Positions 1-64,000 of a DNA stretch of 64,000 bases are shown here, in pieces. The position numbers and the translations under genes were made by a program. Numbering within the stretch: the stretch's first letter is position 1; every line of letters begins with the position of its first letter. The stretch lies in the NCBI RefSeq assembly GCF_010093815.1, contig NW_022985552.1, positions 1,101,943 through 1,165,942 on the forward strand. Reading direction: 5' to 3'. Source of the stretch: Pseudovirgaria hyperparasitica (Eukaryota; Ascomycota; Dothideomycetes; Acrospermales; Acrospermaceae). Below the pieces are notes generated by a model, which worked only from the letters and a program-made list of their open reading frames with translations, searched no databases and was not told where the DNA came from.

Positions 1-2501
1 GAACTAACGTAAGTTTATCCATAGAATTATATATAGAATAGAGAATACGTCTCTACCCGAGACTCCTAAGGAGGCGTTATAGCCTAGAATAGGCCTCGAA
101 GACTAATTATATATATTACGTACGGAGAAGATTACCTAATATATAGATATCCGGAGATAGTAGGATATATTAGAGACGGATTACTAAATATTAACGGGGT
201 ATAAGTATTCCGAGGGCGTTTCGGGGCGAACGGAGAAGAAGTCCTATTACTATCCTCCTTAGTAGAGCTATAAGCTACTCTATAAGCTATCCGGAACTAC
301 ATAGTAACGGTTTAAAATGGTCTAAGCTAGTACGGAGGAGGAGTAAAGGTTTCTACGTCTATAGTAAATATTAACGCTTTATAGGGAGTGCTAGTATATA
401 GTATTAGTATAAAACCTACGAAGGGTCTCTACTAGGCCTTAGCGGATAGCGATTTAGAAGAAGAAGTTATATCGCCCGAGAGTAAGAAAGATAGATATAT
501 AGAATTCTACGAACGCTTTAACGTAGCTAGTAATAGATATATCTATAAGGAGATAGCCCTAGAAGAGCCTACTATACTCGTAATATCTAGAAGGGGGATT
601 ACAAAGAGTATATCTAATCGTACTAAGGAAAGAAAGATCGCCCGTCTCTACGGAATGCGTAAAGGGTAGTATATAAGGATTATTAAGGAATAGAAGAATA
701 GTAAGAAGAGTAGCGACTAGGGAACGTCTAAATAAGAGCTAATAGCGCTAGAGGATAAGATAGATAAAGGGGATAGCCTAAATCCTAGTTAAAAGGCACG
801 TATCTAAGGTGTTAAGCTTAATAACTATCTACGCGAAGGATAGCGGCTAAGTATAGAAGCTAGCGAAGTATAGCTAGTGCGCGTTCTAGGGATAACTATA
901 AATATTACTATTAGCGAACTATTAAGCCTTAATAGTAACTTATATTATATAGTATTTAAGAAGGGCGCCCCTAACTTTATAGCTAGAGAGGTCTATAAGG
1001 CTTAAGAAGAGAGAGCTAAGAAGAAAGAAAGAAATAACTATACTATAGCTCCCGAGATAAATAAACTTAATATATTAGTACCCCTCTATACTATAGGGAC
1101 GGCTATCACGTAACGAGATATTAATTAGCTTAAGAAAGGGATAGTAAGACTAGTAGCTAAGTATCTAAGGTACCCCGTAGAAGTTAGTTCTAAAAGGGCG
1201 ACTAGTATAGTACTATTTAATAGTGGTGTATAGGTAAATAGTATTCGACTAGATACTATAAGGCGTCTTAGGCTAGTAATATCTTCGCTTCTACTATATA
1301 TAAAGAACTCGAGTTTAGTTAGCGCTACTTAGTATAGTACTCTATTTATAGAAATAGTATAGTAATACCCTATCCGCATAGGTCGGATCGTTATAGCCAC
1401 TTTAATATTTATATATAGCGAACTTAATTATAACCTTATCCTAGGGAAGCTATATACTAGATAGGCCTTACTTACGGTATAGAGGTTAGCCTCTAGATAA
1501 GTACTCTTAATAGTCTACTCCGTATATAGATAAGAATATATAACCTTTAAAACTAGTCCAGATAAGTATATTCTAGTCTTAGAGAAGGAGGGTAACTCCG
1601 TAGCTAGAGACTAACTATATAGTAGAGTATATCGCCGGAAGCCGGAGTTAAGCCGGATTATTAGTTAAGGGCTACCCTTAACTAATAATCCATACTAAAT
1701 AGAGTCCGGTAAACCTACTAACAAAGAGAATAGGCTATACTTTTATATAGATATAGAAATAAGTTATATAGAGTTACTTTCCGAGAAAATCCGGCCTAAA
1801 AATATTACTTAGTTATTAAGAAAAGATAACTTAGCCGCCCTAGTTACGGTAGTAAGGTATACTACCTTTATATATAAATAAGGCATAATAATAGAACGGC
1901 TTATAGTAGGCTCTACCGGCCTCTAAAGATAGTATTCATCCAGGGTATTAAAGGGATTTAGTATAGCTACTATATATAAAAGAAAGGGAGTTAAAGTATA
2001 CCCTATAGATAACTCCGAAGCCCACCGAAAGGTTCCTAGGAATCTATTAGGGTATCTAGACTAGCGTGAACGAGTAATCGCACAGTAGATACTTCTTCTA
2101 GCCGTCTACCTAGGCCTTAACGCGTTTAATAGGCTAATAGAGTCTTAAAGGGTAACTATCCCGCTAGGAACACGTCTAACGCCTCTACGTATAAGTTAGC
2201 TAAAGATTAGAATAGAGCTACGTCCTACGGAACTTAAGTTACTATATATAATCTTATTATATCGCGAGGAAGTACTAGTATAGGAATTCTTATACCTTAG
2301 TAAATTTAATAAAGAGGTGGTACCTCCGTAGGAGATCCGAACGGTAGAACATAAGATATAGTAGACTAAGAACTTTAATATTCCTAGAGCCCTTTATAGA
2401 AAGGTACTTACGATCCTAAAAGAGCATCTTAATAGCGGAAGGCTTAAGCCCTATAGTAGTCCTTATTAAAACGCCTATTTTCTTATAGAAAAGAAGAAGG
2501 A
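1..2501 (+). mobile_element. Gypsy-0, left part: Ty3/Gypsy LTR retrotransposon (fossil)
   Basis: This is the left part of a Ty3/Gypsy-type LTR retrotransposon read on the + strand; its 5' LTR lies outside the window. Recognisable parts, in order, are a gag/protease region (an aspartic-protease-like LDT motif near 1250) and the start of the reverse transcriptase (a GRLKPYSSPY motif near 2440, followed by a lysine run near 2490). The reverse transcriptase is cut at 2501 by the insertion of Gypsy-3 and resumes at 10391. The element is broken, with many RIP-type breaks. It must be older than Gypsy-3, which lies inside it. LTR divergence cannot date it because RIP dominates the changes. Confidence 0.8.
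1655..1691. repeat. Perfect palindrome, copy 1 of 6
   Basis: A 37-nt perfect palindrome with 17-nt arms and a CTA spacer. The core arm TTATTAGTTAAGGG and its complement are shared by all six copies in the window. This copy lies inside Gypsy-0 between the protease-like and reverse transcriptase regions, so it is not confined to LINE elements. Confidence 0.9.
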
Positions 2502-2703
2502 TGTAATGGATGTGACCAAGGTGTTACTACAATAGCAATTAGAATATATTATAATTTAACTTAGAGAGAGTAGGGGTGGCTCATATAGGTTATAGCTTAA
2601 GTATAGTCTTAAGCGAGGTCACGTGATACCCCTATACTAGTCTCTATCTATCCCGGCTCCGTCATGTAACGCTAGAGATAAGGTAAAGCCGAAGTCCATA
2701 ACA
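2502..2703 (-). repeat. Gypsy-3 LTR, left copy (3' LTR in element orientation)
   Basis: A 202-bp direct repeat of 10184-10385, starting TGTAATGG and ending CCATAACA on the + strand, so it has the usual TG...CA ends on either strand. The flanking 5 bp are AAGGA. The purine-rich stretch just inside it (2704-2720, read on the - strand) is where a polypurine tract is expected. Confidence 0.93.
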
Positions 2704-2880
2704 TACCCTTATTCTCTAGGGTTATCTTAGGGACCGGCTTGGTATTTCATGTAATAATAACCGGCTCGGTTGGGTCTTGGGTTTACGGTCTTTATATCGT
2801 ACTATATAATAGTAGTAGGGCTATATATTACGTCTAGTAAGGTAGCTATATCCTATAGTCGCGTCTCGGTCGCGTAATAG

Positions 2881-3310
2881 AGGAGGGTTCCTCTATAACG
2901 GCGTCGTTAGTTATATAATCGCATGGTAGTAGTACCTCGTGGTTACGTCCTAGCGGTCACGTGGCGGAGAAAGGTTCCTTATATCACGGCGTTATTAGTT
3001 ATGTAATCGCATGGTAGTAGTATCTCATGGTTATATTCTAGCGGTCACGTGGCGGAGGTGGGTTCCTTATACTATGGCGTTATTAGTTATGTAGTCGCAT
3101 GGCGGTAGCATCTTATAGTCGCGTTCTAGCGGTCACGTGGCGGAGGTAGGGTATCCTACGCACGAACCGCGCGTCTTATTTATTATTACCCATTTTAGGA
3201 CCGGTTCTTCTCCGGGCTAGGGGTTAGATAGTAGTAGTAGGGTAGCTTACGCACGACCCGCGTTTATTATTATTATTATCCATTTTAGGACCGGCTCCAC
3301 CCCGGCCTAT
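2881..3310. repeat. Tandem repeats near the 3' end of Gypsy-3
   Basis: There are three copies of an 88-bp unit; the anchor TTAGTTAT(A/G)TA begins at 2907, 2995 and 3083. They are followed by a pair of units about 91 bp long that start near 3150 and 3241 and share CCATTTTAGGACCGG. All lie inside Gypsy-3 between its 3' LTR and the antisense reading region. They look non-coding and could be part of the element's 3' untranslated or promoter region for the antisense gene; that role is a guess. Confidence 0.8.
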
Positions 3311-3779
3311 ACGATTTTCCCTAACGCGAGTATATAGGTCCCACGTCTAGCGACTTTCTTCTTCTTTAACTACCATTACGCCTACTATCTCGACACCGCG
3401 TAGTAGCTACCACGATATTAGTAAACTCGCATGCCACCTCGTAGCTTCTATACTATTATTATAAGCGCGCTAGGCCTAAATAGGCCTATTATAGAAGCCG
3501 GCGCCGTCTCGGCGGTGGCTATAGATACTGGGGGTTAAGACCCTAACGATTAACGCGCGCCTAGGCGCTAGGAACCGCCTAACCGCACCGTGAGTGGGTC
3601 CTATCCCTACGCCGTTCCTCATGCTAACTAGATAGATTATTCCTTCTACCGCCTCCCGATAGACTAAGCCTATTTACTATATAGGGCTATATATTATAGA
3701 GGGTAACTCGTTAGAAGACGAGTATACCGAGTCCGTATACTTCGTATATCATATATATATAAAGGCCCTAGAGAAGACT

Positions 3780-4900
3780 AGGGTGCTTAAGTACGTGCCG
3801 TCTCTACGTCGTGGTAGCGCCTACTAATCTAGAGCGTAGCTATAAGCCTAGCCGCGGTACTAACTATATAAAGTGCCATACGTCGAAAGGGACCTACTTA
3901 TAGAATACCGAGGAGCTCGCCACGCACCCGGCCCTATATAAGGTATAGAGCCGCCTTAAGAAGTTTATACACGAGTCAGTTAATAATAACTTTAGTTATA
4001 TAATAGACCGTGGTAGTCGCGGCCTAGACCCGACTAAGCCTTCGTCCGGTAAGTGGCCGCGTATAAACTCTAAGTTCTACCACCTATATAAGGACTATAA
4101 GTCTAACTTAGAGATTATATATATCGCCCGCCATAACGCTAGTATCGTTAGTTAGGTCTCTATAACGCCTAATCGCGGTACTATTACGGTAATTAAGACG
4201 CCATATCGTGGTAGTAGTAACCGTAGATAGCTTAGTAGTGTAATTCACTAGATAAATTAGTATATATCGCATAACGAGGCCTAAATAGGCGAGTTACGTA
4301 CTAATATCGGCGCCCTATAGGTATATACTTAGTTAGCCTAATTACTACTATCTTAACACGTAATGTAGGGTTCAATGTAGTAGGTCGCTTCTAGCCTAGC
4401 ACGCCTAGCCGAGCCGCCGCCTCGCCGACTCCTTATCTAGGCGGTTATAGAGGAGGAGGAGCCTCGTTTAAGTAGTAGTCGCCCACACCGCCCTCGGCTA
4501 AGCGGCCCTAAGGAGTCGCCTACCCGTAGCCCGTGCTATCGCCATACCACCCCCCGCTAGCTCCCTATTACTCCCCCCCCGTGGGAGGCCTTACCGTTAC
4601 CGCGCCGTCTCCGCACCCCGCCCCGCCGCTACGACCCGTCCCGGCGCCGCTCTCGCTCGCCGGAGCGCCGTAGCCGGTCCCCTAACCGCCGTAACCGGTC
4701 CCCTTACCGCCGTGACCGGTCCCCCCGCCGCCGTGACCGTTCCTATAAGTATCGCCGCTAATCCCGTAACCGCCGGCGTCGTACTATCGAGGGTCGTCGC
4801 TTATCGCGTCGTTACCGGTTACCGTCTTATAGCCGCCATAGCCGCCCCGACGAGGTATATAACTCCCCCTCACCGCTAAGCTAGATTAATAGTCGCCTCT
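3780..4900 (+). other. Antisense extra reading region inside Gypsy-3, arginine/serine-rich (fossil)
   Basis: On the + strand, opposite to the pol genes of Gypsy-3, one frame stays legible for more than 1 kb. Its first half is ordinary mixed sequence. Its second half (about 4.58-4.86 kb) is an SR-type tail with repeated RDRSP/RNRSP units of about 8 residues. It lies between the integrase and the 3' LTR, the place where some plant and fungal Gypsy elements keep an additional, often antisense, gene. It carries RIP-type breaks like the rest of the element. I do not recognise the family; the basic SR-like tail suggests binding to RNA or to chromatin, but this is inference. Confidence 0.6.
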
Positions 4901-7900
4901 ACCACTAGAAGCCGGCCTAGGGGAGGACTAGGTAACTAATCTCATGGTTAGAATTTACGGTTAAGGACCGTACCGGCCCCGGCGCCGTATAGACCTAGGG
5001 TAGGGCTAGAAGAATAACCTTTTTATGTCTTAAGGAGGGTGTCGGTTTATTATTAGGTTACTTAGGTACTTAGCGTTTAGTATTTAGTCTTTATAGAATC
5101 TCCACTCTTATATCGGGTTATTAGGGCCGCTATAGGCCCGTAATAGTAGATTAATATCTTTATTTAGGGATACGCTAAAGTCGTGGGCCGTTATATAATC
5201 GCGCGCTACTATACCGGGCCTTAAATCTATCTAGTGCCTTAGTATTCTCTACGTCCTCGAGTAGTACCTATATCGGCTATAGCTAGCCCTTCCATTTTAC
5301 GAGTACTTATCTCTTATTTCGCCCACGTGCGTTTTTCGCCCGAAGGATATCCTCGACCTTATATTTAGTAATATCCTCGTCGGCTTTATTAAGTTCGAGT
5401 ATCGGGCCTAGGCGAGTATCTAGCCGCTCCTAGCTAGATAGGGGGTCCTCTACAGCGCGCTTAACTAGGCTAACATAGACTATCTTATAAAGGTCCCCGG
5501 GGAGGTCGAGGGTCACTATTAGGGGGGTAGATTAGGCGAGAACCCTATACTTAGTCTATAGCTAGTCGAGTTTCCGGCTCGGGCGATTAGTCTTTATGTT
5601 TCGGAGTAAGAACTATACTATATTACTAATCTTAAAGCGTTTAGCTAGGCGGCGTAACCGGTTAGCCGAGTCCTAGGAATATTACTCGGCCTAGGCGATA
5701 GCTATCTACGCTAGGGTAGTACCGTCGTAGAGGTGCTTAAGGAAGTTTATAGCCCGGCCTTTTACCGAGGTCGTGGAGGTGTTAGGGAGTAGCCGTCGCG
5801 GTAATAGTTCGATATAGTATCTATTTAGAAGTAGGTTCAGCGCTATACCGGTTACTAATAAGGTGTGGTTATTTAGGGCGAGCTAGTATGCCGGTAGGTA
5901 CTCCGGCTAATTAGTTTACTCGAAGGTTACCATAACGCGAAGTACCGTCTAGACCTCCTAGTTTACTCGCTCTATACTACCGTTAGTCTATAGGTAGTAG
6001 ACTATAGAGAGGTCCTAGTGCACGTCCGTTATAGAGTAAAGGGTTATCTAGAACTACCCTAGCTAGTCCGAGCCCCGGTTAGTAATAATAGACTATAGAA
6101 ACCCCTAGAAACGCTACTATGTGTTACGGAATCGCGCCGTGTAGTCCTTAGCCGCCATAGAGGTTATCGCCTCTAGCTAGATAAATTTTAAGAGCCGATC
6201 CGTAATAACGAGTAGGTACTAGGGCCGTAACGGGTCCGATTAGGGGAGGTCGGTTATAAAGTCTATAGAAATCTAGGACTAGAAATAGTCTAGTATCGGA
6301 AGCGGCTAGAGGAGCCTAGGGGCCTTACGCCGATTTATATAAGCTCCGTAGTAGTCGTAGTTCTATATGAATCGCCGGATATCGGCCTATATACGCTCCT
6401 AGTAGTATTCCCGCTAGATAGCTACGTACGTCTCGTTCTTACTAGGGTGGCCTACGAGGGGGGAAGCGTGGGACCTCTAGATAATAGTTATTATAAGCGG
6501 TTCCTATTCGGGTATCTAGATAACTCCCCGCCACGTAAGTATCCTATATACCGATATAGCATAGTCCGTAACCTATTTAGTCGTAAGCGCCTCTAGTAGA
6601 AAGAGGCGTGCCCCGCCTACTACGGCCGTATAGCGGACCTAATACACCGGGATAGACTAAGCGGCTTAGTCCTAAAGCTCCTAGAGGTAGGGATCGGTAA
6701 AGATGCTTCGTCTCTATAGGAGGCGATCCTCCCCGGAGTAGATACTTATAGATACTATTTAGATAGCTCGCGGGGCTATAAGCTACCCCTATAGAAGGGA
6801 CTTCTTAGACGAGTCCTAGTTACGGCGGCTAAGGGCGTCTGGGCGAGCCGCCTAGGATCCTAGCCGGTATACTAGATTATAGTTAAAGAGTATAAGCTAG
6901 TCGGACTATCGCTACTACCGCGGGACGAGAAGGTAAGACTTAGTAAAGTACTCGAGGTTCTTATAGTCCGTATAGATCGTGAAAGGGTAGTAAACGCTCC
7001 GAAGCTCGGGTTCCCACGCCTAGAGATACTAAACCACGGTAAGAAGCTCCTTATTATGGATTATATAGTTCCGTTAGGCGGCCGTAAGGGCTATGGAGTA
7101 GTAGGCTATCGGGTACTAAATACCCCGAACCCTCTAGGATAGGTACCCGCCCGTCGCGTGGCTAGAGTAATCTACCTCGACCATTATATCGCGCGTCTCG
7201 TCCTAGGATTAGAGAATAGGTTCTATAATAAAAGTATTCTTAAGCTTAGTAAACGTGCGGTCCTTGGTTAGGCCCTAGTAGAAGGCCGCTCTAGCCCTAG
7301 TAAGGGCGTAGAGTAGGGCCGCTACGGTAGAGAAGTCGGGAAGAAAGTTATAGTAGAAGTTTATAAATCTAATAAATCGCTAGACGCCCCGGACCGTAGT
7401 CGGGGGCTTCTAGTCCTAGATCGCGGCGATTTTCTCTAGATTAGGGCGGATTAATTTACCGACGGTAATAACGTACCCTAGGTACTAGACTTCCTTAGTA
7501 GTAAAGCGGTACTTAGTAAGGTTATAATAAAGGTCCGCTTTAGTAAGGAGAGATAGGATAGTCTTTATGGCGGCCTAGTGGTCCTCTAGCGTACCCGGGG
7601 TATAGATAAGGACATCGTTAAGATACGCTATATAGGTTACCCCTAGGACCCTACTTAGTACCCCGTTAATATAGCGCTAGAAGGAGGCCGGGGTACTAGA
7701 GAGACTAAACGGAAGCACGGTCTATTTAAAGAGGCTGAACCGGGTACGGAAAGCCGTCTTATATTTATCGCCGGCGGCCACCTATAGTTTATAGAATACC
7801 GCCTAAATGTCGACCTTACTAAACCATAACGTGTTACTAATGGTATATAGGGTTTCGTGTATTAGAGAAAGCGGGTATCGATCCTACTCCGTAATACTAT

Positions 7901-10183
7901 TAAGGGCTCTATAGTTAATATATAGCCGCCATTTCCCTCCCGGCTTAGAAATAAGTAATACTAGCGCCCCGGCCGCGGAGGAGCTAGCCCGTATCTAACC
8001 CTTATCCATAAGATCCGTAAGCTAGCGGCGTAGCTCTACTAGCTACTCCCGAGACATAGCGTAGAGGGGTCCCTAAGGGAGGTTTACTAGGGTCCCCGCC
8101 GGGGTGGACTTAATATAGATATAGTGGTCGGTGCTCCCCCGGTAGGGGGGTAGCGCTAACGCCTTCGCCTTATTAAAGAGGTCGCGGTAGACGTATAGCT
8201 TCGATAGGAGCGGGCGCCTATCCTCCGTAAGCTTAGATACGTCCTAGTCGGGTGTCGGAGATAGTAGGGGGAGTATAAGCTATAGGAGGCGGGTGACGTC
8301 GCGGATACTAGTAGCGACCACCCGTCCGCGGCGATAAGCCGTCTCTAGAGCCCCTATAATATAACCCTTCTTAGTAAGTACCCGAATACGCGTTAGGCGT
8401 ATATAGGCGTTTATATCCTAGGCCATAAGGCCGTGGGCGCGGTGGAGCGTAATCTCGCCTACCTATATATTAATAACGGCGCCGGCCTAGTAGAGCCATA
8501 GGCTCCTAAGGATAAGGTCCTAGTCTAGCCCGGGCACCACGTAGGCGGAGAGGCGCTATCTCTATCCGGCGATATCGTACTATATAGTAACGACTTCCGT
8601 GATCTCCGGTCCCGACGCTCCGTTAGTAGTAAGAGCTACTTAATAACGTGGGACCGAGATGCGCGACTTAGCTATGTCCCCCGTAAGGGATAGGCTAACT
8701 ACTATAAAATACTCGCACTCTATATCTACTAAGACGTCTATATACTTTCTATCCTAGAGGAATAGCGATATAACGGGTGGCGGCCCGTCTATAACCCGAG
8801 TGGGTACGCTATTCTCCGGGTCGGAGCCGTGATCTTAGTCGCCCGTGGCTTTATTCTCTACCGAATATTATAATATCCCCCGACCCGGGCTATAGTAAGG
8901 GACTATACTTCCCCCGCCTCGGAGTCGGAATTAGTATTATCCTAGGCCGGGGCCGCGACCTTAAGCGCCCGTATATTAACGGCGTTTAGGTAGCCCCGTT
9001 ATTAGTGGCTAGCCTAGCCGTACCGGGTATACACGCCCGCCGTGCGGCGCTTCTAGAATAAATCCTTCGGAATCCACGAAGGAGGCTCTTTCTTCTTAAC
9101 CCCGTTCTTACTCTTTACCGCTAGTAAGATAGCTTACTCCTTACCCTTTATCTTAACGGCCTTAATAGCGACCGCTAACATCGTCGTATCGCCGTCCTTA
9201 TCCTTACCCGGCTTACTTTAGGGCGCCGTGTTTTACCTAGTACGGAGCCGGAATAACTCTATATCCATGCTAATATCTCTAAGGCGGCCTACGGCGGCCT
9301 TATATTAGTCCGGGAGGCCCCGGTTTAGAGCTACTACCCGGGTCTCCTAGTTAAGGCCGTCCCGGAGCCGCATGAGCTTCTAGTCGTCGGCCTAGTATAT
9401 CCCCCTAGCCTCCTAGAGGGCGGTATAGAACTAGACGAAGTAATCTATGAACGGCTCCTTAGCCTTTTATACGATTATATTTAGCTATTAAAGGGCCCGC
9501 TCTTTAGTATATATATCTCCGAACTAGAACTTAAGGTAGTCTAGGAACGCGTATAGGTCCTAGTTACTATTTAGCCCCCTAGTAGAATATACCGCGCTAA
9601 CCCCCTTCTATACCTTAGGCGCTAGATTAGCCTAGATAAGGGCTATCTAGTCCCTATAGGTGCTAATAAACTCGGCGTCCCGGGTAATCTTATACTATAT
9701 TATAACGGACCATGTACGGAAGAGAGCCTTAGACCCGTTATATAGATCGCCGAGGGGGAGAGGCTTCTATTTCATAGGCCGGTCGAGCGTAATATGCGGG
9801 GCCGATAGTAGTAAAGTAGGGGCGCGTATAGGTAGGGCTAGGTCGGGCCCGTATAGGCGCTAAGATATAGCTAAGGAGGGGTCGGGCTAGGGTAGGGACG
9901 AATCCCTATAGGTTAACGTGGTAGGAGTACGGCTATATACTTTAACTATAACTAGGCGGGCGTCGATACGCTATAGCGCCGTATAGACGCTCTACTTAAT
10001 ATCGGATATATAAGACTCGCTTACCGCTTAGGCGGCTATAATAGACTTATATACAGCCCGTATTTCGTCTCGGAAGCTAAGGAAGGAGTTAGAGAGTTAC
10101 CGCATTAGATTAGAGTCTTACGGGTTAAGACTATCTTATGCCATAAGGCTACGTATAGGAAGAGGTTAATAAAGTTAAATTAA

Positions 10184-10385
10184 TGTAATGGATATGACCA
10201 AGGTATTACTATAATAGCAATTAGAATATATTATAATTTAACTTAGAGAGAGTAGGGGTGGCTCGTATGGGTTATAGCTTAAGTATAGTCTTAAGTAAGG
10301 TCACGTGATACCCCTATACTAGTCTCTATCCGTCCCGGCTCCGTTATGTAACGCTAGAGACAAGGTAAAGCCGAAGTCCATAACA
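10184..10385 (-). repeat. Gypsy-3 LTR, right copy (5' LTR in element orientation)
   Basis: The 202-bp partner of 2502-2703, followed at 10386-10390 by the second AAGGA duplication. The two LTRs are the same length with no indels, and all their differences are transitions, as expected from RIP rather than slow drift. Confidence 0.93.
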
Positions 10386-13300
10386 AAGGAAGCTAATAAG
10401 GAGCGAGATTATAGGTTAATTAATTCGGCGATAGAAATCAACCGAGTCACTATTCATAATGCGGCCACGCCGCCCTTATGTAAAGAGTTCTCGGAGTACT
10501 TTATAGGGATAGCCGTCTTAACGTTTACCGACTTCTTCTTAGAATATAATTAGATTCTATTAGTAGAGTATTACCGAGACTTAACGGGGTTTATAACGCC
10601 CCTAGAATTACTATATAGGATAATATTACCTTAAGGGGCCACTAATTTAGTAGCTTAGTTCGTTAGAATCGTATTAACTATTATATAAGAATACATCCCG
10701 GAGAGGGCTCTACTATTCCTAGATAACTTAGATATTAAAGGATCTATAACGAAATATAACTCTAAGGAGGCCCTACCTAGAATTCGTAGGTATATTCTAG
10801 AATATTTAATTAACGTGGATAAGGTTCTTATAGATATAGAGCGCGCTAGATATACCCTAAGTAGTAAGAAGACTTAGTGGTGTGTTAAAGCCGCTAACGT
10901 TATAGGATACGTCTACGATATTAAAGGGAGGCGACCGAGTAATGAAAAGGTTACTACTATTAGGGACTAGAAACCCTATAGAAACACGATAAATATACGA
11001 GTCTTCCTTAGCGTTTATATATATTTCCGGATATAGATCCCCGGGTACGCTATTATCGTATCGCCGCTATTTATACTATTAAAGAATAAATCGGCCTAGT
11101 AGTAGATAGCTAAGAAGTAGACCTCGATGGACGCGCTAAAGATAGCTCTAACTACTACTCCCGTACTAATAATATTATAGTACGGGATAGATATAGAAGA
11201 TATAATCCTAGTAGTAGACTCTAGTAACGTTAGGTAGGGAGCTATATTAATATAGAAGAACGAGGATTATAAATATTAGCTATCGCGGTATAATAGAGAA
11301 ATATAGTTAAAAGCTAAGAGAAACTACGATACCGTGAAGCTAGAGTACCAAGCCCTCCTCCACGCGTTATAGAAGTTCTAGTAATATCTCTATAGCACGT
11401 ACTTTATTATAGAAATAGATATAAATACTCTAGTCGCTTAAATTAACCATACTATAACTAACTTACTAGGGGCGCTCGTTACTAGGTGGCTCGCGTAGAT
11501 TTAGCTATAGAACTTTATAGTTAGGCATGTATCTAGGAAGCGTAATATAGTCGCCGACGGTATCTTACGGATATATAAAGGAGAAGAACTACTAGACGTC
11601 CCTACCTTTAACCTAGACGAGTTTATAGATATAGCTCTATATATAGACGTACTAGAGACGTCGTTAATTAAGTCCGTTAGCGGGAGAGATTACACGATAG
11701 AAATACTCGACTATACCGCTATTAAGTCTCCCTTAATAGATAAATATAGTAATAAATAGTAGAGGATTACGAAATATCTTACTATACTTAAGAGGCTAAC
11801 CGACCTAACCGACCGAGCGTATAAGGCCTTTATAACCGACTATCTAAAGTTCCTTATACGTAACCGAATACTCTAGCGGAGAGAAGATAGGTATCGCTAA
11901 TATACACGAGTAATTAAAGATCCGAATACTAGGGCGTATATAATTACTACTACTTACGACGAGATAGATTATAGAGATAGTAAAGGGACCCTTAGAAGGA
12001 TTAAGGATAAGTATTAGTAGATAGGTATACGTAGAGACGTGCGATAGCACGTAAAAACCTATAATAAATATTAATAACGAAGTAAACTCCTCGGAGGTCT
12101 TAATAAAGGGCTCTACTATATTATAACGTCTATTCTTTAGTAAAGAATATACTTAGATATAATAACGCTACTACCTTCTATAGAGTATAGTAAAGTAGTA
12201 TCTATACGAGAATAGCTAAGCGGATAGACTAAGGCGGAGATATATACGGCGGCCACGTCTATAGTTATTATAAAGTTTCTCTTTAAGAACATAATCTATA
12301 GATACGGAATCATTCCTAAAATTATCTATAATAGTAGTAGAGAAAATATAGGTGCCATAGAGAAGCTCCTCTAACTCTATAGAATTTATTAGAAGGTTAT
12401 ATCTACGTATAATCCCCGAGTAAATAGAATTATTAAGAGAAGTTTTATACTACTCGCTAATACTCTCGCGAAGATAACTAATGGCGGATTTAAGAACTAG
12501 CCCGGCCACCTCTATATAGTCGTCTAGGTAGATAGAATAACGACACGTACTAGTATAGGGTATAGTACCATATACCTCGTGCTCGGCTATAAACTAATCA
12601 TGTCTATTAAAGTTAAATTCGAGTCGCTCTAAATACTCCCTTAGGATGAGGTGCGATTAACATCTAACTTACTCGCTCTTTAAGCTAGATAACTTAAGAG
12701 AAGATCCGAGGATCTTAAGGAGGCCTATACCTACGCGATATAAACGCGTAAGAAATCAAGAGGGGTATAGAATAACGACTATTACCTTCGTTAAGAGTCA
12801 TTACTAGTCGATATAATTATTCTCCTTTACGACTCGTAGCGATAGAAGGATATAGGGCGGAAGCTAAGGTAGTATTAGAGGGGGCTATATAGAATCTAGT
12901 CCGTGTTTAATTATACTTATAAGCTCGTAAAGCTTAATAGAGCCATGCTTAGAGGGACGTTTCCTAGCCATAGGTTAAAGAAATATTTTATAAGAAATAT
13001 AAGTAACGAGAGTTACGACGAGCCCTCACGACTACTAATTAGAAGAATTACCAAGGAAAATAAGGAGAGTAGCGATAAGGAAAACTATTATAAATAACTT
13101 ACGGAATACCTCGACGACGCTACACGAACCTAGGTAGAAGTAGTAATTTCTACTCTATAAGACTTTAATAGAGAAGAATATTTATATTTCCCTAGAATCG
13201 ACATCTCCTTCTAGGGGATAGAAGTTTTTTTTAAGGAGGGAAGAGATACTTATAAAAGCAGTCTCATGACGATAAACTCTATTATTAAAAAAGGACGATA

Positions 13301-13543
13301 AACTCTATTATTAAAAGAGAATAATGAACCCTATTATTACTATAAAATAATAAAACTTATTATTAAAGTAAGTAATGCTCGAAAGAAGATATAATAGCGT
13401 TTACGCGAATTCCATCTACTATATATTAAAGCCGGTCGTGTAATCGAAGCCTACCTATTAAAGGCCTATTTCGTTACTATAGAACGGGCCCTATTAGAAA
13501 CTAATAAGAAAGAAAAGAAGGAGGAGGTATAGGAGAAAAAGAT
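10386..13543 (+). mobile_element. Gypsy-0, right part: rest of reverse transcriptase, RNase H, integrase (fossil)
   Basis: The reverse transcriptase of Gypsy-0 resumes here, directly after the AAGGA duplication. It has the typical fungal Gypsy blocks: LTGFITPL near 10578, then a FLD catalytic region near 10720. RNase H follows at about 11.17-11.5 kb and the integrase core at about 12.0-12.65 kb. A C-terminal lysine/glutamate-rich tail runs to about 13.54 kb. A short direct repeat (GACGATAAACTCTATTATTA, at about 13269 and 13294) sits in the tail region. Broken by many RIP-type changes. Confidence 0.75.
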
Positions 13544-13800
13544 ACTTATAGGAAGTCTTATAAGGATAAGAATATACCCGGTATCTATTCATTTATAGAT
13601 TCCACTATATACCCGGTAGATATATTCATTCATAGATTTTCTATATACCTAGTATATATTTATTTATAGATTCGACACGTATACGGGCCTACGGCTATTA
13701 GTAAGGATCATTTATAAAAATTACTATATACCCGGCATTTAAGGAGGCATAAAAAGAGAACTTAAGATAGTATATAACTCTTCCCTCTTATACCTCTCTA
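13544..13800 (+). repeat. Probable 3' LTR of Gypsy-0
   Basis: It follows the purine-rich end of pol (GGAGGAGG near 13521) and holds internal repeats of ATACCCGG at 13574, 13604 and 13728, plus ATTCATTTATAG-like units. The same motif order occurs inverted at 27.3-27.54 kb, which supports a repeated LTR-type sequence. The right border is not fixed because the 5' LTR is outside the window. Confidence 0.5.
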
Positions 13801-13861
13801 TACCTCCTTAATTAATAAAACCTTCTCCTCTACTTCCGCCTCGCTTAACTACCTCTCCTTA

Positions 13862-16822
13862 GAACGTAACTCGCCGATAGAACCGATAATAATAATAGCC
13901 CTACCGAAAAAGAAAACGCCTACCTATAAAGAGTTATAAGATCGTTAAGTACTAATAAGATAGACGCGGTTCTAGTTAAGAGTTAGAGGTACTAAAGTAG
14001 GGCCATTAACGGCTATTATAGTATCGAGGCCATCTACTACTCCGTACGGATAGACTATAGAAGCTATAGAAGTAAATAAGTCTACTATTAACTAAATTAT
14101 CGCTATCTAGGACCCGTAAGAGTGATAGGACTATATTCTAGACACGTTTAATAATCTCCTTTATATTACTAGCCTTATAGAATAGCTCTTAAGTAGTATA
14201 GTTAACCTCTTCTAGAAAGTAGGAGCCGTAATAGGGTATAGTAAGGTAAAGATTAACTCCTCTATTCTAAAAGAAGTCTACGAGATAATTCGTCGTAGAA
14301 GAGATACTAACTCCCGTATTCTAAAAGCTAAAAATATAATCCTATAAAACTAGTAAAAAGACCTCCCTAATAATAACGGCTAGTTACTCTAATCCGCCCT
14401 CGGACAGCTCTAGTAAATATAGAACTTTATAGAAAAGCTAGTAGCGCTCTTACGAATGCGGATATAGGTGAGAGTAAGGAACTAGTTAAACGCATCTCTA
14501 TAGTCCCGAATCGGCTAGGGATAGAAGGGAAGGGGAATTAAGGTATATCTTTAGAGCTCTAATATCGATACTACCCTAGCTAGTAATAGTAATAAGGATA
14601 GTCTATCTCTCTAGTAACTCTCGAACTACCCTAGCCGATAAAATAAACTAATGTTCTATAATAAGACGGGACTTATTATCTCCGCTAGTTAATAGTTACG
14701 GATAAGTAGAATAGTTTATAGGCCTATTAAATACTACCTATAAATTAAAGAGATAAGTACATCGCCTCCGTCTTAGACCTTACTATCGCTAAAACTAGTA
14801 TAGATAACGTCTACGGTAAAGTCCCCTCTACGAAGCACGCCTTCTAGTTTAGTAGTACGTCGTCTCTTCGAAGCTAGTCGTCCGTTTAAAGTAAGTATTC
14901 CTTCTACTACTACTAGTATATGTCTCTTACCGGGCCATGCGAGGACCTCTTTAGTATCTATTACGGCCACGCCGATAAAACCCACTCATGGACGTGCCTT
15001 ATCTACCGGCCCTTAGTAATTACTAGGGGCGCCTATATAATAATCCCCGGTTATTCTTAGTTCGTACCCTAAGACGATAGTATTAGTTAAGGAAGAGGAC
15101 AAGCCTAAGAAATATTAATACACGCCTTTAGTAACGAAGACTTTTAAGGCAGCTATATTATTAAAGAAGAATTTCACGAGTATTAAGGGAATGGCCCTAC
15201 TAGTACGCTAGAAAGCGTAGATAGATAATATAGCTATTCCGTATAAAGTCTACTATAAGCATTACTAAGACGTGGCTAGAAAGAATAATATACTCGTTAG
15301 CGTGTTCTACTTAAACCTAGTAGCGAGACTTAAAATAGTATATAAGTTTAGAGATAATATAGGGGCCCTTAAAGTTTATAAGGACCGCTATACCTGGTTC
15401 GCGAAGTACGCGTAGCCACCTTATCCGATAGAGGCATTAGGTATCTATTATTACTAGGCCCTAGAGACCCCGAAGTAAGTTATTAATATTAAAACTATCC
15501 TTACTAGTATCGTATTTATAATTTAGAAGGAGGATAGTAGAATAGGTAGATAACTCTTTAACGAGTAGAAACGTACCGGAAGTGTTAACATTAAAGGGCT
15601 CTTCGAGCCACTTAAAAAGACGACCTCTATACTTAATAAGAGTATCCTAGAACTCGCGAGGGATGAATTTAATATATATAAGTACTACTAGCGTATATTT
15701 AATAAGAAATCGAACTACGGCTAGCTACGAACTATATACTACTCCTATATCTAATAGTTTATTAGGTAATATCTACTTTACTAGCTTACCTATGTCGCTC
15801 TTCGGCCTAATCTTAACTACTATCTAATCTCGTACCCGTACTATACGAAGTCCTAGAATAGGGGCGATAAGACAGGTTTTAAGCATCTCAATAACGCCAT
15901 TAATCGAATCCTCGATCCTAGCAATAGACACGGGTTTAATATAATCTAGGGGAGTATTAGTCTCGACGACGAACGAAGTAACGACTATACTATAATTATT
16001 CCCCACTCCTATAAGTTCTTAAATAAATAGTAGTCGAAGGCCAAGCTCCGCGAGGGGGTTAATCAAAATAGTATAATCACGGCTATTAACGATAAGATCT
16101 ATAATACGGACGATAAGAAACGATTTAGTCCCTTTGTCCCGGTCCCCTACTAGTCCCTTAAAGTGCGTATCTCTAGCCTACTAATAATATATAGCGCCTA
16201 GGGTCCCGTAAAGGGTGGAAGACGTACGATGCTTCTATGGTATATCGCGATTAGCCCTAATCATATAATAATAGAAGTGCCTAAAATGGGCATATGGGAA
16301 TAACTCGCAGTAGCTCATAGGAATTTAACTCTGGGACCTACGTCTCCGTCGGGATTTTCTAATAAATATAGCGCGATTCCTTTTACCTTCCTAGCTATAG
16401 TTTAACTCCCGAGTTTTAACGCCGTTAGTAACGTATTAGTCGGCTATAAAAGATAGGATAGCTAGAAGGTAAAAGAAGAGGTAGCTACGTAGCTTAACGT
16501 AAGTCCTTAATAACTTAAAGCTAAGGTAGACGCCTAGTTTAAGGAGAGCTCGAGGGTATTCGTGGAGACCTTTAAGAAAATAGTAAGGTAGGAAAGGCTA
16601 GTCTATAGGGATAGGTCGTTCTAGAAGGAATTTAACGAGGCGCGCGCCGCTAAGCGGCTAATTAATTTTAAGAAATTCGAGTCTAACGCGGGCCTAGATA
16701 ATATTAAAGAGAACTTCTATAGATAGAAGAGGCCTAATGAACTATCCGATAAGGAGGAATCTAACCTCTCTAAGATAAGCGACACGATTCTTTAGGAGCT
16801 AGCTCGCGACCTTAAGTACTAA
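13862..16822 (+). pseudogene. Decayed gene, C-terminal half like a fungal 2-oxoglutarate/Fe(II) dioxygenase family
   Basis: One frame can be followed for about 980 codons from near 13862 to a stop at 16820-16822, broken only by stops of the CAG/CAA-to-TAG/TAA or TGG-to-TAG type that RIP makes. The N-terminal half (about 13.9-14.9 kb) is not recognised and includes a basic KKKTPTYKEL stretch near its start. The C-terminal half (about 15.85-16.45 kb) matches my memory of a fungal family with a PhyH/2OG-Fe(II) oxygenase-like fold. Visible motifs are GSISLDDE, TIIIPH, GPVKGGRRTMLLWYIAIS and GPTSPSG. The first iron-ligand motif, normally HxD, reads HLN at 15884-15892. The distal histidine position reads tyrosine at 16190-16192. 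Both are C-to-T or G-to-A changes, so the copy is catalytically dead if the family call is right. Being RIPed, it was probably multi-copy. Family call moderate, function inferred. Confidence 0.5.
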
Positions 16823-16847
16823 GATTAGGCGCCTAAAAACCTACCTA

Positions 16848-16880
16848 ATTATTAGTTAAGGGCTGCCCTTAACTAATAAT
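16848..16880. repeat. Perfect palindrome, copy 2 of 6
   Basis: A 33-nt perfect palindrome with CTG spacer, 25 bp after the end of the dioxygenase-like gene. It has the same core arms as the other copies. Confidence 0.9.
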
Positions 16881-17379
16881 CCGGGCTAAGGTTTACCCGC
16901 GCTAAGAGGTTTACTAGGGGCGTATTTTATTCATATTAAGGTCTTTCTTTTAGGCGTTCTTTATACGGTTTCTTATATAGTTACTATACTACTAAGGGTA
17001 GTAGTTCTACGGGCTGGGGAGGTATATATAGAAGGCCGCTCCTACAGCCCTATATGTATATGTCCCTAGCTCGATTATATAGCTTTATTATATATTTAAG
17101 GAGGGCGTTTTCCTTGGTTATTCTACTCGGCGCGCTTCCCCCATTACTAATATTCGACTATTTAACCTTTTCTTACATTCATAGGCCTCTATAGGTATTA
17201 ATTATTAGACTTAGCTATTAAAGAATTAATTAAGAGTATTATATAGACCCGTCCTATCGTAAAAGAGAACTAATAAGAAGTCGTGCGTTTAAAGAGAACT
17301 CATAATACCTAGAAGAGATACTTATGAGTTCGTCGCGACTACTATACTAGGAACATAGCCATTTATAAAAGGGACATAC
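16881..17379. other. RIPed sequence with no recognisable gene
   Basis: No frame is convincing. The stretch holds a small inverted/direct motif pair around AAAGAGAACT (17265 and 17297). It may be the internal part of the TRIM-like element whose terminal repeat lies just to the right, because 17.38-17.45 kb still matches that element's interior on the - strand. Confidence 0.4.
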
Positions 17380-17602
17380 GTGGCGATAGCTTACTATAGT
17401 AGTATACCCACGACGTGTTAGGACACGCGCCTTTAAGAAGGGAGATAATATTAGGCACGTAAGGAGTACGTAGCCTACTAGTTAATTCTATATGTATATA
17501 GTAGTCATATATAAGTAGTATGCTCCACCCTTAAAGTAGTAGCTTTAAGATTCGGTCCTTTTAGTATAGTTAGTTAGTACGTAGAGCCTACCTCCTTACA
17601 TA
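17380..17602 (-). mobile_element. TRIM-like element fragment, inverted copy (fossil)
   Basis: Reading the - strand from 17600 leftward gives the same order as the + strand from 43421: TGTAAGGAGG, then TAAAGCTACTACTTTAAGGG and ACTAG(C/T)AGG, followed by a matching interior (ATCTCCC, then GGCGCGT near 17430). It is one terminal repeat plus some interior, cut on its right by the 5' LTR of Gypsy-1. Broken or incomplete. Confidence 0.7.
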
Positions 17603-17830
17603 TATTAGGACTTAGCCTTAGGTAGAACCCGACCTATATATACCTTAGCTAATAGGGTTAGAAGGTAATGTAAAGGGCGGTAAATAGTTACGTGCTAGAT
17701 AGATCGGCGTCCCTTTATATATATACTCTCGGATTCCTACCGAAAGGGTTCGGTAGTAATTCGTTCTATAATAGAATATACCCTATTATTCTATCTAACT
17801 ATACTACTATCTAATAACCCTATTCTTATA
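17603..17830 (+). repeat. Gypsy-1 5' LTR
   Basis: A 228-bp repeat matching 49298-49430 joined to 52351-52448. It shares TAAAGGGCGGTAAATAGTTA and, further on, GGTAGTAATTCGTTCTATAA with the 3' copy. It starts TATTAGGACTTAGCC, with TG presumably turned to TA by RIP. Confidence 0.88.
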
Positions 17831-19127
17831 TTTAAATTACTCTCTATATAGTACTATAGTTAAGATAGTCTAACTAGAACCGAGAAGGTCGATACGATCT
17901 ACTATAGGGATAAGTAATACTATATTAAATAATAGGGATCCTCTATAATCGGTATTAATCCTAGCCGTTTCTAACTAAGAAGTAGAAATATTAGACTAAA
18001 TTACGGAGCTTTTAGACGAAGAAATAGTAGATACGCTAAGTAACTTCTAATAATATAAAGCCGGATAACGAGTTATGGCGGAGCCACGTAAGGTATTATA
18101 ATAAACTATTACTAAACTTTAGGAATACGTCGCGAATTAGGCTCGAGAGATTTAAACTCTTAAAGAATAGATAGAATATACGAAACTCCTCGTAAAGAGA
18201 TAAGAACTTAAGAAGTCTCTTAAAGAACTACGCTGAACGATAGTAGGTAGACGACTTTCTATACTAATTTAGGCGGAATTAGTTTACCTACCATTAGAGT
18301 TGCGATAATCTACCGTATACCTAGCCGCTTCGTTACTAATTTACTCTACTCCTTCCCTAGATATACTAAAATCTAAAGACCCGACTATATTTATAGGGAA
18401 GAACTAAAAGGAGTAGAAAGACTAGAAGAAAGACTATAAAAAGTACTTCCTTAATAACTCTCTACTCTTTTCTACTAAAGTATAACGCATTTTATTCGGA
18501 GAACGATACCTAGACTTATAATCCCGCGATTAATAGGATAGATAGAAGGAAGTATAGCTACTATCTACGATAACCTAGGAATATTTAGCTATATTTATAC
18601 TAAATACTCTCGGAACGGATAGAGAACGTGAAAGAAAGATACTATCTAAGTTAAGAAGCGTAGTATAACGACCGAACTAGACATCTACTTAACTACTATA
18701 ATACCTCTAAAACCTATAGAATAATATCCCTACGCTATAGAAAAATATTTATATATTCTAGTTTCGCGAAGTACTACTTCCGTTAATCCGCGAAAGACTA
18801 GAAATAGTATTATTAAGTTTTAACTATCTATATGAATTAGAGGAGAAAGCTAATAAATACTACCGTATCCTTAAGGAACGCGGCTCTCTAGGTAAAACCG
18901 ACGAACCCTATACGGGTTAGAAACGAGGTCGATTAAATACGTTTAATTAAGAGTAACCTTACCGCGATTAGTACTAGAAGAGCGTAAATCGGGGTAGAAA
19001 CGCGTTAAGAGGATACTAAAATAATTAAGGCGGTGCTTCTTAACACGGAAAAGGATAAGACATAGGCTTAAATATAACGCCTATCGTAAAATAGTAGAAT
19101 TATAGCGTACTTCGTTACTATAAGTAT
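17831..19127 (+). mobile_element. Gypsy-1 gag region up to the LINE-A insertion (fossil)
   Basis: One gag-like frame runs from about 17.9 kb. It is helical and charged, then has a basic RG/RN-rich stretch near 18.9-19.0 kb, and ends at the first half of a CCHC-type zinc knuckle. The second half of the knuckle continues at 43061, after LINE-A. Broken by RIP-type changes. Confidence 0.75.
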
Positions 19128-19366
19128 AATAATAATAATAATAATATTGTATAACTAGGTAGAGTAGTACTCTACAGGCCTATGCCTCCTCTAGTCTAAG
19201 CCACTATGTAAGAAGAAACCCTATAGAGAAAAACTTCCTTATATCTATAACTATATCTTATTAAACCTCTATTTCGTCTTAAGTATATAGCTATAGGGTA
19301 CGCCTATTAGCCTATAGCCTATATTACCGTTATTTTACCCTTAGGTAGCACGTATAGGTGCGGAGG

Positions 19367-19397
19367 TTATTAGTTAAGGGCTGCCCTTAACTAATAA
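19367..19397. repeat. Perfect palindrome, copy 3 of 6 (LINE-A 3' region)
   Basis: A 31-nt palindrome with CTG spacer, at the position equivalent to copy 4 in LINE-B. Confidence 0.9.
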
Positions 19398-20470
19398 TCG
19401 GGGTTCTCCCGGAGTTCTTCCGGTATATATCGGGTTACTACCGGCGTATACCGGGTCTCTTCCGGTATATATTTCTAGGTCTACTAGTACTAGAGGAGTA
19501 GTAGATATATAAGTATCTATCGGGAGACGTCCTTAGGGTACTTATTAAGCTATTATATAATATCTAAAGTCTTTATAACGTGGATAAGCTATTACTATTA
19601 TATATGGAGGTTAGGGTATATAGCTAGATAGTAGCGTATTATACCTCTCCGGCCGTACGCCTTACACCATAGGGAGGTGTTAGGAACGCCTCTCTTATGG
19701 CCTCTAGTTCAGAGTTAGATAACTTCTATAGGTTCGACGTGCCCTATACCATTAGGCCCTACTCCTGTTTTCGCCTTATCTCATCCCCTCTAGGCTTATA
19801 CCTCCGGCTCTACTAGGAGAGATAACTAAAGCCTCTCCTAGCTAGGTAACTACGAGGTTTACTCCTTAAACTTATAATACTAGCGTATATACCTTATAGG
19901 CGACACGTTCTATCTCTTTATAAATCAATACGTATATCCGTTCTCTCGGGCTATATAGTAGTCTCTCTAGCTAGAATATAATCCTATCTACTTCTAGATA
20001 TACTAAGGGTTAGAGCCTATTAAAGGGGTAAGGTCCTTAGAGCTAGTAGTTACTACTATATACCACGCCCCGCCTTTAAGCATTACTACTTTTCGGTTTC
20101 GCGTTACCTATAAGAATCTCTCTATAATAGGCCGACCATATCTTATAGGAGAGTATCCTCTAAATCCCTTACGTATATACGCCTAGGCGACTTAGGTATT
20201 CTCTTTCTACTAACCCGACTTATTTCTACTACTCTTAAAGGGTCCCTATAGCTACCTCCTACCTATATCTATATACTATTATCTATATACTCTAGTATCC
20301 CACCTCCTACAGTAGACTATAACATCTCTCGTACACGGGAGCCACTCTATCTATTAGTAGTAAAGTGGTATCTCGTATCGAGCGAAAGGTCTTAATAGAG
20401 TCGTGCTACTAGTAGTCGTACTAGGCGGCTTAATAAACGTAGTTTAATACTATAGGAGAGTTAGCTTTAA

Positions 20471-21030
20471 NNNNNNNNNNNNNNNNNNNNNNNNNNNNNN
20501 NNNNNNNNNNNNNNNNNNNNNNNNNNNNNNNNNNNNNNNNNNNNNNNNNNNNNNNNNNNNNNNNNNNNNNNNNNNNNNNNNNNNNNNNNNNNNNNNNNNN
20601 NNNNNNNNNNNNNNNNNNNNNNNNNNNNNNNNNNNNNNNNNNNNNNNNNNNNNNNNNNNNNNNNNNNNNNNNNNNNNNNNNNNNNNNNNNNNNNNNNNNN
20701 NNNNNNNNNNNNNNNNNNNNNNNNNNNNNNNNNNNNNNNNNNNNNNNNNNNNNNNNNNNNNNNNNNNNNNNNNNNNNNNNNNNNNNNNNNNNNNNNNNNN
20801 NNNNNNNNNNNNNNNNNNNNNNNNNNNNNNNNNNNNNNNNNNNNNNNNNNNNNNNNNNNNNNNNNNNNNNNNNNNNNNNNNNNNNNNNNNNNNNNNNNNN
20901 NNNNNNNNNNNNNNNNNNNNNNNNNNNNNNNNNNNNNNNNNNNNNNNNNNNNNNNNNNNNNNNNNNNNNNNNNNNNNNNNNNNNNNNNNNNNNNNNNNNN
21001 NNNNNNNNNNNNNNNNNNNNNNNNNNNNNN
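20471..21030. other. Assembly gap (560 N)
   Basis: A run of N. The LINE-A match ends at 20470 and only about 37 bp of LINE are unaccounted for. The gap therefore probably contains the left terminus of the inserted block. Confidence 0.99.
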
Positions 21031-22500
21031 TTATTATTCTAAATTATATCTTTAGTATATTTAATTATAGTCTTTAAATTTAATACTAGAAAGATAGTAT
21101 ATAATAGAGAGTAGAGGTTAAAAATTAATTAGACTAGGAACTTAAATTAAATAGTACTATTCTAAGCTCTCTCCGACTATATAGCTACAATAAAATGTAG
21201 TAGACCTTCCTTTCTTCTACCTTTGGGCGGTGTCCTTTATCTATTAAAAGGTGTCCTTATCTAGAACTACCTTTAATGACCTTTTCTCCCACTAGACACT
21301 TCCCTCTATATTTCTAGTTACTGTTTTTATTCTCTCTTATATTATCTATTCGGCCTCGTGGTAGTCTATATAGTTCCCTAGCTATATACTAATATCCGAC
21401 TTCTCTTGAAAGTATACACTCTTTATATATAGGTTAAAGACCTAACTTGAACGTCCGCCACCATCTAACTTCATTTTGATTTAAGTATCGGTCGGGGTAG
21501 ATAGACTACTAGTTAAGGTAGCTATAACTAGGGATAATAAGTTAGTAATAGACTCATTCATACTACACGTATATATACTATCATTTACCGTTCCCGCGGT
21601 TACTTAGAGCGGGTCTATACTTAATACCCAAGATGGTATAATCTTATCCGTAGCCACTACCAGTGGTGTAGAACTCTCACCCATATCTAATGGCGTATGA
21701 GATGATTCGAGGCACTTATCCAACTAGTTTAGAGTATCCGACTCATCCTTTTCGTAGTAGTTAGTATCTATATAGCCTCTATAACTTTAGTATATACTTA
21801 TATTACCCGATAGCTTAGACTCCTCGCTCTCGTCTAAGTCATCCACATCTACTTTAGAGAAGTTATCTAGGTTATCTTTATATAGGTTTATATATATAGT
21901 GTCCGGGTCGATTAGTGTTAGTGCTATAAATACTAATACTATTAGTGATTTTTAAATATAGTCGATACGGTAGGGCGCCTAGTTCGACTATATTAGGCTT
22001 AGCGCTCGCTATTCCTCTATATAATTTAGCACGCGATTAGATAAAGGTATATATATATACCTAGTATTAGTAGAGAGCGTGCGAATCTACAGCGACCGAA
22101 GGACGAGTTCGGCGCCCGCCCGCTACTATATTCGTTAAGGGCATGCCTTATTATAATATATATAATAGTAATCATGGATAGTGGGATCGGTCGGAACATA
22201 CTACTATAGTGCTCCTTCGATCTAAGGAATCTTAGGGACTATAGTAGAACTAACTTTAGAGCCTTAATTACTACTAGCCCTATGAATATTTTCCGAGTTA
22301 CGCTAGTATTATACTAATAATTAGTAACACGTCTAACACGACGTAAGTAATATACCTTTACTCCTATATACGCGTTATTACGTATTAGGTTACTTATACT
22401 AGCTTTTCTCTTCTCGGCTATCTCCTAGTCCTAGTATTCGGATACCATCTACCTAACTCTAGAGAGGAGTTAGTAACGGAAGTCCATTATATCTTCCTTT
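21031..22500 (-). pseudogene. Unknown gene on the - strand, left part of the giant element
   Basis: Reading leftward from about 22500, one frame runs to the gap with only scattered RIP-type stops. It has an acidic patch (VDVDDLDESEESKLSG, about 21.85-21.8 kb) and a serine/threonine-rich stretch (about 21.75-21.5 kb). The segment at 21.4-21.76 kb keeps many CpA and TpG, unlike its surroundings. I see no conserved domain. It points away from the transposase, with 1.3 kb between them, so the two may share a promoter region. The start is not fixed and the 3' end may continue into the gap. Confidence 0.5.
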
Positions 22501-23834
22501 ACTAGCGCAATAATATGGGCGGGAGGTGTGTTTTATGAATTATAATTAAGGTAGTGGCCACTAAGATTAATATCTCCGGCGGCTATCTAGGCCGATTATA
22601 CTAGTATCCTAAAACTATCTAGGCTACTATCTAGCTATATATTAAGGCGATCGAATACCGGTGGTAACCGGCCTAAAAACGTTATGGCGATCGAAATCTC
22701 TATTATTATAAGGTACCGGTCTCGTTCGTAAGGCTAGAGACTATCTCTATAGGACCGCCTCTTTTCACGGATAGTTAGTTCCCTCTCTACTACCATTTCT
22801 CTACCTTCTTCTATCGAGCTAGATAGCTAATACGGTGGAGGAGAGGACGTAAGGCCGTTATATCCCCGGTTACTATTACGGTAGGATGTTACCGTGACGT
22901 CTAAGCTATATAGGGCGTTACTACTATATTCGCTACCGGTATACCTAGACTACTAGGTTGTTAGTAGATAAACGAACGCGTCGAGATAAGCTAGATATAT
23001 ATATATATATTTTTTATGTCGATGGCTGTCGTGTAAGTCCCTATTATTAATACTAATACGTATCTACGTTATATCGCATCTTCGTTTACCTATCCCGTTT
23101 AGTTTACTATGGTTACTAGATTATCTTCTATTAGTATTACCGCCACGGTAGCTAGATGGTCCCTTAACCGTCTTCCGTGTTAGAGGTCCTATAGAGAAGA
23201 TATATAAGAGATTAGTAGATATTTTCATTAGTAATGGGTCGGTGACCTACTAGGCGATAATATTAGGTAGCGGGATAATAACTAGCTAGTAGACACGATA
23301 AAGGTTTAGGCGTAGACTAATATAGTATTTTTATAGACGCGTGATGCTTACGTGTTATTATTAATAATTTTAAGCGAGCGTGTATGGGAATCAAGGGGCT
23401 AAGAGCCGGGTAGAAGTCGGGGGTTAGTAGGTATATGTCGGGCTTTCGACGGGCTTACACCTAACTTCTTCTAGTATACGCCTAGAATATCCGCCGTATA
23501 CCGTATTATTACTATCTACTAATGATTATACTATGGTATTTTTCCTTTATAGTAACTACACCTCGAGATGCCACGGGCCGTAGTCTCCTACTAATACTAT
23601 GGTAGAAAGATTAGTAGTATATACTATATAATCCGTAGGCACTATAACTCGGAACCGTGTAGACGAGCACGGCTTGCCGCATCGCTATTATTATTATAAC
23701 CATTAGGCCCGTGGCTACCACTATCGACCGGGTCACGGCGCGGCTTTAGTACTCGTAGTTATATTAGTCGATGGAACTCTTTGGTTCGCTCTATTAGTAT
23801 TTAGCCGTCGAGCGTTAATTAGGAGTCCGAGCCT
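22501..23834. other. Spacer between the divergent unknown gene and the transposase
   Basis: Heavily RIPed, with a TA-rich run near 22991-23010. I see no convincing frame. By position it would hold the promoters of both divergent genes. Confidence 0.4.
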
Positions 23835-26800
23835 ATGGAATTAGGTACTTCTACTACTAATATTACCCTATATAAAGATACTACTATTTTCTCTAATCCT
23901 ATTTCGGACCTGGAATCTATAGACGGCGTTACTAGTAGCCATAGTACCGATTTAGTATGTTAGTCTAATATATATAGTAGAAATGCTATATCTATGGCGA
24001 CGAGGGCGTCTAGTACTATATATTTAACGAAAACGTTCGAAGAGGAGAGCGGTATATATATTATAGTAGACTAGAGTAGACGTGATAATCCGTCCGACGT
24101 GAGTATATATAGTCTAGGTTTATAGTAGTAACTAATTTAGTAGGCCCGATTCGGTTAATTCGATAGTAAGTTTATAGAGCGCCTTATAATATAGACGAAT
24201 CGGTTCGGTATTTCGAATGTAGTATACGATGAATTAACTACTATCCTTAAATAGACTTCCGCTATACCCCCTGACCTTTTTATACTAAAATCTAATATCA
24301 TACGTAAGTAGTTATTACACCACCCTAAAGGGATACCGCACGAAAGTTGGCAGCGTAGCTACGATATATTTAGCACTACTATAGTCGAATACTAGTATAG
24401 GGATCCGCTTACGTTAGTGGAATTCCTCCTTAGATACCGACCGTTCGCTAGTAAGCTCGTGTTTAAGCTAGTACGATAATTTACTAGTATAGGCGACCGG
24501 GTATATAGTAAAGCCTATATAGTAGATGGTTAGTAGGATATATATGCTACTATTCCGGATAGTACCGTCGTTATCCCTATTATTTTATCTTCGGATAAGA
24601 TAAACCTTACTAACTATGGTAGTAATAGAGTAGCATGGCTAGTCTACCTATCTATTTATAATCTACCACTAAACGTCCGCTTATCTAGGAGTCTACCATT
24701 ATTTCTACTACTTACTCTATTACTAGTAGTTAAGCTAGAAACGGTAGCGAATCGCTTTATGTTCTATTAGGTTATAAGTAAAGTTCTAGCCCGTATATCC
24801 GCCCATGATAGAGTCGTTAACTATACTAATTATTATATAGCGTTGCAGGCTATATAGAGTACTAGAGTATTAGTATTATATGCCGATGGCGGCTCGCGTA
24901 AGTACTATCCGCGTTTAGCTTTATATATTATAGATTTTCCGGAGTAGATACTTATTACGGGTGTATCCTATCGGTATACATGTCTAATATATATAGTCCC
25001 TAGTAATAGATGATAGTATCTACGAGAAGCCATTACTAGTGTATAGGAGTTCCGTATATACTCGTCGTTATAGAAATAGGTTTACCGTGTACGTCACGAG
25101 TTAATAACTAATAGCTACGGTAGCGAGTATACTAGTAGTAAGATAGATAATAGGACGAGTGTACCTAGTGTCTTATCGTTTTCGTCGACGTCTTTCGCGC
25201 TAGTAGTATAGGGCCATTATATTCGCCAATCGGTTAAGAGTCGGTATTCTAGTAGGTGGATAGAGCCATTGGATAATTTCGCCTAGTTACTTACTAGAGT
25301 TAATATACACCGCGCGGTCGCTCCGGACATTCTATATTAACTATATAAGGGTATATTAGAACATACGTTTAATTAGATAGTCTTGTATATTATTAATTAA
25401 GAGCGTACGGGACATAAGTTAAAGGGTATGTTTACTAGTATACCCCCTATAGAACGAGTAAAGAAGGCGATCGATAAGCGATTCGCGTCTATTAGGGTAT
25501 TCGGTTGTTATAACCTACTTACGTGTATAACTTTAGTAATATAATAGACGGGGGTGATGTTTAAGCGTATGCTAGCAGTGTTCATGGTCACGTTTAAACC
25601 GCTCCTATATTATAATTGACACTTCCTAAGCGTAGTGCGGGCGGTTATTAATATATATATGTTAGCGGTATACTATACGCATGATACGTAGACACTAGTA
25701 TACTTAGAAGAGGCTATATTACGCTTAGACGACCTGAAATACTAGTTTATACTATATCGTGGAGATAAATCGGAGGATAATTATTTTAACTTTCCGAAGT
25801 TCCATATATTATCGCACCTGGTCGATGCCATTAAACACCATGGTTCGTTATATCTAATATCGGTAGAGCTACTAGAGCGATCTCATGTCGTAGTAAAGAA
25901 ATTATATCGAGGTTTAAATAAGAGGGAGACGTTTCTATAGTAGATACTAGTAGTAGATATACGCACGACGAATACTAAAATCTCTAGTAGTATAGAGGTG
26001 GCGGCTAGTACTAGTATATTAGTAGCCCCTAGCCTAGAGTAGCTCGATGATATACGTAAGCTAGTCGGCTAGCGGCGTATTCTAAAGAAGCCACGCCGGA
26101 GTAAATATATACTCTACGTCTTATAGAGCTATAGACTATCTACGTCCTACTAGACCACTGTCGGCGACCTCCACGACGTGTATAGTAGTAGTTTCATGTT
26201 ACTCGATACGGTTACACCCTTTATACGCAACTATTATAATCGGCTTATTAGAGATAATATATCGAAAGGTATAAATGTCGAATATATTAAAAAGGACCCT
26301 TCGTAGACACGGGTTCTTCCTATCTATATGTACGAGACCATGCACGTACCGATACGACTAGATAGAGATATATCTATAGAGGCCTTTGACCCGATTCGGG
26401 TAAGGTATACCCATAACTAGTAAAAGAGTGGTAAGGCCAGGGAGGATTATATAATAGTATAGGAGTTTAACGAGGGCAGTAACCACCTTAATAGGAAGCG
26501 GGTTAGTAAAGTCTATATATTTCTAGAGGTATACGATACGGAGAGCATTAACGTAACTAGTAGTATAGCGGCGCGATTCCTAGGTGCGTTAGTTAAACTA
26601 CTTAATAACTTAGGTGGAGGTAATGTTAATACTATTAGTGGCCTTATACCATTACGTATAGCGGGTTAAAGGTCTAGTAATAAGACTCGTACGATGGATA
26701 GGTTCCGTGTCTACGAGCTAGAGCATGTCCTACGCCCTATATAGATTATATCACGTTAGTTAGTTACGGATAGTTTATTCTAGTTAAACACGTATAGTAA

Positions 26801-27086
26801 TTAGGGGATCTATAACGAGGTATATAACCTAGACTTCTAGGCTATAAATAGACGAAACGTGACCGTAGTATTAAAACACGGGCGCGTGTCGTAAGTCTAT
26901 CGCTATCTACCGCCGCCTACCGTAGTATACTAGCATATGCCGGCATATGGCGGAAGTTATGGTTTATATATAGTAGCACTCGATAGTCGTATCCTACACT
27001 AGGATATCTCTAAGGAATGATCGTGGTTTATTACGATCGGTTCTATAAAAGGCTTATATTTAATAACTATCTATAATTTCAGCTAA
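23835..27086 (+). pseudogene. Plavaka-type transposase (CACTA superfamily relative), decayed
   Basis: A single frame of 1,084 codons from ATG at 23835 to TAA at 27084-27086, interrupted only by RIP-type stops. It matches the Plavaka transposase pattern. A segment of the kind VVIPIILSSDK...LTNYG (about 24.57-24.61 kb) is followed at once by AWLVYLSIYNLPL (about 24.63 kb). Next come DGGSRKYYPRLALYI and FPEQILITGV (about 24.89-24.96 kb), where the family has its DG...P..A...DYPEQ.LV block. The length fits the family (about 1,000 residues). The product would act in the nucleus to cut and move the element. RIP has placed stops across the whole frame, so this copy is dead. No zinc finger is obvious at the N-terminus. 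The family call rests on motif order recalled from known proteins. Confidence 0.72.
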
Positions 27087-27260
27087 GGAGCATCCAGGGA
27101 TGCACCTCCTTATTACCTAATAATTACCAGCTAGCATGAAAACTCCACGCCTCTAAAAGGGGCACATAGAACTTAAAGGATCCTCGTTCACGGGTAGAAC
27201 CAGACATGGATAGCATTAATCTAACACAGATAGATTATATGTATTAATACCCTAAAATCC
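27087..27260. other. RIP-spared spacer after the transposase
   Basis: CpA and TpG are frequent here (for example CATCCAGGGATGCACC near 27092), in sharp contrast to both sides. No gene is seen. It may be single-copy sequence that RIP did not recognise. Confidence 0.6.
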
Positions 27261-28366
27261 GAACTATGTCTCTAGGCCTACTAGACCTAGCTCGCACCCG
27301 ATTCTAATGTTTTTATTATTCGCGTTTATACCTTATTAGATACCGGGCATATAACGAGTCTATGGTTAAGTAAGTATTAGGTACGTGACGAGTCTATTAA
27401 TGAATAAGTGCCGGGTATATAACGAGTCTATGTAAATGAGTATAAATAAGTATATGCCGGGTATATAACGCTCTTACTAGGGAAACGTCTTCCTTAAGTA
27501 TCTCCCCCTCCTAATGTTTCTCCTTCTCTTCCTTTATTCTTTCCCTAGCCTTATAAGTATAGTTAGACTTATATCGCTATATTATTAATGTATACGTTCT
27601 TATATAGACCGTTAGAAACTATAGTAACTAGATATACGTTCTCGTGATAGATAAATATACCGTACTAATGCGTCGCATTATTCGTGTTTAATATAAGGGT
27701 TCGCTACTATAATCATTCGTCGTTACGCTCGTCTATCTCTTCTTAACGATAGTACTAATTAATAACGACCTATTATAGAGATGATAGTTAGCATTACGTA
27801 CTTCTCTTAAATATTCATATATTAATGTTACATAAGCATATGCTTCGCGGAGGTCCTCTATCCTTCCCTCGAGCTATCTAGACCATCCCCTAATCGCTAA
27901 AAACTCTTATATCTAACTATTTCTACTATTTGTTCCTCGGTTCTACTCGTTAGGCTTCGAATGATAGCGAACCATGACGGGTTAGCAGTTATCTATATTT
28001 CGCGTACGCCGAGTTAGTATGCCTAAATATAATAGATAATAGTATGTTTATAATAGTATATACTAGATCTCATAGTATTCCTCTTTAGCGGTAGATCCAC
28101 GTGGTCGCAAAGACGGCCTACTATCCTATCGTGCCTATATACTACGCTACTCTTTTATCGTATATAGATAGTATTACTAGAGTAGGGCTATCGCCCGGTA
28201 AACTTAACGTTATATGTGGAGTATTATATATTTAACGTCGTTATTTCACGTGCCCTATGTTAGTACGGGATCGGATGCCGGCTATATGTTTCCCCGCCTC
28301 CATTAAATTAACGAGTTATTACTAAAAACTATACGGACTACTCGCGTTAATGTAGCCGTAACGTAC
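27261..28366 (-). mobile_element. Possible LTR-retrotransposon remnant on the - strand (fossil)
   Basis: From 27541 down to 27261 the - strand repeats the motif order of the Gypsy-0 end: an A/G-rich run, GATACTTA, then ATACCCGG units (three direct copies of CCGGG(T/C)ATATAACG at about 27344, 27411 and 27459 on the + strand). A - strand frame ending in a basic RKRRRN tail lies just upstream (about 28.06-27.49 kb). I read this as the 3' end and LTR of a Gypsy-type element, but no diagnostic domain is seen. Broken. Confidence 0.35.
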
Positions 28367-30480
28367 ATGTTATATCTACGCCTATTATATAGTATATATA
28401 TCTCATCTCTCTATCACCCTAGTAATATATACTATTCCCTATTCCGTCTACCTATAGCTACGTCCGGCCAGCCGCGAATAAATAGCCGAGTAGAAGCGAG
28501 TCTCGACCTACTTCATATATTTAGAGCGTCCGACAGGCAGAAACTTCGGGTATATATAGAAGAGTTGATTTAGGAGGAATTTACTAGCCTATTACTAAAC
28601 CTACGTAGTAAGGAAGTAAAGGACCACCACATAAAACAAGAGCGTTGTCTATAGATAGTCGCGGATGAATATATATTCATTAATAGTAGTTATACTATTT
28701 CACGGGTAGATACCATATATTAACTTAATACTATATTCTTGGTATTTACGCGTAACTGGCGGCGGTTAGCTAAATACCATCATATACGTTAAAACGATGC
28801 CCCGGGCTAGACGAGCTATTATAATATTATATATACCCCACGAACCCGCCTAATATATCTAGCTAACCTAGTTATTCGACCGTCGGACCACTAGTGTCTA
28901 TATCTCCTAAGGTAGCCGTGCCGCCGTGTTATATATATATGCCTATAGTCCTTATCCGCGATCGTACTCGGGTCACCCTAGTACTAATAACGGCTATATA
29001 GAATAGCACGACGCCGTTAAATATTAAGGGTGTAAAAATACGCGATATAGTAGGTCTTAGTATAAATAAACTATTAGAATTTATTAGCTCGTCTATGGAT
29101 GCACTAGGGGACGTAGGTGGTTATAGGCATAGTCGCGTCTACCTAGAGTACCCGATTCTACCGAGCGAGTCGAGTGATATAATCCTTTATAAGGATAGTT
29201 TAGACTAGGTATTATAGTAGGCTATTAAATAGGTACTAGGCTTAGGACTAGATCGGGTGGTTTTCCGCGTGGGCGATATAAATAGTATATTTAGAAGCCT
29301 ACTATAACGTGTTAACTATAATCTAACCATATAGGAACGTCGCGCTATGAGTATAGTAGCGGGATTTATCCGTCTAGCGCGCGTAGGTGAGCTCGAGATA
29401 TATATACGCCGATAGATATCGGCATATATCGATATATTACGACTACTAAGCGGTGTATACCGATGTATACCGGCATATCTAGTATATACCGGTATAATGC
29501 CGTCGCTCTTCCGTGGATATAATACCATTTATATATCTTAGGTTTTCGGTTATCGGTTACGTATAGTGTTATATACACGGCGGATACCTTACTAGATTTA
29601 GGTCTTTCGTTAATAGTATATAGGTACGCCCTAGTCCACTCGATATAGGCGTAGTTAACGCTTTACCCACTTAAACGATAGACGTTAATAATGACGCGAC
29701 TAGTATATTTACCTATTATATTATTAGCTAGCTAACGTTATATTAGGAGAGTCGAGCGCCGCCGTCCCGCCTAGTCTACCCGTTAATGTTAACATGCTAG
29801 CGATTACAACCTAATTACCTTACAAATCGACATATAATACTAGTGCGCTCGAGAGTTCGAGCGAACGTATAAAAGTCCGATATTATATACTATTTAGGGC
29901 CGGGGAGGAAGCGTCTACCGGCGTAGTGGTTATCAAGGTAATAGTAGAAGTCTATATATAACTAGATATACTAAGTCCGCCTCCTTCTTATATAGTCCTA
30001 TTACTAGATAATATTACCGGTTTCGACATTACGGGAGAGGAGTTTATAGATACGAACCCATGAATATCGGCATAACATCGGCTCGATAGTACGTATTATA
30101 GTATAAGGCAAGTTATATTTAAGCGGTAGTTAGACACGTGCGCTAGTATACTAACGGATATATAGTATCTCTACTATGAATAGAATAGGTAAGGCATGGC
30201 TAGTAATATCTTACTATCTAGAAGAGATAGTTACCGTAGAATTTGGGAGATAGGCTCGGCGTCTATAGCGTTAGTATGTTAGACGGTTAAACTTTTATAT
30301 AATACTATTTACTTATACCTATATTTACCTAAGCCCCGATTCGATAGCCTTCTATAACGTACTATATACTCGGTCGGCGAGCTACTAGACTCATATAATA
30401 GTAGTATACTACCCCACTTTATATACTACTTAAGCTACTATTACTTTAGCCTACGTTAATCTTAGCTTCCTTTAGTCGTC
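28367..30480 (+). pseudogene. Unknown gene(s) in the giant element
   Basis: An open frame starts at ATG 28367 (YLRLLYSIYISS...) and reads well to about 28.9 kb. From about 28.9 kb another frame of the same strand carries the best reading to about 30.48 kb, so there is either a frameshift, an intron, or two genes. Visible stretches include VLIRDRTRVTLVLITAI, a leucine-rich segment and LPSESSDIIL. I considered a tyrosine recombinase but see no catalytic R-H-R-Y order. It lies between the transposase and the helicase, all on the + strand. Function unknown. Confidence 0.45.
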
Positions 30481-30730
30481 TCTATATTATAAAAGAAAAC
30501 TTCTATAAATCTTTCCTCTACTTATCTTGGTTTTTAAACCTAAATCTTACCTTCTATACTTTATTCCGTATTAATTATAACTATATACGAACGCTGCGTC
30601 GAACTCGACTCTATTAACCCTTAAGGTCTATTCTATATAATAGTTAACGAGGTCATATTTACAGTTTATAATATGGATCAAGAACTCGTTATATTTGGCG
30701 ATATTTAGGACCAGTCTACACTCGACGTGA

Positions 30731-31098
30731 TTAAGCCTTACGTTTAAGCCGAGTCTCATATTCAAGTCGAGCCTTACGTTCAAGTCGAGCCTTACACTTA
30801 AGTCGAGCCTTACGTTTAAGCCGAGCCTTACGTTTAAGTCGAGCCTTACGTTCAAGCCGAGCCTTACGTTTAAGTCGAGCCTTACGCTTAAGCCGATCCT
30901 TACGTTTAAGCCGAGCCTTATACTTAAGTCAATCCTTACGTTTAAGCCGAGCCTTACGTTTAAGCCGATCCTTACGTTTAAGTCGAGCCTTACGTTTAAG
31001 CCGATTCTTACGTTTAAGCCGATTCTTACGTTTAAGCCAAGCCTCACGTTTAAGCCGATCCTTATATTCAAGCCGAGCCTTACGCTTAAGTCGAAGCT
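30731..31098 (+). repeat. 18-bp minisatellite coding a hexapeptide repeat
   Basis: About 20 copies of an 18-bp unit, consensus like CCGAGCCTTACGTTTAAG. In the helicase frame it encodes (A/V)-(E/D)-P-Y-V followed by a codon that is now TAA in most units and CAA in a few, so the original was (A/V)EPYVQ. The copies stay in phase, which supports coding use before RIP. There are no spacers, so it is not a CRISPR array. Confidence 0.9.
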
Positions 31099-34000
31099 TA
31101 CGATACGACTACCGTCTCGACCGATAATAAACTACTTATCTTTAGTATACTTACCGGTAACTACCGTCCTAACGACGAGTATAAACTTAAGAAGGTCTAA
31201 AGTAGTAAGGCTCCCGTTCCTACTTACGCCACCTATTAGATCTCTCTTATATAGGGTAATCTATAGTTAACCTTTAGGAATGTCTATAGTATTAGTAGAG
31301 AAATAGATAGACTTAAGTAGGAATAAGCGAAAACTTAAGCCGAGCTTAAGCTAGTAGTATTTAAGGCTCGTGGTAAAGGTTACGGCTTCGAAGAGTCGAT
31401 TAGTTATACATGTAGATTCCTTAAATTCCCTAAGTACCGCTCTTAGATTAAGTTACGTGCTCGCTTCCGATAGATTAACGAAGGGAAATCGGTATCCTTA
31501 ATAAGCTTACTCCGCTTTAATCGTACTAACATCCTTCTATCGTCCGACCACCCTACGGTATAGATCTTTAAGGTTAAGTAAGTAGGCGACTTCATTAAGT
31601 ATTTTCCTAAACTTCCTAATCTTATTATAAGCAAAGCGGATAAAGCCAATATACTATATATTAATACCGGCCTCTACGAAGACCCTCGCGACTTTTAGAT
31701 TATCGAACTTATAGCTAGCGAGCTTCTTGGTGTAGGTTTTACTATTCTATTATATATTAGACCCGATATAATATATAAACGAGTGAAGCAATTCTTCGAA
31801 GATCTAGGTGCTTATACTATAGTTTGTATCTTGCTACTACTACGTGACCCTATGGATCTTACCGGCTTTAATAATAAGCTTAAACTAGAGAGCGATCCGA
31901 TTAATTCATGGCATGTAGGAGTTACTACTCCCTATATATAATACGGTATAATAAGTAGGCCGGACACTTAGCCCTAGATCTCTATTCCCCACCGCGAGTC
32001 ATTTAATAAGAAATTCGACTACCTAATATATATCGCTATAAGTACCTTATAAGACGAATAGGCGGATCTCCCATTATCCTAATTCCAAGACGTTACCGTC
32101 GGGTATATCTAGCTCTCAGGTGTTACTCGGGCGCTCTTGGCTATCGTCTATCCTATTAATACGAAAGGATTCCATCGTATGGAACCAGGTAGTCGTGGGT
32201 ACCTTAAAGTAGATTTAAAGGATTATAATGACGACGCGTACCGCTTTAAAGTCCTTTAATTTTGCCTAGGCGTCCTCCTATTCGAATACCTCGCTCTAAA
32301 AGTCTTTAATAAGGTTAGGCGTCCTCCTAAAGCATCTAAGGTACCGATTATATTAATAGATGCGGTTACTAATATAACTCGAGCTCGTCCTAAACATTTC
32401 ATTCGGACTAGCGACACTAGTTTAAGTATAATTAGGTCATCCCTTACTACGCTCATGGGGTTCACGGACGTTCCGGCTTTAGTTAGCGTATAAACCTATG
32501 ATAAGCTTACTAAGTAACGCATTAATACGTGCTAGAAACTAACCTACCACGCCATGTAAGCTCCTAGAGACGGCGGCGTAGACGACCACGCCGCTTAGAA
32601 TGCGTTTAATGCGATAGTCCTTAATGTTATCGTGGACTCGGTGTCTATATCTCTAATGTATGGGTCCCCTAACCCTAACGATAAGATTCTAGATTATAGT
32701 ACGGAGCCTTAGGATACCCTCGTTACTCTTTCTAAATTATCTATATCCCTAGATAATAATAAGGACACGAATATAGAATATAGTCACGATGTTATTAGCG
32801 ACGAAGGTTCCATTACTAGCCCCGTCGCCGATACACACACACTCCTAATATCATCCAAAGTCCACTCTAGTATCCTATCCCCTTTGCCACCCTCCGTATA
32901 GAACCTAATACTCGGTAATAACTACCTGAATCTTTAACCCGTTAACTATAACCGCTACGTTAAAGATCATGAAAGATTCTATAATCTCTAGGATATCATA
33001 CGTTCGGAGCTATCTCCCTAATAATAGTATACCTATATATAGACGACGGACGCACTTAGGGCTTAGTTTCTACTTCACGGCTATGGAGGAGCTAGGAAGA
33101 GCCATTTATGGCTTCGTCTACTACTAGCTACACTTCTAATTAATAAAATGAACGGTGCTCCTGTTATCGCTCATACTACCAAGGTAGTTATCCTATCTAG
33201 CGATGTGACAGCGCACCTCCCTACGCTAGGTTCCACCTAAACATGTAGGATATATATATATGTTATTATCGGCCTAACTAACGAAACCTACGACGACGCT
33301 ATAAGAAAAGCATATAAATATACGAGTAATATATTTACTCGCTATAAGTCTCTAAAGATACCGGTCGTTCTTCGAAGATGCCCCGAAGCCGTTAATCGAG
33401 AGGTTTTCTTTACTATAGCTAGACTATCTCGTCGCGGCGACCCTCTTATCGGGCTAACCTAGAATAATATAATAGGCGGTGCCATCCTCGTGTAAGCCTA
33501 GGCCGACTATAGTAAACGACCATCGGAATATAGCACGGATCCCCGTGCTCGTCTATAGAAACTATATACCGGTTACATTACGCTCGAGGTCGTTAGACTC
33601 GTTAAATCTCGATACTAATACGAATAGATCCCTAAGAATTTCGAGAAAGAAACGGCTCGGCCATTACGCACTATCTATGAATATTACGCTTATAATAAGG
33701 ATATACCTAAGGAGGAGTATAATAGGATAAACGAGCTATACCTCGCTACCTAGGACCTAGTTACTATCCACGCCTAGATTCATGTAGGGACCCTATATGT
33801 TATGAATATCGCCAAGGTAGCCCGTAATATATATCCGATTTTAGTCGTGATAGAAGAGGCTACGTGTATCCTTAAAAGTGATACACTCGGGATTATCGTT
33901 AATTATACTACTATGGAATAGTAACTAACATTTGTTTACGTCGGCGACCTACGCTAGCTCGACACCTACTAGCGTGATAGTACTAATATATAGGCCGCGA

Positions 34001-35092
34001 ACTAGAGGATCTCCTTTATAAAGCGCTAGATATAATATAGTTTCCCGACCACTCGCCTTACCAAGTTAGAACGCTTAGTTCCTAGAATAATAAACGTTAT
34101 ATCGCTAATTACTTACTCGGGCGAGCTAACGACCTCGCCCTATATAATAAATAATATCGATATACCACTCGTAGAGACCGTTCGATAAATATTTGGAATC
34201 CGCGGCTATCGACACGTTATATACGCCAACGTCGACGGGGATCACGCGCACATAGTAAATAACTTAATATATAATATAGACTTATTGCGTTTCACTTAGT
34301 AGATCATTACCGAGCTCTTCTATTATGGCGTCGCACTCGATCGCGTACTCTATATTTCTATATACACCGCCTAACGTGATCTATTTAAAGGGATAGTTAG
34401 GAACTCGCTTCTAACTATACTTGCCGCAGCGGATAAAGCTCGATTTAATACCCTACCCAAGCTAGTATAGAAGCTTGTCCAATGGCGTTTATAGGACGGT
34501 TCTTAGGGTCATAATAACGATATAGTCCTTATTAACCCGGTCTAAACTAATCGCTTCGGCTTCCTCTCGGAAGTAAACCGTAACGTCGTTACTATTACGC
34601 GCGCTAAATAGATAATAGTTATTATCGCCAACTTCATATCTCTTAAGAGGTAGAAAGTCCTAGACGGCGTACTCGGCGAGATATAGAATAAGTACTCTAA
34701 GATTTATGCGACATACACGTGCACGACCCCCGACCTAGATGGCCTCCCTCCACTCTCTAATATACCTAATCCCTAATACGGTCGCTCTATACTTAGTATT
34801 AGAGAGAGGGGAGAACGAAGCGATTAATAAACTACTAATGGTACTAAGCCCCGTAAGCCGCTAGTCTACCATAAATATAACGTCGAAGAATATAAGTCTA
34901 TTAAGTGTCTAAGAGGGTCGACGCTTATATATAATAACTATTAGGACATCGACTATAAAGCTAATGTTTACCCTAAACCTAAGACGCTTACGGGTATATT
35001 TTACTATAATTATAGGACTACCGGTTATACTCGGCGTTATTATCCTAGCCGTACTAAATTACCAGCACGCACAAATGGTAATAATCTAGTTA

Positions 35093-35172
35093 ATGCTACT
35101 AGAGCTAATGCTACTAGAGCTAATGCCACTAGAACTAATACTACTAGAACTAATACTACTAGAGCTAATACT
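35093..35172 (+). repeat. 15-bp repeats in the helicase C-terminus
   Basis: Five or six units like GCTAATGCTACTAGA, coding NATRA/NTTRT in the helicase frame. They sit just after the zinc-knuckle-like motif and look like a linker. Confidence 0.85.
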
Positions 35173-35577
35173 ACTAACGAAGTAACTACTAGCGGCTAGA
35201 ACGATAGAGACTACGAGGATACCGGCCGAGACGGCGGTGTTACGACATATAAAGACATAGAAGTCAATTAGTAATAGTATACGATTAGACTTACGTGTTA
35301 GGGCTACTTAGTCACGGCTTCTTAGTAAGTACACCTCTATATCCATTTTAGTTATAGTTATGACATCCTACTAGGTAGATAGTTTAGCTCTATTAAAGAC
35401 CTATTAAGGGTATTTCTATTACGTCTACTCTAGTATAGACGCGCTATTAGATAATATAGCGCCACTAGGCACGTTAACTAGTACCCACCGATTAAGAAAT
35501 AAACACGATTCTATATCTACCGCGAGCCCCGGCCTAATAACGTAGGCTTCCTTTAGTTATCCCCTTCATACTTTTAA

Positions 35578-36190
35578 AACTACTTCTAGCCTTTATATCG
35601 GGAGATATTACTACCTAAAGAGAAAATATAAAAAAACATACGCCCTAATCAAAGCCTCCACCTTTAGACTTTAACTATAATATATACGGGATATAGTAAA
35701 CCCAAATATCGCGTACTTTAAAAGCATGGAAGGATACGACACTCGAATACGACGAAATACAGGCTCACGATACTCGGAGAGTACCTAGGGATAAGCATAT
35801 GAATATAAAATGGGATAAGACCAACGCGGCACCTCGTACATGCGTAGCCATATACCGTCCTAGACGTAGTCGCCTACGATATGACATTGCGAGATAAGAA
35901 TCATAGCTATCCAATTCTATTAAGGGTATTAGATAACATAAAGTGAATAACTACACGCCCGACCACGCCACGCCAAGTCACGTGCGTGTTATAAACGCGT
36001 GTTTAAGGAACAATAAGGATACAAACAAGGTTCACCTAGTAGGTGCCTCGTTATTCCGGCTTCTACCTCTATCGTCCGACCTATACCTCCGTCTTCCTCG
36101 CGCCTATAATATACCACGCGTATACTATATAATTAGTCCGTAAATTATAAACACTATATTAACTATATACATTAACTACATACGATTAAC
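35578..36190. other. Spacer between the helicase and the next gene, partly RIP-spared
   Basis: CpA and TpG are common between about 35.6 and 36.06 kb (for example ACCACGCCACGCCAAGTCAC near 35962), so RIP acted weakly here. It holds no clear gene. It should contain the terminator of the helicase and the promoter of the next gene. Confidence 0.6.
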
Positions 36191-37346
36191 ATGTCGAATC
36201 CGATTCTATAACAAAGTAACCGTCCGAATATAGTAATTGCCATAGCACTACTTCGCATCTTAAGCCTAGATATATAAGTAAAGCGTAAAGCTATAGAGGC
36301 GCGTATAAGGTAGCTATATATAGAAGTATATACGGCTACTCTACTCGTAGACCATAGGTGTTAAACTAAGAATGAGCTCGGCGTAAAAAGAGCACGTAAG
36401 ATTATTAATAAGGTAGCGGGCGAATTCCTAGTAGTATAGGAAAGAGTAGTAGAGTGCATAGAGATGAAGGCGCTATACTATATCTACGACCAGGTACACA
36501 CTATAGTATAGAAAACCATATATTATAGAAAAACTATCTCCGAGTATAAGAAGAGGCGCGTAATTATAGCCCTATATCCCACGACCTTATAATCCCCGCC
36601 TATTACGACCTTATAACCTCCGCCTATCGCGATCTTATAACCCCCGCCTATTACGACCTTATAGCTCTTATATACCACGACCTTATAGCCTATACTCGCA
36701 GCGGTCCCATAGCCTACTAATATACATACTACGAGAAAAATCAAATTTATAATTAGGTTTAACGACAACGTATTCCTCGAAATACTAGTATCTACGTCTA
36801 ACTAGTAGAAAGACCATAGTGACGCTTCGTGTATTAATTCGATAGTATTTATACGGCGAATTAGGGTCTAATACGTAACGAAGACTAGGAGGGCACTTAA
36901 CTAGAGCCGTGCTACCATACATTCTATCGTGCTAGTGGTTAAGTATATAATAAGTAAAACGGAACTAGAGGTAGATATTAGATAGCTCCTATAGTTAGTA
37001 ATCGAATATGTTCTAGAACATAGTAATAGTATAATACTCCTCGGCCTTAGATAGAATATAGATAGTATACCCGAAGTAAAACGAAATATAAACCAGCGAC
37101 TAATATATAATAGTATAGACGGCTATATATAGGTTACACTCGAATAAATCCGCCCCTCCGTCCCTAATGCCATACTCGCTATAATTAGTATAATAATAGT
37201 AATAGAAAGCTACCGCCTACGACGGTAGAGATACCTATAGAGATAGTATTATAGGTAGTAGATAGCATTACCTAAACGACTTAACCCTTCCTCTAGCGAT
37301 ACTATATATACTACTATCGGCACCCGGGAAGTCGCGAGACCGACCT
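36191..37346 (+). pseudogene. Unknown open region upstream of the SNF2 gene (separate gene or its N-terminus)
   Basis: It starts at ATG 36191 (MSNPIL...) and reads in one frame to about 37.35 kb with RIP-type stops. It has a helical, basic stretch (KNELGVKRARKIINKVAGEF, about 36.37-36.43 kb) and a short internal repeat coding PPITTL-like units (about 36.58-36.66 kb). From about 37.32 kb the best reading passes to another frame, that of the SNF2 gene. This could be an intron or indel within one gene, or a separate gene. No domain is recognised. Confidence 0.45.
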
Positions 37347-40300
37347 ATAAGCTCTAAAGATAGTGACTTCGAAAGCCTTAAAAGTACCTTAGATATAGAG
37401 GATATAGATATCGCTTTCGAAGACTAATAGGATAATGAAAAGGGTGCTAGAGGTAGTAAGAGTAGCGTGCGTACTTGGCTAAGGCGATGCGATCCGACGT
37501 AAGACGGCTTCTACCTACTATATATTAGTATATACCCGATTCTACTAGCTATATAACTATGGCGCACATGTTTGGTTAAGATATTACGATACTAGTATAA
37601 GCCGGCGTCTACCTAGTTCACGTCGGGATACGCCCGGTCCTACTAGCTACATTATTACTACGACTATAATCGTATAAGATCCACTCTAATAATTAAACAT
37701 TCACTTATATACTTTACTTCCTCCGCACTTATTAAAATTACGTTATAATCGCTAAACGCGGCGACTTAACTCCTACCGCCTAAATCTAGTTTTCATATCT
37801 TATCGCCATTAACGCCGTCTTACTATCTATGGCCTAAGTCGCACATAGGAATAGATAGGCACAACGAGAGTTACGACTATCCTAGTTTAACTACCGGCCA
37901 TAGAATAGCTAACCGTAACACGCATATACGACGTGCGGAGGCCTTAAGCGTTAGCGCCCTCCTACCTTATATCTAGTACCTCCGAGGCCTATACCTAATA
38001 CCTAAAATAAGTTATAATATATATAGGGCTACTATTATTAAGATAGTAAGTAAAGAAGTAGTAATAGAGCTTAAAACTAGTAGTATAGATACTACTATAC
38101 TCTATAGAATAGTTAAGGAAACCGTTACTAGAGAATTCAATTAGCATATCGCGGCTATAAATAGTAAGTTAGTACCGACGGTTACGACCATAGATATAAT
38201 AGAGGCTAAACTAGATATAGATACTATAGGCATAGGTACGTAGACATAGTTACCGCTAGAATATAAGGAGAAAGATAATATAGAAGATACTGAAATAGAA
38301 GACAACGTAGCTAGTATACTTAGACATATATATATATACACGGTCCTAGATACTAATATTATCGGAGTAGTGTCGAATACAGGCGCGGTTATGACTACCG
38401 ACATAGATAATCTATCTACGAATATCGTCGTGCCTAGCGAAGCTCATCCACGCGTAAATACACTAGCCATAGAGATATAGTTATAGTTACCGCCGGAATA
38501 TACGGAGAAAGAGAACGTAGAAGATACTAAAATGGAAGACGACGCAGCTAGTATACTTAGACACATATATATATATATGGTCCTAGATGCTAACATTAGA
38601 GTAGTGTCGAAGATAGGTACGGCTATAACCACCGACATAGATAATCCACCTACGAATGTCGTCGTGTCTAGTAAAGCTTATCCACGCGTAAACACACTAG
38701 CTATAGAGACATAGTTATAGTTACCGCCGGAATATATAGAGAAAGAGAACGTGGAAGATACTAAAATGGAAGACGACGTAGCTAGTATACTTAGACACAT
38801 ATATATATACATGGTCCTAGATGCTAATATTAGAGTAGTATCGAAGACAGGTACGGCTATAACTACCGACATAGATAATCTACCCACGAATATCGTCGTG
38901 CCTAGCAAAGCTCATCCACGCGTAAACATACTAGCCATAGAGATATAGTTATAGTTACCGCCGGAACATGCGGAGAAAGAGAACGTAGAAGATACTAAAA
39001 TGGAAGATAACGTAGCTAGTATACTTAGACACATATATATATATATAGTCCTAGATACTAATATTAGAGTAGTGTCGAAGACAGGTACGGCTATAATTAC
39101 TAACATAGACAATTCCCCCACGAATGCCGTCGTGCCTCTAGATACCGGCGAGACTTATCTACGGCTACTAGAAACAAAGAGGACACTCTTAGATAATATA
39201 GTAAACCTGGTCGATTCTCCGAAACGCCTAAAACTAGAACATATTATACTACTAGATATCGACCGGTAGACACGTGAAAACCAGGAACTGTTCGGGTTAG
39301 TAGATAATTTATATGGTAGATATATATCGGATAGTGCATTAGCGAACGGCCTTAACTTTAAAATTCTTTCTATAGACGACGACTCTAACGGAGACGAAGC
39401 AAAGCTAGATATAGAGGACTTGATTCCGGTAGATAACGATGTTAGTACGAAACTACAGGAAGCGTAAGTTATACTAAGAAGTAAGTAGGAATATACACTA
39501 CCATACTAATGTACCTATAGAATATTCGCCGTTAATAACTCCGATAAAGTAGTCTAAGCTATCTCTTATTATATAGAAGAGATGCGGTCACTTACTATAA
39601 GTATGTTTAGGCTTACGCTAGACGACCTAATAAAGGAGTTCGGCCATACACCTACTCTATATCCAGCCTTTAGTATAAGTGGGTCATATAGGCCATGGGC
39701 CGGCCAGTTACTCGCGGTAGTTACTATATGCAAGTAGCGGGCGGGTCCGTGGAAGTACTAGATCTTAGTAGATAGCCTAGAGCTAGGGAAGATAATCGTG
39801 CTTATAATATTCATCCACCTCGCGTTTTATTAGGACTTTCTACACGATAACATAGAACTTAATCTAGGAAATCACCTATAACCGACTTAAGACTCGGGCA
39901 TGGATAGGAAGTGCCCGATATAATCTCTGCATCCGATTAAATGTCCGTGTAGCTAGACCGATAATTTCGTCTATATGCCCCGCCTTCGAGGACCATTTAT
40001 ACTATACTACCTAAGGTCCCTTCTAATAGCGTATTGGCCGCAGCGCTTTAAATAGATGTATAACGATACGGATAGCATGTTCACCGATTAAATTAATAAA
40101 CAGAACCCGATAAAGATAATAGTACGGCTAGCGTACTCAAAAACCCTTACCGACGCCCCTAGTATCCGATAATTCTCGTATATAGACCGATAATACTTAG
40201 CTAAGAGATGCCTACACCCCGAATAGGAATACAGCGTCGATATTAGTAATACTACTAAATTCGAGACCGACGAGAAGTATATTATTAGGGCATGGTCGAT

Positions 40301-42021
40301 TCCCGTTAATAGGACCGCTACCACCGAATTTCCGTCGCGATACGCGAAGAACCATATAATCTATAGCACTATCTAGAGTGTGGAACCCTAATATCTTAAA
40401 TCTTTTAAGGGATGTGTGGTTATAAGAGTAAAGAGGGCGAAATAATTTAGTACTAAAAACACTTAAACTCGCGAAGTAGCATTCCTTAGTATATTAATAG
40501 TGGACGAGTTCTATTCCGCAAAGAACCCCGATATAAAATAGTATAAATATACGATATATAATACCCTTATATTTAGTATATAGGTTAGTGTAACGCCCCT
40601 CTCGAATAGTCTAGTAGATATTCTAGCGGCTATTAAGGTAGGTGCTCCGGATAAGTTACCCGACTACGTCGATAATAATACTACTAAAAGGGTATTCGAG
40701 AGCCTATAGAATAAAACTATAAGAAAGATTATTATAACGTGGTCGAATAAACTCCTTAGTTTAATAAAAGGTAAGTCGGCGGACATGATGGCCGCGATAG
40801 TCCGTAGGGCATTAGAAACCATAGAAGGTAAGCGTACACTACGTATGGTAGCCGATTAGTATTTACTATTCATCCTATAACGGGGACTACTAACTAAATG
40901 GTTTAACGGAGAGGCATGTCTATCCACGACATCAAAGCTAGTAGTAGAGTTTATATCCGTCCCGGCCATAGAACTAGAGAAGATAATTATATAGTTATAC
41001 GAGAATAGAGGTAGATAGTTTAATAATCCATAGCCTAATAGAACGCCGCGGGACTCGTAGGTATAATCTACCGCCTAGATTAAATCGAAAGAGGGTACCG
41101 GGTCCGGGCTTAACGCATACTACCATTAGGCTAGGCTAGCTACTACGTGTGCACCACTTATATACCTTACCGATAAAAAGATAGAAGACGAGTAAATTAA
41201 TATCACGCTCACGCGTCGGAGGGATAGTAATAATAGTATACCGAGTAAGATAATCGCTAATCCCGTACGCGAAGCGCTCCTATAGCTAGATAAGGCCATG
41301 CGAAAGGAGATAGTATTACTAGCTAATAAATACGCTTCGAAGGTAAACTAGATCCGTAACTTTATTAATAATAACGTTTATAATAAAAGTACTAGACGCG
41401 CGCGACGAACATCCGCCAACTACCCGGAGAAAATCGTACTCATATATACCGTACCGGCAAGCTTAATGTTCCTATACTTAGTGAGTATTTACACTACCTA
41501 CTAGTAACGTAATTCACTAACATATATAGGTACTACGTCCATATGCACAAGCGAAAATATTAGTATATTTACCAGCCGGCCTAAGTACGTCCGAATTAAA
41601 CAAGGTATATAGATTATTTAGGTCGACCAAGTCGGATTCTCCGTATATTCTACTAGTATTAGCTTCGTAGGTCTATGAAGGACAAGACCTAACAGTCGCC
41701 GGTTTTATAGTATTAGTAGACTAATGCTTACGTAAGGAGACGTGGCCGTAGGTAAGTATAAGATATTATCGCCATAGATAATATCGGCCTATAGTATATA
41801 CGTATACTTTGATTTTAGACTATTTAGAGGTCGAGGCTAGACTCGCCGCGTTAGGCAAGGTAATCGAAAGCACGAGAATATAAGCCTTAGACCTAGGAAA
41901 AGGAGATATAGCTACGGTAGAGATAGCCACACCTAATATACTAGTAATAGGCGTACGCTTTAATCCTATAGAGATATAGTAGTATAGAAGTAAGTAAGGT
42001 AGTCGGTTAATTAGCTTCTAA
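37320..42021 (+). pseudogene. SNF2-family ATPase/helicase gene, decayed
   Basis: The frame is legible from about 37.32 kb. The N-terminal part ends in four in-frame tandem repeats (38.22-39.14 kb). The ATPase follows. Motif I reads ILVDSLELGKII at 39762-39797, where the family has ILADEMGLGKT. Motif II reads VDEFYSAKN (DEAH box) at 40500-40526. Motif III reads VTPLSNS near 40.59 kb. The second RecA lobe begins at EKIVLIYTV near 41.43 kb. From about 41.67 kb the reading continues in another frame (EGQDLTVAGFIVLVDQ-like, then YRHRQYRP, the place of motif VI) to a stop at 42019-42021, so a frameshift or small intron lies near 41.67 kb. Known SNF2 proteins remodel chromatin or translocate on DNA in the nucleus. 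Here it would be a cargo or accessory gene of the transposon, which is inference. Confidence 0.68.
38220..39140 (+). repeat. Four 234-bp tandem repeats in the SNF2 gene
   Basis: The unit holds MEDNVASILRH (38298, 38532, 38766 and 39000, spacing exactly 234 bp, 78 codons), then HIYIYMVLD, GTAITTDIDN and HPRVNTLAIE. The spacing keeps the frame. The copies differ mostly by transitions. The last copy is partial. Confidence 0.9.
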
Positions 42022-42119
42022 GAGACTAGATAGCATGGTAGTATAAATACGAACCGCTGTTTACTCGTGATAACATGTCTATATATATCTATACATAAAG
42101 AGAAATAAGATATTTATTC

Positions 42120-42436
42120 TATACCATTATATAGTAGGACGTTACTATATATACCGGCATACAACGGAATATTCCGACATACGCCGGTATATTATAGGAT
42201 ATTCCTAGATACTCGAAGTATAGTCGTAGTATAAAGTAGCATTACTATTATATGCCGGCATATAGTAGAACGTTACTACATATGCCGGTATACAACGGGA
42301 TCATGTTCTAATATACTATACGCCGCTAGTATATTATAGAATATTCCTAGATACTTGAAGTATAGTCGTAATATAAAGTAGTATCGCTATACTATGCCGG
42401 CATTTAGTAGGACGTTACTATATATACCGGCATATA
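42120..42436. repeat. Palindrome-rich repeats near the right end of the giant element
   Basis: Three diverged units with spacing of about 131 and 141 bp share AGTAGGACGTTACTATATAT (42132, 42263, 42403) and end in a TATGCCGGCATA-like palindrome or half of it. The two inner spacers share GAATATTCCTAGATACT(C/T)GAAGTATAGTCG. Repeats of this kind close to a terminus are typical transposase-binding subterminal repeats of CACTA-type elements. Confidence 0.65.
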
Positions 42437-42469
42437 ATAGGATTAAACGTTTTCTTAACGTTCGATAGA

Positions 42470-42640
42470 ACGATTCTAAAAGAACCGGGATAGCTCTAGG
42501 AGAACTAGAACGACTCCGGGAGGACTAGGACGACTCTAGGAGGATTAGGATAACTCTAGAAGTACCGGGACGACTCTAGGAGGATTGGGACAACTCTAGA
42601 AGTACCGGGACCCATTTGGGATAACTTTAGAAGTACCGGG
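42470..42640. repeat. Degenerate minisatellite at the right border of the giant element
   Basis: Units of about 22 bp alternate ACTCTAGGAGGATTGGGA-like and ACTCTAGAAGTACCGGGA-like sequence. It lies between the subterminal repeats and the place where LINE-A resumes (about 42671), and is non-coding. Confidence 0.75.
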
Positions 42641-43045
42641 AGACCTAGAAGCATTGGGAGCGCCGTATCTTTCCTAATGTTCCTAGAGCCGTTTAAGCCT
42701 TAAGGTATCCTATCGCGCTACTAGGACCTCCGCTTCCTCTACCTAGTTAGTAAGATAGATTTAGGCCTGCTTTTAACATAGTAGTAGCGCGTTAGGTGGT
42801 TTTCTTATCCCTTTATCCTCGTGAACTTCTCTTAACGCGTTAATTAGGGATAGAATAGAAGTATATACTTCCCTAGCTAGGTTATGTTAGCGTGGTTTAG
42901 TAAGGTAGACGCTCCACGAAAACTCTTTAACTATCTATCTAGCGACGACTAGGTCGCCATTAACGCCGCTCCGAACCTCTTACTACCTCTATAGAGGCAT
43001 TGCCTAGCTACGACGACGTGGACGCGGTTCGTAAGGCTTCGTAGC

Positions 43046-43420
43046 CGTTACTATAAGTATAGAGAAATAGAATATATTTCGTCTAACTATAAGAATCCGA
43101 AAAAAGAATAGACTAGTATATGAGACCTAACTATATCCTTAGCTAAATTATATATACTTAGGAGGAGCCGTAGCGCCTTCCGGCGAGTAAAGATCTAATA
43201 TTACTAAAAGTATTATTATCTATAGTAAATAGTAATAAAACTATATAGGCCCTCGTAGATACTAGTATAGAAGATAACTATATTTTATCGATTCTCGTAA
43301 AGGAGTATAGATTATCGTATAATCTCGGTAAAGTTAGCCGAACTATCGTAGTTAATAGATATAAAGTTAGAACTTTAGGTAAAGCTATAACGAATTACGA
43401 AGTTTATAACTCGAAGATAA
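43046..43420 (+). mobile_element. Gypsy-1: end of gag and protease (fossil)
   Basis: It starts with the LINE-A target duplication and continues the zinc knuckle begun at 19.1 kb. A retropepsin-like region (ALVDT, near 43.25 kb) follows. The TRIM-like element cuts in at 43421. Confidence 0.8.
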
Positions 43421-44022
43421 TATAAGGAGGCGGGCTCTACGTACCAACCAACTATACCAAAAGGACCGAATCTTAAAGCTACTACTTCAAGGGTGGAGTA
43501 CACTACTTATATACGACTACTATATACATGTATAATTAACTAGCAGGTACGTGTCTAATAATATCTCCCCTTTTCGAAGGCGCGTACCCTTACGTGTTGT
43601 AGGCATCTACCTTACGAAAGATAAACTAAACTAGCTATAATAGGCCTAGTATACGCGCTAGCCACACTAGGCCTAGTATAAACCATATATACATAATTAA
43701 TATTCGTAATACCGCCTCTAGTACTAGATACGCTAACTTACCGTAGTAACGTTACTACTATATTATCCGTTACATATATAAAGTACACGTAACGTAGTAA
43801 GCTAAACGGAATCGTACGAAATTTAATAACGGTTAACTAGACCGAGATTTAAACCTATAACCCTATAGTAGCTTTAAGATTATATAAGGAGGCGGGCTCT
43901 ATATACTAACTAACTATACTAAAAGGACTAAATCTTAAAGCTACTACTTTAAGGGTGGAGTATACTACTTATATACGACTACTATATACATATATAATTA
44001 ACTAGCAGGCACTTACCTAACA
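43421..44022. mobile_element. TRIM-like element: 140-bp terminal direct repeats, 602 bp in all (fossil)
   Basis: Terminal direct repeats lie at 43421-43560 and 43883-44022, each starting TATAAGGAGGCGGGCTCTA (TG ends RIPed) and the right one ending CCTAACA. The interior is 322 bp and non-coding. A 4-bp duplication ATAA flanks it (43417-43420, 44023-44026). Size and structure fit a terminal-repeat retrotransposon in miniature. On the - strand the interior contains GGTTTAAATCTCGG (43842-43855), which resembles a RIPed tRNA B-box, so a tRNA-derived origin is possible. An inverted relative lies at 17380-17602. It looks whole in outline and is non-autonomous. Confidence 0.8.
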
Positions 44023-47000
44023 ATAATAAAATAGTAGATGTCTAATAAATTTATCGTGGCTAATATTAGCTAATAGAATATAATTCTAGGGATACCTTAG
44101 CTTAGACGCCTAAACCCTATCCTTAATTTTTAGAAGGAGATATTAACGTTCCGACGACACCGTAGTAAATTATACTAGTAAGTTATAACTATTAGTAAGG
44201 AGGTATAGAACCTCGCCATGCGGACCCGATTATCACTAATCTATCTTATATTCTTATTAATTATCGATAAAGATAAGGATGATAGTAATAATTAGGGCGA
44301 AGACACGCTACCCGACGTATATTCATAGTATATAGATATATTTTTAGTAGGAGATACGTTACTTCTCCCTAATTATAGGCCGTATAAGCTAAAGATTAAG
44401 CTTAAAGAGGGAGTAGACGTCCCTTATAGCCTACTTTACCTACTTTCGAGACTAGAACTTAAAGTTCTTTATAAATATATTAAAGAATACCTTAAAAGAG
44501 GCTAGATACGTTATAGTATATTATTAGCCGGCGTATCTATTCTCTTCGTAAAGAAGAAAGACGGAAGTTTACGTCTATACGTTAACTATTAGATACTAAA
44601 TACGGTAACTAAGAAGAATCGTTACCTATTACCGCTAGTTAGTAAATCTTTAGACTAATTAATAAAGGTAAAGTACTTTATAAAGCTAGATTTACGAGAT
44701 ATATATTACCGGCTTCGAATTCATTACGGAGATAAGTAGAAAACCGCATTTCGGACTAGATATAGTTATTTTAAGTATACTATTATGCTATTCGGGCTAA
44801 TAAATGCGCCAGGAGCGTTTTAAGGATACATTAATACTATACTTATAGAATTACTTAACGTGATTTACGTAGTTTATCTCGATAATATACTAATTTACTC
44901 TAATAGTATATAGGATTATAAAGAACACGTAAAATCGGTACTAAATCGTCTAAGGTAGTATAAACTCTACGTAAAATTATCTAAATACGAGTTTTACTAA
45001 TAAGAAGTTAGGTTTCTCGGCTTTATTATAATATATAGCGGCCTAAAAATAGAGCTAGAGCGTGTAAAGACTATTATAGAATAGCTAGAACCTACTACTA
45101 TACGTTAAATTAGAATATTTATAGGTTTCGTAAACTATTATTATAAATTCATTATAGACTTCTTATAAATTATAGCGTCGCTTAATAAACTTATAGAGAA
45201 TAGCGGTAAAATCTCTATAGGTAGGCGAGTATAGCGTAAAGCTAAGTTAGTCGAGATATAGTTAACGCTAGAAGCGCGAGATACGTTCCGATCATTAAAG
45301 AATTACTTTATAACTACGCTAAGTCTTAGGTATTTTAATCCCGAGAAGTATATTTAGGTCAAAACTAACGCGTTAGGATTTATAATTACTAGAATTATTA
45401 GTTAACTATATAAAGATACGAAAGATAAGGTATAATGGCACCCGGTCGCTTTCGTTTCCTATAAAATAGCGGATATAGAGACGCGTTATAATATATATAA
45501 CTAGAAACTACTTATAATTATCGAGAGTTTTAAGTAATAGCGACATTATTTAGAAGGCTCTATATATTAGATCGAATTATTATCGGATTACGTAAATCTA
45601 CGTTACTTTATATTAACTAAGATCCTTAATCGCCGATAAGTACGTTAGGCTAAGTAGATATTAATATTTAACTTTAAAATCTTATATAAAGCTAGAAGAG
45701 AGAATAAAGCTAATCCTCTATTACGGCGTAAAGATTATAAGAAATCATTATAGAATAACGTAGATAGTCGGTATAAGTTAGACTATACTATACTTTAGAT
45801 ACTATAAGACTAGTTATCTAATAGAATACTAGAAGCTAGGACACTTTTAGCGATTCTCCGCGGGAATTAGAGTGGGTATTAAGTAATCTAAATAAATATC
45901 TAAGAAACTAAGAAAACCCTTAAAGACTTAATTAAATCTACCTAGAATTCTAATATATTAGTAAAGAAAGTTATAAGTATAAAAGGAAGCGCTATAGATC
46001 CGCTATAGTTATTAAGGTAGAAACGACGATTAGACGCGATCTACTTCTAAGGCCGACTCTACGTGCTAGAAGGCGGCTTATAAATTAATATTTTAAGGGA
46101 ATAGTATAATTATATATTAGTAGAGTACTTTAGCGTTATAAGGACGGTCGATTTAATCCGAAGGACGTATAACTAGCTAGGTCTTTATAAATATATAAAA
46201 GACTACGTAAAAATGTATAACGTTTACTAGCATATAAAAGTATATAGATACTTACTATATAGCGAATTAAGGCTATTACCTATACTAAAGGAGGTATAGA
46301 AGGAATTATTAATAGATTTTATTATAGATCTACCCCTAAGTAAGTATTCTAGGTATATTTATAATAGTTTACTTATAGTTCTAGATAGATTTATAAAGAT
46401 ATTATACTATATCTCTATAAGAAAGACGATCTAAGTACTAGATCTTATAGATATACTACTCCGTAACGTAGTCCGGCTCTATAGTATACTAAATAGTATA
46501 GTTTTAGATAGAGGTCCGTAGATAATATCTAAATTTTAGAAGGATTTCTACTATACGCTAGGAATTAAGCGGAAACTTAGTACTATATTCCACCTATAAA
46601 TAGATAGGTAGATAGAGCGGTAGAATTAGATAGTCGAGGCGTATTTACGCGTATATTATAACTATAAGTAGAATAACTAGGTAAGGTTAGTCTATATCGC
46701 GGAATTCGTATATAATAATAGCCGATATACGTTAATCTACGTAAGTCTATTTAAAGTAAACTTCGGTCGGAACTATAATACATAGTTCTTAGGAACTTAG
46801 TTTAAAGTAGAACGACCTAACGTTAAAGTAATAGAAATTACTATAGAACTATTCTAAACGTAAAGAAGCGTTATAAAGTTACTATAAGATACTACGAATT
46901 ATAGTAAATCGTACTATAATAAGGGTAGAAAACCTATAATCTTTAATATTAGGGATAAAGTTTTACTAAATCGTAAGAATATTCATAGTATTAGGCTAAA

Positions 47001-47300
47001 GAAGAAGCTTAACTATATAATAATAGGTCTATATAAGATTACTTATATAATTAATAACTAGGCGTATAAGTTATAACTCCCTTCTACGTTAAAGATATAT
47101 AATATATTCTATATTACGCTTCTTAAGCTATTTCATACCTTATTATTACTAGATCGTTCCGAATAGATACTATATAAAGTAGTTATATAAGAAGGTATAG
47201 ATATCTATAAAGTTAAATAGATACTTAGCTAGTAACGCGCCAAAGATAGTATATAGCTATATAAAATTTATTAGAAAGGATATAATCCTAACGAAGATAC
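44023..47300 (+). mobile_element. Gypsy-1 pol: reverse transcriptase, RNase H, integrase, chromodomain (fossil)
   Basis: The order of parts is typical of a chromovirus. Reverse transcriptase runs over about 44.45-45.0 kb, with the YLD catalytic region near 44875. RNase H is at about 45.3-45.6 kb, the integrase zinc-binding region at about 46.15-46.27 kb and the core at about 46.32-46.85 kb. A C-terminal chromodomain-like segment (about 47.15-47.3 kb, ending EDTQEP-like) follows. Chromodomains target integration to heterochromatin. Broken by many RIP-type changes. Confidence 0.85.
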
Positions 47301-49297
47301 TTAGGAACCTATAATAAATATTAGTATAGTAGTAATATTAGTATATAAGTAGCGATTAGTAAAGAAAGCCGTAGAATCGTAGAGAATTATACTAAAGTAT
47401 AGTAATTTAACGTTTTTTAGTATAGTTTAGTACTAAGGACGGCTATCTAAAAGGAAGAAGGTAAAAGAGATATAGATCTTTAAAACATTCTAAGGAATTA
47501 AGGAACTTCCTTAGAAAGTTCGAACTTAGAACTTTAAAAAATTTAACTAAAAAAGAGACTTAGAAAAATAATTTACTAAGAGAAATAGATATCAAAAATC
47601 GGTACTAATCGGTATAGATTAGTATAGATTACTAAAGAGATTAAAGAAGTTATTATTAAAGAAAGATAAAATTAAGAAAGCTAAAAGAAAATATAAAGAT
47701 CTATATAGATCTATATAAACTCATACTAATATATCTAGAAGAAGTAAGATCGCTTTAAAATTAAAACTAAAAAACTAAAAACGCTAGATAAAAGAGATAT
47801 ATTAGTACCGATTAGTATAGATCTAAACTAATTAAGTTAGAGTAGGAGTAGAAGTACTAATTACCGCGATAGTTATATCTAATTCCTTCCACTAGATCTT
47901 ATTTAGTATAGTATAGAGCTTTATAATATAAGTCTCTAGCCTTTTATTCTAACGCTATAAATTCTATATAGTACGCCTTATAGCTATAAACTCCTCTATA
48001 GAAATCTATAGAGCGGTAGAACCCGGGATAGAGAGGGACGGACCGGTATAGACACGCTAAGAATTATATAAATCAGCGAAAAGATTTAACAATCGGTATA
48101 GAACCATATACCTTTAGTATAGAAACTTCTAGATTAGAGCTATCTTCCCTAAATTTATAGCTCTTTAGTACGCGCGAGGAAGGAACCTTAGCCTTTTTAC
48201 TAGAATCTTTTCTAGGAATTTTAATATCGCTAGTATATAGAAAGAAGTCCGAAGTAGTAGAGATTTTAGTACTATTATAGAGATTAATATATATTAGTAA
48301 GAATCTATAACGATTTAAGAAAAATGATATTACCTAGTAATCGCGGTAATAATAGCTATAGTAGATTCTAATAAATCCTTACGGATCTTATTAGAATCGT
48401 ACTTCTAGGCGTAACTCTTACCTTAGATATATAGCTCGTAGAAAGCCTTCTCTAAGGCGTTATAATTAGTAGTACTACGCTCCTTATTAGTAGGGGTTAC
48501 TAGAGGTCTAGTAGTAATCTATACTAATATAAGTAAATCTATATAAAGTTCTTCAAACTTACTTAAATACCTATAAGTAATAACGCTTCTTAGTTATATA
48601 AGTACCGTATATTATAGATTTAGTACTACCGTAAGTAATATACGACGGAAAGCGATAACTATAATAATATATAGCTAGATTATTAGAGCCCGGCCTAGGT
48701 TAGGGTAGATTAATAGCTTTCGATATATTAGTAACATATATAAGATAGAGATTATTCGAAGGCGCCTATTTCCGCGCTAATTACTTTAGAGCGTCGAGAT
48801 TTTGGGAAACTATATTATAATTATTATTAATTTATATAGATTATTACGAATTATATTATTACTAGCTAAGGATAGCACGAAAATTAGTAAATTACGTAAA
48901 TCGTACTAAATTATAGTAAATCTATATAAATCTATATCTATAAGGATCGGGTGATATACCTAATAATCTAAAAAACTCTATAAAGAGTTAAGAAGTTTTT
49001 TAAAGAAAGGAATATTTCTAAGAAAAGATTTTAATATAGGTAGTACCTAGGCTTACCTAATTACATTACGTGATACGCTAGGCCTAATTAGATAATCTTA
49101 TCTATATAAGAAGTTAAGATAGATAAAATCTAGTTTATTAGAAAAACGCTTATATAAATCTTAGATCGGCGAATATTAGTAAGTATCTAAGACGAAGTAT
49201 AGAGAATAACTAAGATCTTATAAGACTTAGAATAGGGATATAGAGATAGATAATAATCTAGATCGCTAAGGGTAGCTTCCTAGAGGGAAGGGATAAT
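47301..49297. other. Long 3' region of Gypsy-1
   Basis: About 2 kb between the chromodomain and the 3' LTR. A lysine-rich + frame can be followed to about 47.75 kb. Beyond that I see AT-rich sequence with repeated AGATCTATATA-type words and no recognisable gene. Confidence 0.5.
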
Positions 49298-49430
49298 TAT
49301 TAGAACTTAGCCTTACTAGATAGGACTCGATCTATATATACCTTAGCTAATAGAGTTAGAAGATAACGTAAAGGGCGGTAAATAGTTACGTGCTAGATAG
49401 ATTAGCGTCCCTTTATATATATACTCTCGG

Positions 49431-52312
49431 CTACGAAGCCTTACGAACCGCGTCCACGTCGTTATAGCTAGGCAATGCCTCTATAGAGGTAGTAAGAGGT
49501 TCAGAGCGGCGTTAATAGCGACCTAGTCATCGCTAGATAGATGGTTAAAGAGTTTTCGCGGAGCGTCTACCTTACTAAACTATACTAATATAACCTAGCT
49601 AGGGAAGTATATACTTCTATTCTATCCCTAATTAACGCGTTAAGAGAAGTTCACGAGGATAAAGGGATAAGAAAACCACCTAACGCGCTACTACTATGTC
49701 GAAAGCAGGCCTAAATCTATCTTACTAACTAGATAGAGGAAGCGGAGATCCTAGTAGCGCGATAGAATACCTTAAGGCTTAAACGGCTCTAGAAACGTAA
49801 GGAACACGTCGAGGGTAACTAAGAAACTACTACTAGAAGAACTTATTAAAGCTAACTCTCCTATAGTATTAAACTACGTTTATTAAGCCGCCTAGTACGA
49901 CTACTAGTAGCACGACTCTATTAAGACCTTTCGCTCGATACGAGATACCACTTTACTACTAATAGATAGAGTGGCTCCCGCGTACGAGAGATGTTATAGT
50001 CTACTATAGAAGGTGGGATACTAGAGTATATAGATAATAGTATATAGATATAGGTAGGAGGTAGCTATAGGGACCCTTTAAGAGTAGTAGAAATAAGTCG
50101 GGTTAGTAGAAAGAGAATACCTAAGTCGCCTAGGCGTATATACGTAAGGGATTTAGAGGATACTCTCCTATAAGATACGGTCGGCCTATTATAGAGAGAT
50201 TCTTATAGGTAACGCGAAACCGAAAAGTAGTAATACTTAAAGGCGGGGCGTGGTATATAGTAGTAACTACTAGCTCTAAGGACCTTACCCCTTTAATAGG
50301 CTCTAACCCTTAGTATATCTAGAAGTAGATAGGATTACGTCCTAGCTAGAGAGACTACTATATAGCCCGAGAGAACGGATACGTATATTAATTTATAAAG
50401 AGATAGAACGTGTCGTCTATAAGGTATATACGCTAGTATTATAAGTTTAAGGAGTAAACCTCGTAGTTACCTAGCTAGAAGAGGCTTTAGTTACCTCTTC
50501 TAGTAGAGCCGGAGGTATAAGTCTAGAGGGGATAAGATAAGGCGAAAACAGGAGTAGGGTCTAATGGTATAGGGCACGTCGAACCTACAGGAGTTATCTA
50601 ACTCCGAACTAGAGGCCCTAGGTACTAGAGCGAATATAGAGAGACGGCATGCGGCATCCTACAAGGGAGCACCATCTCTCCAATCCTATTCCTCTTCTTT
50701 ATAGTAGACCTTCTTTAAGGAATAAAGTATATAGAGGTAGTCGGATACGCCGATAACATATACCTTCTAGCCATCGATAATAATACTAACCGAACGTATA
50801 GACGACTAGAATAGGACTACGAGAGGTGTCTCTAGTGGGTAAAACGCCACGGAGTAAAGTTCGCCCTAGAGAAATACTAGCTCATGCACTTTATTAATCG
50901 TTAAGAGAAATAGGTAACTAGGGAAGGCGAATAACGCCCCTAAATCAACGCATTTAATGAACTACTAGTATAAAGTATACACGCGCTCGGAGTTATACTA
51001 GATAGTAAGCTTAAATAGGGACCATAAGTAGTATATACCGTCTCTAGGGCCCTCCGGGTAGAAGCCGCTATATAACGGATTATAGTCTCTACGTAGAGAA
51101 CCGCCCGGGATAAGGTACGCCAGCTATATATATCTATAGTACGACCCGCCTTTACGTACGGACACGAGTACTAGTACACGGCCCTTATATAGACTAGGCG
51201 AATAAAGCTCGAATCTATATAGAACCGTATACTCCGTCTTATATTAGACGTATATAAAGCTACTAATACGATGCTACTACGACGCGAGATAGACGTTATA
51301 AGTATATATAACTTCTACTAGATATAGAGGGTGGTATACTTTACTAAATAATAAGTATAGAAACGTATAGAAAACGCAGAATATACTTTCGCCGCGCTAT
51401 ATGTACGAATTAGTATATATTACCGCGCACTTCTATATATAGACCGGAATCGAATACGGTATAGGTGCTTAATAGAAGCCGACTCTAGCTAAGTAGTATA
51501 AGAAGTCCGAGACAACCCGGACGCTCTCCTAGACCGGTAGAGCCTTTAAGAACTTATAAAAAATATACGGTCGTGGACTTAAGATAAGTAGAAAGAGGCA
51601 CTCCGTGCCTACTAGACCTCCTAGTAGAATAGATACCTAGAGTAGATTCGAGGGCCATAGAAGGAACTAAGTAAATAGATATATAAAGGGCTAACGAAAG
51701 CCTAAGTATCTATACTTATCTAAGCCCGAACGGGCGCCATAGAACTCCTATACTATATCTATAAGAGAGGCGTTCCCGACACCTCCCTATAGTATAAGGC
51801 GTACGGCTAGAGAGGTATAATACGCCACTATCTAGCTATATACCCTAACCTCTATATATAACGGTAATAGCTTATCCACATTACGAAGACTTTAGATATT
51901 ATATAATAGCTTAATAAGTACCCTAAGGACGTCTCCTAATAGATACTTATATATCTACTACTCCTCTAGTACTAGTAGACCCGGAAATATATACCGGAAG
52001 AGACCCGGTATACGCCGGTAGTAACCCGATATATACCGGAAGAACCCCGGGAGAACCCCGATTATTAGTTAAGGGCAGCCCTTAACTAATAACCTCCACA
52101 CCTATACGTGCTATCTAAGGGTAAAATAATAGTAATATAGGCTATAGACTAATAGGCGTACCCTATAGCTATATACTTAAGACGAAATAGAGGTTTAACA
52201 AGATATAGTTATAGATATAAGGAAGTTTTTCTCTATGGGGTTTCTTCTTATATAGTGGCTTAGACTAGAGGAGGCATAGGCCTATAGAGTACTACTCTAC
52301 CTAGTTATATAA

Positions 52313-52332
<20 letters not shown>
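49431..52332 (+). mobile_element. LINE-B: non-LTR retrotransposon, 2.9 kb, inserted in the Gypsy-1 3' LTR
   Basis: It is flanked by an 18-bp duplication TTATATATATACTCTCGG (49413-49430 and 52333-52350) and ends in a (TTA)n tail at about 52313-52332. A + frame from the 5' end (about 49.43-49.81 kb) holds a helical, basic segment (REVHEDKGIRKPPNALLL). The reverse transcriptase follows, with GILQGS...SPILFLFF near 50.65 kb and the catalytic motif reading YADN near 50.745 kb. The last aspartate of YADD is changed to N by a G-to-A change, so this copy is inactive. A zinc-knuckle-like motif (Y..YG..G...HYLA, cysteines turned to Y) lies near 51.80-51.83 kb. No endonuclease or RNase H region is present. 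Its 5' end coincides with that of LINE-A. Confidence 0.88.
52062..52092. repeat. Perfect palindrome, copy 4 of 6 (LINE-B 3' region)
   Basis: 31 nt with CAG spacer, about 240 bp before the LINE-B tail. Confidence 0.9.
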
Positions 52333-52344
<12 letters not shown>

Positions 52345-52448
52345 TCTCGGATTCCTACTAAAAGGGTTTGGTAGTAATTCGTTCTATAATAGAATACACC
52401 CTATTGTTCTATCTAACTATACTACTATCTAATAACCCTATTCTTATA

Positions 52449-52967
52449 GTTAACTCGATTTAATCGTAGGGTATATACTATTAAGACCGATTTTCTATTA
52501 TCGATCTAGCGGAAACGGCATCGCAGGGTAATCTTAGAACGGTGTTTAGGGAAATCAAGTATCTCGCAAGAACATAAGATTAATTATTTAAAACCGTATC
52601 CTTTACTACGCGCCTCGAATATAGCTTCTTCGATCTCGGTCTATGTTTATTCAATTACTTCCTCGCTAGTAACTATAGCGTTATAGAGGTCGGCGAATAT
52701 AAGATAAATATCATTCTAAGTAAGGGAGACTTAACATAGAAAGTAATCTAGTACTAGTACTTTTAAAGGTCGGACTCCGGCGACTTTATACTCGTTGTTT
52801 AGACGGTAGTCGCTAGTAATAGTAGTAAAGAGCGGTGGCTCGTCTATGGCTAAAGAGACTTTAGAAGCACTATTATTAGAAAGGTTATTATAAGGCGTAG
52901 CAGATTCAGTGGCTACGACTTTATCTAGGTTTTCTATAATACCATGAATTAATTCTTTACTATCCAT
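52449..52967 (-). pseudogene. Truncated second helicase gene (N-terminal part), same family as the helicase at 30.7 kb
   Basis: Reading the - strand from ATG at 52965-52967 gives MDSKELIHGI..., open for 78 codons and then legible with a few RIP-type stops to 52449, where the Gypsy-1 LTR begins. It aligns with the large helicase at several places. FTTITSDYRLNNEYKV matches FSILTGNYRPNDEYKL; EARSKGYGF matches KARGKGYGF; FPKHRSK matches FPKYRS; LRLNRVN matches LRFNRTN. It lacks the hexapeptide repeats. The sequence identity is only moderate, so it is a diverged relative, not a recent copy. CpA and TpG are well kept here, which suggests it was too different from other copies for strong RIP. The rest of the gene is missing from the window. 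Confidence 0.7.
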
Positions 52968-53100
52968 GATAAGGCGCTCCGTACTCCCGTATAATTTGGT
53001 TTCTTAACTAATGGAAGATATACTAAAGATATTAAGTATATTATGTATTAAAGTAAAAGAGAAGAGAGATAAATAAAAGGTAAAGTTTAATACCAAGACG
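52968..53100. other. Upstream region of the truncated helicase, border with Gypsy-2
   Basis: A short AT-rich stretch that would contain the promoter of the truncated helicase on the - strand. The 3' LTR of Gypsy-2 is expected about here but I cannot delimit it without the other LTR. Confidence 0.35.
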
Positions 53101-54632
53101 TCTAAAGGAAGCGGTGGTTAATAGAGCTAAAGTAACGGTAGCTAAGGTAATAAGGTTAAGGGTAGCTCGTTAGGAATAATATTTACTATACTCGCCTAAA
53201 TTAGTACGACTATTACGTAAATAACGTAAGGGATATCAACGTAAATAGGGAGTAAAAACATTATAAAGGAAAATCATAGAAGGTAGAAATATATCGAACG
53301 CTAAAGAGGATTACCTAGCTAGCACGTAATTTCTTTAAACGTTTACGTGCGTTAAAGGCTACTACCATTTTAGATATATTACGTATTAGATCCGATTTAC
53401 GTACCTAGTCTAGCTTATCGTAGCCCTTCTATATAACTTTAAGGTAAGATACCGCTTTAGTTTCACCTTCTAGGCGCCGTAACCTACGGGCTAGTATTTA
53501 ATTAATAATATAGGCGGCTTCGCCCTCGATTTCTTTAATAGAGCCGGGGTCGCGAATTAATCTATTAAGAGTATCTAGCGTATATAGTTCGAGGTAAGTA
53601 ATTAAGATAACCGGGTGAATTTTAACGTGTTTAGGGAGTTCGAGTCGGAAGGTAACCTAAGTAACTTTCTCGAGTACCTTATAGAGACCGACTTTCTCTA
53701 GATTAAGGTAGGACATTAAGAGTAATCGATACCCTTTAGTACTAGGCTTACGTATAACTTTTAGCTAAACCTAATTATCTATATTAACCTTACTATAACG
53801 ATTATCGAAGAAGATTACTATTTTAGCTTAAGCGACGGTTATTATCTCTTTAGCCTAATTACGGATGTCTTAGCGGGATAGAGTAAAATCTTCCGCCGAT
53901 TACTCGTTCTTATTTAATGGCTAGGATAGTATTATTACTATTATCGGATCCCTTAGGCGTACACCGTACATAAGTTCGAATGGGGTTTTATTCGTTATAG
54001 AACTCGTTATCGTTAGTAAGGTGTATTCCACTATTAGGAGTAATTCATCCCATTCTATAATATTCTTATTCTCCTTAATAATTAAGTATTAAAGGATTAT
54101 TTCCACGGTTAAATTTATCCGTTCGCTCTACCTATTTGCTTTAGAATTATAGGCTACGGTAACTACTATTATAACCCTTATAATATTAAATAGTACACGC
54201 TAGAATTAGCTTAGAAATCGCGAATCGCGATTAGAGATAATAACCTTTAGTATGGTCTAACTAGCGACGACGTAGTCATGAAAACCAACTACCCATTCCT
54301 ATGTAGTCTAAGTATCCTTCCCGGGTATAAGCTTAACTCCTTTAGTAAATTTATTAGTAATAGTAAGGTACTAATTAAAGCCGTTAACGGTTATTAGTAG
54401 TCCTATAATAAAGTCTATTAAGATTGTATGAAATGGTATTAGAGGAGTAACTACTAGTATTAATTCCCCGATTGGTTGTCTATTTAATACTTTAGAGGCG
54501 CTATAAGTAGGGTATTAGTTAATATAGCCTCGTACGTAATCTCTAAGCTTTAGAATAAATAGATTCTACTATAGACGAATATATATATCGTTTATATCTC
54601 GATATCTACCTTTAGTATAAGCCTAATCTATA
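53101..54632 (-). mobile_element. Gypsy-2, left part: integrase and C-terminal region (fossil)
   Basis: On the - strand from 54.6 to 53.3 kb one meets an integrase core (ISNRDSRF near 54.23 kb; SKANRQSERIN near 54.13 kb, the place of the DGQSE block) and its C-terminal part (KTPFELMYG near 53.98 kb). A chromodomain-like tail near 53.5 kb is possible. It joins the right part at 59924 across LINE-C. Broken by RIP-type changes. Confidence 0.78.
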
Positions 54633-54860
54633 ATAATAATATTAGTAAACTAGGTAGAGTACCACTCTATAGACGCATGCCTCCTCTAGTCTAAGCTACT
54701 ATATAAGAAGAAACCTACGAATAGGAAAAACTCCCTTATATCTATAACTACGCTCTGTCTATCCTCTCGTTCTTTATATATATATAGCCCTAGGGCTACC
54801 CCTAGGCCTATAGCCTATATTATAATGGTTTACCCTTAGGTAGCACGTGTAGGTACGGAG

Positions 54861-54893
54861 ATTATTAGTTAAGGGCTACCCTTAACTAATAAT
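54861..54893. repeat. Perfect palindrome, copy 5 of 6 (LINE-C 3' region)
   Basis: 33 nt (35 with the outer G/C pair), CTA spacer, at the same relative place as in LINE-A and LINE-B. Confidence 0.9.
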
Positions 54894-57800
54894 CGCGGTT
54901 CTCCCGGGGTTCTTCCGACGTATACCGGGGTTCTTCCGGTATATATTAGGCTTCTTCTAGTATATATACGCGGGTCTACTAGAACTAGGGGAGAGGAAGG
55001 TGTATAAGTATCTATCGGGTAACGTCCTTAGGGTACTTATTAAGCTATCGCGTGATATTAGAGGTCCTCGTTATATAGACGAGGGCTTATCTTAGGGTAT
55101 AGAGGCTAGAGCACGTCGCGAGGTAGTAGTATATTATACCTCTCCGGCCGTAGTCCTCGTACTAGAGAGATATATCTAGGACGCCTCTCTAGTAGAGGTA
55201 ATATAGGAGACCTATAGCGCCTATTTAGGCTTAGAGGAGTATAGATGCTTAGGCCTTTATTAGCCCTTTATATATCTATTTACTCGGTTCCTTCTAAGGC
55301 CCTCGGATCTATTCTAGATACCTATTCTATTAGGAGGCCCACTAGGCTTTAAGTACCTCCCTCTATTTACCCTAGATCTATAACCGTATAACGCGGCTAA
55401 GCTCCTTAGGGCTCTATTAGCTTAGGATAGCATCCGGGTTATTTTAAACCTTCTACGCGGTCTAGCTTAAGTCCGCCTCTATATAGTATTTATATTATAC
55501 TCGAGTTTATTCTATAGTAGAGAGGGCCTAGTAATACGCGCGGATACGTATACGTAGTACGGCGAAGATATATACTCTATCTCCTCTACGTTCTTATACT
55601 TATTATTTAGTAAAGTATATAAGTCTCTATATCTAGTAGAAGTTCTATATACTCGTTACGTTTATCTTACGTTAGAGGAGTATCGTATTAGTAGCTTTAT
55701 ATACGCTAGAGATAAGGCGGAGTATACGGTTTTATATAGACTTAAGCTTTGCCCGCCGAGCTTATATAAGGGCCGTATACTAGTACTCGTGTCCGTATAT
55801 AAAGGCTAGGCGTACTAGGGAGACGTATAGCTATCTCGCCTTATCCTAGGCTATTCCCTACGTAGATACCGTAATCTAGTATATAGCGGTTTCTATCTAG
55901 AGGGCTCTAGAGACGGCGTGTGCCACCTATGGTCCCTATTTTAGCTTATTATTAATTATAACACCGAGTGCGCGTATACTCTATACTAGTAGTTCTATAA
56001 AGGCGTCGATTTAGGGGCGACGTGTCCCCTCCCTAGTAGTCTATCCTCTATGGCGGTTAATAAAGTATATAAGCTAGTATTTTTTAGGTGCGAATTTTAC
56101 TCTATGGCGCTTTACCTACTAGACGCATTTCTCGTGGTCTCGTTCGAGTCGTGTATATATTCTACTAGTACTACTATTAACCGCGAGGAGGTATATATCG
56201 TCTACGTATCCGACTACCTCTATATATTCTATTCCCTAAAGGAGGTCTACTATAAAGAAAAGAAAGAGAATCGGGGAGATGGTACTCCCTTACGGGATGC
56301 CATATACCGTCTCCTTATATTTACTTCGGTATCCGGGGATATATATTTAAGTAGTCCTTTACGCGAGGAAGGACTATATAAATTATATAATCTACTTAGG
56401 TATTCGCCTTATCCGGAGGTTATAGATAAGTCTTATATAGTTTACCTTATTAAACGCCCCTACTATGTCTAGGGAGAGTAGCGTAACGACTCGTCCTTAT
56501 TTCTATATAGTCTAGATAACCTCGAGGATATATTAAATAGCTATAATTAGGGAGCTTCCTACCTTCGCCTTCTAGTTTACTAGAAGAAGGCCGTGTACCT
56601 ATACTACTATACTTATCTTCTTAGTAATTATAGCTTCTAGTACCTTACTAAGGTAGGAGAGAAGGGCGATTAGCCTCCATCCCTTCGGCGTGTTTAGGCT
56701 CTTCCCTAGTTTTAGAAGTATAACCGTGTATATAGTTCGGAAGCTCTATAGATGGTATCCTATACGGGCGCACGCTCGGAATATATAGCCTATAATTAGT
56801 AAGGTCGCCTATATGGTCCTCTTAAGGCATCGATTCGGAATTCTATCTAGTCTAGGCGCTTTATTATTCGGGAGTATCTTAATAGCGCCGAGTATATCGT
56901 TGTCCGTAATTTCCCTAGAGATACTTATAGCTTCCGGGTATTCTATGCCGTCGATATCTAATAGGTCTACGGGTTCTAGGAGAGGGAATATAACCTCTTA
57001 TAGGATCTCTATTTTCTCGAGGCTTATAGAGTACGTCTTTTCTTAATATATAAGGGGGGGTATAAGTGGTGTAGGTGTCGGGGAGGCGGTGCTTTTAGCC
57101 TATTTTACTATATGCCATAGTCTAGTAGTATTACGTGTATATCTATCCGTGACTATATACTACTATTTACGTCGCTCGTTATAGAGGACCTTATCTTATT
57201 ATTTTCTCGCCTCTCTCTATTTATCCTATACTTTAGATATATAGTTATAGTATACGCGTGTATATAATCTCTAGACTTCTTACCTATGCTCTCGTACTTA
57301 AGGTATACTTTTCGGGTCTAGAGGTCTATATATTTAGTACGGCACGTGTTTATCTCTTACTCCCTAGTATACCTATAGAAGTATATTCACGGCCTAGTCG
57401 ATGGCCGGGCCATTAGATATATTAACTATAGACGGGTCTAGAATCGTCGATTCTAGGTCCTTTAGGTACTTTTCCTAGTTAGTATCCTTCTATAGCTATC
57501 GCCCTCGTTAGTCTTAAGGGGTAGATACGTCTATTACGGTCTCCATGTATTCGTGGTCGGAGTCTATCTATATAAGGCTTAGGCGGTAGTATTAAGTCCT
57601 ATTATAAATGTGTCTAGTGGCTAGAGTAAGGTCGAGTATAGATCCGCCCTTATCTTATTTATATTTTCGCTAGGTAATCTATTCTACTAGTATAAGAAGG
57701 TATAGGAAGCCATAGTATTAGGTGCGTAGTTCTCTAGCTCGAAGCTCTTCGCGGGTAACGGTTAGTCTACCCTACTAGCTATAATAGAGGTTAAAGTCTC

Positions 57801-59650
57801 CTAGGAGGATGTATTATCCTAGCTTAGTAGTACCCTTAAGTATATTATCCGCCTAAAGTAATCGGTTCTAATTATATATATTATATATATAGAGGGGTCC
57901 GATATTCGTCTAGAGGTATAGTATTATCTAGAGGTTATCCCGTTTAGTATACAACTATAATAAGAGTAGAATAGACTTATAGATATGGAAGAGGACTCTC
58001 CTCTCCGGTCCTAGGGGGTGTATTATATAATATCCTAGGTATGTTATTGGTTTGTTCGTCTAGTAGTGTTTATATAGCTCCTATATAGCGAGTATTATAG
58101 CTCCGGTCTCCTCGAGGAGTATCGCCTAGTTCTTACGTTTATACTATACGTTTACCTATATAATTAGGAGTATATCTTGGTCTCTTATTAGGTGCTAGGG
58201 AATATATAGACCTATATATTTATTCCTCTAAGACGCGACTATCCTCGTACGGCGGCGGCCTTAATAATTCCTTAGGGCCGTCCTATTATTAGCTTTCTTA
58301 GAATGGTTTACTATTCCTAACCGCTTCCTTATAAGGAGATAGTCTATAGTAGTAGTATTATAGTAAAGAGAGGAATAGTAGTAGGTCGTATCGTTTATAG
58401 CTACCTTACTCCCTTTATCCAGATTAAGTGGATATATTTAGTAACCTATTTACGTTTCGCGCACGTAGTCGACTACGACGGGTACTTACCGTCGTAGTTA
58501 GAGTACTTCGCCGTGTCTCTATCCCTCTAGCCCTCTCCTTATATCCCGTGGGGGCACTTCTAGGTACTATATTCTTATTAATACCACCTATACCTAGTCT
58601 TTTAGGAGTACCGCTGTGCCGTATACCCGTATCCCTAATAGTTAAAGTACTATATTATTACCTATGCTCTATCCTATGGTTCCGCCATAAGAAGCTCCCC
58701 TTCCGCTAGGAATCTCTCTTATATAATTTAATACGCGAGGGCGGGGTCCTTAAGCTCTACTATTATAGTAGAGTGTGCCTTTAATCTAGTTTTAATCCCT
58801 TATATATTCTTCTACTATACTCTTACGATCTTAATCCCTAGGTATTTTCGCTCGTTTAACTATTCTATCCGCGTGATATCCTCTTCTCTAATAACCTATC
58901 CGCTTATAGATATAGAGTATACCTATATTAGGTATGTGGCCGCCCTAATAGAGGCGCCTAGAAAGATACTACTAATCGCGTTCGGATCGCGCGAGATAGT
59001 CTACTACGCGATATTCGTTATCGTGGTAAGTACTACTCCTTCTAGCGTGAGTTTAGCGGTAACGATATTTAACTATATTCCCTTTTATTCGTTAATCTTA
59101 CTTACTATATCCTTTAGGGATACTTACTAGACCTATACTAGGGTGTCCTTATCCTAGATTATAACGTATATACTACACGCCACGTCGCCGGTCTAGGGGG
59201 CCCGTAGTATAGCCTCTAGTATTACTACTATTTATATCTATATACTAGGGCGCTTACCTTAAGTAAGTTCCTCCTAGATTCTACGTAGGCTAGCCTCTAT
59301 TTAGTCGAGCCTACCCTCCGGTCCTCCTAGTTATATCTTCTTCTCCTCCTCTATAATTCACTTTAGATTCTAGATAAGATTCTAGAATATATATAGAAGG
59401 GTCTTCTAGCCCTCTCCGGCTTCCTTCTCTATACGTGCTACCTAGTAGTTAATATAATCTAGAAGGGTTTCCCCTCTCGGGGTCCCCTTTATTCTATCTA
59501 TCTATAGCGGCGTGCGCCTTTAGGTGTATTCTACGTTTTAGATAGGTATATAGTTACCCTTAGTAATATCGCTATATAGCCTTTTCTATCGTACTAGTAG
59601 GGGTATATCCGGTATATACTAGGGTATATCGGTACCTAAGGCCGCCATAT

Positions 59651-59681
59651 TTATTAGTTAAGGGCTACCCTTAACTAATAA
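59651..59681. repeat. Perfect palindrome, copy 6 of 6 (LINE-C 5' region)
   Basis: 31 nt with CTA spacer, about 245 bp inside the 5' end of LINE-C. Together with copy 5 it puts the same hairpin near both ends of one LINE. Confidence 0.9.
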
Positions 59682-59923
59682 AAGGGGGTCGGTATATCGG
59701 CGTTCTAGTAGCGTGGTCCGTGCCTCTATCTCCGTGAGGATTTTAAGAGGGTGTATATATATCTTTATATGGTGATAACGTCTTGGTTTCGACGCTACAC
59801 GTACGTGCGTATGGTAGTAGTTAGTGTACTTAGTATACTCTATCGATTAAGGTATATATCTCGCTATATTACCCTAAATGGACCAAGTTAGCCTCTTGGG
59901 GATGTAAAAGAAGTTTTTTTTTT

Positions 59924-62900
59924 TAAGCCTAATCTATAAAGTCGCGTATAAAACGATATAGAATATATAAGTGTTCGTAACTATCTAGGCCGACTTTATA
60001 TATAAAGAGGGATTTAGGATCTAGATAGAAGGAGTATCGTTTCACGTAAGGTTAGACGCCTACGTCTAGAGTTACGGTTTACCGCTATTCTTTAAGATCT
60101 TTAAGGAGTTAAAGGTAGATCTTACTAAAGGTAGAATCCTTTAGTAAGTTCTCGAGAATAGCTTCCTTAAACTTATTAGTTATTTTAACGAATTTAGTTT
60201 ACTAAATAGTATTATCTAGTATTATATAGTCTACGCGGTTTACGTAATGGATTAGAGGGGCGGTAGTTAATACCGCATGCTACGGTAGGCTTATAACTAG
60301 TAATCGGGATAATGAATCCGCGTTCTAGTAGTCCTTCCCTAGTCGGTGTCTAAGTTCTAGGCGTTTCTTAAATCGACTTAGGAATAATTACTATCCTATA
60401 AGTCTCTCTAAACGCTTACCCTTAGCGTTTTCTTCCTTATAAACGGCTATAATTACTTCGTAATTAACGTACGTAATATAATATCTATAATCTATAAAAT
60501 GCGGAAGCTTACGTAAGGCCTACACGAGAGCGGTAGTTTCGAGCTCCGTAGACTAATATTACTTCTTAGCTAGCGCAATTATATGTAATAGGTATAGAAC
60601 GGGTTTCTCTATGGGATTATCTAGTTTAGTTAAATCCATTTAATAAATAGCGTAACCGAAGCCGTTAAGGCTACCGTTAATATAGAATATAAAACTATAA
60701 TTAAAATCTAGATATATAAGCGTTAGTATAGTATAGAAACGATACTTAAGATTCTCGTAGGCTTACTTATATTTCATGCAATAAGAAGTATCCTTAATAA
60801 GAGAGATAATACTTATCTACTTTACGTATCGTTTATACTCGAAACCTTTCTTTAGAGTATCTTTAAAGTCTTTATTTTTAAGCTCTTATAATAGTTTAGC
60901 TATAATTACGTATTTCTCTACGAATTTACGATAATAGTTTATAAAAGTAAGAAACTATTTAAGTTCTTATAAATTTATAGGAAACGCGATATTCCTAATA
61001 GCGTTAACTTTTTTCTTTACCATGCTAAGCCCGAGACGCGAAACGTAATATTCTAACGCTTAAATTAAAGGGTAAGTAAAATAGCATTTACCTAGGTTTA
61101 AGGTAATACTACTTTAGTTTAGTAGGCCTAACGCGTACTCGAGATAAAGTAAGTAATCCTCTAGATTATAACTAAAAACGATCATGTCGTCGATATACAC
61201 GAGCATGAATTTCTATAAGTAATTACTAAATAGATTCTCTATGCGGTGTTAGAAGAACCCGGGGGAATTTACTAATTCTATTATAGCTACTATGAAAGTC
61301 TCGTGTCCCTAATAAGGAGTAATAAACCCTAACTTCTATTAGTTCTCTTCTTTAATAGATTATTAGAAAAAGGATTTCGTAAAGTTAAGTAATAACTAAA
61401 CTTAAGCGCCTTCTATTACGGTAAGGATAGTATCTTACTTAGGTAACGGGTAAGCGTCCTTGAATAGGGCCATGTTAACGCGTCTTATATCGACTACTAC
61501 TCGTGGTTAAAGGTTTCTCTAAACCACGAATGCCGGGCTTAAAACTAGACTTAGCTCTTCTAACCTTAGCTTTCGTACGTAACCCTATTCCGTTAATAGA
61601 TTAAGTACTTTATCTATCTCTATTTTATTACGTTTAGAGAGGTCAAAGAATTACTACTTAAGCTTACTTAAGTCGGTATCATAATTAAAGGGCACTAGCA
61701 TTTTAATTCTATTATTAAACCGACCGAGCTCCTTTTAGAATAACGTATTATACTTAGCTAATATAGCTCGGATACGGTCTTAGTATTGCTTTCTACTATA
61801 ATCGCTAATATCTACACCGTCTAAACTTATATACTTATCTAGTGGCTCTACTATAAATAGTACGCCTATAGAGGGATTGTCCGGTTTATCCTCTATAGAG
61901 ATTAGAAGTCCTTAAAAGATGTCCTCTATTAATAGTATAGCTAGATTTAATAGCGTAGTAGATAGCGTGAATACACTCACGGAAGCGACTTATTACTTTT
62001 ACTTTAGAGTAATCGGTTTATCTCCGAAGTTTATAAATAGAATATAGTAGACGAGTTTAACACTATTGTCTACTTTTATCGGTTATCTAATAAGATAGCT
62101 CGCTGCCCTCGCATATTAAGTAGCGGATTAAAAGATATACAACGAGCTATCGATTAATAAGTCTCCCGAAGGCGGTTTACGGATTTAAGTTAGTAAATTT
62201 ATATCTAACCAAGGCGGTATTATAATGGTAGTTTGAATACGGGCGTAAGTAGTTTTCACATGCGGCTGTAAGTTCGTATATATTTTAATAAAATGACTAC
62301 CCACGCGTAGCGTAGTATATCCTCCCGGGGCTTTCTATATAACATCTACGGCGTTTAGTTCTAGTACGTTATTTCCTAGTATATAGGGTACTAGTAGCCG
62401 GTCCACGATAAGGACATTAGCGTATAGTCGTACGTTTTTACTATCGACCGCTTTTAGTATAATAGAGAGGTCTTTATAATAAGATTTACTCTTAATAGCG
62501 TGTTAAGATATACCTCTAATAATAAAGTTCTTCTTAAGAGGGATAATATTCACGCGGGGATAAAATTTTATAATAATATCCTTCCGAATTATTAAAATGC
62601 TAGCTCCTATATTAGTATAGAATTCAATGGGTACGTGTTTTAAAGGAGAATATATATAAGCGCGTATTAGTGTTTTATTATTACTAAAGGTACTTAGGTA
62701 TACGTTACCCATAATAAAAGGGAACGGTAGGGTATTTATAGTAGGAGTCGGAGATTCATTAGTTATATATTCTAAGGATTCAGTCGCCGATAAATCTATA
62801 GGTCTAGAAATATAGGTTTTAGTAATTAATTTATTAAACCACGATCGACCTTTCGAAACGATAGATAATAAGGTAGATACTAATGCTATAGGGCTATCAT

Positions 62901-64000
62901 TTTTCGAGGATAGTTAAGCATGATTATCTTTGGAATTAGGCTCGCTCTCTACTAATTCCTCTCCTATTTTTCCGAACCTTTAGCTATAGAATTAATAATA
63001 ATATAGTCTCCTTACTCCCGTTCTTACTCTTCTTCCGTTTATTCTCCTAAGTATAGATCTATATTAGGTATTTATTCGTCTATAAATCATACTAATCGTT
63101 GTTAGGGACACTTATTATTCTTATATTATCTACTATAATACACGCACGGATAAGCCAGTGGCTTTTTCTCTATAATAGCTAGAGTAGGTAGTAAGCCTCG
63201 AGGTTAAGCGCGTTATATAGATATATTAGCGAGAGGGGCACGGTATAGAAGAGTAGTTCCACTAGGTTAATATCGTGCGCTAGGGATATTAGACACCGGA
63301 TTATATAAACGCGGGTCTCGAGCTACTAGCGCAGCCGTACTCTAAGGATAGTTATAGTAATAGAGACGTCTCGCGGTAAACTTATATTTAAACACTTTCT
63401 TTAAGAAGTTAGTTATAGATATACTATCTTCGGGAGTAGTAAGTAACATAATAAGGGGATCGAGATCCATCTAGACTTACTATACTATCTCTCCTTTAGG
63501 GACATTAGTATCGCATAGTAAGGATTATTTTTAGGAAATGTATTCGCAAAGAGGGAGCACTATTTCATTTATAAATAGATATCTATATCTTTCGGCACGT
63601 AGCCTAGCTTTATATAGATCCGCTATAAATTATTATCGGAGTTAGTTAATCTATTCGTCGATACTATATATTATATCTTCTTATATCTCGGGAGATAATA
63701 AATCATGCTACATAGCGGCCGAATCTCTTAAGCAGAGGGGTAGCACGTCTAATACTTAGTTATATAAGTATTAATTCACGCGTTACACGATACGATTAAC
63801 GAATAATTATATACTAGTCTTACTATTATACGTCCCTATGTCTTAAGCTTTTAGCGAACGGCCTTAAGGTCTTAAGTCGGTTAAATCCGGGTACGCGAAT
63901 ATTAGGGGAGCTAGTAAAACCTAAGTATATTCATGTCTAGATACTCTATTTATTCTACTAAACGTATTCCGTAGAGAAGGAGAGTACCGTTTCTTTAGAG
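59924..64000 (-). mobile_element. Gypsy-2, right part: gag, protease, reverse transcriptase, RNase H (fossil)
   Basis: On the - strand from the window end leftward: gag with a cysteine-rich region near 63.15-63.08 kb; a retropepsin-like region at about 62.64-62.56 kb (a GAS motif inside); reverse transcriptase at about 61.7-60.9 kb with the VYIDD catalytic region at about 61.2 kb; and RNase H at about 60.8-60.0 kb. The 5' LTR is outside the window. Broken by RIP-type changes. It is older than LINE-C, which splits it. Confidence 0.82.

Follow-up and report, generated by a model that had tools for sequence, protein, structure and literature searches.

A RIP-inactivated 22-kb PlavakaB-like transposon with an SF1 helicase and a putative SNF2-like ATPase in the ascomycete Pseudovirgaria hyperparasitica

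The genome of Pseudovirgaria hyperparasitica contains a large multi-gene PlavakaB-like transposon that has moved as a whole unit, between CATCA..TGATG terminal inverted repeats (TIRs) and with 2-bp target duplications, together with genes for a transposase, an SF1 helicase, an SNF2-like ATPase and a DUF6532 protein. The copy described here lies in a window of 64 kb, i.e., the whole stretch of DNA that was analysed (C4:1101943-1165942; the assembly has 35.0 Mb in 59 contigs, written C1, C2 and so on), and all comparisons between copies are confined to this one genome. We read it as a cut-and-paste element of about 22 kb that was killed by RIP after moving whole with its four genes, and whose two ATPases belong to it as helpers and are not chance passengers (we give this reading a probability of about 0.78).

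The element interrupts a host repeat. This had been proposed in the original prediction and is borne out by the flanks, which both match a single uninterrupted copy in the same window: positions 19696-20470 match 50620-49846 at 97%, and 42679-43064 match 49796-49411 at 94%. The proposed edges had to be revised. Position 21031 was rejected as the left end, since it is merely the edge of an N gap past which the sister copies continue; they extend about 496 bp further leftward and end there in the inverted repeat of the right end. The left terminus of the window copy thus falls within the N run, at about 20,520-20,535. From the empty site, the hidden left flank amounts to 49 + 3 = 52 bases, so that almost the whole 560-base run is explained by 52 + 496 = 548 bases. 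The right edge moves from 42665 to 42679, the junction with the empty site. For comparison, the copy on C26 measures 22,112 bp between its termini. The features are listed in Table 1.

Table 1. Features of the element and its surroundings, in window positions.
Feature	Position	Strand	Basis or remark
Left flank, within the interrupted repeat of the host	19696..20470	+	Match to the uninterrupted copy
N run	20471..21030	.	Conceals the left TIR, ~52 bp of flanking DNA and ~496 bp of element sequence
Whole PlavakaB-like transposon, ~22.1 kb	20535..42679	+	Left terminus approximate (inside the N gap); colinear with C10 and C26 over 21031-42678
DUF6532 gene remnant	22095..22529	-	Pfam PF20149, E 1.8e-7, over cutoff; gene absent from the original prediction
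Plavaka transposase remnant	23400..26468	+	Extent approximate; Pfam domain (PF18759) at 24372-25004, E 5.2e-27, over cutoff
Helicase-frame array of 18-bp tandem repeats (six residues each)	30734..31102	+	Repeat analysis
SF1 (Upf1/NAM7/ZNFX1-type) helicase remnant	31102..35100	+	Extent approximate; AAA_12 domain at 34048-34632, Pfam 3.6e-9
Probable SNF2-like ATPase remnant	38001..41698	+	Extent approximate; motif I ~39762-39791, DExH box 40500-40511, motif III 40587-40607
In-frame 234-bp tandem repeat preceding the SNF2 motifs	38246..39137	+	Repeat analysis
Palindromic subterminal repeats	42115..42443	.	Repeat analysis
Subterminal repeat, seven copies, mostly 20-bp spacing, beside the right TIR	42465..42641	.	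Repeat analysis
Right TIR	42638..42679	-	Extent approximate; reads inward 5'-CATTAGGAAAGATACGGCGCTCCC; sister copies show unmutated CATCAGG
Target duplication, right copy (TT, 2 bp)	42680..42681	.	Empty-site junction and analogy with sister copies; left copy hidden by the N gap
Right flank, same host repeat continuing	42682..43064	+	Match to the uninterrupted copy
Uninterrupted copy of the host repeat, the empty site for the window insertion	49411..50620	-	Junction near 49794

The termini of the sister copies are inverted repeats beginning 5'-CATCAGGAAAGATAC, mostly changed by RIP to CATTAGG. The unmutated CATCAGG is found at the left end of the C9 copy at 0.35 Mb and at the right end of the C14 copy; the other ends of the main family read CATTAGG or TATTAGG (the latter at two main-family ends and at one on C37), changes that RIP would produce from CATCAGG. 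The 2-bp target duplications match in all six copies in which both ends are readable, and they read TA in C26, C9 (0.35 Mb), C14 and C20, TT in C6, and CG in C11. The palindromic repeats predicted at the right end were found, together with 20-bp repeats. Two further places match just the outermost 1.05 kb or so of the left end: C23:45001-48000 (203-1268), with no N run beyond, and C37:1201-4700 (1499-2563), where the match halts at an N run and the terminus bears the variant base of the right end.

Empty sites were also identified for other copies. In the left flank of the C26 copy, the C6 site is present without an insertion, and repeats of the window hold uninterrupted versions of the C26, C6 and C9 sites. 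They also hold that of C20, although some 9 bases at the junction do not align. The C26, C6 and window copies are inserted in one repeat, which is very common (40 of the 277 candidates scored) and was not matched by 13 flanks from nine other copies. A target preference for this repeat was rejected on these two grounds. The shared inverted termini, the duplications in six of six readable copies, the different flanks and the empty sites all argue against a segmental duplication or a nested pile of unrelated repeats; we regard this as extremely improbable, even if later insertions do break some copies.

When three segments of the element were used as DNA queries, the genome gave at least 44, at least 50 and at least 40 matching places. 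The C10 and C26 copies align to 21031-42678 in one block, with 93.7% and 92.8% identity, and for those of C6, C9 (0.35 Mb), C14 and C20 the alignment is split into blocks by insertions or N gaps (six other copies compared in all). Among the DNA matches listed, those of the main family are about 90-95% identical. Intermediate copies (C21, C52, C8, C23) have 70-77% identity in SNF2, and more diverged ones (C30, C17, C7, C9 at 1.47 Mb and others) have amino-acid identities of 53-56% in SNF2 and 69-79% in the helicase. Diverged copies, e.g., C30 and C17, still carry the gene set.

We then counted how often the genes occur together, using 28 helicase loci built from 44 listed matches (broken matches were merged and seven weak ones omitted, three on C15 and four on C4). 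Among the matches listed, the helicase is preceded by transposase DNA and followed by SNF2-region DNA, each on its own strand and within 30 kb, in 18 of the 28 loci, and in three of these 18 (C5, C8:924k, C1:2.72M) the SNF2-region match covers only the upstream part; the remaining loci have the transposase only (four), the SNF2 region only (five) or neither (one). When a match to the SNF2 protein is required, all three genes occur in strict order, on the same strand and within 30 kb, in 15 of the 28 loci, the others having the transposase only (seven), SNF2 only (four) or neither (two); this count used 22 merged SNF2 loci and 22 of the 29 transposase loci, short or far pieces being omitted. 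The gap between transposase and helicase is 4.65-4.93 kb in 15 of the 22 loci with both matched, and that between helicase and SNF2 region is 1.95-2.00 kb in 19 of 23. Some misses are technical: the left half of the C6 copy is an N run and the C52 match starts at contig base 1. The check proposed with the original prediction, that the genes recur in the same order between identical TIRs with short target duplications, thus gave a positive answer (15-18 of 28 loci, with 2-bp duplications throughout the readable copies), and the order, TIRs, duplications and empty sites support the grouping of the transposase and both helicase-type genes in one mobile unit.

Transposons can capture genes, and the ATPase genes could be passive cargo, picked up from the host by a Plavaka element on one occasion and carried along since without assisting it. 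Such carriage would fit the seven of 28 helicase loci that have a transposase and, within 30 kb, lack a match to the SNF2 protein, from which it follows that loss after insertion is common. However, further misses are technical (C8:1655067 lies at a contig end, and the C34 SNF2 match lies about 46 kb downstream), and copies with no more than 53-56% identity in the SNF2 protein still have both ATPases, suggesting long retention. We consider passive carriage rather unlikely.

The marks of RIP extend across the whole window. Per 4-kb block, (CpA+TpG)/(ApC+GpT) ranges from 0.11 to 0.39 and TpA/ApT from 1.5 to 2.2, and the blocks at 20-44 kb are milder for the former (0.29-0.39 vs 0.11-0.26 in the flanking blocks). 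No ORF of at least 150 aa occurs anywhere in the 64 kb. Stops make up 5.2% of the transposase frame, 5.1% of the helicase frame and 3.6% of the SNF2 frame of the window copy, and 152 of the 155 stops in these frames are TAG or TAA. The transposase of 1,084 codons and the SF1 helicase of 1,635 codons that had been predicted are retained as domains, both over their Pfam cutoffs, but not with these codon counts. The antisense frames have similar or lower shares of stops (5.3% for the transposase, 5.9% for the helicase and, with fewer stops than the sense frame, 2.8% for SNF2), so the choice of strand and frame rests on domain matches and motifs. RIP of the host inactivated the copies seen, and no gene of the element is open. 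All 25 Plavaka matches of the genome contain stops, and their coordinates all fall within places matched by the DNA searches with the element, none outside this DNA family. A search for ORFs as stretches free of stops in every copy present returned only two, over the 18-bp array, since stops are shared between the copies.

Some other properties of the window and the genome were recorded. Window positions 2880-10000 are GC-richer (up to 0.545), unlike the remaining window, and contain a tandem repeat of 88-bp units (2880-3157). A search for plasmid DNA gave no match. The genome has 77 HET-domain matches; HET families of such size are typical of Pezizomycotina, in keeping with a filamentous ascomycete as the host.

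The genes were identified by Pfam scans of 21031-42700 with an X at each stop, in nearly all six frames (outside the scan lie one minus frame of 42002-42679 and, for 21031-22499, the plus frame whose codons start at multiples of 3). In this nearly complete six-frame scan, only Plavaka (5.2e-27), AAA_12 (3.6e-9) and DUF6532 (1.8e-7) exceed the curated cutoff, and the scans recognised no domain in 26.8-30.2 and 35.2-37.6 kb. LPP20, DNAJC11, C2c1, EOS1 and TPPII_C were rejected (E 0.012 to 0.1, below cutoff where one was shown). The AAA_33 match near 38702-38869, below cutoff at E 1.7e-4, was treated as spurious, as it lies in the 234-bp tandem repeat in another frame. The C(2)C motif of the transposase is obscured by RIP: its first C is kept in five of eight copies and its second position is Tyr in all eight, TG to TA being a RIP change. 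The H(3-4)H positions have a mixture of H and Y across copies. All nine DUF6532 matches of the genome lie inside copies of the element, each time in the orientation opposite to that of the transposase. In Ganoderma, Plavaka and DUF6532 are listed among the extra domains of two species in the accessible text of PMC8955403, a listing that does not in itself show linkage.

The helicase domain AAA_12 was found in all five copies scanned (best 2.1e-9). Relatives in the PDB are ZNFX1 (6e-4, and 9e-5 with the helicase profile as query), NAM7/Upf1 (0.013) and SEN1 (0.1). Helicase sequences also occur outside the element. In the window, 52404-52862 on the minus strand matches the helicase profile (E 1.3e-23). 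C2:593501-601500 has an open 178-aa frame (3626-4162, minus strand), whose matched part (C2:597267-597653) is stop-free, 40% identical to the element helicase and adjoins an AT-richer patch (GC 0.37); as a side reading, this may be a relic or a host-kept piece of a little-mutated relative. C10:986501-993500 has an open 262-aa frame (3119-3907, minus strand; C10:989895) with AAA_12 at 3.1e-11 and 31% identity to the element helicase; it is not among the element copies in the DNA matches listed. Finally, a distant lineage with 47-50% identity is present at C4:1060722 (C4:1058501-1076500) and C15:837091 (C15:833501-841500, 1929-5810, plus strand).

These sequences bear on whether the helicase belongs to a separate family, mobile or of the host, that joined a Plavaka element only in this lineage. 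The less mutated fragments at C2:597267 and C10:989895 point that way, as does the third lineage on C4 and C15, where the transposase and SNF2 profiles are unmatched in the 26 kb around. Yet these surroundings comprise only 8 and 18 kb and are mutated, so that a transposase could have been lost or have diverged, and we judge a separate origin of this kind to be unlikely.

The SNF2-like gene is the weakest call, and we consider it quite probable that the frame at 38.0-41.7 kb encodes such an ATPase. SNF2 motifs I, II and III occur in order, the window copy reading ILVDSLELGKIIVLI ... LIVDEFYSAKNP ... SVTPLSNSLVDIL, with GLGLGK and DEFHSAKN as the readings in some sister copies. Pfam SNF2-rel_dom was detected in four of seven main-family copies (0.0023 to 0.076, all below cutoff), where the match extends in register from motif I to motif III; one of three more diverged copies has it over motif I only. 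A phmmer search aligned the region of the DExH box and motif III to CHD1L at E 0.38. When the profile was compared with eight host SNF2 proteins, the score was 40.9 (E 1.5e-4, probability 52%, over only 61 columns), and lower, 38.1 (E 4.3e-4, probability 34%), with three diverged copies added. The control profiles scored 21.2 (transposase) and 20.9 (helicase), with E near 0.1 and probability below 1%. The SNF2 score is about twice that of the controls, which speaks for the call. No SNF2 relatives were returned by the profile search of the PDB, by phmmer with two sister copies or by NCBIfam, and no Helicase_C half was recognised. The SNF2 ATPase of the original prediction is thus upheld mainly through the sister copies (motifs, sub-cutoff Pfam matches and profile), the window's own copy having no Pfam match to SNF2-rel_dom. 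Stop-ridden SNF2-domain matches are also present within about 20 kb of contig ends (C10:16947-17501 and C2:20396-20956, minus strand; C3:2316127-2316672, plus strand), and perhaps represent a different, subterminal family of repeats.

The large size and the several genes of the element might also suggest a Starship, a Helitron or a viral (Maverick-like) element. Starships are defined by a captain, a DUF3435 tyrosine recombinase. Neither this captain nor PIF1, Helitron_like_N, capsid or polymerase was found at E 0.1 in the nearly complete six-frame Pfam scans, in which RIP lowers sensitivity; these scans likewise listed no Rep nuclease of Helitrons, target duplications are present, and the ends are of Plavaka type. 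An assignment to any of these classes is thus hardly credible.

The closest known system is PlavakaB (CMCT clade), with which the element shares a Plavaka transposase, termini 5'-CATCA..TGATG-3' and 2-bp duplications (2 or 3 bp in the accessible text of PMC12730594). There, Plavaka is placed with EnSpm-like elements with D..E catalytic residues, and its families are reconstructed from Agaricomycotina. Some of these Plavaka families carry a TET/JBP gene according to the same text, whereas the element described here is from an ascomycete and carries an SF1 helicase, an SNF2-like gene and DUF6532; the TET/JBP family was not listed in our nearly complete six-frame scans. The main text of PMC12730594 does not contain the word SNF2 and mentions helicases only for Helitrons. 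Plavaka has been reported more widely, e.g., in Rhizophagus (PMC11075540), and the available portion of PMC11244446 describes large Plavaka-linked 'giant repeats' with other genes in Amoebidium. The latter differ in belonging to a protist relative of animals and in consisting of tandem gene clusters, many encoding tyrosine recombinases. AcademH and KolobokH are also eukaryotic DNA transposons encoding a helicase, but with DEAD/Helicase_C domains in the text seen of PMC10799480, instead of an SF1 AAA_12 helicase and an SNF2-like protein with a Plavaka transposase. A Plavaka element with an SF1 helicase, an SNF2-like gene and DUF6532 is not described in the accessible portions of PMC12730594, PMC11244446, PMC11075540, PMC8955403, PMC8290104, PMC9674265, PMC7473861 and PMC10799480 (the last makes no mention of Plavaka); an earlier account may exist in Iyer et al. 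2014 (KDZ/Plavaka) or Kojima 2020 (AcademH). PlavakaB-type ends, described from Agaricomycotina in the part of PMC12730594 available, are now placed in a RIP-mutated ascomycete genome.

We infer a helper role for both ATPases in the movement of the element. The transposase would bind the terminal and subterminal repeats, excise the unit and insert it elsewhere. The SNF2-like protein would most likely remodel chromatin at the donor or at a silent target, and the Upf1/ZNFX1-like helicase could unwind DNA or RNA in transposition or repair, or shield the RNA of the element from surveillance. RIP of the host would then have inactivated the copies seen. A bolder proposal, which we put forward only tentatively and think rather improbable, is that the element represents a deep ascomycete Plavaka lineage with a multi-protein transposition system, in which the SF1 helicase and the SNF2 remodeller are essential: the SNF2 motor would make silent donor or target chromatin accessible, and the helicase would counter RNA-based silencing or process the long element, enabling large cut-and-paste movements into silent chromatin. 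Many cut-and-paste transposons move with little beyond a transposase. That a 22-kb unit has kept two nucleic-acid motors through diverged copies suggests machinery of its own, for access to chromatin, the handling of long DNA or the escape from silencing.
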